Assembly: GCA_951640195.1 (NCBI GenBank) | Contig: OX621173.1 | Coordinates: forward strand, 289,780-353,779 | Reading direction: 5' to 3' | DNA from: Porpolomopsis calyptriformis | Taxonomy: Eukaryota > Basidiomycota > Agaricomycetes > Agaricales > Hygrophoraceae | Length of the DNA: 64,000 bases | Shown here: piece by piece, positions 1 to 64,000 of the stretch | Position numbering within the stretch: the first letter of the stretch is position 1 | Layout: each line of letters opens with the position of its first letter | Made by a program: the position numbers and the translations under genes | The notes under the pieces: generated by a model | The model's database searches: none | What the model saw: the letters and a program-made list of their open reading frames with translations, nothing else | Told to the model about the DNA's origin: nothing

Positions 1-1358
1 CCAGTGGGCTGAGAAAGTGAAGATGGGAGTTGTACCAGGTGATACAGACCAAATGATGATGGACCGTAATCTTCATAAATACTACCGACAAGAAGATATA
101 GGTGACAAAGACACCCCAGCCCTGGTTAAAGACCATCACGGCTGCATCCTTCTTTGGTATCTACCTAATGTTCTTGATAGCCAGCTTAAGGTGTGTATCG
201 TTTAGTTCTCTGAATCTCTCTTCATCTGTGGGCTGAGTTAAGCAGAGGCAGATAAATCAGGCAGTTAAGGACATCCCCCCTTTGCTCAGGAAGTCGTTTG
301 AGAAAGAACACGCAAAGGAGGCTAATTCAGAAGGATCATCACAGAAGCCTTCTTGGCAGCACTCATCCTTTTATGAGCCAGACTACAATGCCGAATTTAA
401 AACTGGAGTGCTGGACATCTCCCTAGAGTGGTTTGCTTTGAGTCATCAGGTAGGTTACTTTCATGGGGAATATTTCTTTTTCAATAAAACAGGCAAAGGG
501 GTGACTATATTGTCCAGACTTTGGCTTTCAAACCCACTCCATTGACTGCCATAACTGACCGCTGTAGGAGTGTTGAACACTCTACATGCCAAAACAAAGT
601 ATTTCCTTATCTAGTATACAAAGGTATTTACAGTATATATACTTTGACACTGTAGCCACCCAAAAAGAAGAAATATACCAGAGAACAAGAGATTACACCC
701 CCAGAACCATATCACAGACCCTTACTGTCGATAGCCAGGACCACGACCTTGCTATGCAGTCCCACCCCCCTTGACTGCCTTACACCGCCGCATCCCCAAG
801 TTCTTGGCCAAGTTAAAACCTCTTCATGACTTGCTTGAAGCAATCCTCAGCATTACAGCCCCCCAATTAAGGCATGCAGGCCAAATGGTAATAAAGAAAA
901 TCAAGGAGAACAGAAAACACGACCACGTTGCTGCCTGGACATCATCATACTCAGCGATGGCCATTATTGTCAATCGGGAAACACCTCGACACCGAGATTC
1001 TGGGGGTGGACCAACTCATTTTGACACCTTGGTCTCTGCTGGAACGCACTCGGGTGCCTATTTTGACATCCCAGATATTGGACTGAGACTAAGGTATGAT
1101 CCAGGAACTGTGGATATTCTTGCTAGCCGACTGTTGTCCCACTGTGGCTTGTCATGGGAGAAAGGGGAGCGGATATGCTTAGCCCATTACATGAGGGACA
1201 ATGTGCATGAGTGATATCAAGTCGATCGCCCAGGTTGGCCACTCTTCTTGCACTATGAAGATATGATGAGCGTGGGCTATCGGATGAGGCAGCAGGCAGG
1301 CATAGTTGCAGAGAACCAGCGAGTGAATCTAGGAAACAAAAAAGAGGGGGATACATAG
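1..1358 (+). pseudogene. TET/JBP-type 2OG-Fe(II) oxygenase, 5' end outside window
   Basis: The family oxidises 5-methylcytosine or thymine in DNA in the nucleus, using Fe(II) and 2-oxoglutarate; agaricomycete genomes carry expanded sets linked to KDZ-type transposons. Seen: exons with short introns (donors at 191 and 450), then a catalytic exon from about 771. It has the H-x-D iron motif in PRHRDSGGG, the fungal-type block THFDTLVSAGTHSGAYFDIP, a distal histidine (LLSHCGL) and a co-substrate arginine in GERICLAHYMRDNVHE. At 1212-1214 an in-frame TGA stands where relatives continue with arginine (NVHER); the frame then stays open for 47 codons to a TAG at 1356. One CGA-to-TGA change would explain this. 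The catalytic core is complete before the stop, so a truncated protein might still work; I call it a probable recent pseudogene. The family assignment is by motif recognition. Confidence 0.82.
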
Positions 1359-2105
1359 GAGTATTATTTTGGACCATGGGCAAGAGTGACAATGCGTTTT
1401 CCTTGGTAAGTGCTGCGCTATGTAAGCTGTGTTAATTGAACTTAACTGCGGTCAGTCGCAGGAAGATTACCTTGTTCTATTCCTGGAATGAACAGTATAT
1501 GGACAGTTAATTCTGGTCAAGTAAAAATCTTTCTGCCTTGTTAAGGATAGTAGTTTGTAGCGCTCCCATTTATCTTTATCTCTCTTTCTTTTGTTGTGCT
1601 TCTTTTTTCGTTGTCGTATTGCGTTATCATGTAATGTAAATTATTCTCCCCAATGCTGCCTAATTCCCCAGCCTCTAGCCTCAGTCTAGTTTCCAAGTGC
1701 TTTTGGCGGACATTAATAACTATCAACACTAGCACTGCTCTGATTTCACTCAATATCCATATGCTGTAATTTTTGACTAGCAGTGGATACTTCACTTCCT
1801 TATATTGTGAGGGCACGCTTGTTTTTAAAATGCCTTGAAGCGATATCATACAATTTAGCATTAGATACAAGGGAATATGAAATAGGGGCAAGAAACATTC
1901 CTCCATAAAGGTTGGAAGCTTTGGAATGTAAATGCAGACCTAAAAAAAAAAAACTAACCCAGGACAAGGTCCCTAAGCGCTGATCCCATCTTCCTCTCTA
2001 AATCTCACTGCTATCCAGTTTCGTCTGGCACCATCCCATCCCCTTAACCTGTCAGTTATTTTGCCCTGTGGTTGATGAATGCTACTTTCTGTTGCGGGGT
2101 GAGAA
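1359..2105. other. no recognisable gene
   Basis: This intergenic stretch lies between the TET/JBP end and the 3' end of the next minus-strand gene. It holds a short A run near 1942-1953 and no coding pattern I can defend on either strand. Confidence 0.5.
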
Positions 2106-3746
2106 CTAGCAGCCCATAAAATACGTGAGGGTGGGATGGGCTAATGGGAACCACAAAATTAAAATCCACCCACATCTAGAACAGTGCAAACGCACCCACA
2201 AATCAGACTTCTTTGTCACAACTACAACGTTGCGGGGCGCAGGATTGCAGGTAGTATCCCTGCACCAGGGGAAGGTTAGTCCAAAAGCCCTAACACCAGA
2301 GACTGTTACTCCCATCGAGAAACATTCATCTTTTGTAAGGATTGCAATCGACGTGTGCTTGAGAAGGGTGAGATCACCTGCAAAAGAGCGTTTCAGGGCT
2401 TGTTTGACATTCCGAGTTTGATCCATGAAGATTTCTTGTGCGAAGCGGACCAGAGGGAGAGTGACCAAACCAGGGATCGTGCTGCAGCCCGAGAACCCCA
2501 GAATGAGGTTAAAAACCCCTCTACAACAAACACAAAAACACAATGTTAGATTTTTTCTTGTATGCACAAATGGAAACACAGGCACCAACCCCTCAACAAG
2601 CCCCTTTACGAGGTCCAAGTGAGATTCTACAGTGATGGCAGGTCCGCAAGTGAGAAGGATGAGGGCTTTGTAACCCACCCTGCCTGACTTGAGGAATGAA
2701 ACCAGGTTTTCACCAAGGAAAGTCAATAGTATCTGTAAGGCAAGTAGGGAATGGCAATGCAAAAAACAGAATGGTAGAGGCAGTACCTCATTGACGGGGG
2801 CAACCCCCTTTGCAGAGTGCTGCAAATAGCCAGTCGAAACATCAGAATGGGTGTCAATCGTTACCAGGCAGTTTCCTGGAATGTTGGAAGCTTCAAGAAA
2901 GGAAATGATTTTAGGAGAAGTCTTCTTAGGATTGGCAGACCTGGCCCTCATGTATACGTGCTGCGCGAGAAGCTAGAAATAAAAGAAAGCTAGTCAGATT
3001 AAGCCCTTTGAATTCAACAAAATATTTGTGGGAAATGCGTCACATTGTAGGGTGAGTTGTGGAACTCATCTTGCATCATGACTTGTAGAACTGAAGAAAA
3101 CAGGGACTTTGTGGATCCAATGAGTTCTAGGGAGAAAATAGCAAGAGGGACAAGGTTTTTGGTGTAGCATTGACAGCTGAAACCCATAACAGTATACTGG
3201 AATTAGGTGGCTCATGTGTCAGCAAGGTCCTATTTTATTTTTGTGAGAGAGGAAAAAAATACCTTCATTGGCTAGTGCAATCTCTCCTTGCATACAGGAC
3301 AAATAAAACTCTTGCCTACAGTTAGTTCCAGGATACAGCCCATCTGCCTGTGGTCCTTTACTAAGCAAACCACACGGCCGCAGTCTTCGCACGACTTGAA
3401 GTGCAGAGCAAAATCCCTGCACATTGAACAATATTGTTTCTTGAAGAAAAAGTTAGTGGTTTCTGAAATTCCTCTGCAACTAAGATCTCACCTCGTGATC
3501 TCCAAATTCAGGGGAAGCAGTCTGGGAGACTTCTTCATCCTCATGGTTTTTGCCGTCGGGGTCATCGTTATCTGATTGCATCGGTATATCTTCATTGGTA
3601 ATGACTGGAGTGATTTTACCTACTACATTTCTGCCGACAAATTGGTGCTTCATACTCTGTTGCCTAGAACTTGTCAATGCTTGCAGTTGTTTCTTTCGGC
3701 CAGCGCCTCCAACAGATTTTTTAGCAGTTTGTTTCACGTGCGTCAT
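2106..3746 (-). CDS. zinc-finger protein with caspase-like H/C pattern, multi-exon
   Basis: I do not recognise a named gene. The proposed start at 3746 opens a basic, then acidic, low-complexity N-terminus (TAKKSVGGAGRKKQ, then a DNDDPDGKNHEDEE stretch). After an intron of about 3430-3490, the exon at 3290-3435 encodes a C-x2-C...H-x3-C-x2-C-x5-C...C-x2-C cluster (CSMCRDFALHFKSCEDCGRV, later CPVCKERLH), which reads as a RING/PHD-like zinc finger. The C-terminal exons at 2106-2951 contain VTIDTHSD followed about 60 residues later by LILLTCGPA. A His after one strand and a Cys after the next resembles the caspase/CHAT dyad; that is inference. Frame-preserving introns are visible at 2733-2786 (donor GTACTG, acceptor TTACAG) and around 2520-2577 (branch TCTAAC). 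C-terminal paired cysteines (CNPAP, CSRCGW) suggest a second metal site. I see no stop inside these exons, so it may be intact. Confidence 0.6.
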
Positions 3747-3955
3747 TGTTTCTCAAATGGTGTGCTTTCTTTTGCATGGGTGATGGTTTGTAAAAGTGAG
3801 TTGTTGGGCCCTGTTTGTCGTGTGTAGCAGACATTTCTGGTCATTTTCCCTCACACTTAGTTTTGCGCCACACCATGCCTATTACTCAATTTGTTTTACA
3901 CTGGCCCACAAGTCTACCCTCATCTGGAGAATTGAGTAATGCAATGCAGTGCTAG
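3747..3955. other. short divergent intergenic region
   Basis: The minus-strand gene starting near 3746 and the plus-strand gene read from about 3960 diverge here. I see no clear TATA box or other signal. Confidence 0.35.
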
Positions 3956-3959
3956 GAAG

Positions 3960-5138
3960 ATGTGGGGGAAGTTCAATTGATGGCTCAGGGAGAGGAAGGC
4001 CAATCAGCGGAGGTCTACTACACCTGTCAATGGGATACGATCAATAGGGTTCAGGACTCCAACACAGGCATGATACTGCCTCTTCAATACAAGAAGCACT
4101 AGGAGCAACTAATCTACTTAAAGATTTACCACTCGCAAGTCTATCAGTGGCTGAGGAAATGGCAGGATGAGAAAGTGAGCAGCCATCGACTAGTCTATCA
4201 AGCCTTCAAAATCCACTCAAAATCCATCATTTATCTCACAAACGTTATGAACATGATCAAGGAATTCGCGCCCTGTTTATCTTCCTTCAATTTAGAAGCT
4301 TGTATTCTAGTCTTTGATGAGTGGATCCTCAGAGACTATTGGGAATCGCAAGAGACAGACTATCCTGAAATTGGATTGCAGCTCAATAAGCGTCGATTCA
4401 GCCTGGATCCATTCAAAGACACTCATAAACTAGGTGGGTCGGTTTGATTTTCTGTCTGATTTTTTTTCTCTCGCAATTTCCTTTGTTAAACATTTGTTTT
4501 CTACTTATTAAGTTCCAAAAAACATCTTCTTTGAATCAAAGTGTCCCAACTCAAACGAACTATCTCAATGCATAAGAGAGGGGATAAAGCACTTCGACTT
4601 TGAACAACACATAGAAGCAATATTACTTGGTTGTGGAATAATCAGGAAACCGCACCAAGCTAAGAGAAAGGGGAAGGCAAAGGAGGTGGTTGGAGATAAT
4701 GAGGATGTAGATGGGGTAGGTGTGCGCTCAGGGAGGGCAGAACCAGTCCAGCTTCAACAGGCCAACCCTGAGAAGAGAACAGGACTTAAACGCAAACGCA
4801 CAGAGCTTAACACAGACATTTTATGGGATCCTGTCACCTCACCTCGGCTGAAGTGCCCTGCCAGCTTCGCACCGAAAACCTTGCAGCTCAAACAACCATC
4901 TGGGGATGTGAGAAGTAAGAAGAAACAGTCAAGGACAAGCTTACCCCCTATTGAATGTGTCCTGAGTTCAACATCTGACTTAGTTGGGGGTGGCTGTGGT
5001 AGCATGGCTGAGGATGATCCCAGCCCTAGCAGATGGGAAGTGAGGCAGGAGAAGGATGGAAATAACAGAAATGTTGAACCAGGTATCGAATCTGAATCAC
5101 TGAATTTGGTCCATCTCATTGACAATTGGACGGCCTAG
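3960..5138 (+). CDS. unrecognised basic nuclear-type protein, two or more exons
   Basis: The family is not recognised. An open frame from about 4175 to 4433 (QVYQWLRKWQDEKVSSHR upstream, ending DPFKDTHKL) joins through a 79-bp intron (donor GTGGGT at 4434, acceptor TTAAG at 4512) to a second exon beginning VPKNIFFESKCPNSNELS. The splice keeps the frame. The second exon continues through a helical stretch (IREGIKHFDFEQHIEAILLG) into basic, probably disordered sequence (KRKGKAKEV, KRTGLKRKRTE) that looks like a nuclear localisation signal, ending at TAG 5136-5138. The start is uncertain: the reading upstream of 4175 contains one stop near 4098. It follows the TET/JBP and zinc-finger genes, but nothing shows a functional link. 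Confidence 0.5.
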
Positions 5139-6390
5139 CAGAGTTCCAAGAGGGTGGGGTTCTATATTCGGAGCATTTCTTAACACACTGATGCATTGAC
5201 GTTGGTGCAGTTCTTCCAGAAATCATCCAGCATTCTTTGATGGGTAACGATCCCCGAACCAAGATTAATATGACGCAACATGATGCAACGCAGTGTTAAA
5301 CTTTAGTGAGCATGGTGCGACATTCAAGGGTGTTTCCTCTGGAAGAAACTGAGAGTAATCCAGGCTTGGCCTTGAACCAGAGGTGTTGGACATTCGGTGG
5401 GGTCTGGATGTAGTGGTAGATGAGAGGCTATGAGGGGGGGTGGGTGAAAAGGGAAGAAAGGTGAGTGAGGATGGAGGAGGCAACAGGGGTACAAGGGATA
5501 CAAGGGTGACTCACAAAGCACCCCATTTCTTGTACACAGATCATACTCTGCTCCATCTGTACCTCCCTATGATGCTCCATTTGTTGTTTTATTATCTGCG
5601 CAATTGTGCAGTTAAAATTTCTCACGCAAGTCATTTTTCAAACTCAGTGCTTCCTTTTCAGGAGCACTCATACCAAGAGACTTGACTGATGAACGAGCCT
5701 AGTTCCTGCCGAGCGACCTCACTGTGCTTGGTCGGCAGCTATCCAGCATGCACATCAAATACTATTGAGTCTCTATGAGCATGCCTCTTCCATGCTCTCT
5801 CATGAGGATTCCGACCCTCTACGCATTTCCTTCTATATGAATGTAATAGCTTCTGATGCAATGCCAGTGCTATGAGCAATGGAAGAGGAGTTGAAAAGTG
5901 GTCCAGATGAGTCTCAGTTGCCACATGCTTGGCTTGTTAGTGCGGCTGAACTTCTGGGCATCTTGTTTGTCTGACTTCGAGAGACTCTGGAACTAGCAAG
6001 AGGACATGCTCACCTTGGTGAAGGAGGGCACAGGTTTCAGGCATGCAACTCATGCTGTGGAGATGGCTGGAGCTCATTTCGCTGCCAGCCTAATGACTAT
6101 CAGTGCATCATAGTCTTTTGATAGTGTATTCTCGCAATTAATTTTATTAGAATAAATAATCTAAATGTTGAGAGATGCATTAATGAAATAGTCAGGCAGC
6201 AATAGGATAATGAAACTTCGAAAAATAAGGCTGCAAAACAGGCGACATTGACAATATGCGAATGATAAGAGGAGACCAAGGCCAATCATGCAACTCATTT
6301 ATCTGCAGGTGCTTCTTCCTTTGACTCTGCCAGTTTATCTGCTAAGCCAAAGGAGAAAAAATGAGCCTGGAAGATGAGAGTCAAGTCCTT
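5139..6390. other. intergenic, with a ~75-bp inverted copy of 14-3-3 flank
   Basis: No gene is identified. Positions 5580-5660 closely match the reverse complement of 6760-6835 (shared TCATTTTTCAAACTCAGTGC), the sequence just upstream of the 14-3-3 relic exon, so part of that locus was copied in inverted orientation. A frame near 5880-6080 (ELARGHAHLGEGGHRFQ) looks protein-like but I cannot assign it. Confidence 0.4.
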
Positions 6391-6394
6391 GTAC

Positions 6395-6770
6395 TCTCCT
6401 CCGACAGTGTGCCAAGCTCTGCAATGGCGCTGTCAAAGGCTTGTTTTGCAAGGTAGCATGAGTGGTCAGGACTGTTGAGGATTTCATAGTAGAAGATGGA
6501 GAAGTTGAGCACCAGGCCAGCGCAGGTAGATGCATAGGAGGCAGTTCCGTGACCGCAACATTGGATGCAGCCTTGTAAGCCTCAAGGGACTTATTGGCGC
6601 TATCCTTCCATTTATCGCCAGTAGCAAACTCAGTGAGGCAGTGGAGATAGTCACCCATCTTGTTGAGAAGTTAGAACTAAACAATGGAGAAGAATGTGAG
6701 ACGCATGCACATCTTGTGAAAGAACATGTTGGACTTGCCAGCGGAAGTTGGGCGTCACTGTGAAAGGAGG
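6395..6770 (-). pseudogene. 14-3-3 protein relic
   Basis: 14-3-3 proteins are phosphoserine-binding dimeric adaptors. Read on the minus strand, the relic shows [16 protein letters not shown] and [18 protein letters not shown] (the helix 5-7 region), then after a frameshift [13 protein letters not shown] and [19 protein letters not shown] (helices 7-8), ending in an early stop. An upstream piece resembling GKSNMFFHKM (the family's ESKVFYHKM) is separated from MGDY by an intron-like stretch with a TTCTAAC branch and an AAG acceptor. Since an intron is retained, this is a decayed gene copy and not a processed retrocopy. Only the C-terminal half survives, with one or more frameshifts. Confidence 0.9.
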
Positions 6771-6989
6771 CACTGAGTTTGAAAAATGACTTGCGCAGGA
6801 AATTTTCACTGCGCAATAAAACGACAAACAGAACGCCATACCTCCCTACATGATAGAGTTGTGCAAACTACCCAGTACACTGCTGAGAATTTGAACCAAA
6901 AGGCGAATTGCCTTCCTAAATAACTTAGTAAGAATAAGAATAAGGTGTAGCGTAGATTGAAAGCCCACAAGCAAAGGCACAACGCGACC

Positions 6990-7272
6990 CCAAATTCCCC
7001 CCCCTCTCCACACAACTTTGCAATTGCACTGACCCCCTGCATATGCAGGAGGTGGAAAGAGGAATTAATGACCATGAACCTTTGCGAGTTCACCCGTCCT
7101 CTGCAAGCAGAGGTGGTTAAGAGCCAACCCAACATCTAATCCCAAATTCCCTCCCTCCACGCAACTTTGCAATTGCGCTGTCCTCCTGCATATGCAGGAG
7201 GTGGAAAGAGGATTCAATGACCATGAACCTTTGCAAGTTCACCTGTCCTCTGCAAGCAGAGGTGGTCAAGGA
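6990..7272. repeat. tandem duplication of ~150-bp unit with internal palindromes
   Basis: Two imperfect copies start at about 6991 and 7143. Each has an AACTTTGCAATTGC stretch, the 12-bp palindrome CTGCATATGCAG, ATGACCATGAACCTTTGC, and an inverted repeat CCTCTGCAAGCAGAGG. Divergence between copies is mostly transitions. Open frames across it are repeat shadows. Confidence 0.85.
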
Positions 7273-7435
7273 TGATGATGGACGTTAGGAGGAAGGGCTG
7301 GAAGAATCATTTCGCAAAATGTGTAGATATATATAGTAGGTGGAAAATCAACCATCATGTGCCTCTTTAGGGCAGGGCATTCCGCGTACCAGACGCGAAA
7401 TGTCCTACCCTAAATAGGTACAGCCTATAACATGG

Positions 7436-7665
7436 ACTAATAGGCATAACATAGGTGTAACACAGTGTAACATGGGTGTAACACAATGAAACATGGTGTA
7501 ACATAGGTGTAACACAGCGTAACATGGTGTAACATGGGTGTAACATGGGTGTAACGCAGTGAAACATGGTGTAACATAGGTGTAACATAGTGAAACACAG
7601 TGTGTAACACAGCGTAACGTGGTGTAACATAGGCGTAACCTAAGCGTAACGTGTGACCATAGCAA
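7436..7665 (+). repeat. GTGTAACA minisatellite
   Basis: Degenerate short units such as GTGTAACATAGG, GTGTAACACAGT and GTGTAACATGG are tandemly repeated for about 230 bp. The reverse-complement motif is arrayed at 17,813-17,935. Both arrays are followed, within tens of bases, by CCTTCAAAAACC. Confidence 0.9.
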
Positions 7666-8083
7666 GACTATATGCGTCCACTTCCTCCAACCTTGATTCC
7701 CTGCCAGAAGGCCAGAATTGCCGACACCCTTCAAAAACCGCTTACATCTGCCTTGATGTGAATTGTAGTAGATAGCGACCGCTTGTTGGGGAGATGCAAT
7801 TGCGCTTCTGTACAGATGTGTGCGCTCAGCTTGGAACATGATAAACTTGAGAATATCATCATTACCATCAGTGATTAATTGATGGATTTGGATTGGATTG
7901 CTTCAAATGAATACAAAGAAGGGAGAGCAGCCAGGAATGTATAAAAATATCTTTAAAGAATGGCCCCAAAGTTGGAGAAATGAAATTCCAATCAGCTCAT
8001 TCATTCACCTATGCTTGGCGCGTTTTCGACTTTCTTCAATTTGACCTATGACAAGAAAGGAGTGATTAAAATGTTTGTTCTTC
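7666..8083. other. no recognisable gene
   Basis: This gap lies between the GTGTAACA array and the 3' end of the JmjC-type gene. It contains the CCTTCAAAAACC motif at about 7728 and nothing else that I can assign. Confidence 0.4.
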
Positions 8084-11000
8084 TTACTGCAGATGAACCG
8101 AAAATTCAGTGGACTTACTGGGGCTGTTTGAGCGGCGCCGCATGCGGCTGATCACCTCTGGGATTGCAGGAGCCTCAGAACTGTCAACATCTATAGGGCT
8201 TGACTCCAAATTTTCTTGGGAATCTGAAGGTTCTTCCACCCACGAGAGGGGAATGGGGTCTCCAACGTAAACTGGGTCTTTGATATAATCAGACAAAACT
8301 TGAATAATCTTCTGAGCTGGGTGACTTCCGCAGGGAATGATGATGAAAGGGGGTCCAGACCAGGTCAACTCCGTCATTGGCCTCTCCTTTAAAAGTGTTT
8401 GTTCCAAATGAGGGTAGATGTTGGGCCAATGGTCTTTGAAATGATGGAGGGCAGCCCCTCGTACCACATCTGCGTTATAACTGCGATGGTCAGCTGATAG
8501 GGCCCAAGTCTCCTTGTAATGCACAATCGCAGACGCAACGTCAACAAGGAACCACTTGAAAATATAGTCAGGTGTGACGCAGTGTTTATCTATAAAGACC
8601 ATGTAGTGGTTTGAAAACCATTTGATGAACTGCTGATAATTCCACTGGGCGATGTTCTCTTCTTCAAGGATAGATGAAGATGCAGGAGCTTGGCAGTGGT
8701 GTCAGCTAATTACCAGAGCAAGTTCTACCAGATTTCCAACCACAAGAACATCGAGGAAACCAACTTGGGTTGAGATATCAGGAATGTGGGCCTTCTTCCT
8801 CTCAGTGGCTAGGTAAATTATGAGAGCAAGAAATAAGTGAAAAGCAAGAAACTTGCCATCCTGGTCCTTCAGAAAATGTTCTACCCACATAGCCATTAGA
8901 CAGCGAAGGAAGGTTAGCACCTCGTTATATTCCGCAGTCGCATTGTACAAGTCCCTCACAAATGTGTGGGCGATCCTGCAGCAGGTGTCCACAATTGAGG
9001 ATGTCGACAGAAATCGCCAACCATAGATGATAGTGTGACTTGCCTCCCACGTAGCATGCAGAGTATTCAGTCGCATGTAACTGGATCAGAAGGAAAATAA
9101 AATAAGGCAATGAACTTTGGACTATGCGCGCATAATGAACGGATTGATAACTTACAAAGCACATTGTTCCTTTAGCAACATGCCTTTGGCCTCAAACGCG
9201 CTACATTCACCAGTGCATGCCGATGTCCAATCAGGAGGATATCCCTCAGTACTTCTGAGGTTGCTGGCCCTGCTCCCCTCCTGGTTTTCCTAAGGGCAAG
9301 GACAGAAAAGAACCAAATACTTTTCCCCCTTCATAATCTGTAGAGCTGTCCCAAAGCTGCTGCCATTCACCTGGCACCATGATGACCACCCTTTAGTTGT
9401 TACCGTCCCCCATTTCATTCCTTCCATAGTTGGCCCCTCCGTCAGAAATCCTTCCTGGCACCGCATCTGTTTCAGGGCCCATTCGTGTGATGCGAGGTCA
9501 CTATCGCAAGGTTTTCATCAAGGACATCCGCTAACTGCTTCTTTAGGGCTTACCTGTATCTGGGCGGAGGCGCGTGCGATGCATCCCCCATCGGAATGTT
9601 TAGGCTTTGGATAATTCAAGCAGGCTTCTTTTTTTTCTTTTGAGTTTCCTCAAACATGTCTTGCAGCGTCGCAGTGTGGAGTAAACTCTGATCCCCAGTT
9701 TGTTTCCCTAGCTCCTTTCTCAGCTCCGCCACTAGCCATCTGTCACCACAACCCTCAAAATCAGGATGACTTGGACTTACCTTGCACTGCCCTCAGTGTG
9801 CTCAGATTTCCCAATGTTTCCAGGCCACATTTATCAAATTTAACTTGTTCCTGAGGACCATCTAAGACAAGAATGTGTCGATTGTAGAAGATATCTTGGA
9901 TGGTGGAGGGACTCAAATCCTGGAATTGGTCATAGGTTGTCACGAAGATGGATGAAATGTTTGGACCCCTTGCCTTGCTACGGGCTATTGGGAGATGGTG
10001 CTTTAGCCTGCCATTGATATACCCCTTTTCGATGAGGTCTTGAACTTTCCATAGGAAATTAGATTCTATTTCGGCCTATAACAAAGAAAAAACCGGTTAG
10101 TGTCTCTAGCGACTTAAGGCGCAGCATAGAGGTTGCTCACAACTTCTCACATTGGAGTGAAGAAGAATGTTTCCTTGTCATGCATTGAGAAGCCATTATA
10201 AACAGGGACCCTGGTTGGGAAACCGAGCTGTAGCAATATAAATATTCAGGGACAGGCAGTGGAGCTTGGGGGGGAATTTTTGGGGGATTACCTGGGGAGG
10301 CGTGAGAGTGGAGAGTTTCTCCAGGCCCAGATCCTGTGATGTGTCATATCGCAGGAATAAAAACCCTGCTCCATCATCTGATCATTGATGAACACTCACC
10401 CTCTCTAGAAGCTGGCTGGCTACAGTTTGCAGTGGCGGTATAGGGTCATTGTTTCTTGGAACAACTTTGCCATTTCCTTCTACATTCAAAGAATGGTTGG
10501 AGATCTTCTTTTTCATCTTTTTCACAACCAAATGGCTCAAGGGCCATTCACCAGCTGCGGAAGGAGAATGTGACAAATCTTGGGGCTGTTTCTGTTGCTA
10601 GGGGGGGGCATCAGGGGCGTTCAGAGTTACTGAGCATCGGGGCTGAATTGGGACCAAGGGAACCTTGATCCCTATGGTCTGGGGTGGGTTTGTCAGCAGG
10701 GCAAGGGCAGGATGTGAGGCGACAGGGTCTTCTTCAGACTCCTGGGTTCCATCAACCCTGTCAGCGTCTACCTCCATTGCCTGCTCCTGTCCAGATGAGA
10801 CAATCCCTTCTCCTTCCGCTGGACTACCTAGTGCAGGTGTCTCACCTCTGACAAGAGCCAAAGATGCTTGATGTGGCATTTGTAGGAGATCTGAGACCTA
10901 TTCCAGTTTGATGAACTTTGTAGATCACTGAGAATGGCTGGACTTACATTTTCTGCATCCTTCTCCTTTTCCCTTTCCTGTTCTTGTTCCTCCTCCTGTT

Positions 11001-13464
11001 TTCCTTGTTCCTCCTCCCTTTCCTCTTCCCTTTCCTCCTCCTGTTCCCCTCATTCCTCTTCCTGTTCCTCTCATTCCTCCTCCCACTCTGCCTCCTCCTG
11101 TTTTCCCCATTCCTCCTCCTGTTTTCCTTGTTCCTCCTCCCATTCCTCTTCCCATTCCTCCTCCTGTTCCTCTTGTTCCTCCTCCTGCTCCTCCCGTTCC
11201 TCCTCCTCCTCCTCCTGTTCCTCCTCGTGTTCCTCCTCGTGTTCCCCCTCCTCCGATTCCTGTTCCTCTTTTGTAATTTGCTTCCACCCCGACATCCTCC
11301 TGCATTTCACTTGACAAAAGTTGTTAAGTCACTGACACGGTTTAGTGCAATAAGAAGCATTCTACCTGTTTTCATTCTGCTTTTGCTTTCCTGCAAAACT
11401 CCACTTCTTCCACTCAGGCGTTGGACTTTATCTTTACCATCCCCATGGGTCCTCTGACCCTACTCCCCCTGTCTGATTTCTGAAACTCCTTTCGCAGGTG
11501 CAGAAACATTGTCGACAGCTAAATGAACACCTGCTTGTTGAGCCAATGGATCTTCTATGGTGGGGACGCATTCTGGGGTGTGGACAACCTTGATGGATGA
11601 ATCTATTAGCCTGTCCGACTCAACTGGCTCTTGTTGTGCTTCAAGGACTTTTTCTTTCTCCACTCTATCTTGGATCGTGGGTGGTGATGAATCTCTCGGG
11701 GTGGACTTGCCTTCTTGGTTAACAACACTGACGGGTGGTTCAATTTGTCGCTCTGACCCAGCCTGTTCTGATCATCCTTCGGGAGGCGCCTTCCTGACCA
11801 TCTCAGCTCTTGGTGGCAGTGAACTGAGAGCATTGACACTCAAGACAGAGGGTTCCTTTATTTCCTCCCCCAATAGGGGCAGCTTTGGCTCTGTTCGATC
11901 CTCAACAACATCTCTTTGCGCTCCCCAAGTTTCAGGTTCCAGCGGTAACGGCGCGATCTGTCCACTGCTCTGTTATGGGGGGCTTCCTCCTTCCAATTCC
12001 TCCTCAGTCTGGTCCTTGGCTAATTCATGTGGCGCTTGTAACAGTTGCTGTACTGCTGTCAGCATGGGAGGTGGCTCAGAAGATGGCTCTCCGCTGTCGA
12101 CTGTGGGTAGAAAAGTTGAAAAGAAAGGGAGAGAAACATTGGAGTAAAAACACACCATGCCATTGGAACCACTCGCTTTCTGACCCACTGACCATCTCAA
12201 TCAAGGATGAAATTTCGCTCATCAAAGGAGATAAGAGATTGATGGCGGTCGACGTCCCAGTTGCAATAGAAATCAGAGAGCGCCAGATAGCCTTCTCTAC
12301 CTTAGCGAGGGTTAGGGGTCGCTCATTACTGTAAGCAATGCAAAGCTGTAAATGAATGAAATTAGCAGAATAAATATTGTACGGAACCAACTAATCGCGA
12401 AACAGGCTTACTGCAACCAGCTGATCATGCCTGACATCTCCTTTGGAGAATGTGTGGGGTAGGAGAGCAAGAATCAGGCTGATAGAGGTAGTGAGATGGA
12501 AGAGGTTTCACATTCGATCATAAACCTTCGTATCCTGCTTCAGTTCACTCTTGAAAGTTGAGGTTAGATGGAGGTTTGCACCCTCTGCATCTCTGCAAAA
12601 CATATTAGCGTTTTATAATGTTAGTTGACACTGTTGGATGTACTTAATCAATTTCTCGGTCCAGGTTGCGAAATTAAGATCAAAAGACACTTGGGGCTGT
12701 GCAGGAAGTGATTAAGCATCAGTTGGTTAATCAAGGGTTGCCGTATCAACGCTCACTCTGTTAAACCAAGTTATCGCAAAGGCCACAAGCTCCAAGTTGG
12801 TCAGAATATGGTTCAGTTCCGCTAAGTATAGATGTCTAAAGGCGCGGTGCAGTGTCTGATAGGTGGAAACGACAGGGCATTGGAAGAGAGCGATTTCCCC
12901 TAATACACTGGTCTCAAATGGACCGTTCTCTCTGATGGTGAGATGATCTATGCGAGGCATCATCTCCAACGTGTTCCTTGCTCTCTCGACAATCTTGACC
13001 CAGTTGTCCATAGGTTTGAGGAGCTGACCACACAAAAGCAAGAGGTGAGGGTCTAAATCTTCTATGGGGCTGGGATATGCTGGCAAGTACATACCTGCAG
13101 CAGCCTATTGCCAATTGGTGGCTTGGCTGATCTCCTGTAGGGCATGAAGTAGGCAGAATCAGGGGGAGAAATGGCATCAACTAAATGATCAAGAAGGCTA
13201 TGTCAGAATAACACGTGGGCCACCATTAACACATATTTCATGTATGAGTTTTCCCATGTCTTGGGGTTCATCAGTTGTGTGCAGTTTGATGAGAAGAACT
13301 GGGATATAAAGTTGCGCTATCCCTTGGTCAAATTTAGTGAGGAATTTGAGTTGTCGAGCTGGTGGCACAGGGACTGCTTCCTGTTGAGCAATGTCTGACT
13401 GAAATGAATAAGAATGCAGGCGCTCACCAGAACCAGATCTGCTGTGCCCCTGTTGTGCTTCCAC
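8084..13464 (-). pseudogene. JmjC-fold gene with degenerate metal site (Q-x-N), multi-exon
   Basis: JmjC enzymes are Fe(II)/2OG demethylases or hydroxylases. From the 5' end (right) the reading has helical exons (ARQLKFLTKFDQGIAQLYIP near 13,300; PSPIEDLDPHLLLLCGQLLK near 13,050; NERPLTLAKVEKAIWRSL near 12,330), then a long acidic linker (10,600-12,100) with an E-rich tract. The JmjC part starts with TTYDQFQDLSPSTIQDIFYN (about 9,940). The beta strand near 9,375 reads GMKWGTVTTKGWSSWCQVNG, where relatives have a W-H-x-D motif; here H is Q and D is N. The C-terminal strand FYMRPNTLHATWEAS (about 9,060) keeps the second histidine. The tail (LEQTLLKERPMTELTWSG) fits agaricomycete JmjC proteins. 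In-frame stops at 10,598-10,600 (CAG to TAG), near 11,780 (EG*SE) and near 11,975 (PP*QS) indicate decay. It lies divergently from the Ulp1 gene. Confidence 0.7.
10970..11280. repeat. Glu/Gln-encoding low-complexity tract
   Basis: A TCCTCCTCCTGTTCC-type purine/pyrimidine-asymmetric tract. In the frame of the minus-strand JmjC gene it encodes EEEQEEQEEEWEEE-like sequence and joins an exon ending KEKDAEN before a GTAAGT donor. The Gly-rich and Leu/Ser-rich readings in other frames are shadows. Confidence 0.85.
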
Positions 13465-13901
13465 TCATTCCCCATCACCATCTTAAATTCGGCTTCCAGA
13501 GGAGCTTAAACCCACGGCAGGCTGTGGAACCATGGGTAGCATTGGAATATGGAAGTTTCTCGAAGTTTAAAGTATACAGGGTCTGAAGTAGCCATGGAGG
13601 TTGATAGTGTAGATGATTGGGGAGCTGCAGGCATTGTGGATGGGAGGAGTGCGATGAGTTGATAGTGGTTAGTGTGGTAAGGGAGATAGGGAGAACTAAA
13701 CAGAGGAAAACAAAAACCAAATGCATGGTTCAGATTTTTCCAGCAGACATCCAACGCCGCAGCTTAATTGCATCCCTTGTTGCAATTGGCAGCAATTATT
13801 GGAATACACAGATGATGGTTGATCAGGTAAGTTTAAAGAAAAGATAAAGACACCAATAATACTGTAAGGGTGTGTGGGGCGCGTGGACCGCACAACTGTT
13901 G

Positions 13902-13955
13902 CATGACTTGTGTCACAGTCACCCAACCAGTTGGGTGACTGTGACACAAGTCATG
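13902..13955. repeat. perfect inverted repeat, 26-bp arms, 2-nt spacer
   Basis: Arms 13,902-13,927 and 13,930-13,955 are exact reverse complements (left arm begins CATGACTTGTGTCACAG), separated only by CA. It lies between the divergent JmjC-type (-) and Ulp1-type (+) genes, a few bases before an ATG at 13,962. A recent hairpin or MITE end, or a bidirectional operator, are all possible. A related string (GTGACTGTGAC) occurs near 35,985. Confidence 0.95.
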
Positions 13956-15647
13956 TGATTTATGAGCCTTGTGTCGGGCCTAACATTTCCTAACCCTCGC
14001 TACCAAGATCCGCAGACTAATCAACCAACTCATTTACGCCCATATTTACCCTTGTTAAATATGACATCTCCCATCCGATTCAAATACTCAAACCTGGTCA
14101 TCGAACCAATAGGGGAAAAATGTACAGCAGTCGACGTGTCTTTTGTGGCATTGGGTGCAAGGTGTGTTCAAATTGGTCTGAATGATACAAACCCCATTTC
14201 CAACTTTTCTTCTAGCATGATACTAAAGGTCACGGGGTCATTAATCCTAGTGATAACCGTTTATGTAGAGAGGGAAGCGATAGGGTGTGAGGTAGATTCA
14301 TCAATGTCGTCTGGCCCTAACATCCATTCCTCTAACTTCAAACCAAAAAAAAAAAAAACACTTTCAGATCTCATCAGGGTCAGAGGGCGAAGACCCTGTG
14401 ATCCTCATTCTGTCTGTAAGAATGATGAGGCCCATGAGGGAGGAACTAGTGTGTTATTTGGGTCATCCTACATTGTGTAATATCTTTCTTTTTATATTCC
14501 GCTTCAACCTAGCTCAAATATTGACTGCATCCCCAGATCTCGAATTTTGTTTCAAAATTGGCCTTCAATTTGACACTGCCCACCAATCTTGGGACCCAAA
14601 GAGGTTTCAGTGCTTGGTGAACTCTTTGCCCCCAAATTTCTGTTATTCAAGATTCGTAGTTTTCAAGTGAATTAAATCGGATTCATGAACTTCTTCTGCT
14701 TTTAACCTGACCTTGCAAAACATCTCATGAGTCTATAGCCGCCTGGGAACACTTTCAGACTGTCATGACACCTGTTGAGTAAGTTTTCATATCTCCATTT
14801 TGGTTTGGTTTTCTATTCGCTATCATTCCTTCTTAATCAAACTTCTTTCGACATGGCAGAGACCCTAGAGCCATGATGGTGGTGTCGTGGGGAAGGCTAG
14901 GCTCCATTGAGATTATGTCACTGGACAGCTTCAATCAGATCAAAAACAAGACAGGGTGGTTAACCAGGGAGGCAATGAACTTTGCAGCTTGGTAAGTCAG
15001 ACAATCTCCTGGTTAATCTTTCTTTCATCTTATTATTTTCGTTTTTCACATCGTTAGGGATGCTGCGAAGACTTTGGGTACAGAACGTCTTGCACACATT
15101 GCGGACACATACTTTTTCAAACAACTCCAGTGCGTCTGAGTCATGAGCTATTTATTTATTCTTACGCGGTCTTTTATTTCATATGTCCTTCTGATCCGAT
15201 TCAGGGACCACTCAAAATGACCTCAGATGGCTGTTGCAAACCATGGCAAAATACAACATGTATAATAGGGATTATTTGCTACTGCCAGTGAATGCAAATG
15301 AGTAAGCAGATGTTTCGTTATAAAGGAGTTCCTGAATTGCGCTTTCCCCCCTCAGGAACCATTGGTGCCTAATCGTAGTTGACCACCCAAGGTATTGTGT
15401 CTCTGATAACCTGAGGATACAGAAACAGACGTAAGTACTCTGGTATGTAATGCTTATTCTCATAAATTCATTTTTTTCTGTGTGAAAGTGTCATGAAATT
15501 GGCGTTCACTCTCTTAAAATTTCTCTCTTTTCTTCATTCTCTTCTTTTCTTTCTTATGAACAGTTCTTTTGGGAGGGAGGCTGTCTTTATTGGCAGCGGA
15601 AACTACTTGTACAAAGGGAGGAGTCCATGTCCGACTGGCTAATTATA

Positions 15648-16247
15648 CTAGTCCGTCTTGGCAATCTCCTGCACCATACTGTCCCTCAAGAACTCTACAA
15701 AACTTGACACTACCTGACCATCTATTGCGGCCAACTTATTACCCCAGTAGATTGCCCCATTGGTGTCACCACCGAGGCCTGCAACTCGGCGGCCTTCCCT
15801 TCTACGAAACTCATCGCTATCTTTCTCGCTTCCTCACCCAACCAATCGTTGGTGGGACTCCATAATAAACTGGGAGGAACTTCTTCCTCCTCAATCTTGA
15901 CGTTGACATTGGTCAACGACGACGACAAATCTTCAACTAAAAGAAACAGGAAATCAACAATTATGAAGAGAGCGAGAGAGTTAAAGACTCACCACTAGAC
16001 AAAACACTCGTTGGACCAGGGGTCCAAGGATGGAAAGGGGGGCTGGTAGCCAAGTCCTCAGGCTTAGCATCATCAAAGGGGAGGGGATACCCCCAACGGT
16101 CAGAACTCCAATCAACTCACTCCTCCAAAGGGAGCTTGGAGGTGGGAGGAGGGGCGTCATCATCCCAAGCTAAAAAGGGAAAGCCTATTATCAATAAACA
16201 CGGACTAATAAAGACAAAACAAGATACATACCAGGCGGATCCTCCAT
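15648..16247 (-). pseudogene. unrecognised small gene or gene fragment inside the insert
   Basis: Start MEDPP at 16,247, then a phase-1 intron (donor GTATGT, acceptor TTTTAG), an exon WDDDAPPPTSKLPLEE with a following TGA, then WGYPLPFDDAKPEDLATSPP. A second intron (GTGAGT...TTTTAG) precedes VEDLSSSLTNVNVKIEEEEV and LLWSPTNDWLGEEARKIAMS. The last part needs one frame change to continue as LAAIDGQVVSSFVEFLRDS before the stop at 15,648. Clean introns and consistent residue choice support real coding origin; the function is unknown. Confidence 0.5.
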
Positions 16248-16674
16248 TAAGCTACAAACATGCTGGATCGGCTAGCGAACATACGGACACTTTCTGACCT
16301 TATGCTTGCCACTGCAAGCAAAACAGGAGAAGGAAGACCAGCAGAGGTCGGCGTCAGAAGGGATGCGCTGAAGGTAGTAATGAAACGAATCGCAATCGAG
16401 AAAGACAGGAGCGGTGCGGTGCACCACTCTAGACTGCTTGAAGAATCAGACGTAATGGCCTTGGTGGGAGGGAGTCATGATGAATTGACAAAGATTGAAC
16501 TGAAGCATAGGGATACAACCCCACACCTTTTATATGCTCAGACACAAAGGGAAGACCAAAAGGAGGTTCCTCAGTCAAAGAAGAGAAACCCGATATGCCG
16601 GACAAGAGATAGAAACAGCGGCGATCTCATGACTAGAAGAACAATAGGAACCAGTCATGAGACAGCACAGCCTG

Positions 16675-16737
16675 ATACTGCGGAAGGCTATGCCCAATAG
16701 AGTTGAGTCATCAAAACAACACAGCCTTCCGCAGTAT
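16675..16737. repeat. 15-bp inverted repeat (hairpin)
   Basis: ATACTGCGGAAGGCT (16,675-16,689) is the exact reverse complement of 16,723-16,737, with a 33-nt loop. It lies between the two divergent genes of the insert and could be regulatory or a remnant transposon end. Confidence 0.85.
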
Positions 16738-16835
16738 GACTAAGAACAATGGCAAACCTTAAACCGGAGGCTGTGAACAATAGAAAATGGGGTGACTGCG
16801 GAAGCTGACTCATAGTGACTCCTATTTTAGAAATA

Positions 16836-16845
16836 CTATAAAAAC
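16836..16845 (+). promoter_or_regulatory. TATA-like box upstream of ORF at 16,987
   Basis: CTATAAAAAC lies about 150 bp before the ATG at 16,987, in the intergenic segment of the divergent pair. It is a plausible core promoter, judged by sequence and position only. Confidence 0.4.
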
Positions 16846-16986
16846 CCTGAGGGCGAAGCGGATCATCACTTCATCCTCCTGTGAGATTACTTGTAGTAGC
16901 ACGAACGCAATCAGAATCATCAGACTTCTTTTCCATCAGAACAAGAAAAGAGAAACATAAACCCATAACTACTGAGCCAATCGTTC

Positions 16987-17203
16987 ATGCCCATATTCCC
17001 TAAACTCTCAGCAGAGGCACGCAATGGATTTAACTCGCAGAACAACTTCTTTGTAGAAGTAAAACTAAACTCAGAAGGAATTATCACCCTTTACGAAGAC
17101 GTCCCCGTCAGAACTTTCTTCTATATCCTACTAGACTTATTAAGCTCCAAGGCCTGCCTTGTGATTGACGAAAAGACTTGCAACTACAGTTGTGACAGAA
17201 AGA
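16987..17203 (+). CDS. conserved N-terminal exon of an unrecognised repeat-borne protein, truncated
   Basis: The ATG at 16,987 opens MPIFPKLSAEARNGFNSQ, continuing FFVEVKLNSEGI, LYEDVPVRTFFYILLDLL and LVIDEKTCNYSCD, where similarity to a second copy ends. That copy is the reverse complement at 63,878-64,000, and the visible differences over 123 bp fall at third codon positions without changing the residue, so this frame has been under selection. In the second copy the exon continues to a normal splice donor; here it is cut off at the insert border. I do not recognise the family; paired cysteines (CNYSC) may bind metal. Confidence 0.6.
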
Positions 17204-17812
17204 TGAGTCTTCTTGGTGGACTCAATAAAGCGACGTCGGGAGGTTGAAAAAACAACTATCAAAGAATGGCTGATGTTCATGGTTCGAGAAATTGGGAAGG
17301 TGAAGCTGGATCTGCAAGCTATTCATTTTTATGAACCAGAGGCAAGTCTCAAAATGCAAAATTCCGCATGCTATATCTTACGTTTTGATAGGTTTGTAGG
17401 ATCTTTCTTTATTCTGTTTTGTAGGTTCCGCAACAATCCAACTACAATGACTGTGGTTTGTATTTGATCCATTTCATCAGGATGGTCCTCAGTGATCTGC
17501 AGAAATTTTGCAATGAAATGGTTGTCAGTTGCTGCTTTCCTTTTTGCCTTAATAAATGAAATGACACAAAAATTATTACAGAAGGAATATACTCAGGACC
17601 AAGTCAATTTACTTTGGAAACCAGAAACAATGGGGACTCGTCAATCCCTGGTGAGACTATTGCAGGCCCAAGCAGCAAAAAATGTTACTACCTGATGGTT
17701 CTGTAACTCTCAGTACCCTGAAAAAAAGATGAGTTAGATAAAGGAAGCTCTGGAGGTCTGGAGGTCTGGAGGTCTACGTGATTGGGGATGAGGCCACAAA
17801 GCCTGGCCTTCG

Positions 17813-17940
17813 GCACTGTGTTAAACCATGTTACACTGGGTTGCGCCTATGTTACACTAGGTTGCACCTATGTTACACTGAGTTGCGCCTATGTTACACC
17901 TATGTTACCTGTGTTAAACCATGTTGCGCCGCATTCATTC
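17813..17940 (+). repeat. TGTTACAC minisatellite
   Basis: Units such as ATGTTACACTGGGTTGCGCCT and shorter variants repeat for about 130 bp, followed by CCTTCAAAAACC at about 17,946. It is the reverse complement of the motif in the 7.4-7.7 kb array. Confidence 0.85.
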
Positions 17941-18648
17941 CTACAACCTTCAAAAACCAATTCCCATCAGACTCTGCCCCCAATAATTCCTTGTCTGCTT
18001 TTACTTTTTCCTGTACCTACACCCTCTGCGCTTTCCCTTTCTTGGTGTTGTGAGTTGAGGATTGACAGTAACTACAACTGCGCATTTGACTTGCACTGTG
18101 CACAGTAATCTGCTTTTGGAGATAGGGGAAGAAGCGCAAGGGGTGGGGTGTTTCTTTCCTTTCTTAATCAATTTATACTAATTGCATATTAAATTTCAGC
18201 CATGCCTGAAACGAACGAACCGGGCCTGGGGTAACGCACGGATTAACGGAATAGGGGAACAAATGAAACCAAAGCAATGTAGCGACAAACCGCCCACCTT
18301 GTGCACCTGCAAGTCACCTCGTAAATTCCAGGAAAATGTCAATTGACACAGCAGTCCTTGTTCGTGGGGTTATGAAGGCAAGGATCAGTCAGATGTGCAC
18401 TTTGGGAGCCTTTCAACTGTCTCTGTATGTAGTATACTGATGGTTGCTCTTAAGACGATCGTTATTTATCAAGCCCGCAGTGCATTCCTTGAAAAGGGAA
18501 GGTAGATTTGGGTACTCTTGTATGTGTAGTCTTGTTCCATGTGAGGTTAAATGTTGCGTGTGAGGTTAAATACTTTAGTTTTGGCCTCTTGGTGCCTTTT
18601 CATTTTAAATTGTATGGGATTAAAAATTAGCAAATGGCTTTTGTAATA
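17941..18648. other. no recognisable gene
   Basis: Intergenic. A GTGAGGTTAAAT repeat occurs twice near 18,540-18,570. No coding signal. Confidence 0.4.
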
Positions 18649-20200
18649 TTAAGTAAGAGCCCTTGATAGCTCGTTCACCCTTCCCTTGGTATCCTCTAAG
18701 ACATTCCTCAAGTCCAGTATCTCTGCATGTGCTGGTATATTCTTCAAAAGCTTTCCCCATTCTGTGAGTTCAGGGCCTATCTGATTTATGAGCTCAGCTG
18801 CAGAGCCTACAGGAACCCCATTCTCCACATAGTTTGAGATGTATGAGAGTTCTTGATCGATTCCTTCAAAAGCTTCTCTCCACCATTCGTATCTGAACAC
18901 CTTTACTCCGCAGTGTGTTGATGCAGCTAGGCTGATCATGGCGTGAAGTCTGTATGGAGGCAGTCTGAACCCAGCGCGATCTGTGACATAGTGGATGGAG
19001 AGTTCCTGGAGTTCCCAGATGGCCAGGATGGTCATATCTTTTGACTCTGGTGCAAACCTTTTCTGCATGAACCAGCAGATGTTCCCTGGAGTCCCGGGCC
19101 AAAAGAGCCATAACTTTTCCCCAGTAATGTAATACATCATTTGAGAGGCTCCGTGATAGTCGAAATGGGGCTCTGTAAAGGCTCCCGGTGGTGAGATGGT
19201 GCTGGACCAGGCAGGTTCCTTCTGTTTCATTCATTCTACGACCACGTTTTTCAAAAATTCCAGGTTCAGGGTTAACCTGCAGGATAGACTACCGCTGGGT
19301 TTAAAGGGGACCTCTAGGGCAGTTAGGAACCTCCGGTTTGGTTGTTCCCAATCAAGGATTGTCTGGTTCTGGACCAGCAATGCAAGGAACTCTGAAGGTT
19401 TGGTGGCGAAAGATTGACTGAAGTGTTGATTATAGCAGCTTACACCAGCCATGTCCTTGCTTCTTGAGAAAGCGTAGACATCGTTGAGCATGGTGGAGAG
19501 GGTAGGCGCTATGTTGTATGTACATTCCACATCTGTGACATGGATGATAATTGGCTTGGCCATATTGAGGAGTTCAAGGAGAACTCGCTTAGCTGCAGCT
19601 TGTCGTGGGTACCAAGAGAGCGGAGGAGAGGTCCACTTCTTCAGGAGCTTCTCAACCCATTTGTTTTCTTCGCATGCGGCATGAAAGACCTCATGGTCAG
19701 ACATATCAGTGCAGACTTGTGGTTCTAAGGGTGGTTGAATTTCCGAGGGGGCTAGTGTAAATTCACCTTCCTTGTGCATATCTGGGCCAGCTTCATCTAC
19801 AATTCCAGAAATTCTCCAGACGATTCTATGACAGCTTTGTATTAGCTGTGAACATACCGGCGTTGTTTAATTTTTGCTTCTTCACCTTTCTAGAGTGTCT
19901 CATCCACAAAGCACTCCTTGCCACCCATTGAAGGGGTTCGAATTTGAGCACTCAGTCATTGAGCCTTGGATGCTGGAATTTACATGATTCTGGAGCAGGT
20001 TCCCATCCGACGTCGGTCCGTACGTGGAATGTTGGCCAGGGTTCTCCTTCTTGGTGATGGGAGTGAATGTCCCCAGGGAGTCCAAAGTTAGGGAGTGGGT
20101 CTTCAACACCAGACCAGGAAATGAAGCGAGTCTTGGTTTTGGTTCTTCCTATCATCTGTAACTGATATTTCACTCCGTCTGAGTCCACGCCTTTGAGTCT
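18649..20200 (-). pseudogene. JmjC-domain protein with intact H-x-D, one in-frame stop
   Basis: JmjC proteins are Fe(II)/2OG oxygenases acting on histones, other proteins or tRNA. The minus strand reads an N-terminal exon near 20,180-19,955 (DGVKYQLQMIGRTKTKTRFI), then KWVEKLLKKWTSPPLSWYPR, and after 19,230 the catalytic strand SPPGAFTEPHFDYHGASQ with H-x-D iron ligands, followed by MMYYITGEKLWLFWPGTPGN (the lysine and PGTP typical of the domain). A C-terminal LPPYRLHAMISLAAST gives a candidate third ligand. The two large frames are directly adjacent and in register, separated only by TGA at 19,231-19,233 (VVVE*MKQKE); a single CGA-to-TGA change explains it. The stop at 18,649 follows a plausible helical tail. 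Confidence 0.75.
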
Positions 20201-21590
20201 ATGCTGAAAGTTTGAGAAGTTAGTTACTTACTGGGACATTGTGTGATCTAGCTTTTAATGCCATTGTCGGTGTGGGGATCCATCCTTACAAATCTAAGGG
20301 CTTGGAAGAAAATTGGGTTGGGTATCTAAGCTGGGTGTTTGGGGCAAGGCTGAGGGATGCCACAGGGCCTTCGGCTGAGTTATTTATATATTACTGGAGA
20401 TGAATTTATGTTTCCTAAAGAGTCGGGCATTATTCAAGAAAGCCAAGCATACTAGCACGTAGTGTGGCCTCATTTTGTGTGCGCATGGATATCCCTTAGC
20501 CTCAAGCTTTGAGTGCCAACCTCGGAAGATTACAGTGTTGATTGTGTTTGCGCAAACCATTAGAGTGGTGTAAGGGATAAAGACCAAAGCCAAACTGAAA
20601 ACAGGAGGATACAATATACCTGCGCACGCTGTGACTCACTTGAATTATTCACGTGACTAGGATCATTGAAAAGGTCACAGGAACAGGTCTCTCTTCTCCA
20701 CATTCCAACAGTCTCCTTGACACAGTGGAACAAGATGACAAATAAATATCCATCTATCCCCGCTGCCTATTCAAACAACCTTCTTGGGAGAAGCTCAAGG
20801 ATAGCAACAAAATCGATCAGGCAACTGAAAATTCAAGAAGGAAAGATGCCATGGGCGCCCCAAAAACGAGTGCAGCAAGAATTATGACAAATAAAACTGC
20901 AACCGCAACTACTTCACCTCATTTACACACTGGATCCCAGACCACCCTTCAGCCATCCATACATCTGTTTTTTTCCTCCATTTCGACAAACCACCCTCTC
21001 TTTCTCCTCTTTCCTACAATTTTATCCTCTATAATCTCTGGCAGAATCACACCATTCGTGACATTAATAATTGGTCATTCCTTCAATTCCTTTGCCAGTT
21101 TCCCTCTTTGCAATCTGACAAGGTCCGACAAGGAACGCCTATTGCCCAGCATCTGCATGGCTGCGCTTAGCCCAGTTTGCTCAGTGCGCAGTTGTGCAGC
21201 ACCCATTGTATCACACCTGACCCTATGTTTGATGCCTGCCAATGTGCATCCCGCAATACATTGCCCTGACTAAAAGGCAAATTGGCAGCAGCATCCCTCC
21301 TCAGCTTTGTTGAGGCTCCCTCCTCCATTCTCTATGAGCTGATCAAGTGTCACAGCACTCTCATCCCCATAAATCCCGTTTTGTGTGAGATCTTGCCATC
21401 GCAGTGCTTTGGTGAATTCTTGGTGCTCAGTCCAACGTTTGCCTTCCCATTACTTTTTCCTCCTTACTATTCTTCTCCTCCACCTAGTCAACTTCCTTGG
21501 CCATCCTAGGCCATCCCGTCTCCCAATCCCAATCCTGTCTCCCACTCCTCCTCATCTCTCTCAATCACCCGAATCGCTGTCCCACTCATC
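20201..21590. other. no confidently assigned gene
   Basis: A minus-strand frame at 20,384-20,614 (MYPPVFSLALVFIPYTTLMV) might be an upstream exon or a shadow. The stretch 20,900-21,590 is pyrimidine-rich and reads as Ser/Pro/Leu-rich in several frames, with no family match. Confidence 0.35.
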
Positions 21591-21739
21591 CTTCAATTGG
21601 CTTCCACCCAGCCTCTCCTAAATCCAATGCCACTATGTTGCGGAGGCTATTTACCTTCCTGCAATGTTTTCTGCCTCAGACATTTGCCTGACTTGCTTCC
21701 CCCCAACTTCTTTAGCATATTCATTCTCCCAGGTTCCAC

Positions 21740-23565
21740 TCCAACACAAGAAGTGCACAGCCACCTCAAACGCGCTGTGTACCTCCATTTTGCTCTCGCA
21801 CAGTACAAACTTGCACAGACCTATGAGTTTGCGCAACCCCCGTTCCCTTTCAATCCACTGCTCAGCGTACACTATTACTATACAGCCTATCCAGCGAGCA
21901 AGGCAAGAGCAACGAACTAACCTCCCTCTGATACAAACTAGGAAATGACACAGAACACACAGTCTACAAAGGAGAACTGGTAGGTGTTCTCATGGCAATA
22001 GAACTAATACACAAATATAAAGGTAATGACACAGTATGGGCAATAATCTGTGATAACCAAGCAGCAATAAAATCAATCCCACTCAGAAGATGAGGACCAG
22101 TGCAATACCTTCTTGAAGAAATAGCCAAAGCGGAAGACAGAGCAAGGAAAGAAAACAACGCAAGTCTAACGATAAAACTATGCTGGATCTCAGGGCACAA
22201 CGGATCAAAAGGAAACGACCTAGCCAATAGCGAGGCAAAAAGGGCAACAAAAGGAGAATGCAGCAGAATGGAGGAGCTACCAACTCTGCTAAGAAAAACG
22301 CTACTGCTAAGTGTCTCTGTGATATGACAGAAAATCCATGCTAACATCAAACAACAATGGAAACAGACATGGGAGAAGTCCAAAAGATATGAGAGAATAA
22401 ATGCGATAGACTCAAAACTCACAAACAGATCCTTCAGGAAACTCACGGACATGGTGCCAAAGCCATGGGCAAGCATACTGATGCAACTCAGGACTGGACA
22501 TATTCCACTAAAGAAGTACCTACACAAAATCAGGAAATCACCATCGCCAAACTGCCGCTATTGCGAAGGAATAAAGGAAACAGTATTCCACTACCTATTC
22601 GACTGTCAAAGATATGCTAACCAGAGACATGAGCTGAGGCAAAAATTAGGTCGGAAAGCTAACTCAATTTTGCACCTGCTAGCAAGTGCAGATGCTACAA
22701 GACACCTACTAAAATACGTCAATGACACCAAAAGATTAAAAGAAACATTCAATGACCTCTCAAGAGCTCAGACTAAAAAACACAACAATGAAACAAAGAA
22801 AATGACTAGAGGAGAAAGAAAGAAAAGGAAAAGAAAGGGCACTGTGCTGGACCGTAGCTACACTCCCTTCACCAACAAACACCACCCACCCTCACTGCCA
22901 ATATCCAGGTATGCAATCAAACAGCACCCATTTGGATGCGTATCCGAAAAGACTACTCAAGGATAGCAGTTGAAGTCATGACGCACCGAAAACAGGGCGG
23001 TAGCCAATCTGACTCTGGGCCCACAGGGGAGAGGATCTCCTGCAGGTGCTAAGGTGGTCGAATCAACAGTACAGTAGCAATTGTGTAGTGTCTAACATGA
23101 GGCCAAGCCTTGAGGACAATAAACTGGATTCAAAAAAAAAAAAAAAAAAAAAAAAGGCGAGAGCAAAGCCAACATGGCACTCAGCAAGTGGGTTCCCTGG
23201 GTGGCGCCGAGGGGGCGCTTGCAAAAAATACCAATCCCTTGCATTGAGCTTTGCGGAGAAGGCAGCAAGAAAGGTCTTTACCCTAGCGCCGAGTTACTAT
23301 ACCCTAAGTCAGTGTGGGGTGTCCAAAAGATATTGATGCGGCCAGAAAGTGGTATATCAAAGGTATCTCGCTCTTTCCACCTTTCACCAACCTGTTCAAC
23401 CATTCAACGATTTATTGGGCCTCAGAGGATGGAAATCCGGATGGCACCGAATGCCTTACAAGCACTTTCTCTGCCACAGCCTCAGCTCAGGCGCTTTCTT
23501 GGCAAGCTATTACCGAGCACAAGCTCATTTTCAAAAAGGACAGAGGCAAAGCATCGCACAGCTGA
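21740..23565 (+). pseudogene. Sel1-repeat protein relic (SKT5/Chs4-like), split by a LINE
   Basis: SKT5-type Sel1-repeat proteins activate chitin synthase III. Left of the LINE the frame reads HLKRAVYLHFALAQYKLA and YEFAQPPFPFNPLLSVHYY, a conserved block of the family. To its right come MALSKW, then in shifted frames CGEGSKKGLYPSAEL and GCPKDIDAARKWYIKG (a Sel1 repeat end), later SWQAITEHKLIFKKDR. The two parts join at the LINE target site. Besides the insertion there are at least two frameshifts, and I cannot find the N-terminal repeats, so only a C-terminal part survives. Confidence 0.75.
21914..23155 (+). mobile_element. 5'-truncated non-LTR retrotransposon (RNase H end of a Tad/I-type LINE)
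   Basis: The frame from 21,938 contains an RNase H domain: YKGELVGVLMAIELI (Glu), VWAIICDNQAAIKS (Asp) and WISGHNGSKGNDLANSEAK (His and Asp). After a stop comes the typical LINE tail with MQLRTGHIPLKKYL and a C-x2-C-x7-H-x4-C knuckle (NCRYCEGIKETVFHYLFDC). A 3' UTR and a run of more than 20 A (23,132-23,155) end it. In-frame stops interrupt at about 22,094 and 22,323. The flanks GGCAAGAGCAA (21,902) and GGCGAGAGCAA (23,156) form a near-identical target duplication. No reverse transcriptase is present, as expected for a 5'-truncated copy. Confidence 0.92.
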
Positions 23566-23699
23566 GTTGTCTCCTAGCCCCAGATGCTTCGAGTGGGATC
23601 TTCCCAGCCTGAATATGACAACATTGAGGGGATGATTTTATTATTATCAGAACTTGCACGCGGGCGTATCTAATCTATTCAAAAAGCTAACTTGCATTG

Positions 23700-24598
23700 G
23701 AAGGCGCGAGGTCATTATTGTACTGAGAGTTGACAACGAGAAAGGTCTGCGATTTATTCTTGCATCAAGATCACACTAGGGTGCATCAATTTCTCCAAAT
23801 GGCATGTATCTCTGGAAGATGGTTATAAGATGCGAAGAATGATATGTGAAGGCAAATTGTTATCTGGTTGATCTGTGGAAGGTGTGGCAGCTGATTGTGG
23901 GAGAGAAAGACAGTAAAAAGATTGAAACAAGTTAAAGGAGATAGCGAAGAGAAGAGATTGGAGAAGCTTTATGAACAAGTTGCATGGCCATTGGGGAAAA
24001 AGTGCGGTCATCCACACGACTCATTCAAACTGGCCTTTGAATGACCCTTTGTCAAGCTGCAGTTGATCTCATCACCGGCGACTCCCATTCCTTCCTCCAC
24101 TCAGGTGATCCTAATGAACGCAATTGTGCAACAAACTAACACCACAACAAATCAAACCTTGGGCTGATAATTGCACTCAAGCTGGCATCGATGCAATCAA
24201 GAAGGCCCTGCGAGCTAGCGAGAAGGAACGCAGTGAAACTGTCCTGATCGAAGCTAAGTGAGTAGCACCACCTTTGTATGTCCCAAGCACCAACACTGCA
24301 GACAAGGTTGATTGTGGCATGCTAGGTGGTGATCCCTTGCTGACCGTGATTTCTATAGCTCGAATGTACAATAGAAATTACAATTGAAGACGGTGGGGGA
24401 GGGAGGGCAGGATGTGAAGATCAAGGTGACCGTTTACATTCCCCTCATTTGTCACCGCGATGAATGCTAACTTCTCTTTCTTTTAGCCTAAGGCAGGTTC
24501 AGAGACAGATGAACGAGACTTGGAGCAGCTCTATGATCAAGGCCGGTCAAGAAAATGCAGAAGTGTTGAGCAATAAGGGTGAGGATGATGCCGCGTAG
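23700..24598 (+). pseudogene. eIF2-alpha relic
   Basis: eIF2-alpha is the regulatory subunit of the initiator-tRNA-binding GTPase eIF2. Blocks in order: REVIIVLRVDNEKG (end of the S1 domain), RCEE followed by YVKAN, KRLEKLYEQVAWPLGKK and GHPHDSFKLAF in the helical domain, AGIDAIKKALRASEKE and APPLYVPSTNTADK in the C-terminal domain, and the tail ETDERDLEQLYDQGRS before a stop at 24,598. Frames change several times and stops intervene, with intron-like interruptions (for example GTGAGT at 24,257), so it is a decayed gene copy. Confidence 0.8.
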
Positions 24599-24973
24599 CT
24601 TTGGGAGGCATCACAAGCCCCCCCAGTGAGAGTTGAGTGCGGTGACAATTTAATGAACAAAGAGACTCAAGGCTAGATAGCTTCACACCTTGCCATGTTG
24701 TACATATGGTTAAGAAAAGTTTCCAGTGGGTATCCAGGTTTCATAGAGGTATGCTAGCATTGATACGGGGGAATAGTAGTGGTTTTTATGAAGAACACTG
24801 GTTACAAGGGGGGGTAATACCCCTTGTAGTGAGAATATACCAGTATGGTCTCACAATAATACAATGCATCACTCTTCACTTCAAGTCAGTCTCAGTTCTC
24901 AGGGGCTCAGGGGGCTCAGGGGCTATCTTAGGAGCTTACAATGCGTGTGTGTCTGTGGACCTGTGGACCTATA
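24599..24973. other. no recognisable gene
   Basis: Contains a short GGGGCTCAGG triplicate near 24,900-24,925. It forms the 3' flank of the next minus-strand gene. Confidence 0.35.
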
Positions 24974-27900
24974 CTACAGTACCTTAAGCCAGTCTGCCCC
25001 CCTTTCCCAGTTCACCTCGAAGGGCAATTGCACTCTTCTACCTGCGGCAGCAGCACTATGGACTCTTCTTCTCAGGTCAGACCACGTGTCTGGGTGGCCA
25101 TCTTTTGCGAGAGCGGAGAGGTAAGTCCTGATCTGGTTTCGAATACTAGATAGCTGGCTATCGCTGTCAATGTTGGGAAGTTGTCTGATGGGTCTAAAGA
25201 GGCTAGTTGACCACTCTAACAGGCTGAGCACAATCTAGTCCCTGTTAGTATCTTATAGTCTACAATAGGTGGGTGCTCTCACTGTGAATGCAGCTTCCTC
25301 AACCACCGCCTCCAGCCAACCGCTATCTGCTGAGCACATAGCTAGGTCTGAGGGAGGGTTGTCACTGCAGGTGAGGGCTGTGGCCACACCAACCAGTGCT
25401 TCATCTCCGATTTGAATGATCATTCCATTGGCATCCTAGCCAAGGGTTGAGAGAGAGACTTTGTTTGCATTAAGTTTTAGGGAAAAAGGCGCACCCTCTG
25501 ACAAGATAAAAACTGGTGTCTGTTCAAGATGGCCTCCACTTTAGTGGCAAGGGCATCACTTGATTGCGACCCTCCCACTTGGTACAAACTGCGAATCAAA
25601 GCGCGGGTGTGGTTCAGAGCAATCAACCAGCATTCCAGGTTGATGGAAAAGTTTCCTCCGACAAAGGGATGGCCTCCAGATGGAAAGCCCAGCATTGTCT
25701 GCCACGCTTGGCTGACTTGGAAGAACAGAGTGATGCTGCCATCAGAGAGATGGCAGGCGGTGGCCAGATCAGTCCTGCCATAGTTGCGGCGTGCGGTGGC
25801 ATTGGTATGTCCCGCGGCGACATTGGCAGCTGAGGTGTGGACTGAATCCTCGCATTGGGGGCTCAAGTTTGGGTTGAAGGATTGGATGAGGTCGGGAAAG
25901 TGCTTGTTGTATACGGCCATCATGATTTGCTGCAGGAAGTTGGGGGAGAGGGCGAAGTTGAAGTGCGCTTTTGTTTCTCCAAGGAGGACTTGGATGAGGT
26001 GAGCGGGGGACCAGGTAGGTTGATCTTGTCTGTGGGAAGCATTCACAGATGCGAAGAGGTGCATCTGCAGAGCTTGGAGAGGTGTGTAGCTGAGACTGTT
26101 TATTACTTGGATCGAGGCTGGTTGGATGAGCGTGAGGTAGAGGTAGATGGGGGCGGCAAGCTGTTTGGGAAGCATCCAGAGGCTGGCCTGTCATGTCTGA
26201 CAACCTTGCTTCCTCTTTGGCCAGGCAATGACTGGGTGACCATTAAGGTGAAGCAGATTTTGGGTCTCCAGGGAGGTCCCACTGAAGCGAAGGTTGATAG
26301 CCTGAAAAGCTCTTGGAGGGATGCCGCAGGTGAGGTATATAAGGGTGGCAATCAGCTTAAGGATTCGCTGATCATTTTTAAGCCAGGATGAAGATTGCTT
26401 TGCACTAAAAGTAGGCGCAGGAGGTGGCGGGTTGAAAAAGATGGTTGGGTTTTATTCAAAGATGGAGGTTTGGAGAAGGGGATTATCAATGATAGTATCT
26501 AGGGGGAAGGAAGTTAAGTTGACGTCGGCCTCTAGCTTTTGGAGCATAGATGCCAAGAGGTTCTCTAGTGAGTCTATTAGGCTCTTTACGGCAGAAGCAA
26601 AATCTGATAGGGCAATCTTGGTGGACTTGGGATTAGAACCTCCAGAGAAGAAGGTTAAGCTTTGGTTATCACTCCCTGTCCAAACCACCATTGACTTGCT
26701 TTCAACCTCTTGCCCTGGCTTGAACAGGATCTTCCAGGTTGCTTTGAGATGCTGAAATGAGGTTACGCCTGGGGACAAGTTTGCAACATCTAGCCTGGGC
26801 TGTAGCCATTCCATGTCATTCTTGAGCAGCCTAGGGGGGGGGGTGGTTTAAGTTAGGTTCAGGGCTGTCAGACTTGCTAGCTGCGCTTACATCAATGGCT
26901 CTTCGCATTCACCAGCTGCATCCACACTGACAAGATTCATAGGAGGGAGATCATCAAGGAGGAGGAGATCGTTATCACTGGCTGCTGCTCTGCCTGCTTG
27001 GGCTCCTGCTCCTGCTCATCCTCCTGCTCATCCTCCTCAGCTTCACAAATGTCTAGATGCGAATCTGGCTCAGAGGGGGTATTGAAGAAGACAAAGGGTT
27101 GATGAGGGCTGCCCAGTCGCATGCTATGGATGACGACGGATCGGAACATGTACTGAAACATGGCTAAGGTGCTAGTCATGGAGCATGGATCTGCGATGGA
27201 TCCATCAGGCTTAACGAAGGAGAAAATAAGGGCTATATCTGGGATGGTGCCAATTTGGTTGGTGGAAGGAGTGATCGCATGGAGAAGGGATCCAGCAAAG
27301 GTGTGGATAGCCTTTGCCATCCCCTCAGCATTGGTGGGAGACAGGCAGGCCTTCCAGAGGATTTCAGTAGCTTGAGTCTGCTCAGAGGGGACGTCCAAAA
27401 TGAAGTTGGCCAGCCTCGGCTGAGGGTTTCTTCTGTCTCGCAACCACTAAAGCCGATACCTCAATGTGAGAGTGATAGATCTCATCATAGCAAGACTGTA
27501 TCTCTTGTAGGCTGCTGGAGAGAGATGGCGATATCTGGACTTACTCTCTTCACTAAAAATTGATTTTGTTGGGAAAGGAAAAAAAGGGGGGGGAAGGGTA
27601 GGTTTGCTAACCTTCCAGTAATGGTGTATCACACTGCAGGTTGCAAAGTGCTGAGATATCTATCTGCCGACTCAAGATAGACTGTACAGAGCTGTCTCAC
27701 TAGCCTCAAGCTATCTTCAAGCTTGCTGCCAAGCTGGGAGCTTGGAGGCTTGACCAAGCCAGCGATAGTGGCTGGTGTCATGTGGAGATTGTTGAGGAAG
27801 GTTAGCCAACCGAGTGGATCAAGGTAGGAGGGGAAATTGGACTAGATAGTGATGACGGGGGTAGGGATTGGCGGTTGAGGTGATGGCATTGGTGGGGGGG

Positions 27901-28723
27901 AATAAAATGAGGCCCTCACTCTCCTCTGGAATTGGCCAGAGCAGGCCAAGAACATATCAACGATGTAGGCAAACTTATAGTCCTTCAACTGGTGAGAGGG
28001 TTTTGGGGACTTGCATGGGTATTTCTCATAATATCAGAGGTTGCTGAGGGGGCCCTTTCAGGAACCATGGGGAGGGTTATAGGACCAGCTGGGGCAGCCT
28101 CTGCATTGGTGAGCAGGCTGAGGTTTGAGACCAGGGACAGGAAGGGTGAGTTGGAAGATGTGATTGAAAGTGAGGGTGGACTGGGATAGATCTAGGGAGA
28201 AAGCTTTCTGGACATGATTTATGATAAGTTGGGAGAGGTGCTTTTGGGTTCTAGGAAGTGAAGGTGCATGCTTTCTATGGTTGAAGTGGGTGCAGAGGGT
28301 ATCAAAGGGGATGAAGGACGAACACCTTTTACAAAAGAGGATGCTGAGGGCGGTATAGAAGTACATGCTGAAGTGAGTGAGGGCAGTGCATCCGTGATAG
28401 TCTAGGCTGTTGGGATCTGGTGGGGAGGCATGGTGAGTGCAGGAGGTAGTAGAGGAAGAGAAGATATCATTTGCTAAGGTAAGCTGGGGGAGCGTAGAGG
28501 GCAAGTTGAGTATGGGCATGGGCGTAGGCGTGGGTGTGGGTGTGGGCCTGTTTTGATGAGAAGAGTGATTTTCTTTAGGAGGGATGTATAGAGAGGGTGT
28601 GGGGGAAGGGGGTGTAGGAGAAGAGTGCTCTTCTTCCTCTTCTTCCTCTAGCAGGATAGATAACTTTTGCCTTTTGGAGGGAATGTCTATGAAAGGAATA
28701 GGTCTTTTTGTAGAGAGAGACAT
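24974..28723 (-). pseudogene. unclassified large gene, copy 1: N-terminal C2H2-like finger, C-terminal GH-T-Y motif
   Basis: Start MSLSTKRPIPFIDIPSKR at 28,723, then an acidic run, a proline/threonine-rich linker and a finger-like LFCKRCSSFIPFDTLCTHFN with RKH (C-x2-C...H-x3-5-H). Later segments are SRYRHLSPAAYKRYSLAM and GTIPDIALIFSFVKPDGSI, an E/Q-rich stretch near 27,000, and VAAGHTNATARRNYGRTDL (about 25,780). The reading ends with NWERGADWLKVL at 24,974. An intron at about 27,548-27,605 (GTTAGC...TTTTTAG) is conserved in copy 2. The organisation recalls fungal proteins with a DUF3505-like N-terminal finger that sit near telomere-linked helicases, and the C-terminal motif recalls tyrosine recombinases (GHxxxxTxxxY); both are weak inferences. 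Stops at 28,034-28,036 and 27,842-27,844, where copy 2 has CGA and TGG, show decay by transitions. Confidence 0.55.
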
Positions 28724-28724
28724 G

Positions 28725-29050
28725 TTGAGAGAGTGAGTAGCGAGGGTGAGTAGTGAGAGAGTGAGTAGCGAGAGTGAGTAGTGAGAGTGAGTAGCGAGGG
28801 TGAGTAGCGAGAGAGTGAGTAGTGAGAGTGAGTAGCGAGGGTGAGTAGCAAGGGTGAGTAGCAAGAAAGTGAGTAGTGAGAGAGTGAGTAGCAAGAAAGT
28901 GAGTAGTGAGAGAGTGAGTAGCAAGGGTGAGTAGCGAGAGAGTGAGTAGCGAGTGTGAGTAGCGAGTGTGAGTAGCGAGAGAGTGAGTAGCAAGGGTGAG
29001 TAGCGAGAGAGTGAGTAGTGAGGGTGAGTAGCAAGAGTGAGTAGCAAGAG
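28725..29050 (+). repeat. GTGAGTAGCGAGAGA minisatellite
   Basis: About two dozen units built on GTGAGTAG(C/T)GAG(A/G)G lie immediately upstream of the start codon of the minus-strand gene. The homologous place before copy 2 (35,782 onward) has only a single such stretch, so the array expanded after duplication. The long Leu/Ser/Tyr-rich readings are artefacts of it. Confidence 0.95.
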
Positions 29051-29235
29051 ATAATAGTGAGGGAGTGGCAGGGAGATACCTAATAAGGATAGCAGTAAGA
29101 CTAATGAGGAAGGGATGGGTGGCAGAGTCAGGTGACTGTAACAGAGGGGACAGGGTGGTGACTAAGCTGTGATGGAGGGTGGTGACTAAGCATGACATGA
29201 TGACTAAGCGTGACGTGACCCCCCCCCTCCAAAAT
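29051..29235. repeat. TGACTAAG/TGACATG-rich segment with C-run
   Basis: GGTGACTAAGC and GTGACATGATGACTAAG repeats end in a run of C at about 29,218. A related segment with the same motifs and C-runs lies in the matching place beyond copy 2 (35,935-36,115). Confidence 0.6.
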
Positions 29236-29502
29236 AAAAATATGATTTCATTGGACAAATATCTTAATATCTGAAGGATATTAAGGCCTTGTTAAGTATA
29301 TGATTGAAAAACTGCATATTTACTATCAGATATTGTTATAAAGATTTCTTTTTGTTGTTTATGTGTTTTCAACAGATGCTTTGTATACTTAGTTTGATCC
29401 TAAAATGACACACAGCAAAAAAGATAAGCCATAGCTCCATTTTTTCTTGAGTTGCTCTTGTTATATAATGAAAACAGATTAGATTTTCTCCCCAGTGTCC
29501 AC

Positions 29503-29678
29503 TGATATAACCTATTGGTCCTTTAGGCTCTGATTCTTGATTTGTATGTGTTAATTTATGATTTGACTAGTTACAGTAGTATATGATATGTAATGAGAGA
29601 AGAAGCCTTTGTATACAACCACTACAGTCCCTCTGAACTTGCACTTCTGGAGGGCTCAGGCCTAGCCCAGTCGTATCA
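29503..29678. mobile_element. short solo LTR-like insertion (TGATA...TATCA)
   Basis: 176 bp present in this copy but absent from the homologous site at about 46,730. It starts TGATATAACC and ends GTCGTATCA (TG...CA with 5-bp inverted ends), with TATA-like sequence and GAAGCCTTTGTATACAACC inside, as in small Copia LTRs. No clean target duplication remains; flanks CCACT, CTGCC and the empty-site CTGCT differ only by transitions. Confidence 0.6.
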
Positions 29679-29917
29679 CTGCCACTAGTTTAGCTTATTT
29701 TTATATTGCCCTCTTTTCACTTTCTCACCTGTATACCATCTGCATTCACATTTGGATCCATCTCAAGGCTATATCATTTGGTCTAAGTCTTATTGTCTCC
29801 AGTATTTCCTACTCATAGCTATATATATGTACAAAAGATTGAAATATCAGATTACCTAACTACAAAGAGCCTCTGATAATGTTTTGCAAGTTAGAAGGAG
29901 GGGGTTATACAGATAGT

Positions 29918-30420
29918 AAGTAAGTTAGAAGTAAGTATCTTGATGAAGTAACTAGGATGAGTAAGTAACTAAGGAAGTGAGTAGTAATAAATATGTAAGT
30001 AAGTGAGTGGCAATTTATAAGTAAGGAAGTGAGTTAATAACTAAATAACTAACTAAGGAAGTAAGAAACTAAGAAACTAAGTGAATAACAAATTTAAGAA
30101 AATAAGTAAGCAAGCAATAATATACTAAAGTAAAGTAAAGTACAGTCAGTAAGTAAATAAGTTAGCAAGTAAGTTAGTAAAGAAGTAACTAGAAAGTAAC
30201 TGGGTGAAGAAGCAAGTGAGTAAAGCAAGTAAGTGAGTGAGTAACTTATAATAACAAGTGAGTGAGTAACTAATAACAAGAAACTAAGGAAGTGAGTAAA
30301 GAAGTAAGTGAAGAAGTAAATGAAGTAATTAGGTGAACAAGGAAGTACCCAACTAAATAAAGTAAGTGAGTAAGTAGGGAAGAAGAAGAAGAAGAAAGTA
30401 AGTGAAGGAGGGGAGTAAAG
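29918..30420 (+). repeat. GTAAGT/GTGAGT array (left arm)
   Basis: Imperfect short-unit array dominated by GTAAGTAAG, GTGAGTGAG, AACTAAG and GAAGTAAG. Same unit order as 46,960-47,460 and 49,100-49,580, and inverted at 32,310-32,810, so these arrays share ancestry and are not independent slippage. Confidence 0.9.
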
Positions 30421-31151
30421 GAAGAGAGGAGAGATGTAAGATGTGAGATTGAGATGAAATACTATACTTTCCAGTGTACAAACCTCTATAGTGAAGATTA
30501 CCAGAGTGTGTAGATAGGTAGAGGTAGTTGGGAATAAGGAAGTAGCCTAATATCTGTAAATAAACAAGATCAGTTTTACTTAGGCTAATAGAGATAGATA
30601 GGTATCTAGGCAACAATAGGTAGCATTCTGTCTTCTTCCTCTCATTCTGTTACTACTTCAAAGGATGATTATTATCTATAGATTGTTAATTTTAACCTAG
30701 AGGATAGCAAGATTCTATAGAAACTTCAGAATAGAATTACAAGCTAGGCTACAGAGGTACTAGGCTGCAGTACTTATAGTATAGACTGATAGATAAGTAC
30801 TTGAACCTAAAGCTCCTGGATAAGAGGGTGAAGCCCTAGGGGCTAATTCAGTAGATAATGTTAGAAGAGGAGGTAAAGATAGTAGTGGGGATAAAGAGCT
30901 TAGTATAGGAGGATGGGCTATTAGATGTTGGTAATATGAGTATAATGAGTATTGATTCAACAGGTATATCAGCTTAGAAGATGTGGATAGCTCTGATTAA
31001 AGAGCTCTGCAGGATAATATATCTTGAGATAGAAGTAAAAATAGTACCCAGATTTTATTATCATAAGCTATTATGATAACAAGGAGAAATACAACAAGGT
31101 TTAGCTGATTATTGAAATTAGCTTAGTTTATAAGCTAGAGGGAGGATTATT

Positions 31152-31330
31152 ACCAAATCATCATATATTATTTTCATACATCTATCTACAAATGACCCTC
31201 ACACAGTGTCTGCCTCATTGTCCCTCTGCTAAATACCTGTAAGGTTGGCACATAGGGTGGTTGACACCCAAATAGTCCTTGTGGCCAGCTAATGCCTGCT
31301 TGTAGCATGTCTCAGCCTCACCATATCATA
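31152..31330. other. ~180-bp segment absent from the second element copy
   Basis: Between GGAGGATTATTA and GAGAAGGTGAAAT this copy has about 179 extra bases that are missing at 48,180. It could be a small insertion here or a deletion there; no inverted ends or target duplication are clear. Confidence 0.6.
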
Positions 31331-32309
31331 GAGAAGGTGAAATATGAAATCTAAAAGCAATTACATGAAACCTTCGAAGTGGTATAGTTTATATAAAAGG
31401 ATGTTTATAAAGGAGATTAACAAGGTAGCAATAATGTGCAGGGGATAAGGATGAGGATAAGAATTAGGTAGTAGTATATATGTGGAGATAATGTATATGT
31501 ATGATAATAAATGTAGGATGTGGGATTTGGATTAGGATTGGGATTGGAATATAGGTAGTATAAGATAATAAACAGGTGAAGGGGTTAAGCTAATTAAATT
31601 ATCAGGTTACTAGGAGGGCAGAGTAACTTTAGGTGGAAACTGCTACTTGTGGGGTATGCAATTGGATAGCTTACTCTACTGATTGCTGTAGAGATGAGGA
31701 TGTGATTTGGAAGATATATATATCCCCCTCTATCCTAATATATTCTATGTGGAACTTCTGTGTAACAAGTAGTATATAATTCTGAGCATCTTGCAATTAA
31801 GCTGAGAAATACTTTGTTGTCTTGGAAATCACCTAAATTTCCTTAGTAATTTCTTCTATCTTTGAAATAGTTATAGTAATAGCTAGTGGGCTATTAAGGA
31901 AAGTAAGTGGTTAAGGGAAGAAGGGACTTACTACTAAGGGGGTCTAGGTCTATACTTATTATACTTTTTCCCAACCCTAGGCTCTCAGGTAAGTACTTGT
32001 ACTTCTTTTTAGGAGTGGCCAGTACTCTGGATAAAAAAGATAAGCCTAGTTATGATAAACATAATAAAGGTTTACTCTGTGAAAAATTTATTAGTGCCTA
32101 TAGTGTCTCAGTAACTTATGATTAGCTAATTGCAGTACCCCAAATAGTCTATACATCAGGCCCCACCTCTGTGATACTGGTGCTATTGATTGAATATAAA
32201 ACCCTGATTTTCAGAGTAGTCTATAGCTACTTATACTTATGCCTCTCCTTACCTACTGCCCTACTCTAAACCTCACTTCACTTCTGCTTCTTTATACTTC
32301 TCTCTCTTC

Positions 32310-32810
32310 TTTTACTCCCCTCCCTTCCTTTGCTTACTTTCTTCTTCTTCTTCCTCCCTACTTACTTACTTACTTCACTTAGGAAGTTACTTCCTTATTT
32401 ACCTAGTTACTTTACTTACTTCTTCACTTGCTTCTTTACTTACTTCCTTAGTTTCTTATTATTAGTTACTCCCTCACTTTGTTATTATAAGTTACTTATG
32501 CACTTGCTTCTTCACCTAGTTAGTTTCTAGTTACTTCTTTATTAACTTACTTACTTACTTACTTTACTTTAGTATATTATTACTTACTTACTCACTTTCT
32601 TAAATTCCTTACTTACTTACTTTCTTAGTTATTTAGTTACTTACTTTCTTAGTTAGTTATTAGTTACTAACTTACTTCCTTACTTATAAATTACTACTCA
32701 CTTACTTATATAGTTATTACTACTCACTTCCTTAGTTGCTTACTCATCCCAGTTACTTTATTAATATACTCACTTCTCACTTGCTTACTATCTTTTTAAC
32801 CCCCCCCCCC
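32310..32810 (-). repeat. GTAAGT/GTGAGT array (right arm, inverted)
   Basis: On the + strand it reads as TTACTTACTTCCTTAG-like sequence, the reverse complement of the left-arm array, ending with a C-run and the inverted entry sequence CTAACTTGCAAAAACATTA. Confidence 0.9.
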
Positions 32811-32834
32811 CTAACTTGCAAAAACATTACACTA

Positions 32835-32985
32835 AGTTAGGTTCAGAGCTGTCAGACTTGCTAGCTGCGCTAACATCAATGGCTCTTCGCATTCACCAGC
32901 TGCATCCACACTGACAAGATTCATAGGAGGGAGATCATCAAGGAGGAGGAGATTGTTATCACTGGCTGCCACTCTTTCCTGTTCT

Positions 32986-33017
<32 letters not shown>

Positions 33018-35781
33018 AGGCTCAGGCTCCTGCTCCTGCTCATCCTCCTGCTCATCCTCCTCAGCTTCAAAAATGTCTAGATGCGATGTCATGATCCCAA
33101 ACTGATTTGGTATCAAACTTAACCAAAGATCATGTATTCAGCAAGTAGCATCCATAGCTCAAATACCCTTTATCTTATCTTATCTTATCTTATTTTAGAT
33201 AAGATATCACTATCCCTCACATATTATCTTATCTCAGATAAGATACACTACTATCTTTACCTATGCTATCTTATCATGGACAATAGCATTCTTCCCCATT
33301 GTTCTCTGAGTCAGAATGACTCATATCCCATTTGTCTATTGTTCTGTCATCACTCCATTGTTCTCTGAGTCACTATGACTCATATTAATCTCCTCCATTG
33401 TTCTCCTCATTGTCTGACTCAGAGTGAGTCACAATTCAAACTCCTCATTGTTCTTTCATCCATTGTTCTTATTTCCTATTATTCTCATTGCCCATTGTTC
33501 TCAAACATATATAAAGGGCCCCCTTTTCACCAGTGAGGAGTTTAGTTCACATTTAGTTCACTTTCAACCCACTTTATCCCTCCCCCCCTACTCTCCCCCT
33601 TTTCCCTTGAACTCACCCCTAGTACTCAGTACCTAGTACCACCTCTTATTGATACTACTTGTCTGTAGTCAATACATCCAATCTAGTCTAGTCTATTAAG
33701 CTTATACCCTGTGTGATTTCACCTAAGCCCTCTTACGTTAAGAACCAACTTAGGAATCACCCCTTGACGTTTTCTGTAAGTTGAAGATAGCCATTGTGGA
33801 CTATCTTATCTTACTTCAGCCCCTGCTCATTCATCACATTCTCTAAGTCTCAGTCCTTATTGGAGAGACCTCACTGTGATACGTATTCTTCTAAGTCAGC
33901 CGTTGACTTCATTCTTATTCTCCCAGTCAATACTATCCATTGAGTTTGGATAGCCTGTTCATCTGTACATCCTAGCCAAGGATTACTCAAGCCCCATCAA
34001 AGAAGGAAGTGTCCATTACTCAATCAATTCACATCTCCCCTGAACAACTAGGACTTACTTGATTAACATACAACTCCAGTAGTTCTAGAAGTGAAGTATT
34101 TATATTTCACCTGATAGCGAATCTGGCTCAGAGGGGGTATTGAAGAAGACAAAGGGTTAATGAGGGCTACCCAGTCGCATGCTATGGATGACGACAGATC
34201 GGAACATGTACTGAAACATGGCTAAGGTGCTAGTCATGGAGCGTGGATCTGCAATGGATCCATCAGGCTTAACGAAGGAGAAAATAAGGGCTATATCTGG
34301 GATGGTGCCAATTTGGTTGGTGGAAGGAGTGATCGCGCGGAGAAGGGATCCAGCAAAGGTGTGGATAGCCTTTGCCATCCCCTCAGCATCAGTGAGAGAC
34401 AGGCAGGCCTTCCAGAGGATTTCAGTGGCTTAAGTCTGCTTAGAGGTGACGTCCAAAGTGAAGTTGGCCAGCCTCAGCTGAGGGTTACTTCTATCTTGCA
34501 ACCACCAAAGCCGATACCTCAATGTGAGAGCGATAGATCTCATCATAGCAAGACTGTATCTCTTATAGGCTGCTGGAGAGAGATGGTGATATCTGGACTT
34601 GCTCTCTTCACTAAAAATTGATTTTGTTGGGAAAGGAAAAAAAGGGGGGGGAAGGGTAGGTTTGCTAACCTTCCAGTGATGGTGTATCACACTGCAGGTT
34701 GCAACATGCTGAGATATCTATCTGCCAACTCAAGATAGACTGTGCAGAGCTATCTCACTAGCCTCAAGCTGTCTTCAAGCTTGCTGCCAAGCTGGGAGCT
34801 TGGAGGCTTGACCAAGCCAGTGATAGTGGCTAGCGTCATGCGGATATTGTTGAGGAAGGTTGGCCAACTGAGTGGATCAAGGTAGGAGAGGAAATTGGAC
34901 CAGACGGTGATGACAGGGGTAGGGATTGGCAGTTGAGGTGATGGCATTGGTGGGGGGGAATAAAATGAGGCCTTCACTCTCCTCTGGAATTGGCCAGAGC
35001 AGGCCAAGAAAATATCGACGACATAGGCAAACTTATAGTCCTTCAACTGGTGAGAGGGTTTTGGGGACTTGCATGGGTATTTCTCATGATATCGGAGGTT
35101 GCTGAGGGGGCCCTTTCAGGAACGATGGGGAGGGTCGTAGGACCAGCTGGGGCAGCCTCTGCATTGGTGAGCAGGCTGAGGTTTTAGACCGGGGACAGGA
35201 AGGGGGAGTTGGAAGATGTGATTGAAAGTGAGGGCGGACTGGGATGGATCTAGGGAGAAAGCGTGCTGGACATGATTTATGATGAGTTGGAAGAGGTGCT
35301 TTCAGGTTCTAGGAAGCAAAGGCACATGCTTTCTATAGTTGAGGTGGGTGTGGAGGGTATCAAAGGGGATGAAGGACGAACACCTTTCACAAAAGAGGAT
35401 GCTGAGGGGGGTGTAGAAGTACATGCCAAAGTGAGTGAGGGCAGCGCATCCACGATAGTCTAGGCTGTTGGGATCGGGTGGGGAGGTATGGTGAGTGCAG
35501 GAGGTGGAGGAGGAAGAGAAGATGTTATTTGCTAAGGTAAGCTGGGGGAGCATAAAGGGCAAGTTGGGTATAGGCATGGGCATGGGCGTGGGCATGGGCA
35601 TGGGCCTGTTTTGATGAGAAGAGTGATTTTCTTTGGGAGGGATGTATAGAGAGGGTGTGGGGGAAGGGGGTGTGGGAGAAGAGTGCTCTTCTTCCTCTTC
35701 TTCCTCTGGCAGGATAGATAACTTTTGCCTTTTGGAGGGAATATCTATGAAAGGAATAGGTCTTTTTGTAGGGAGAGACAT
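32835..35781 (-). pseudogene. unclassified large gene, copy 2, 3'-truncated and LTR-interrupted
   Basis: Start MSLPTKRPIPFIDIPSKR at 35,781; the same finger (ILFCERCSSFIPFDTL, then RKH), proline-rich linker, introns and middle domain as copy 1 at high identity. It ends at the GTAA element junction (32,832), so the second half of the coding region (24,974-26,850 in copy 1) is missing. A solo LTR splits it at 33,087-34,116, and an extra Glu/Gln-rich expansion (CTGCTC repeats) lies near 33,000-33,060. It keeps CGA and TGG at two sites where copy 1 has stops, but shares the GS*KGP stop near 35,120, so at least one lesion may predate the duplication, or that site may be an unrecognised intron. Confidence 0.75.
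33087..34116. mobile_element. solo LTR, 1,030 bp, with GCGA target duplication
   Basis: Comparison with the uninterrupted copy 1 (27,050-27,080) defines the insert exactly. It starts TGTCATGATCCC and ends CACCTGATA, where the terminal TGATA would be TGACA before one transition. GCGA precedes (33,083-33,086) and follows (34,117-34,120) it. A TATA box (CATATATAAAGGGC, about 33,509) and a downstream TTTAGTTCAC repeat look like the LTR promoter and start region, on the + strand. No internal retrotransposon sequence remains. Confidence 0.88.
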
Positions 35782-35789
35782 GGTAGTGA

Positions 35790-36120
35790 GAGAGGATGGA
35801 TGGCGAGAGAGGTGTTGGAATAGATGTGGGCAGGAGGGAACACGTCTCGGAGGCTACTCAGAGGGTTAGATGGTATTCCGACTTACTTGGGATAACGGAC
35901 TGGGTTAGTGGAATGGGCATGTGGCTGTGCAGTGACAGTGAGGTGATGGGTGATGTGACATGTGACATGACATGACAGAGTCAGGTGACTGTGACCAAGG
36001 GATAGGGTATGACTAAGTGTGACATGTGACATGACGTGACTTATGCTTACTAAGTCACCCCCCCTCCCTATGTGATGTGACATATGCTTACTAAGTCACC
36101 ACCCCCCCCCCTCCTGAAAT
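35790..36120. repeat. 5' flank of copy 2 with TGACATG/TAAGTCAC motifs and C-runs
   Basis: Short repeats of GTGACATG and TGCTTACTAAGTCAC occur between two C-runs (36,056 and 36,102). One part, GTGACTTATGC...TAAGTCAC, is an imperfect hairpin. Counterpart of 29,051-29,235. Confidence 0.6.
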
Positions 36121-36129
36121 AAACCTACA

Positions 36130-36800
36130 TATCTGTGTCCCCCTCCTCTTGCCACCTTAATATCTCAGCTTGTACCTATTGGATTCATTTCAAATTTGGC
36201 ACACATAGCCACCCTCATATCCCACTTTGATGTTGCACATTGGATTGGTCTGATGTGTACTACTAACTTGCATTTTGAGTATACATATCTATATATCCCC
36301 CTCCCTCTTACTACCTTAATATCTCAGCTTGTACCTATTGGATTCATTTCAAATTTGGTACACATACCCACCCTAATATCCTACTTCGGTTGCGCACATC
36401 AGACTGGTCCAATGTGCACTACCTATTCTCATTTCATTATTATCCCAACTACAGTATATAAAACTCAATATAGTAGGGATGCTCAATTGAGGATAAGTAG
36501 TGCACATCGGACTGGTCCAATGTGCGCCATCAAAGTGGGATACGAGGGTGTGTATGTGTACCAAATTTGAAATCAATCCAATCAGTACAAGCTGAGATAT
36601 AAAGGTGGCAAGGGAAGGCGGACATATAGATAGCTATACTCAAAATGCAAGTTAGTAGCACACATCAGACCAATCCAATGTGCAACATCAAAGTGGGATA
36701 TGAGGGTGGCTATGTGTGCCAAATTTGAAATGAATCCAATAGGTACAAGCTGAGATATCAAAGTAGTAAGGGGAAGGGGGGAACATATAGATATCTATAA
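36130..36800. repeat. fold-back satellite 1
   Basis: Two direct units of about 170 bp (TATCTCAGCTTGTACCTATT, then CAAATTTGG, then a palindromic core, then AACTTGCATTTTGAGTATAC) face inverted copies of themselves across a centre at about 36,425-36,500. Four palindromic cores lie at about 36,233, 36,391, 36,501 and 36,658. No ORF is credible. Confidence 0.85.
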
Positions 36801-37279
36801 TAGTTTTTTCAAGCTCAGTATATCCTTACCAATTTCTAACAACATTTTCATTGAAGTGGCTCTAGCCAGGCTCCAAAACTATAATGTAGTGTGCCATCCA
36901 TTGAATATTTCAACACTGAGTACTATTGTTCCCAGTATATATACTAATTTGCATACAATTAGTTTAACTCCTAAGGGCTGACAACTGTGCTACAGTAATT
37001 AGTCCTGAGAATTATAACACTGACAGAAAGGTTCTTAGAAGTTAAGAGTAAAAATGTTAATAGTAATCAATAATCAGCAAGAGTTATTATACAACACAAA
37101 GTACTCATTTAAATTCCTTCCAGATTTTCTAATCTATTTCCTATTTTTCTTGCAATAGTTTCTTAAATTACAATTTCTCTCTTCCTATTGCATTACTCTA
37201 ATATAAAATTAATTATTAACTTCAAAAAACCACTGTGTGAATTATATGAGACAAGTAAAAATACAATAAGTTAAAAATG
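36801..37279. other. AT-rich spacer
   Basis: No gene or repeat recognised between the two fold-back satellites. Confidence 0.5.
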
Positions 37280-38135
37280 CAAGTGGGTCTGATAGCTATC
37301 ACCTAGTCAGATTGATTTCAAATGTAGTACACATACCCACCCTCATATCCCACTTTGATACTGCATATCAGATTGGTCTAATGTGTGCTTTTGACTTGTA
37401 TTTTGAGTATGCATATCTATATATCCCCCCCCCCTTACTACCTTTATATCTTAGCTTGTACTGATCAGACTCATTTCAAATTTGGTACACATACACACCC
37501 TGATATCCTACTTTGGTTGTGCAGATCTGACCGGTCAGATGTGTGCTACTAACTTGGGTTTTGAGTATACATATCTATATGTCCCCTTATAGTGACCACC
37601 TTAATATCTCAGCTTGTACTGATTGGATTCATTTCGAATTTGGTACACATACACACCCTGATATCCCACTTTGGTAGCGCACATCGGACCAGTCCGATGT
37701 GTGCTACTTATCTTCATTTTATTATTGTCCCAACTATATAAACTCAATATAGTAGGGATGATCAATTGAGGATAGGTAGCGCACATCGGACCGGTCCGAT
37801 GTGCGCTACCAAAGTGGGATATCAGGGTGTGTATGTGTACCAAATTCGAAATGAATCCAATCAGTACAAGCTGAGATATTAAGGTGGTCACTATAAGGGG
37901 ACATATAGATATGTATACTCAAAACCCAAGTTAGTAGCACACATTGAACTGGTCCAATGTGCGCTACCAAAGTGGGATATCAGGGTGTGTATGTGTACCA
38001 AATTTGAAATGAGTCCAATTAATACAAGCTGAGATATAAAGGTGGTAAGTATAGGGGATATATAGATATCTATAGATACAGATACTCAAAATGCAAGTTA
38101 GTAGTGCACATCCCACTGGTCTGATGTGTGCTACT
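37280..38135. repeat. fold-back satellite 2
   Basis: Same unit family as satellite 1, three direct and two or more inverted units around a centre at about 37,705-37,775 that matches the centre of satellite 1. Six palindromic cores at about 37,361, 37,520, 37,677, 37,781, 37,936 and 38,103. The arm next to the centre contains the perfect 36-bp palindrome at 37,775-37,810. Confidence 0.88.
37775..37810. repeat. perfect 36-bp palindrome (best copy of the core)
   Basis: Half-site GGTAGCGCACATCGGACC followed directly by its exact reverse complement, with no spacer. It is the most complete version of the dispersed core and contains two CGG/CCG triplets in inverted arrangement. Confidence 0.97.
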
Positions 38136-38139
38136 TATC

Positions 38140-38288
38140 CTCATTTTCACCTGTTTGTTTGCTTCCATTCCTTAGTTTGGGGTCAATATACTTACCCTTT
38201 TTCATTTCTTGATTATTGCTCTATTTTGAACCACTTTTTAAAATGCTACCAAAACCCTAGGGTAACCCTGACCTTGGGGGGATATCAC
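38140..38288. repeat. module shared with 46,200-46,360
   Basis: A palindromic core is followed about 130-140 bp later by AAAACCCTAGGGTAACCC and CCTTGGGGGGATAT; the same order recurs after the core at 46,166. It may be the terminal part of the element that carries the fold-back satellites. Confidence 0.6.
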
Positions 38289-41200
38289 CTATAAATCATC
38301 ACCATCACCATCACCATCACTATCACTGTCCTGAGTGAGTTCCACCACTTTCAATTTCTTCGAAGTTGATGATGGCGACTTTACTAATTCTGAAAGGAGA
38401 GTGAGAAATGCAGGGTGGAAAAGAGAGAACTGCAGATGGACCTGGGGAACTCCAGGTACATTTGTAGGGGGTGGCTTTTGAAGCCTTGAGAGTGGAAGAT
38501 TGTGGGATAGATTTGCTGGGGAAGTTCAAAGTGATGAAAGGCGCAGTGGATGTTGATGAGGTGTGGGTGGTAGTGGAGCAAGTGGCTGACACAAGACAAG
38601 GGTTAGGGTAAGATATCAAATGAAACAGAATATGATACTTATAACCAATGACTTCTCTGGAGCCTTCTCCAGAGCCTTCTCCGGTGCCTTGCCTTTGCCT
38701 AAATAACAAATGGAAGTGAATGAAAGTAATAACAGGATAGTAAGGGAATGCACCTTTGTTGCAAGGAATGATCTGTTCATCATTAGAGTCATCCTCACTT
38801 AAGACAGGCAGTGGTCTGGTGGCGATAGCGGAGACTGGATGATAAACAGTAGATGTTAGCGCACATTGGATGAGTATGATGTGCACAACGTACCTTCATT
38901 GTCTACTAGCAGAGTAATGGATGATAAATGGAGAATGTTAGTGCACATTGGATGAGTACAATGTGCGCGATGTACCTTCGTCATCTACTAGTGGAGTAAC
39001 AAATGATAAATGGAGAATGTTAGCGCACATCGGACGAGTACAATGTGCGCGACATACCTTGATGTGTGGATGGAGTAATGGATGGTAAATGGAGAATGTT
39101 AGTGCACATCGGACAAGTACGATGTGCGTGACGTACCTTTGTCATCTACTAGCAGAGTAACAAATGATAAATGGAGAATGTTAGTGCACATTGGACAAGT
39201 ATGATGTGCGCGACGTACCTTTGTCATCTACTAGCGGAGTAACAGATGATAAACAGTGGATGTCAGTGCACATCAGATGAGTACGATGTGCGTGATATAC
39301 CTTGGTGTGCAGAAGGAGTACTGGATGGTAAATGGAGAATGTTAGTGCACATCGGACAAGTGCAATGTGCATGACATACCTTGATGCGCAGGCAGAGTTT
39401 TGGATAGTATAGTGCTAATGTTAGAGGACGTTGGACATGTCTGATATGAACCTTTATCAGCTTCCTTGTGCTGGCCCATTCCCACCTCATCCAAGTCCAC
39501 CATGCTGATGGTGGAAGTGATATTGTCCTGTTCATCGATGAAGAAGGAGTCGCCGGTGTCAGATGAAGGTTTGTGCTTGTGGGTTCATTTGAATGGGTCT
39601 TGTGAGGGGGCATCTGTTATAGAAGATAATAGTGAGGTCAGCATGGACAAGGAAGATGATTGTGTTGTCGTTGTGGGTAGATCAAATCCATATCAGTAGT
39701 CTTGGATACATGGTGTGTGTGTGTTGATTCACCAGGACTTGTGCAGGCTTGAGGAGAAGATACAGAGCGAGTGGGAAGAGATTCTGGATTAGTGTTGCCA
39801 TCATTGTCGGTCGAGGCAAGACAGATTCGTGATGGCGCATGGTGAAAGTTGTGGTGTATGATGCAGCTAGACTGAGCAGTGTCGGACTCCTCAATCAAGT
39901 CTTTGGAATGGAGTCAAATGACATTCATTTCCATTGCCTGAGGATAGAATTAATCTAGGGAAATTGAACGGGTGTAGGTGTGATCTACCTTGATGAGTGA
40001 ATCTATTGCAACACAGATGGAGTCCCACATAACACCTTTGTCAGAATTGTTGGTAGAGAATCGCACTGGTCTGGATGCTTCGATATAATCAATGACTTGC
40101 TGTATTTCATGGAACTCCTTCAATTCATATTTCCGGTTGGCTAGTTGCTCAATAAGATTGTCACTGATGTCATCAGAGTTGATGTCCTCCATAAGTGTTT
40201 CATCCTTGATTATAATGTCAGTGGGGAATGGAATAGAGAGAGTCTATGTCAGCGTCAATACCCATTTGTTGCTGCATTTCATTTTGGCCTCTTGCATGCA
40301 TCTCCTCATCGTGTTCTGAAAGTTGGTCCAGTGATAAGCAATCAACATATTTGCGTGATGCGACCAGGTATAGTTGAATGTGAGATGTTCAAAGATAGCT
40401 GCTATTGCCAAAGGAGGATGATCCCATTGGCGCAATTTCATTGCAGTCTCAGACGACCATTCCCACATAGTCCAGGTGAGGATTGTTGACCTAATGATTG
40501 AGGGATCTGGTTTCAGGGTTGCTTCTGTCTAGGTTTTTGTCATCCAGGCTAATAATTTATCGAGGAGCTTCTGGCGCTTGGTGAGTGGAGGCATGTGTGC
40601 ATTCAATGAGGATGGTGTTTTCCAACATTCATCGAAATGCTTCTTCGACAATGGCCTTGGGATAGCAGGGCATGCTGGACTCGTCAATTCCAATTGGAGA
40701 TGGGGGAGGAGTACCATCCGAGCATGTGAAAAGTAATCGAGCATCTGGCGGAAATGTGAATTAGATGATGAGATGGATTTCGGTAGTGAGCTTACCATTG
40801 TCGGACTATGTGGGAGCAGTCCGCAAGTCATGCAGATATGCAGAAACAAGCCTCCAGTGTAGTTGTTACATTTTTGTTCACGAGTAAAGGCCATATGATG
40901 GTCTATGAGCGGTTCGAACCAATGAGATACCTACAGAATCTGTCAATAGCTGTTCAGATTGAATATGAGGATTAGTTGAGTCCTGTAATAGTAGCGCACA
41001 CCAGACACATCCAATGTGCATGAGAATCCTCCGATACGGAATAGATACCCATTGCAATATCTCAAACACATGCATACATCAGATGTGTCTGATGTGCGCG
41101 GGTATCCTCAGATGCAGAAAGGATACCCATTGAAAGATCTGAACCACATGCACACATCGGATGCATCCGGTGTGTGCGGGTGTCCTCTGATGTGGACAGG

Positions 41201-43632
41201 ATACCCATTACAAAATGTGAAACACTCGCGCACATTGGACATGTCTGATGTGCACGGGTATCCTTGGATGTGGACAGGATATCCATTGCAAGATCTGAAA
41301 CACTCGCGCACATCAGATGTGTCCGATGTGTGCTAGTATTGCAGCACTCAAATGCACAATAGTCATTCACTTACCTCCTTCAATGCTTCAGGAAAGTGCC
41401 CATATATTCCGTCAAGTTTGGAGAATAATGTTCAATATAGCAATGGCATCGGCATAGTTGTTGATAGCAATTTGATACTCAGAACGAATGTTACTTTGCC
41501 AAGTGCCACCTCATAGAATCCAGTGCATTCTGGATTCTCCTCTGTCTGAGCTGCGAATTCTTGCTTCAGCATTTTCGTAACTGCCATCAGATAGTTTTGA
41601 TTGTCTGATGTCGCTTTGACTGTGGTTAGTCCGAGATGCATTGGGTTTAGTATTGTGGAGTCGAATATGGTGTCGAGATGATTCATCATGGATTCCATCC
41701 AGATTTCTATATTGCAACCCTCTGTTGATTTCGCTAGTCTCTCAGTCAAATCTTGGATCTGCGCTATCAATTCATGGTTAGTTGCTTCCTCATCACTCAA
41801 CTTCTCATGGTTCTTCAACAACTCATTAACATCTTTTACATTTGGGAATGGGGTTAGAGAGGTGATCTGCTGCAACAATTTATATGCTTCTATGATATGT
41901 TCCACAATAATCTGTGATATTTCGTCAATCATTAATTATGCTCCGGGATATGCGAGTCTGCTCACTCCTCCATGAATGTTCACAAATCGCATTGATAATT
42001 GTGCCACATTGAATTCCAGTAGCGTCCTAAAATGTCCCTTGAATGATATGAGTATCAAAAGCATGCGTGCGATCTGTGAGTTCCCAACGAGACATGAAAG
42101 ATGACTGTTCCAGGTCTTGAACTCTGTGTGAATAATCTCCAGCTCCTTCTCAAATTTGTCATTGTTTTCCAATGAGAGTCGAGCCAGGTGCTCTGCGAGT
42201 CCTTCTTCCTCTGTCTTTTGATAATCGTACAGTGTCTGATTCTCTGATAAATGTTTTGCAACCTCCACATTAATACGACCCCTCGGTCCCCTGAGGTCCG
42301 GAGGACATGTTTTATATATCGACGTGATCCCCTAGACGTCCACTACACTTCTACAATGTTCCCGACTACGCGATTTGGCTTCCCGTCCAGCGATTTATCT
42401 CCGAATTCTTTGGATTTCTGCGAATTTCTTCGAATTCTCCGATCCTTCGATTCGCGATCGCAGCTCATATCAAAGGATGCATCTGATAGCCAGATGTCCA
42501 TTGTGTAGATCCTCATCGTTTCCATTGACCCTTTCACTGGTGGCTTCATTCAGAAGTCTCATCCCTTTACTATATAGCATATAAAGGGATCTTTGTTTTC
42601 ACAGATATATTTACTTGTAGATATGTTTGTATCATAGAGAAGGAAGATAGATTCCATCGTCCCACGTCTAGTCCTTCATGTTTGAGCCTCTTCGACCGCC
42701 TCTAGCACTCTAGAGAGTGCTCCGATTTTCCAATTTCTTCTATTTCTTCGATTTTCACGATTTCTTTGATAGCTCCTTTCTATTATGCCTCCCATCATCT
42801 CTCGGGGCAGATCCAAGAGCTCAGACGGCTCCACATCACATCAGTGTCATGCTCCCTGGCTAATTCTGATTGATGCGTTAGCGGATGAGATTGCAGATAT
42901 GACTGTGTCTATCACTTACTCACATTGTACACTCTCACACCCCACATGCCCATCTCATGCATCTTATCCTTCAATCCAGCAATCTGTTTGTTGAGATCCA
43001 CTTGTCCTTCCTCATCCAACTAGGTCCAATCCTTCTTCTTATTCTTGGGGTGAAGTACTTGGATCTGCATATTGCAGGTATCGCAGAGTGATTGAATTGC
43101 AGCAAAGCGATGCTGTCTGGCTGCCATAATGAGTTTCTGCATTCCATCCACATGCTTCAAATCAAACTCCGGCAGCTCTGCATTTGGGTCTGTCAACAAC
43201 TCGCACTTGAGATCCTCACGATTGATGATTAGTATGAGGAAGTTGCGGGGGTTGCGGTGTCAGATTCTGTGCATTTCCATTGACATCCTCAGCTTCTTTA
43301 CCTCCATTACCTTCAATAGCTGAGCATTCCAGGTGCTGAAATGAAGTTCCTGTTTGTCCACAAACATATCCAACATCATGTAACCAAGCAGACACTTCTG
43401 GGCTGCAGTGTCCAGGTGCATCGCCTTCAAGGCTAGACCCTCTGCATCTCCTACATCCATGTCAATATCTGATCCAGTATCCTAATATCACATAAGTCAA
43501 TGGTTCCCGCAAAACAATGTGTAGTATGAATTCACATACCAATGAGTCTGACAATGGGACTTCTTTCTGTGGATGAGGCAGACTATGCAGACGAGAGGTG
43601 GGCTGTTTGGTTTTCTTAGTTACGATAGACAT
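38289..43632 (-). CDS. unrecognised multi-exon gene invaded by palindromic-core arrays
   Basis: The family is not recognised. Start MSIVTKKTKQPTSRLHSL at 43,632; donor GTATGT follows SDSL, next exon DTGSDIDMDVGDAEG. Helical exons follow (NRKYELKEFHEIQQVIDYIE near 40,130; EISQIIVEHIIEAYKLLQQI near 41,900; MEVAKHLSENQTLYDYQK at 42,268). A 392-bp intron (40,983-41,374) joins GIYGHFPEALKE to DSTNPHIQSEQLLTDS in frame. Near the 3' end SMVDLDEVGMGQHKEADK continues through a microexon array to SAIATRPLPVLSEDDSNDE, then KAPEKALEKAPEK and an acidic tail VVELTQDSDSDGDGDGDD before TAG at 38,289. Stops at about 43,258 (MHRI*) and 43,020, and an LTR-type insertion at about 42,285-42,920, suggest it is not fully intact. 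Acidic and Lys/Pro-rich tails suggest a nuclear protein. Confidence 0.6.
38855..39460 (-). repeat. array of hairpin introns and 12-nt microexons (78-82-bp unit)
   Basis: Palindromic cores at 38,859, 38,941, 39,023, 39,102, 39,184, 39,266 and 39,344, plus a degenerate one at 39,426. On the coding (minus) strand a typical unit is donor GTACGT, the hairpin core, branch CACTAACA, acceptor CTAG (70 nt), then the exon TAGATGACAAAG (12 nt). Read in phase 1, these exons add VDDK, VDDK, VDDE and VDNE between EADK and SAIATRP, with the frame kept throughout. Three units lack the AG acceptor and carry a different 3' part. Confidence 0.8.
40983..41374 (-). repeat. 392-bp intron filled by palindromic-core repeats
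   Basis: Donor GTAAGTG at 41,374 and acceptor TTACAG at 40,983 bound five cores (40,993, 41,071, 41,148, 41,227, 41,307) in 78-bp units. The unit's other conserved parts are GGATACCCATTG and GGGTATCCT, which are themselves complementary. Being 78 bp, the array is open in one + frame; that reading is a shadow. Confidence 0.8.
42285..42920 (+). mobile_element. LTR-type fragment with start of an ORF, inserted in the minus-strand gene
   Basis: Separates two coding parts of the surrounding gene. Contains a promoter-like ATATAAAGGGATCTTTG (about 42,579) resembling 55,706, and then, on the + strand, an ATG at 42,785 (MPPIISRGRSKSSDGSTS, then HAPWLILIDALADEIADMT) that runs out where the host gene resumes. 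I infer a 5' LTR plus the beginning of the element's first ORF. Ends approximate. Confidence 0.45.
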
Positions 43633-43829
43633 ATTGATTTGTTAATAGCGGCTTAGAAAGTGGGCACAAGATGATGATGAATGGACTTGTGCACTCCGCA
43701 TTTATACATAAACACAAGCGAGAATAAGTGAGACTCATGTATTACATGTGTGCGGTAGTCGGTCCAGTCACATGGAAAAGATTTACAAGAAATATTGCCT
43801 AGTGCAATGTAAAGTGTAATTAGCAAACG

Positions 43830-44240
43830 GGAGAGTAGCTGCGCACATCGGATGTGTCTGATGTGTGTGGCTACTCTCCATGTGGACCATATCACTCCAT
43901 TCCATATCATAGATATGTTGCACACATTGTACTCATCCGATGTGTGTGACCTATCTCCATTTACTCTACATCACTCCGCTCTGTTTCATAGATATATCTC
44001 GCACATTGTATGCGTCCGATGTGCGTGACCTATCTCCATTTACTCCACATTACTCTGCTCCGTTTCATAGATAGGTCATGCACATCGGACGAGTATGATG
44101 TGCGCAACATATCTATAATTACTCCACACCACTCCGCTCCATTTCATAGATATGTTGCACACATCGTACCTGTCCAATGTGCACAACCAATCTCCGTTTA
44201 CTCCACATCATTCCACTCCATAGTATAGATATCTTGCATT
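43830..44240. repeat. upstream array of palindromic cores (~78-bp unit)
   Basis: Five cores at about 43,840, 43,917, 43,999, 44,078 and 44,154, just upstream of the minus-strand gene. The first lies in a longer hairpin with outer stem GGAGAGTAGC/GCTACTCTCC; the others have outer stems of the GATATGTTG/CAACATATC type. The spacer is CTCCATTTACTCCACATCAC-like. Confidence 0.88.
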
Positions 44241-44646
44241 CATATCTCACATTCATTATACATTTCTGATATACGCTATCACTCTCCTCTTATATCTTGT
44301 CTTCATTTCTGCTCTCCTCCGCTCTCCACTTTCATCCTCCATCAATCAGGCTTTGCCTTTCAAATCTTATCTTATCAGTCATGGTAATTAAATTCTATAT
44401 CTGGTAATATTCCCGAATTTGGGTTATCTGTACTGCCACCACCTTTGTCAGCCACTTTGTGGCTCACTTGCCTTTTTTATCTGTTTGTCCTCTGTTTGTT
44501 GTCACTGCATGCCTGTCTGAGTTTCAATTCATCACATTATAAGAGAGGGCTCACTCTCATCTCTTTCTCTTCATTACTCTCATTTCTTTCACCCTACCCA
44601 ACCCACTCCTCTCACCCACCCACTCCCCTCTGTCACACCCAAAGCC
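44241..44646. promoter_or_regulatory. divergent intergenic region, pyrimidine-rich
   Basis: CT-rich stretch (44,570-44,640) immediately before the ATG at 44,647, as in many fungal promoters. No other signal. Confidence 0.35.
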
Positions 44647-45769
44647 ATGTCATCAAATGAGCTTGAGGCCCAAATGGCCGAGCTCAGGAAGAAACTCGAG
44701 GCTGCCTGAAAACTCAAACCCGAGGAACGTGAATGCAAATGTCAAGAAGAGGAAGAAGAATGCTGCCAACAGTGGGAATGCGAAGCCAAGGAGAAAAGAT
44801 GCGCTGAGGAATGCAAGCGTGAACAGGCCCGCGAACGCACAGAAGCCCACAGGAGAGCGCAGGCCCGTGAATGCGAGGTGGCACAGCATGGCCAGAAGCC
44901 CAAGGGTGCGCACCAGTATAGCCACGCATCCGTTACTACTTCCGACCCATCTGCCACCTCCTCCTCCAAAGGAAAGAAACGGCAGCGCAAAATGTAAGTC
45001 CCCCTCCCCTTCTCTCTCTTTTTACTGACTTTTTACTTTCTTTTTATTCTATTCTAGGTCTATTGTATGCAAGCGGTGCATGAAGTTCAACCTTCCATGC
45101 ATTGCCCCCCCATCCACAGGCTGTGGCACCGCCTGCCACATGTGTGTCAACGGGAAGGCCTGCTGCATCCCAAAGTCAGATGATGTAGCTGATGATGACA
45201 ACGACATCAACAACAATGACAGTGACGATGATGATAAGGTCGACAACCACCCCTGCCCTGCCAAGAAGATGTGGGTCAGCATCTCCAAGGTCTACATGGC
45301 CGCCCCCGCCCCTGCGATCCGTCTGTCAGGAGTTGAACAACTCCTAACAAAGATTCTTGTTGAGGTCCAGACCCTCATCATGGAGGTCTGCGCATCCCAG
45401 TACTAGGCCAAGAGGAGGGGGGAGCAGCTCCTCACTGCTCTCTCTACTCTTGATGACACTCTGTCCCCCCACCAGACCTGCATCCCTCTGTGGGATGGCC
45501 CAGCTCAGCCCCTCAGCACCCAGTCTGCCCCTATCTCCCTTCCCTCCTCCTCCTCTGCCCCTATCCCTGCCCCCACCTCTGCCCCCACCCTACCCCCATC
45601 CCTGCCCCAACTCCCCCTCCCCCTCACTCCACCACCACCATTACCTCCTCCTCCATCACCCCTCCTCCCCCTCTCAACATCCCCCTCCCTCCCATTCTTC
45701 CTCCCACCCTCAACACTCAAGACTCCCTTCTCCTGTCCAAGGATACTCAGTCTGTTGGGGATCAGCTAG
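44647..45769 (+). pseudogene. coiled-coil protein with Zn2Cys6-like cluster, two nonsense codons
   Basis: ATG 44,647 (MSSNELEAQMAELRKKLEAA), a TGA at 44,707, then Glu/Cys/Arg-rich helix (ECKCQEEEEECCQQWECEAK) to KGKKRQRKM. A short intron (donor GTAAGT about 44,994, acceptor TTCTAG about 45,057) leads to the cysteine cluster CKRCMKFNLPCIAPPS and CGTACHMCVNGKACC, spaced like a Zn2Cys6 DNA-binding motif but with extra cysteines. Acidic DDNDINNNDSDDDD follows, then TAG at 45,404-45,406 (CAG to TAG is likely) and a proline-rich tail to TAG 45,767. The same architecture is found decayed at 54-55 kb. Probably a DNA-binding-type protein; target unknown. Confidence 0.65.
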
Positions 45770-46080
45770 AGAAAGATGTTGAAGGGGTATAATAATTTTA
45801 CTTTAATCTTAGTTTCTTTTTTAATTTCATGTATATCTTGTATATGCTTTTTGTGTTATAATCTTAGTGTCTTTTATAATTGATTCATGTTTAGCTTGCC
45901 TTATCTGATGTTATAATTCCTCAGTAACAATATTTATTAAGTCAATTTAAGTCACTAGTACAATACTTCTAACTAAGTTTATTAGCCTAATAAAACTCAG
46001 AACCTACTTATAATAATACTGCTACCCATATTGTATATCTGAAATATGAACTACATAGGATTGTAGTATCTCTAAGTGAG
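45770..46080. other. AT-rich intergenic stretch
   Basis: Nothing recognised. Confidence 0.4.
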
Positions 46081-46360
46081 AATCCTCATACACATTGGAC
46101 ATGTCCGATGTGCGCGAGGATTTGAGATTCTTGGTTATAATGTCTTACCTAAATCAGAGACTACTTGCGCACATTGGACACGTCCGATGTGCGCTACACT
46201 TCTCAATTTTCTCCTTGTTTTGCTTTTTTTTCTTGCATTCTCTTGCTTATAATGGCTTCTTTTTGACTTCTAAATTCTGGACAGTTTTATATCCCCTTTA
46301 AAAAAGCTAGCAAAACCCTGGGCTAACCCCAACCTTGGGGGGATATTGCCTATAATTGCG
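46081..46360. repeat. two palindromic cores plus shared terminal module
   Basis: Cores at about 46,090 and 46,166. The first has an outer stem AATCCTC/GAGGATT found at no other copy. The second is followed by AAAACCCTGGGCTAACCCC and CCTTGGGGGGATAT at about 46,308-46,345, as at 38,250. Confidence 0.8.
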
Positions 46361-46469
46361 TTAAGACTATGACAGAAAAAGTTCACCTGGTGGGTTTTAA
46401 GGTGTTTATAGAACATCCCTGCAGACCCAACAAAGATACATGATTTATTTGGACAAGTAAAAAAATCAT

Positions 46470-48420
46470 CACGATTTCATTGGACAAATATCTTAATATC
46501 TGAAGGATATTAAGGCATTGTCAAGTATATAATTGAAAAACTACATATTTACCATCAGATATTGTTATAAAGATTTCTTTTTGTTGCTCATATATTTTCA
46601 ACAGATGCTTTATATGTTTGGTTTGATCCTGAAATAACATGCAGCAAAAAAGACAAGCCATGGCTCCATTTTTTCTTAAGTTGCTCTTATTATATAATAA
46701 AAACAGATTAGATCTTCTCCCCAGTGTCTGCTACTAGTTTGGCTTATTTTTATATTGCCCCCTTTTCACTTTCTCACCTCCATACTATCCACATTCACAT
46801 TTGGATCCATCTCGAGGCTGTATCATTCAGTCTAAGTCTCATTGTCTCCAGCATTTCCTACTTGTGGATATATATATGTACAAAAGATTGAAATATTAGA
46901 TCACCTGACTACAAAGAGCCTCTGATAATGTTTTGCAAGTTAGAGGGGGGGGGTTATATAGATAGTAAGTAAGTTAGAAGTGAGTATCTTAATGAAGTAA
47001 CTAAGGAAGGGAGTAGTAATAAATATGTAAGTGAGTGAGTGGCAATTTATAAGTAAGGAAGTGAGTTAATAACTAAATAACTAACTAAGGAAGTAAGTAA
47101 CTAAGTAACTAAGAAAGTAAGTGAGTAACAAATTTAAGAAAGCAAGTAAGCAAGTAATAATATACTAAAGTAAAGTAAAGTACAGTAAGTAAGTAAATAA
47201 GTTAGCAAGTAAGTTAGTAAAGAAGTAACTAGAAAGTAACTGGGTGAAGAAGCAAGTGAGTAAAGCAAGTAAGTGAGTGAGTAACTTATAATAACAAGTG
47301 AGTGAGTAACTAATAACAAGAAACTAAGGAAGTGAGGAAAGAAGTAAGTGAAGAAGTAAATGAAGTAACTAGATGAACAAGGAAGTACCTAACTGAATAA
47401 AGTAAGTGAGTAGGGAAGAAGAAGAAGGAGAAGAAAGTAAGTGAAGGAGGGGAGTAAAGGAAGTGAGGGGAGATGTAAGATGTGAGATTGAGATGAAATA
47501 CTATGCTTTCCAGTGTACAAACCTCTGTAGTGAAGATTACTAGAGTATGTAAATAGGTGGAGGTGGTTGGGAAAGAGGAAGTAGCCTAATATCTGCAAAT
47601 AAACAAGATCAGTTTTACTTAGGCTAATAGAGATAGATAGGTATCTAGGCAATAATAGGTAGCATTCTGTCTTCTTCCTCTCATTCTGTTACTACTTTAA
47701 AGGATGATTATTATCTACAGATAGTTGATTTCAACCCAGAAGATAGCAAGATTCTATAGAAACTTCAGAATAGAATCACAAGCTAGGCTATAATACTCAT
47801 AGTATAGACTGATAGACAAGTACTTAAACCTAAAGCTCCTGGATGAGATGATTAAGCCCTAGGGGATAATTTAGTAGATAATGTTAGAAGAGGAGGTAAA
47901 GATAGTGGTGGGGATAGAGGGCTTAGTATAGGAGGATGGGCTATTAGATATTAGTAATATAAGTATAATGAGTATTGATTTGATAGGTATATTAGCTTAG
48001 AAGATGTGGATAGCTCTGATTAAAGAGCTCTACAGGATAATATATCTTAAGATAGAAGTAAAAATAGTACCTAGATTTTATCATAATAAGCTATTATGAT
48101 AACAAGGAGAAATATAACAAGGTTCAGCTGATTGTTGAAATTGGCTTAGTTTATAAGCTAGAGGGAGGATTATTAGAGAAGGTGAAATATAAAATCTAAA
48201 AGCAATTATATAAAACCTTCAAAGTGGTATAGTTTATATAATGGGATGTTTATAAAAGAGATTAACAAGGTAGCAATAATATGTAGGGGATAAGGATGAG
48301 GATAAGGATTAGGTAGTAGTATATATGTGGAGATAATGTATTTGTATGATAATGTAAATGTAGGATATGGGATTGGGATTGGGATTAGGATTAGGATTAG
48401 AAAGCAATCTGACTATAAGA
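46470..48420. mobile_element. GTAA element, copy B (left part)
   Basis: Direct copy of 29,236-31,550 at moderate identity, without the two extra segments noted in copy A. GTAAGT array at 46,960-47,460 after the same TAATGTTTTGCAAGTTAG entry. Differences between copies are mainly C/T and G/A. No protein-coding frame survives. Confidence 0.8.
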
Positions 48421-49080
48421 TCACTGTTACCTGAGCAGATGGCATGGAGAGGAAGGACACTATTAAGGACCAAATTAATAGGCTAGACATGATGACTAAT
48501 ATAAGAGAGGCTGGACAGAAAGCCTTTGCATGTATAAAAAAAGTTTGTTCTCTCACTCAATCCCTCTCACTGATCACTCTCAATCTCTTCTCATTCATTT
48601 TTCATTGGGACTTATCTATTACAAGGTCTTGAAAACTCAGCAATGCTACATGCAGACCATAATTTCAAGTAATCTATGACCACACCTCTCTGTATGTCTT
48701 TCTCTTAAAACTGTACACTAATTGCTCACTCATCCTATTAGCTTAGGGCTATGTGAAAATAACTAACTAACACTTCTCATCCACAATATAGTTAGTATGG
48801 AAAGATTGATGTTCAGGGAAGAATGTCAACAATAGTGCCAACATTCATCTTCACAAGTGCATCTAACTAAGTATCTATAGGAAGGTAGCTAGAAAACATA
48901 TATAGTAATTATAACAACTGACCAATAAAGAATGATTAAAAGCTATTGAACAGACAGGAATTGTATGGAATGGCCCAGAATCGCTTTCCAGCTATTGTAT
49001 ATGCAAATTATTAATTTGGTAAGATTTGAAACTATTTAATCAACTACAATTGTTCTGATTGACTATGAATAGCTGCATTT
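48421..49080. other. AT-rich, unassigned
   Basis: Not shared with copy A. A short frame at 48,444-48,632 (KDQINRLDMMTNIREAGQ) may be a gene relic; no family recognised. Confidence 0.3.
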
Positions 49081-49089
49081 TTCACTGGG

Positions 49090-49930
49090 GCTCATAGATA
49101 GTAAGCAAGTGAGAAGTGAGTATATTGATAAAGTAACTAGGATGAGTAAGCAACTAAGGAAGTGAGTAGTAATAACTATATAAGTAAGTGAGTAGTAATT
49201 TATTAGTAAGGAAGTAAGTTAATAACTAATAACTAACTAACTAAGAAAGTAAGTAAGTAAGGAATTTAAGAAAGTGAGTAAGTAAGTAATAATATACTAA
49301 AGTAAAGTAAGTAAGTAAGTAAGTTAATAAAGAAGTAACTAGAAACTAACTAGGTGAAGAAGCAAGTATATAAGTAACTTATAACAACACAGTGAGGGAG
49401 TAACTAATAATAAGAAACTAAGGAAGTAAGTAAAGAAGCAAGTGAAGAAGTAAGTAAAGTAACCAGGTAAATAAGCAAGTAACTTCCTAAGTGAAGTGAG
49501 TGAGTAAGTAAGGAGGAAGAAGAAGAAGAAAGTAAGTAAAGGAAGGGAGGGGAGTAAAAGAAGAGAGAGAAGTATAAAGAAGCAGAAGTGAAGTGAGGTT
49601 TAGAGTAGGGCAGTAGGTAAGGAGAGGCATAAGTATAAGTAGCTATAGACTGCTTTGAAAATCAGGGTTTTATATTCAATCAATAGCACCAGTATCACAG
49701 AGGTGGGGCCTGATGTATAGACTATTTGGGGTACTGCAATTAGCTAATCATAAGTTACTGAGACACTATAGGCTTTAACAATTTTTTTACAGAGTAAACC
49801 TTTATTATGTCTATCATAATTAGGCTTATCCTTTTTATCCAGAGTACTGGCCACTCCTAAAAAGGAGTACAAGTACTTACCTGAGAGCCTAGGGTTGGGA
49901 AAAAGTATAATAAGTATAGGGAAGTAACCC
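49090..49930. mobile_element. GTAA element right part, inverted relative to copy A
   Basis: Reverse complement of 31,960-32,800, including the array (49,100-49,580), CAATAGCACCAGTATCACAG and the frame LGVASTLDKKDKP. Its array runs in the same direction as the one at 46,960, so this is either an inverted half of copy B or the end of a third copy. Confidence 0.75.
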
Positions 49931-50540
49931 CACAAGTGACCCTGCCTAGTAAGGAAGTGACCCCACTAATAAGGAAATAACCCTAAAATCAAAAAGCAGA
50001 CTGTTAACAAGTAGAGAACATACTCTGTATTGATAGACAGAATAAAGACATTCTGCTAATTTGCGCATATCTTATATTCTCTGATTGTTCTTACTTTGAT
50101 TTGAATCTGATATACTAACTTAACTTATGATATTATAGAAAAAGTGGATAGCAAGCTTGGGATGTATTTGTCAACAAATATGTGTATTGCGAAATAATTC
50201 AGGAACAACTTGTGGCCCAAGTTTAGTTAATCATAAAGGCAAGAGCCATAGAAGACAAGATGAAGGTGACAAAGCTAAAGGTGGATGCTATGAAAGAATT
50301 AGCTGGAAGTTAGCTCTTGCCAATAATTCATACTCCCCATGCCTTTGATCTGGTTGATGCATTGTTGTAGTGAGGGCGATACTTTCACCAAGTTATGATA
50401 TTGAATTGGAAATGGCTGGATGAGAATATGCTATTAGCTTATAGGGTAGTAAGTGCTTATATTATTGTTATTATTCAACATCAACTAATTATAATATGTT
50501 TGAAGTTTCTCAGTTTCTCAATCTAGTATGGGTTGTACAA
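49931..50540. other. AT-rich, unassigned
   Basis: A frame at 50,157-50,348 looks non-random but cannot be assigned; it may be the 5' part of the following relic. Confidence 0.3.
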
Positions 50541-50559
50541 ACTTGACTATCTATTTTAT

Positions 50560-53445
50560 ACAAGTTATCACCCCAGTGCAGAGGAAATCTATAAGGAATC
50601 CACTGAGCTAGCTAAGGCTGTAGAAACCTTAAAAGATATTGCATCCTCTCATAAGAATACCTTGACAATGGTTCAGATCAATGAGTTGGAGTAGTGGGAG
50701 ATAGCTGCTCAAGTGGAATTCAGTGTCCACAAGCATTGCTAAAGCTGCCAATGGATAGATGGTTAAGTGGAGATAGATATGCTAAGCACAGGACTTCTAT
50801 CTGCCATCAATAAGATTGCTTAGTGATACTTTTCACAGACTTGGATGTTTATAGGGTCAATGAGTGATGAGTATTAAGAGGGATTGGGAAAGTATTGTGA
50901 TAAGGTAGTGGATCTGATCAAGGATGAATATAGTGAGGATAGTGATCACACTATTCTCCCTGATCAAGTCCTAGTTCAAAAGAGTGCCTCAGGACAGATG
51001 GCATTTCTGATAGATGTGGGGGTGGAGATAGGTCAAGTCCACTGCCACTGATGATGGAGTGGGTGATCAAAAAAATGAGGGAGTTATTGAGCTTGACACT
51101 AATAACATAGAAGGAGGTAAGAGATCACTATTATTTCAATACACATGAATACCTAGTTGTATATGTGCATAGATAACTAGCTATGCATGCATATAAATAA
51201 CTAGGTGTGAATGCATATGATCATTTGTCCTTGAACTAATTATTATCATATATAATGTACAAAATAGATATCTTGCTAGTTTGACCCACTGGTTGACTAC
51301 TAGATTGCCCAACAGTAGCAATTGCTGAATGACTATTCAGCATACATGCACTAGCACATATGTTATGGGTATCTAATCCAGAATGAAGATAACTATGGGA
51401 TAATAGCATGTCTAACAGAGGTATAGTAGAATATCTATTTAACTGAATTAATGCTTAGCTAAGTTCTCTTTATAGATCTCTAAGCTTCTTTGGGGCTCAA
51501 TTGCTACCCATCTGCTTCTGATAGAAATCCACCTCATATTGAGGTCAGATCAATAATATATGAATCCTTGAAAGGTAACCCTATAAATCATTATTCATAA
51601 AACTTGCACTATCTCAAAAGGGGAGAAGGCAACCTGTGAGGGCTGGTGCCCTCATAGCCCTAATGAAGGAGACTCAGATTAGGATAAGGAAGATGATGAT
51701 GAGAAGGATAACAAACTTCTCACCTTTTTTTGTGTCCATGGATAGGATAATATCTAAGAGGAGTTTATCAACAGTTTCCTCATAATGCTTAGGATCACCA
51801 ATGAGGATGGGTTGGTTGATGACAATCAGAACATGACGATTCTAAAGTACTTAAACTAGAAGTGGGTAGATAGAAAGAAGAAGAAAAACCCTGCCTAGGA
51901 ATATGCTTGCATCCTTAGGGCCCTCCTGTTTGAGAGGTATTACATTAGTCAGTATTGTCTGAAACTCCTAAACTCAACCCCAGCTGGAGACCTCAGGCTA
52001 AGATTGGGGATGAGATTAGTAACATATGTCTACTATGAAGATATTATTTGTCCTACCTACAAGTGGTGGGATAATATCAATTTGAATAGGGAGGAGTGTG
52101 AGATTGAGATTGAGATACCAGAGAAGAACTACATGAAGTTTATCATAGTAAGGAAGAGATGGGAATTGGTGGGATGATTGGGGAAGCAAGTGACTGCAAT
52201 TGAATGGATGGTGACTGGCAGGTTATCTAATCCTTATAGTCAGTGGTACTCTATTCCTATGGAGGTATCAAAGGCTTTGGATAGCTTAATTAAGGTATAT
52301 AAAAATCCCCTCAAAATTAACTTTGATTATCTTACTGATTCATTCATTAATCACACCTAGGCTGTGGAAATCCACTGTCACTGACAAATTGTTCAATAAT
52401 GCAATGCTGCTACTCAGATTGGTTGTGATGCTAAAATCCCAACCTTTGATATTCCTCATATGGATAGCTATGTGGATGAGAACACAAGCAACTTTGGGGA
52501 TAGAGATCATCCTGTTTAGCTAAAGCAGCCCCCTTCTATTTTCATTCTCAAATCCACTAAGCAACCTGGAAGATTAGTGCAAAAGTTGAAGTAGACAAAG
52601 TCAAAGGAGTTTATGGTTAGTAATGATGAGAACCCCATTGTAGTCCAAAGGGTTAACACAGGTGAGAATATGCAAGAGCAGGGAGGTGAGGGTGGGAATG
52701 GATCCAATAGAATGGATTGCAATCTAGGTGAGTATATTATTATTATTGCAGCGTGTGATCTGTGCATGAATAACCAGTAGTCTATGCACATGAGTTGCAT
52801 TAATAATATTTCTATGGGACTACACACACACAACTAGCTGTATGCAATAATATTTTGCTTTCATATATTTATATGACATCCTTCCAAACTTATCTTCACT
52901 TAACTTATTACTTATTTTCACAGAGAATAAACCTCAGACTAACTCTCAGAATCAGCCTACTAATCAGGGACAGGCTCCCCTAATTGAGGAGCCTTTATCA
53001 CAAGCAACAGATCAGCTACTTCCTCCTCCCAATTTAGGGGGCTCCCTCAAGCAGTCTGTGGACTAACCATCTGAGTAGCAGTCCACTCCTGTTCAGCTAT
53101 CTGGAGAAGACACTGCCCTGCCTACTCAGAAATGAGGTTGTAAAATGAAAATGAAGTATGTGCTATTATCTCAAGCCAAAAGGAAGCCTCAAGGTGATAT
53201 GCCCAGTACTGTGATTGGCTCAAAAAGATTATTATCTCTAGGTAAGCTTTAATATTTTATATATCACACCATCCCAATTGCAATTGGCTTAAAAAGATTA
53301 TTATCTCCAGGTAAGCTTTAACATTTTATGTATCACACTGTCCCTCTTATTAATACCTTATTATGAAACTTATCACAGATAGTGATCCCTCTGAATCACA
53401 GGCTAAGAAGGCCAAGCAGAACACAGGGGACAACTAAATGGGGAT
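50560..53445 (+). pseudogene. stop-riddled relic of an unrecognised multi-exon gene
   Basis: One consistent residue pattern can be followed through many TAG/TGA codons: PSAEEIYKESTELAKAVETL near 50,570, LIKDEYSEDSDHTILPDQVL near 50,920, AGDLRLRLGMRLVTYVYYED near 51,985, WMVTGRLSNPYSQWYSIPME near 52,207, CDAKIPTFDIPHMDSYVDEN near 52,425, a GTGAGT intron at about 52,730, then NKPQTNSQNQPTNQGQAP and SESQAKKAKQNTGDN at the end. Stops sit where Gln, Arg or Trp codons would be expected. A duplicated 55-60-bp piece (GATTATTATCTC(T/C)AGGTAAGC) occurs at 53,225 and 53,297. I do not recognise the family; the tail looks disordered and nuclear. Confidence 0.55.
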
Positions 53446-54060
53446 AGCTAACTTTGAGAGTTTTTTTTGTTTATCTATTGAATAGTTAATTTTTAGAGAA
53501 TAAATATTGCTAGACTGTAGAAATAGATTACATTGGAACTGTTATAGTAAAAGTTATTATATATTCAATGCACATAGACTACAGGTTATTTGTGTGTATG
53601 TTTACATAATATTTATATTGTATACTACCATTATTCCGTCTTTGTCTCTATTTTCATTATCTCAAAGTTAGTTCAGACAAAACTGTATAATAATTCCACT
53701 AAGTAAAGAAAGATGTGAACATTACTTTGGGGCAAGGAAATACAAGTTGCACAATATCTTTAGAACTATAGTTATTTAGTGAGGTAGAGATTAGGCCCTT
53801 TGAGAGATAATGAGCAAAGATCAACAAATACTCACAGAGGGGTTACAACAAAAGATCTTTTTATCTATTTTATAGGGCTATTGAGAAATAATATATAAGA
53901 ATCTAATAAATAATATGGCTACATAATAATTGCCTACTTCAAATATACTAGGGTGTCCTGTGGTAAACCTATTGTCACTCAGCTGAGGTATTTGTACATT
54001 CATTATAGGCAATTTATATCAAGAATCTTAAAAAACTACACAAATAATACAAACAGCTAT
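53446..54060. other. AT-rich, no gene seen
   Basis: Nothing recognised on either strand. Confidence 0.4.
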
Positions 54061-54069
54061 GTTTCCCTC

Positions 54070-55250
54070 TTCTAGTAGCATCCGCATTTATCCATGATGC
54101 ACTTGGTGCATGAGAGATCAGTGGGGTCAATCTCACAGTTGGCACTGACTTGTTTACAAAAATCACACTGTGAATAAAAATAAAAATGATTAGAAAGAAA
54201 AATCAAAAGAGAAGGAGACTTACCTTGCCCTCAACTGGGCGCAAGGCCTCCTCTACATTTTTTCTCTTGCAGTACTCCTGCATTGTCATCACCAGAAGGG
54301 AATGACCCTTCTCCACTATTCTCTCCTGATAGGCCACCTTCAACTACTCAACTAACTCTTCCTCAGTCAGTGATTGCGCTACTGCCACTGACTCCCCTTC
54401 GCTGATCGAGGGCTCATGCCCTTCCTCCATCATCTCCATTGTCACCCCTGTCATCTCTGTCATTGCCCCCATCATGTCTGGCATGTCTGCTGACACCTCC
54501 GCCGCCTTCATTCCACCTTTGCCCTCAGCCTTTTCTATCTCTGATAGAACTTATACTTATTGATCTTTCTATCCAGAAACAGCTGGAGAAGCCTCTTATA
54601 GGCTTCCTCCACCCACTTCTGGTCCTCCATGTCCCGCACCTCCCATTCCTCTCACTCCTGCTTCTCTTACAACTCTCGATCTACCCTCTCAACCTACTCA
54701 CACTCCTCTCACTTCTCCCATTCTTTGCATTCCGCTTGCTCTCATTCTTCTCACTCCTCGCGCTCTACCCTCTCTCATTCCTCTCATGCAGATACCTCTG
54801 CCCTCTTCCTCACCTCACATTCCTCTTCCTCCTATTACTCTTACTCAACTTTCTCTGCCTCCACTTTCTCTTTGACCTCCTGATGCACCACCTCTGCTAG
54901 TCTTAGCATTAGCAGCTCCCCCACCTACCCTAGCCACTCTTGTTCTTCAAAAACATCAAAGGTCTCACAGGCCTCCTTTTGCCACATGACAACCTCATTA
55001 TCTATCAATGTTTCTTTTAGGGCCTTTATAACCTGATTATACATGATCTAATAGATAAATTAGCAAAGAAAAACAGTTAGGAAAACAAAACTTACTAGCA
55101 ATTTGCAAAATTGTTGCCCCCAGACTTTATAGTCTTTGGGTTTGGCATCTGGAAGTGACTTCATTTGGTTACTTATCTTCTGCTTCGTGATAGTTATTAC
55201 ATTCTTTGCTATTTATTATTGTCTTGATGTGGTTTTCTTAACATGGTGGT
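54070..55250 (-). pseudogene. decayed coiled-coil/cysteine-cluster gene, relative of the 44.6-kb gene
   Basis: On the minus strand, Glu/Arg-rich coiled-coil sequence (VKEKVEAEKVE, ECEVRKRAEVS, WVEEAYKRLLQLFLDRK) is interrupted by more than ten TGA/TAG codons where Arg or Gln would fit. At the 3' end, after an intron (about 54,170-54,222), comes CDFCKQVSANCEIDPTDLSC followed by TKCIMDKCGC, a C-x2-C-x6-C...C-x2-C-x4-C cluster like that of the gene at 44,647. The Ser/His/Leu-rich readings of the + strand are shadows. Confidence 0.6.
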
Positions 55251-55439
55251 GCATGGTTTGGAAGATGGTCATGTCTATCTAAAGAGGAATGTAACATAGT
55301 CATCACACTTATAAATGCACCTTGGCAATTACCAGCAAATCACATGATTGACTAAGGACAGTCAATATCTCAGTGAGGAGGAGATGATACAACCCCTCCA
55401 TCCCCTGAGCCCTGTATATTCAACTATACAAATACTAGA

Positions 55440-55980
55440 TGCCTATTAAGTCCTTTGAATATGAATACAAACCCTTCAAATGCCCCTGATAGCTCCTGAA
55501 TGTCCCGAATGAGTTTGAGAATCATTGAACTCTCCAAACACAATCAAAGGTTTCCAAACATGAATGAAAGTTTGCATATCAAAGGGAAGACACTATACAA
55601 AGGCTTCTATTCTCTTCTATTTCTCCCTTTTTATTTGACTTCTTCATTCCCATTCACTACATTCCCCTTAGATTATTAGAGAGGCTCCCTTTTATTATAT
55701 ACACTTAAAGGGATCCTTGTCTTGAAAGATATATATACTGTATGTTATAGCTAGTGATCTAATAAGTTAGATATTTGTTTCCCTCTTGCTCTCAAGTCTA
55801 GATCTTCTCTAAGACTTCCTCTCAACTTCCTCATTCAATTTTCTAACTTTTCCAATCCTCAATTGATTATATTTGCAAATAATAGAAGACTTTCTTTTTA
55901 TAATCATCAATCATAGGCTGTGTCAAGACTCTTTATAGTCATCCTTACACCTTGTTCTATGTTTGGTTCTCATACATGAA
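55440..55980 (+). mobile_element. possible solo LTR
   Basis: TATATACACTTAAAGGGATC followed by CTTGTCTT and an AT-rich start region resembles the promoter in the 42.3-42.8 kb fragment. Termini and target duplication are not identified. Confidence 0.3.
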
Positions 55981-56590
55981 GCAGACACATCAACATCATA
56001 GTCATTGATAAAACAACTAGCAGAATTTGAAAACTTGGATACTCATTCATCCAATTATGAGGTTACAATGCATGTAGATGTACATGTATTTAATAGAGTT
56101 CTATGCACCATGATTCACGCTATCCTGCTTTATAGACTAAATTTGTGTAATACCTGAAAGGTGAAATTCAAAAGTGCAAAAAAGTCATCTACACTATATT
56201 GCTCTATGAAATCAATGTGATCAACAGCTAGATGCTATTCACCTCAAATGGTTACCCTCATTGCTTCTTGGATGGTATCTGTTGGCACTATCTGTGTATC
56301 ATAGAATTCAAGTTTTTCTTCCTATGAATGCTACCCTTTACATCCACTACAGACTATTAGGTTCCATTCTAACCTATTTGCACCTATTCCCTTCCCACTT
56401 ATGCCCGTTCCCTTCCCGCTCGCCCCCATTTGCCCCCGTCCCCTCGTATTCATTGTTGTGAAGTAGAAATGATAGAATAAACTGTATAAATACTGTCAGT
56501 AACTGCATAAAAAACTACAGATGGCATACTCACCATGCTGTCAAAGTGAAGTGATATAGTAAAGCTGTAGATCATGTGAGTAGTCATTGT
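55981..56590. other. no recognisable gene
   Basis: A repeated proline-coding stretch (CCCCGTTC/CCCTTCCC) near 56,390-56,440 is low complexity. Nothing else. Confidence 0.35.
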
Positions 56591-56593
56591 GAA

Positions 56594-57701
56594 TTAGACT
56601 AGATGGGTACTCACCGAGCTGTGAAAATGGATCAGGTTACCGCAGCTGCTGATAAGGATGTCTCCAAGAAGAAAATGAGATGCAAATAATATCAGAATAT
56701 ATGTATGCTTACCATGTCTTTCAGTGTCTTCTAGAAGCGCTAAAAGTACAAAACAGATTAGAGCAAACATGTTTTTATCTTGATAAACACCTACTTTTCT
56801 TTCTGCCGTCGAAAGCAAGTCCCAGTGATGCTGGAACTCACATTGCATCCCCTCTGGATGGTTGCATCTCCACTCCCTAATATACAAGTTCCTGATGGCA
56901 GTTGCATTAGTCATGCAAAGCCAATTAGGAATAGCATACCTTGCAGTAGGTTTGTCCCCAAATTCTTTCACAGGTTTGTCTGCTGCGCTCAATTTCTTTG
57001 TTGTACCATTTCCAGTAGTGTTAGGTTTGCAGAGTGGATTAGAAGGTGCAGGCAGAGTTGATGAGCTGTCTGCTGCCTCGGTAGGTATAGACAGTTCTGA
57101 ATTCAAGTAAGTCAGGGAAGGGAGTGTCGTGAGAGTCACAGGAAGGGGAGATAGGGAACAGATAGGTAATGATGGTTGTAAAATTCCAGCCCTGTTGAGC
57201 CATGGAATCAGTTAGCATAGTGTGGATATGAAAATAGATACTTACAGTGGATTATTGATCTATCAATTATGCAGTGAATAGAAAATGGTCTAGAAAATCA
57301 ATTCGACACACTTGGATAGGTTTGGGAAGAGGCTGCTTTGGAACAGGTATAGCAGTATCGCCATCCTGTGGTGCATCCGGGATGGGGTCTGCATCATTGC
57401 ATTTGGGTTTCTTTATAGCAAAACCCTCACCCTTCATTTTGCGCTTTGCTGGGATATTTTCTTTGTTGGTTTTATCATCAATTATAATAGCATCTTCATC
57501 ATCGTTGTCTTCCATTTTGACTTTTGAATTAAATGCCTCTTTTTTCTCCTTCGCAATCCGCCAAGATGGATAGTAATCAAAGGTAATTTGTTCAGCCTTC
57601 CACCCACCTTCACACAGCTGAAGCTCTTCACAATGAGTTTCCATTTGGGTTTGGTACATATCTGTGATAAGTATGCCAGCGCTGCCCCATGTTTCTATCA
57701 A
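56594..57701 (-). CDS. unrecognised gene, 5' end lost
   Basis: The exon at 57,267-57,701 reads WGSAGILITDMYQTQMETHC and CEGGWKAEQITFDYYPSWR, then a basic, Lys-rich NLS-like segment (KENIPAKRKMKGEGFAIKK). The exon at 56,594-57,139 has a Ser/Thr-rich linker and NWLCMTNATAIRNLYIREWR. I have the impression of a family repeated in agaricomycete genomes, but cannot name it. The 5' end is cut where the Copia fragment begins (about 57,720). No stop is visible inside the main exons, so it may have been active recently. Confidence 0.5.
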
Positions 57702-57731
57702 GGCTGGAAGCTACTGGCTTAAGAACCACAC

Positions 57732-57846
57732 CTGGTGTCAAGCTTCACTATCAATACTGATAATATGGTAATAATAAATACAGGGAGTGACTAACCTGGT
57801 ATCAAGCTTCACTGTCAATACTAAGGGACAGTGAGCTTGACACCAG
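57732..57846. repeat. direct/inverted repeat of a ~20-bp motif
   Basis: CTGGTGTCAAGCTTCACTAT (57,732), a near copy at 57,796, and its near-exact inverse at 57,827-57,846. It may mark the border of the Copia fragment. Confidence 0.7.
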
Positions 57847-57984
57847 AGACTTTGGACGCATTTTTGACCAAATAAGAACAAACAAATCAGCCACAACTTC
57901 GGACTGGTACAAACCAGTACTGCTCTATGCAGAGGAGATCATCACATCCTAACATCCCTTGGATCTTACTCTGTGGCATTAGCG

Positions 57985-58410
57985 TTGCTCTCACCTGAAC
58001 TTTGGTGATTTAAAGCATAATGCACCTCTATAAGCTTGTCTCAGGCATGGTCATCCAGTCCAACTCACCTCCAGACCCTGTCTGTGAGCCATGCATCTTT
58101 GGAAAGCAGCACTGTCATAATATTCCCAAAACTGCCTCTCATCGAACCTCTCTTCTTACACTTGTCCACACAGACTTAAAGGGCCCTCTCCCTGTTCAGA
58201 CACCAGAGGGATACCATTATGGGCAACCCTTCATTGATAACAAGTCAAGGTTCATGGTGATTGCTTTCCTGAGACGTAAAACAGAAGCTCTTGTTACATT
58301 CAAGCAATTCAAGGCTTATGCTGAGACCAAGCTTGGAAGACACCTTCAGATGTCTAGGGATGATAAAGGAGGTGAATTCATCAGTAAGGGAGTTCAACCA
58401 GGTCTGTTGT
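57985..58410 (+). pseudogene. Ty1/Copia integrase fragment
   Basis: Integrase inserts retrotransposon cDNA. After a frameshift (HLNFGDLKHNAPL in one frame, LYKLVSGMVIQSNS in the next) comes the zinc-binding end CEPCIFGKQH of the pre-integrase region. The core then begins LVHTDLKGPLPVQTPEGY with the first catalytic Asp, and DDKGGEFIS contains the second Asp region. It stops before the catalytic Glu, and no gag, protease or reverse transcriptase of this element is nearby. Confidence 0.9.
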
Positions 58411-58694
58411 AACAGATATGTTACATAAAGCCACCATGCTGTGTTTGTACATATTTGTACTGGATACCTTAAGTACCGGTTACGCTTAGGTAAACAATAA
58501 GTTTACATCCCACTCCCGCTTATACCAGATTGCCCCAATACATTGGTTCTGTGCATATCCTGGTTTTTGAGCAAAGTGTGATAACTTATCCCCAACCCTT
58601 ACACTTTTTTGCACATCCACAAGAAATTGTGGAATATCTGTGTAAATCAACTTTGATTGAAAAAGCTTCCCAGTCAACAACACGGCCTCCATCA
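58411..58694 (+). other. possible LTR/leader of the Gypsy relic
   Basis: AT-rich sequence with repeated TGTTACATA/TGTACATATTTGTAC strings directly before the gag start. LTR ends not identified. Confidence 0.3.
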
Positions 58695-60669
58695 ATGACG
58701 AAGACCCACACAAAGACTCAAATCACACAGGCCTCAACAGCGCGCAACTTGCAAGGCAAACTGCCTGATGACAACGACCCGGGAACGGCGCAGATGAGCG
58801 CCATTACTGATTCTGGTATGCCACATCACAACCTCAGCGACACCCAAAGACAGCCAGCATTGGCCGTAAATTCACCCCAGAGTGAATAAAGACACTATGC
58901 CAACTTAGATGATAGCAGTTCCCAACTTATAGAAAGAGAGGAGTCATCGCTGACAACAAGTCAGCGTGTGAGTATGACAATTGACCCTACGCTCAATACT
59001 TTGATGCACACCCTCACTGAGGGTCAAATGAGGACAGGAAACCCTTCCTCGTCACGAAACCTGAATAAACGAGTATACATTCATCAAATGTTAAATCTAT
59101 TACAGCGTAATGAAATAGACGATCAATATGAGCAATGAGACCTGTCGCCCACACCCAGTCAGATGTCGACTGTCACCCGTAATAAGAGACGACAAGAAAA
59201 GCACCCGCAGAATTGCAAGGCATCGAGTGAGACACTCTCTAATGTAGTTGACAGGGTCAATGTACTTGTTCAGACAAGAACGGGCAGAATTAGTCGTGAG
59301 GAATTCATGAAGCTAGCCAACGACCTTAATAAGGTTATGGTGCATAAGAATAGTGACAACACCCATCGAAATAAGACAGATACAACCATTCGTCCAGATA
59401 GGGATGAAGAAGATGAACTTCTACAACAAGCAGAAGCTGAGCTTCACCATCCTCAACAAGAAGATGAGACAAGCTCTGTCTATCAGAGACGGCGAGCCAT
59501 AGCTGATTGAGTCGATAAACATCGACATGGAAGTAAGAGGAGGAATGACCAGAACAGGTCGTTCGAACAAGAAAACGAAGCAGCCTCGAGACTGGGCACA
59601 TTCACACTCAAAGACAGAGTGGCCATCCAAAGGTTGAGAAATGGCGACATCCATGAAACCGGAAGATCCAGCCTGGATGATCAAGGCATCGCCTTCAATG
59701 CTTCTGGAGAAACCATAGATTTATGGGCAGAAGGACAAAACGAGCAGTCCAAACGAGACCGCAGGCCACCCTCAGATAGAAGGCAGTATCACCAGTCAGA
59801 CGACAGTGATTCAGATGACCCAGATCAAGGATCGTCTTCTGATGATGAGTCCAATCATAGCGAAACGACGGACACTGGAAGTGACCAGTCAAGGAATCGA
59901 CCATCTGACACTACTGGACATGGTAGTAAGAGAATGTCTAAACAGACATCAAAAACAACAATACGACACAGAAGTCATAGCTGTAAACCTCATAAATATG
60001 AGGGGAAAGATTGACGCTCTGATTACCTCAGAGACATTCATCGTAAATATCATAAATTAATTAATGAACAAGTGGGCAAACCACTGAAAGGAAACCTATC
60101 CGGTCTCCAAACCTCATCACCTAAACTGCCTACTCCAAAAGAGTATAGCGGTGAGGAGGACATTGAGAAATTCGATGGGTGGCTTCAATCATTCTTGAGA
60201 TGGTTGAAATTGTCCAACTACGCTGGACCTAATGCTGAGCTAGAGCGTATCGCTTTAACAGCTATTTATCTTGCGGACAAAGCAAGACAATGGTTCAACA
60301 ACAATGTCGACAGCGTGTCTAGGCAGAAACGCCGATGGACATTTAAAGAGGTCATAACTGGACTGTACGACCGGTTCATTTATGAAGCATCAATACAGGA
60401 TGCTACAACGAAATTCTATTCGAGACAGTACACCATGGAAGGTGGTGTCTCAGGATTTTTCTACGACCTTGAGAGGTACGCAGGATGTATAATACACGAG
60501 CCTGACTTGTATACATTTAAAACCCAATTATTATTGGGTCTACCTGCAAGGATAACTGACGCAGTTGTCCAGAAAGGCGTTACCACCGAAACCTCGTCAC
60601 TTGAGACGATCCTCAAAGTTGCTCGATGTGTTGAAGAGAGCATTCGAATAAAGCATCGCTACGATGAGC
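58695..60669 (+). pseudogene. Ty3/Gypsy-type gag relic
   Basis: Gag forms the retrotransposon's particle. The frame starts MTKTHTKTQITQAS at 58,695 and passes through a long charged N-terminal region (Ser/Asp-rich near 59,800-59,880) with stops at 58,887, 59,138, 59,508 and 60,012. The capsid-like retrotrans_gag domain follows: SGEEDIEKFDGWLQSFLRWL, ALTAIYLADKARQWFNNN, WTFKEVITGLYDRFIYEA and LQLLLGLP-like TQLLLGLPARITDAVV. It is cut at RYDEP, where the hAT element starts; no nucleocapsid knuckle or pol follows. Confidence 0.87.
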
Positions 60670-63600
60670 CAGTGTTGTGCCATTTGGTGTAAGTTTGCCA
60701 ATTTTGGCGGAGTTTCAGCAAACCCGTGTTTGGCGCAAGTAATTCCAAACCTAAATGTGGCTGTGGGTGAAACTAAGTCCGAAGCTGTATAGCGCAGCCC
60801 AATTGTATTGATACCAGCTCAGCACATTGTTATAAATACTTGTAGCAATGACCTATGAACTCAGAAGTGATGCTAAATTGAACTCATCAACCTCCACATC
60901 AACATCCTGCTCGCTAGCGGCATTTTCATCAATAAGCTCATATAGCTCTAGCTCCTCCTGCAGACTTCATACTGAGTTTCTTGTGAACATGTCGACCCAA
61001 TGCGTGTTTGAGAAGTCAAAAAGTTCACCAATACTGATCTTGATTTCCGATGGGAAAATGGCAGGTTCAGGATCTACATCATCCTGGAGTGACTGAGCAA
61101 GCCCTTCCGCAATGTTATACAGCCCACCAGAATCACCACCTTCGCTAAATTGGATACCAATGGTGCTTGTGGTAGGTGTAGCAGCTGTCAATACTTCTGC
61201 AGGCTCAGATGAGAGTGGTGTATGTTGCATAGGATGAGACCTAAAAAACCATTTCGCTCGTGCTTTGTGGTCTGCATTTCACATATACTCATCTCGGACC
61301 CTCATCTTCAATTCAGCTAGAGCTCCCATTGCTTCTTTGCCTAGCCAGTTACGAAGCTTTGTGAGAGTATTGCCAAAAATACTGAAAAATCATTCACATG
61401 AGGCTGAATTCACACAGACTGATAGGACGCGCTTTGCAAGAGCAACAAGTGGTGGTGGTTCAACACCAGCATGCCCAATCCCATCATATACCTCAAGTGG
61501 GTTTGGACTTTGATTCTAGGTAATATTAAGTTTCGTAATGAATAATTTTGGGGCAATATACTGCTCGTAGAGCATTACCTGCAACCTTGTGGGCGTATAC
61601 ATCCATGCAACTATAATAGCCTCGCCCATACATGTAGTCTTTGATCTTGTCCATAAACCCAAGGGGTTCCTCGCAATTGTAAAAACGTCGCCATAGTTGT
61701 GATAAGAGATTATCAATGCTAGCGTTTGTGAATATCTGAAGCCGATGGAAGGGCGCAATCTTTACAAATGGGTTGAGGATTGCAGTAGTGATAAAGACAT
61801 CCTGATCACACTTTGACCACCATAGCTCAATACTGCTTAGTACAGCTTGTTTTGCAGGAGCATCTTGAGGATCTTGGAGTCCAGAAAACTCACAAAACAA
61901 AAAGCCAAAGACTAGCAGGACTTCATCAAGTCGACAGAAGGCACCTTGTGTGAGATTTGCAGCAATGGCTAATGGTCGCAAGTGCAGCTGCATTCTAATA
62001 TGATGCATCAGATTGACTAGAATAATTTATCAATAGCACCCACCGCTGCAAGTAGTACTAGAAACTATCATTTTGGATAAGGGCAATCATTGCCTGTGAT
62101 TTTGTCCATCCCCTTACATCATGAGTCAATGGCTTCTTGGCAGGGTTTGGCTCTCTATTATTCTGTTCGACAAGTAGAAGTAGTGAGGGACAGAGATCAA
62201 GTAGGTGGGTATATGCCAAGTAATGCGCTGTCCACCTCATTAGGACAGCACAGATGACTGCAAGTGGTGGATTTGCATGATTGGTGATTTGAATATCCCG
62301 CAGAAGTCCTAGAACATATGTTTTACTTTGTAGCCAGGTAATAAGCTCACTAGCTCTATCACCATATGATAAGAAGACTGCTTCACACTTCATGTAGTCG
62401 CCAACAATGAGATTAATCTTGAAATATTATCAAGGTTAGATATGTATGCATAGCGAACAGGGGAATATACCTGATGTCTATAACAATCTGGGGCAAGCAG
62501 ATGGCTAAAGTGCAACACAAACTGCCTTTGGGCACTTCGTGCTTCACCTGACGCATCTGTAGTGAACGCCACAACAATGACCTGCCATTCATCCTCCGCA
62601 ATCTTTTTGACCTCTAGCATCCATTTGAGAAGATTTTCAGCAGTTTTCCGTTCACTAGATTCGTCGTAGACTTTTATAGTATGAACCTAGATGGTTGTTA
62701 GCCAATTGTGTTACTTGAGGACTAGAATGCAAGCCATACCTCATAGCCAGCTGTCATCATGAACGCAATATAATGATGCATGTTCTCGCCTGACTACCCA
62801 TCCGCCTGGATTGTTGCATAATGACCCTTCACTCAAGCTTTCGCCTTCATGCATAGGTCATTTACTGCTGCTGGCAGAAGATGTCAGGTAAGGGTTTTCC
62901 GAGATGGAGGGTATGCACCAGGTAGAAATTCATCACATAGGCTTAGCCAAACTGGGTTTTCCACCCAGTTTCAGGGAAAACCAGCCGATGCCGTGAGATG
63001 GACAATCAATGTCTCAAAACGTGCCTGGTTAAATGAGGATATCGCAAGATGTGGGTGCGATGATGCACGTCGAATAGATGAAACACGAGACCGTGTGGTC
63101 CAGTTTGAGGGATACGTATAGGAGCTTGATGGTATAAGTGTTGATGCATAGGAATGGGAATCAAAAGATATCGAGCTAGGGCCTGGTGAAGGTGGCCTTG
63201 ATGCTGAGAGCAATGATGGAGCAACACCTGGAGAAGCCTGATGAAATGGCACACTTGCAGGAAGTAATTCAGCACCACTCGCACCCAAATCCTCACTTCC
63301 TGAGGCAAGCAGCGCCAGATTGTGCCACCGCCGACATAGGGAATCCCTGGGTGTGGTATCCCAGTTATACTCTTCACTGGCTTGACTCCTAACTAGCTGA
63401 GGTTGAAGTGTGCAGTCTCACAAGTGCACCTGAAGAGATTTTGGACAGCCCTTGATCCAATGCCGCTTCAAGTCATTCTCATCATAAGCCCACACTGATT
63501 TCATGGAGAGGCATCAATAACAGCAGCAGAATGAATGGAATCACATACAAAGATCCTCAATTGCAACATTGTCATGCACAGAAACTCGACGCCCACACCG

Positions 63601-63830
63601 AACATCCAATTCATCTTGTTGGCAGACTGCAGCAACGTCATGGGCAAAGCAAGCTTTGCAGTAAACCTTTGGTAGGTTTCTGCTCTAAGCTGTGCCATTC
63701 TTCAGCCGCATGTTAAGAAGTGGGTGGTCATGGAAGTAATCTCGCCACCATCCTCGACTTGACCTGCCAGTACCAGTGTTTCGGTGAGTAGACATGAAGG
63801 ATTAGGGGGGGTGGCATCAGTTACCTCTGC
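60670..63830 (-). pseudogene. hAT transposon relic with near-complete transposase
   Basis: From the 5' end (right): BED-type finger remnants (VYCKACFAHD, KRHWIKGCP), a Ser/Pro-rich linker, LTASAGFP and DEFLPGAYPPSRKTLT, then IQADG with the first catalytic Asp (about 62,800), VVAFTTDASGEAR with the second (about 62,560), RWTAHYLAYTHLL, LAIAANLTQGAFCRLDEVL and the C-terminal dimerisation block VCVNSASCE*FFSIFGNTL. Stops at 61,390-61,392 (CGA to TGA) and 62,794-62,796 (TGG to TAG) inactivate it. CAGTGTTGTGCC at 60,670 is a hAT-like terminus lying inside the gag gene. The right terminus is not found. Confidence 0.88.
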
Positions 63831-63834
63831 CTAG

Positions 63835-64000
63835 TTTAAAGCATGCATACCGCATGTCATCCGCGTGTCTCCGCATGTAGGTGTCACAACTGTAGTTGCA
63901 AGTCTTTTCGTCAATCACAAGGCAGGCCTTGGAGCTTAATAAGTCTAGTAGGATGTAGAAGAAAGTTCTGACGGGGACATCCTCATAAAGGGTGATAATT
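63835..64000 (-). CDS. exon of the unrecognised repeat-borne protein (second copy), cut by window end
   Basis: Reads LYEDVPVRTFFYILLDLL, LVIDEKTCNYSCDTYMRR and ADDMRYACFKLGRG, ending at donor GTAACT (63,834). Positions 63,878-64,000 are the reverse complement of 17,081-17,203 with silent third-base differences. This copy shows that the protein continues past the point where the first copy is truncated. Confidence 0.6.

Follow-up and report, generated by a model that had tools for sequence, protein, structure and literature searches.

The sequence data indicate that a short palindrome, present in 30 copies between positions 36,235 and 46,192 of the window (the whole 64,000-nt stretch of DNA that was analysed), is a dyad-symmetric cis-element of one decayed transposon family of a fungus, read as an agaricomycete, and most likely the putative binding site of a dimeric protein, a reading that is held with moderate confidence. 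The element carries two divergent genes, and its non-coding intervals, namely the space separating the genes, introns of gene 1 and the stretch from gene 2 to the element end, are occupied by the site, which recurs about every 79 bp (Table 1). Among the observations in favour of this reading are the concentration of copies in one family, the constant centre of the palindrome, the near-constant length of the linkers between copies and the conservation of A/T positions in the arms.

Table 1 Features of the element and of its fold-back copy in the window
Feature	Positions	Strand	Description
Fold-back satellite F	36138..38130	.	10 palindromes in inverted halves, most often 158-159 bp apart, starting at 36235, 36394, 36502, 36660, 37363, 37521, 37679, 37781, 37939 and 38106
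Shared element end of F copy	38253..38294	+	AACCCTAGGGTAACCCTGACCTTGGGGGGATATCACCTATAA; abuts the 3' end of gene 1
Gene 1	38300..43632	-	Decayed, coiled-coil-like protein; boundaries and splice sites assigned by eye
Array A	38861..39449	-	8 palindromes (last degenerate), period 79/82, between gene 1 exons
Array B	40996..41331	-	5 palindromes, period 78, within an inferred gene 1 intron of ~400 bp
Array C	43843..44182	.	5 palindromes, period 79, between divergent genes 1 and 2
Gene 2	44647..45406	+	Exon 1 44647-44993, exon 2 45058-45406; limits read by eye
Array D	46090..46192	+	2 palindromes spaced by 79 bp, after gene 2 and ahead of the element end
Shared element end	46314..46356	+	AACCCTGGGCTAACCCCAACCTTGGGGGGATATTGCCTATAAT

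One palindrome, one transposon family

A preliminary description of this DNA had reported a palindrome repeated about 30 times in 10 kb, which is borne out, as all 30 copies share a 2-bp centre in a scan that permitted spacers of 0-5; two further matches with other spacers, at 13,422 and 18,080, look like chance. With at most 2 mismatches the half-site matches 56 times in the window, compared with 8.3±2.9 times in 100 shuffles (maximum 15). The genome-wide search that the same description had proposed yields 117 sites matching the degenerate core CACATYRGAYNNRTCYRATGTG at ≤2 mismatches, where the reversed control gives 3; 113 of the 117 could be placed within the examined loci of one transposon family and 4 were not located. 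Beyond this genome, the exact core occurs in 4 stretches of prokaryote genomes and in none of the viral contigs.

The loci are further united by a one-sided element end, found in 18-19 copies and in every examined cluster except one, C2. This right end reads ...CCTATAA(T): 16 of 18 ends carry CTATAAT, one CTTTAAT and one CTATAAA, and a T directly follows the end in 17/18. No inverted partner was found across the examined loci, and a search for the left end of the element found none. The end region of the F copy has an uninterrupted relative near L020:4700-4740. Together with the placement of the genomic sites, the shared end argues for a single decayed transposon family with fold-back derivatives, and satellite F, whose arms are 292 nt long and 92% complementary, is read as such a non-autonomous derivative. 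Another repeat breaks gene 1 at about 42267-42837, and the tested exon ORFs of the gene belong to no clear Pfam family. Cluster C2 differs from the rest in that arrays A, B and C are absent from the 20 kb examined and the element end is at most degenerate. It holds a 24-bp tandem array, whose unit is read as the palindrome itself, beside an uninterrupted gene 2, and also a separate large foldback. A COPB-like repeat lies next to C2, and its copy in C9 matches at 98% over 1183 bp and continues where C2 breaks off; no target duplication can be given for C2, because the other side of the empty site was not found.

Within the family, linker length is nearly constant (n=51: 54 or 55 bp in 40, 58 in 8, and 45, 53 and 56 once each), and the strict period is broken in array A, where half of the units are 3 bp longer. 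The preliminary description had held the settings of the palindrome to be unrelated, with only the core in common. This does not stand as worded, as the same element end recurs in all examined clusters except C2 and the linkers of A resemble those of C reversed (z 5.6, 0/500 shuffles), as those of B do those of D reversed (z 5.1, 0/500) and those of C those of E reversed (z 3.4, 3/500); what does stand is that not all linkers can be related to one another. Weaker likenesses link B to D in forward orientation (2/500) and A to E reversed (7/500), the latter at odds with the orientations of the stronger pairs, and the remaining comparisons reach at least 13/500. Among fold-back linkers, F1 resembles A reversed (1/500) and all others lie at 31/500 or above. 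Arrays A and B may be related to C and D in inverted orientation and have ended up within introns.

Decay and conservation in the arms

Decay has proceeded mainly by one type of change, C>T/G>A, which makes up 319 of 383 changes. The element does not stand out in CpG depletion, with an observed/expected ratio of 0.47 across 36.2-46.35 kb and 0.38 in the whole window. Against this background, positions A2, A4, T5 and A9 of both arms changed in only 7/416 cases, compared with 204/1550 linker A/T sites (p 1e-14). Within the arrays the rates are 1.7% in arms and 13% in linkers, and the difference is individually significant in arrays A, C, D and E. These p-values are overstated, because the units of one array share descent; in addition, the palindromes were collected by similarity (at least 16/22, fixed centre), which favours conserved cores, and the counts include one degenerate C unit that was found later. 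The conservation of arm A/T positions relative to linkers suggests a dyad protein-binding site that was selected while the element lived, and would reflect protein binding during its active phase. Weighing on the other side, decay has gone furthest in the CGG triplets of the palindrome, with CG kept in both arms of only 17/115, and array B alone shows no conservation of core A/T (4/56 vs 19/182 changed, p 0.61).

These findings bear on the strongest competing explanation, according to which the palindrome is a minisatellite seed within a transposon that multiplied through slippage and conversion, no protein being bound to it. This passive tandem repeat is a serious but less probable account. 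It would fit the copy numbers, which differ between the two closest element copies, the window and C10, as in ordinary tandem arrays (A 8/10, B 5/4, C 5/7 plus one degenerate, D 2/4), as well as the existence of the 24-bp array in C2, the relatedness of linkers A/C and B/D, and the behaviour of array B. Furthermore, core C/G sites change about as often as linker C/G sites (more in B and E, equally in C, less in A and D). Yet the linkers share the history of the arms and changed so much more at A/T sites that a passive repeat would need conversion confined to the 24-bp core.

A candidate binding protein

For the preferred reading of a protein-binding site, gene 2 provides a candidate partner. 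Its product combines a charged coiled-coil-like part with the pattern C-x2-C-x6-C-x11-C-x2-C-x6-C. The spacing of fungal Zn2Cys6 clusters is C-x2-C-x6-C-x(5-12)-C-x2-C-x(6-8)-C, and both the window copy, which has an in-frame stop at 44707, and the uninterrupted 228-codon copy on C2 (L030:679-1428, minus) fit this rule; all six cysteines are in register in 5/7 aligned copies. The Pfam match to Zn_clus (PF00172) is sub-threshold (E 0.31, 11.6 bits vs a cut-off of 21), the structure model of exon 2 is of poor quality (pLDDT 61 on average, with about 50-60 around the cysteines), and a search of 5.8 billion proteins, with 7992 candidates scored, gave no relative at E≤0.001. With somewhat less assurance than the site itself, the gene 2 product may be regarded as a putative binder of the palindrome that would act on the element encoding it, in the manner of TNPA in En/Spm.

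CGG-N6-CCG is a known type of site, and the preliminary description, pointing to the inverted CGG triplets, had named a binding site for a dimeric Zn2Cys6-type factor as one possible role. A dimeric-factor site is still the best functional reading, as judged from the 2-bp centre, the symmetric arms, the A/T conservation and the gene with Zn2Cys6-like spacing in the element, but the triplets are where the palindrome has decayed most. A bolder version, which is unlikely as a whole, is that the transposon marks itself with a phased array of dyads, about 79 bp apart, for its own Zn-cluster protein, that inverted relatives of the promoter and 3' arrays lie in the introns of the other gene, and that in one intron region the site repeat turned into a row of spliceosomal intron units. 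Should the element's own protein bind the site, array A would illustrate the conversion of a regulatory repeat into intron units.

Hairpin and mobile alternatives

The preliminary description had also pointed to arms that change together. Across 115 palindromes, 974 arm cells form Watson-Crick pairs, the expectation from reshuffled right arms being 980±10 (984±9 if reshuffled within family); double changes number 44 against 46±5 (48±5 within family), so that the compensatory excess is absent. The paired change quoted near 41,080 does exist, at 41,074, yet pairs of this kind occur no more often than chance predicts. Even if the array is passive, the case shows that C>T decay which hits corresponding mutable positions in the two arms can pass for hairpin co-variation, and only a reshuffling test separates the two. 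Outside the core, 4.95 of 10 flanking positions are complementary, compared with 4.64±0.14 across families; taken family by family, an upward lean is confined to C (8/300) and A (16/300), and F leans down (297/300).

An improbable alternative is a DNA hairpin for replication or termination, in which a foldback near the element end acts single-stranded, like the 3' hairpin of Helitrons, which lies about 12 nt upstream of their CTRR end. The one-sided end without inverted partner, the T that follows it in a manner resembling A|T insertion, and hairpin-forming sequence near the end in several lineages, together with the separate foldback in C2, are all compatible with it, the hairpin near the end being judged by eye only. 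On the other hand, none of the 18 ends is of the CTRR type, the palindromes lie at least about 190 bp inside the end and also in introns and between genes, compensatory change is lacking, and none of the 35 genomic matches to the Helitron Rep domain (PF14214) falls inside a cluster, the nearest being ~20 kb away (C10:202111).

Still more doubtful is an RNA hairpin acting in transcripts, for instance in intron shortening or small-RNA production. Array A units do look intron-like on the minus strand, with a GTAYRT-like donor just before the palindrome and a CTRAC-like branch site just after it in 16/18, and Rfam reports miRNA-precursor matches (best E 6e-13). Yet this best match reaches 78 bits against a gathering score of 211, all Rfam matches stay below gathering scores, and the miRNA-precursor matches are read as mirroring the inverted repeats. 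Both splice signals occur in 0/97 units of arrays B to F on either strand, arm pairing shows no excess, and the mismatches show no wobble preference for the transcribed strand: array A shows the opposite tendency, with 12 wobble cells on minus, the strand of gene 1, vs 30 on plus, and the remaining families are roughly balanced apart from E (15 plus vs 31 minus). The RNA role offered in the preliminary description thus finds no backing in the arms.

That the palindrome is an independent mobile unit invading unrelated repeats is scarcely credible: the same core does occur in several array types with linkers that are not all relatable and also forms the 24-bp array of C2, but 113/117 genomic copies lie in the loci of one element family, the 4 unlocated copies compare with about 3 expected from the reversed control, and the settings are partly homologous. 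The same placement lends no support to the small hairpin replicon suggested earlier, and the outcome that the preliminary description had named as refuting its proposal, a single TE family with compensatory changes not in excess, is essentially what is observed.

Comparison with known systems

Among the matches listed, no literature title describes this element. Pfam finds no transposase family in its tested exon ORFs, and some of the element's left side may be missing. The genome does contain Plavaka (115 matches) and KDZ (19) domains, the nearest to a cluster being a Plavaka match ~8 kb away (C10:119727); no Plavaka, KDZ or Helitron domain lies inside the palindrome clusters.

Introner-like elements, with which tandem intron duplication may be grouped, are near-identical introns dispersed through many host genes. 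Array A units are similarly repeated and hairpin-bearing, with donor-like and branch-like signals, but they form a single array type, and the 113 located copies, all in transposon loci, give no sign of dispersal through host genes, so that introner-like membership is rejected. In Foldback (FB-type) elements the inverted arms are tandemly repeated. The F copies likewise consist mostly of inverted tandem repeats, but have one-sided ends in common with a two-gene element.

The published account of the Pleurotus Helitrons HELPO1/2 describes a one-sided conserved end, then a T, and an internal hairpin-forming sequence (PMC4289320). The present element is alike, with a one-sided conserved end, a T after it and hairpin-forming sequence inside; unlike Helitrons, it lacks the CTRR end and a Rep domain in its clusters, and its palindrome lies far from the end.

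A further close parallel is the En/Spm (CACTA) system with its subterminal TNPA-binding repeats, many copies of a short motif, direct and inverted, inside one element that also codes for a putative DNA-binding protein, and non-autonomous derivatives that keep the repeats (PMC2613891). Terminal inverted repeats of the CACTA type were not found in the examined loci, the right end is not CACTA-like, no transposase is seen in the tested exon ORFs, and here the motif is a 24-28 bp dyad at a 79-bp period that occurs also in introns and between divergent genes. The element nevertheless shares with En/Spm a motif repeated within one element, a gene for a putative DNA-binding protein and derivatives that keep the repeats. 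Were a protein of the element itself to bind the site, the system would be a fungal equivalent of self-recognition as in En/Spm, with a site that is simple and can be tested.

The preliminary description of a palindrome repeated about 30 times in some 10 kb is borne out by the new search, which places 30 copies of GCACATCGGAC-NN-GTCCGATGTGC at window positions 36,235-46,192, each with a 2-bp centre even though spacers of 0 to 5 were permitted. The half-site is enriched about sevenfold in the window (56 matches vs 8.3 in shuffles). The genome (33.5 Mb, 17 contigs) carries Plavaka and KDZ transposases, which suggests an agaricomycete; across it, the degenerate 22-mer with at most two mismatches occurs at 117 sites, compared with 3 for a reversed control. 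Specifically, 113 of these sites fall within the loci examined once contigs C2, C12 and their neighbours are included (111 before that addition), a count from which the C2 palindromes are excluded as too degenerate; the remaining four have no place among these loci, and the control predicts about 3 such matches genome-wide.

In the window copy of the host element, gene 1 (minus strand) and gene 2 (plus strand) diverge from an interval occupied by one of the palindrome arrays, array C. A relative on C10 is 82-92% identical piecewise and carries extra insertions, one on C12 is more distant (76%), and those on C6 are remote. Gene 2 is found at seven loci if two pieces on C6, at 104 kb, are counted together and a weak C5 match is omitted, and a gene 1 piece of 133 residues at at least three. 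The cysteine spacing of gene 2 is Zn2Cys6-like, and five of seven aligned copies keep the full set of six in register; two cysteines are missing from the C12 copy and one from a single C6 copy. On C2, the gene 2 frame runs uninterrupted for 228 codons. CpG observed/expected for gene 2 is 0.71 on C2, 0.37 in the window, 0.43 on C10, 0.47 on C6 and 0.02 on C12; CpG loss is general here, as the ratio is 0.38 in the whole window and 0.47 in 36.2-46.35 kb.

All clusters examined apart from C2 share a one-sided element end, AACCCTAGGGTAACCCTGACCTTGGGGGGATATCRCCTATAA, with 18 copies by pattern and 19 by DNA search, and a T follows directly in 17 of the 18. The bases downstream vary between copies, except in a C6/C14 pair that is part of a larger duplication, and no inverted partner was found in the loci examined. 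A degenerate end, judged by eye, may adjoin a COPB-like repeat on C2. Part of a coatomer-beta-like gene occurs at 11 places, including C2:3626491, with 91-98% protein identity to the query, which suggests capture followed by spread through a mobile element. Also on C2, a large foldback seen by eye (GAGAATGAGGGTTGGAGG... and its complement; L029:9780-9900 in a stretch of that contig) adjoins a 24-bp array. By raw count, 11 of the 12 clusters on contigs of known length (C2, C3, C5, C6, C9, C10, C12, C14) are no more than 350 kb from a contig end, the exception being at C14:562 kb.

Coordinates of the element and of neighbouring repeats
Feature	Position	Counterpart	Remark
Element, window copy	~38,311-46,356		
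Direct duplication	window 27059-28750	window 34117-35807	93% identity
Direct duplication	window 29679-31152	window 46728-48175	91% identity
Separate repeat inside gene 1	window 42268-42678	C6:125156-125566	92% identical
Segment around the repeat interrupting gene 1	window 42267-42837		absent from window-C10 alignment
2.2-kb duplication containing an element end	C6:2166098-2168305	C14:561328-563536	95% identical

Adjacent palindromes are usually spaced 78-79 bp apart; the spacing is 82 for half of array A and 158 or 167-168 in the fold-back satellite F, and linkers within arrays measure 54-55 bp in 40 of 51 cases. The linkers of A and B, both within gene 1, resemble those of C and of D (downstream of gene 2), respectively, in reverse. 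Linker C resembles reversed E more weakly, an orientation that is expected because gene 2 lies on opposite strands in these two settings; the reversed likeness of A and E (7/500 shuffles) is at odds with this scheme. F1, one linker type of F, resembles reversed A (1/500 shuffles), and the remaining F comparisons give at least 31/500. Splice-like flanks are restricted to array A (16 of 18 units, gene 1 strand), both signals occurring together in none of 97 other units on either strand. The C6 copy at 123-125 kb has no palindrome in or beyond gene 1 (at least 14/22 matching), nor any out to 138 kb at thresholds of 16 and 15. This may reflect gain in one lineage or loss in the other, and that copy may lack the gene 1 parts corresponding to the hosts of A and B in the window.

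Contrary to the earlier impression that the two arms change together, arm pairing and double changes among 115 palindromes (C6:98559 being left out as a chance match) are the same as with reshuffled arms. C>T and G>A changes make up 319 of the 383 departures from consensus, and transversions 56. The paired look therefore comes from the two arms decaying independently, at mutable positions that they have in common. Neither a free-hairpin nor an RNA reading of the palindrome is supported. A passive repeat would accord with array B, where arm and linker A/T positions do not differ (4/56 vs 19/182, p 0.61). Overall, however, the four A/T positions per arm are changed in 7 of 416 cells vs 204 of 1550 in linkers, a difference that holds separately in A, C, D and E. 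Mainly because of this conservation, the sequences favour a past protein-binding site over a passive repeat, with any binder a candidate only. The palindrome is an unusual cis-element, but its setting, a single decayed transposon family, is an ordinary one.
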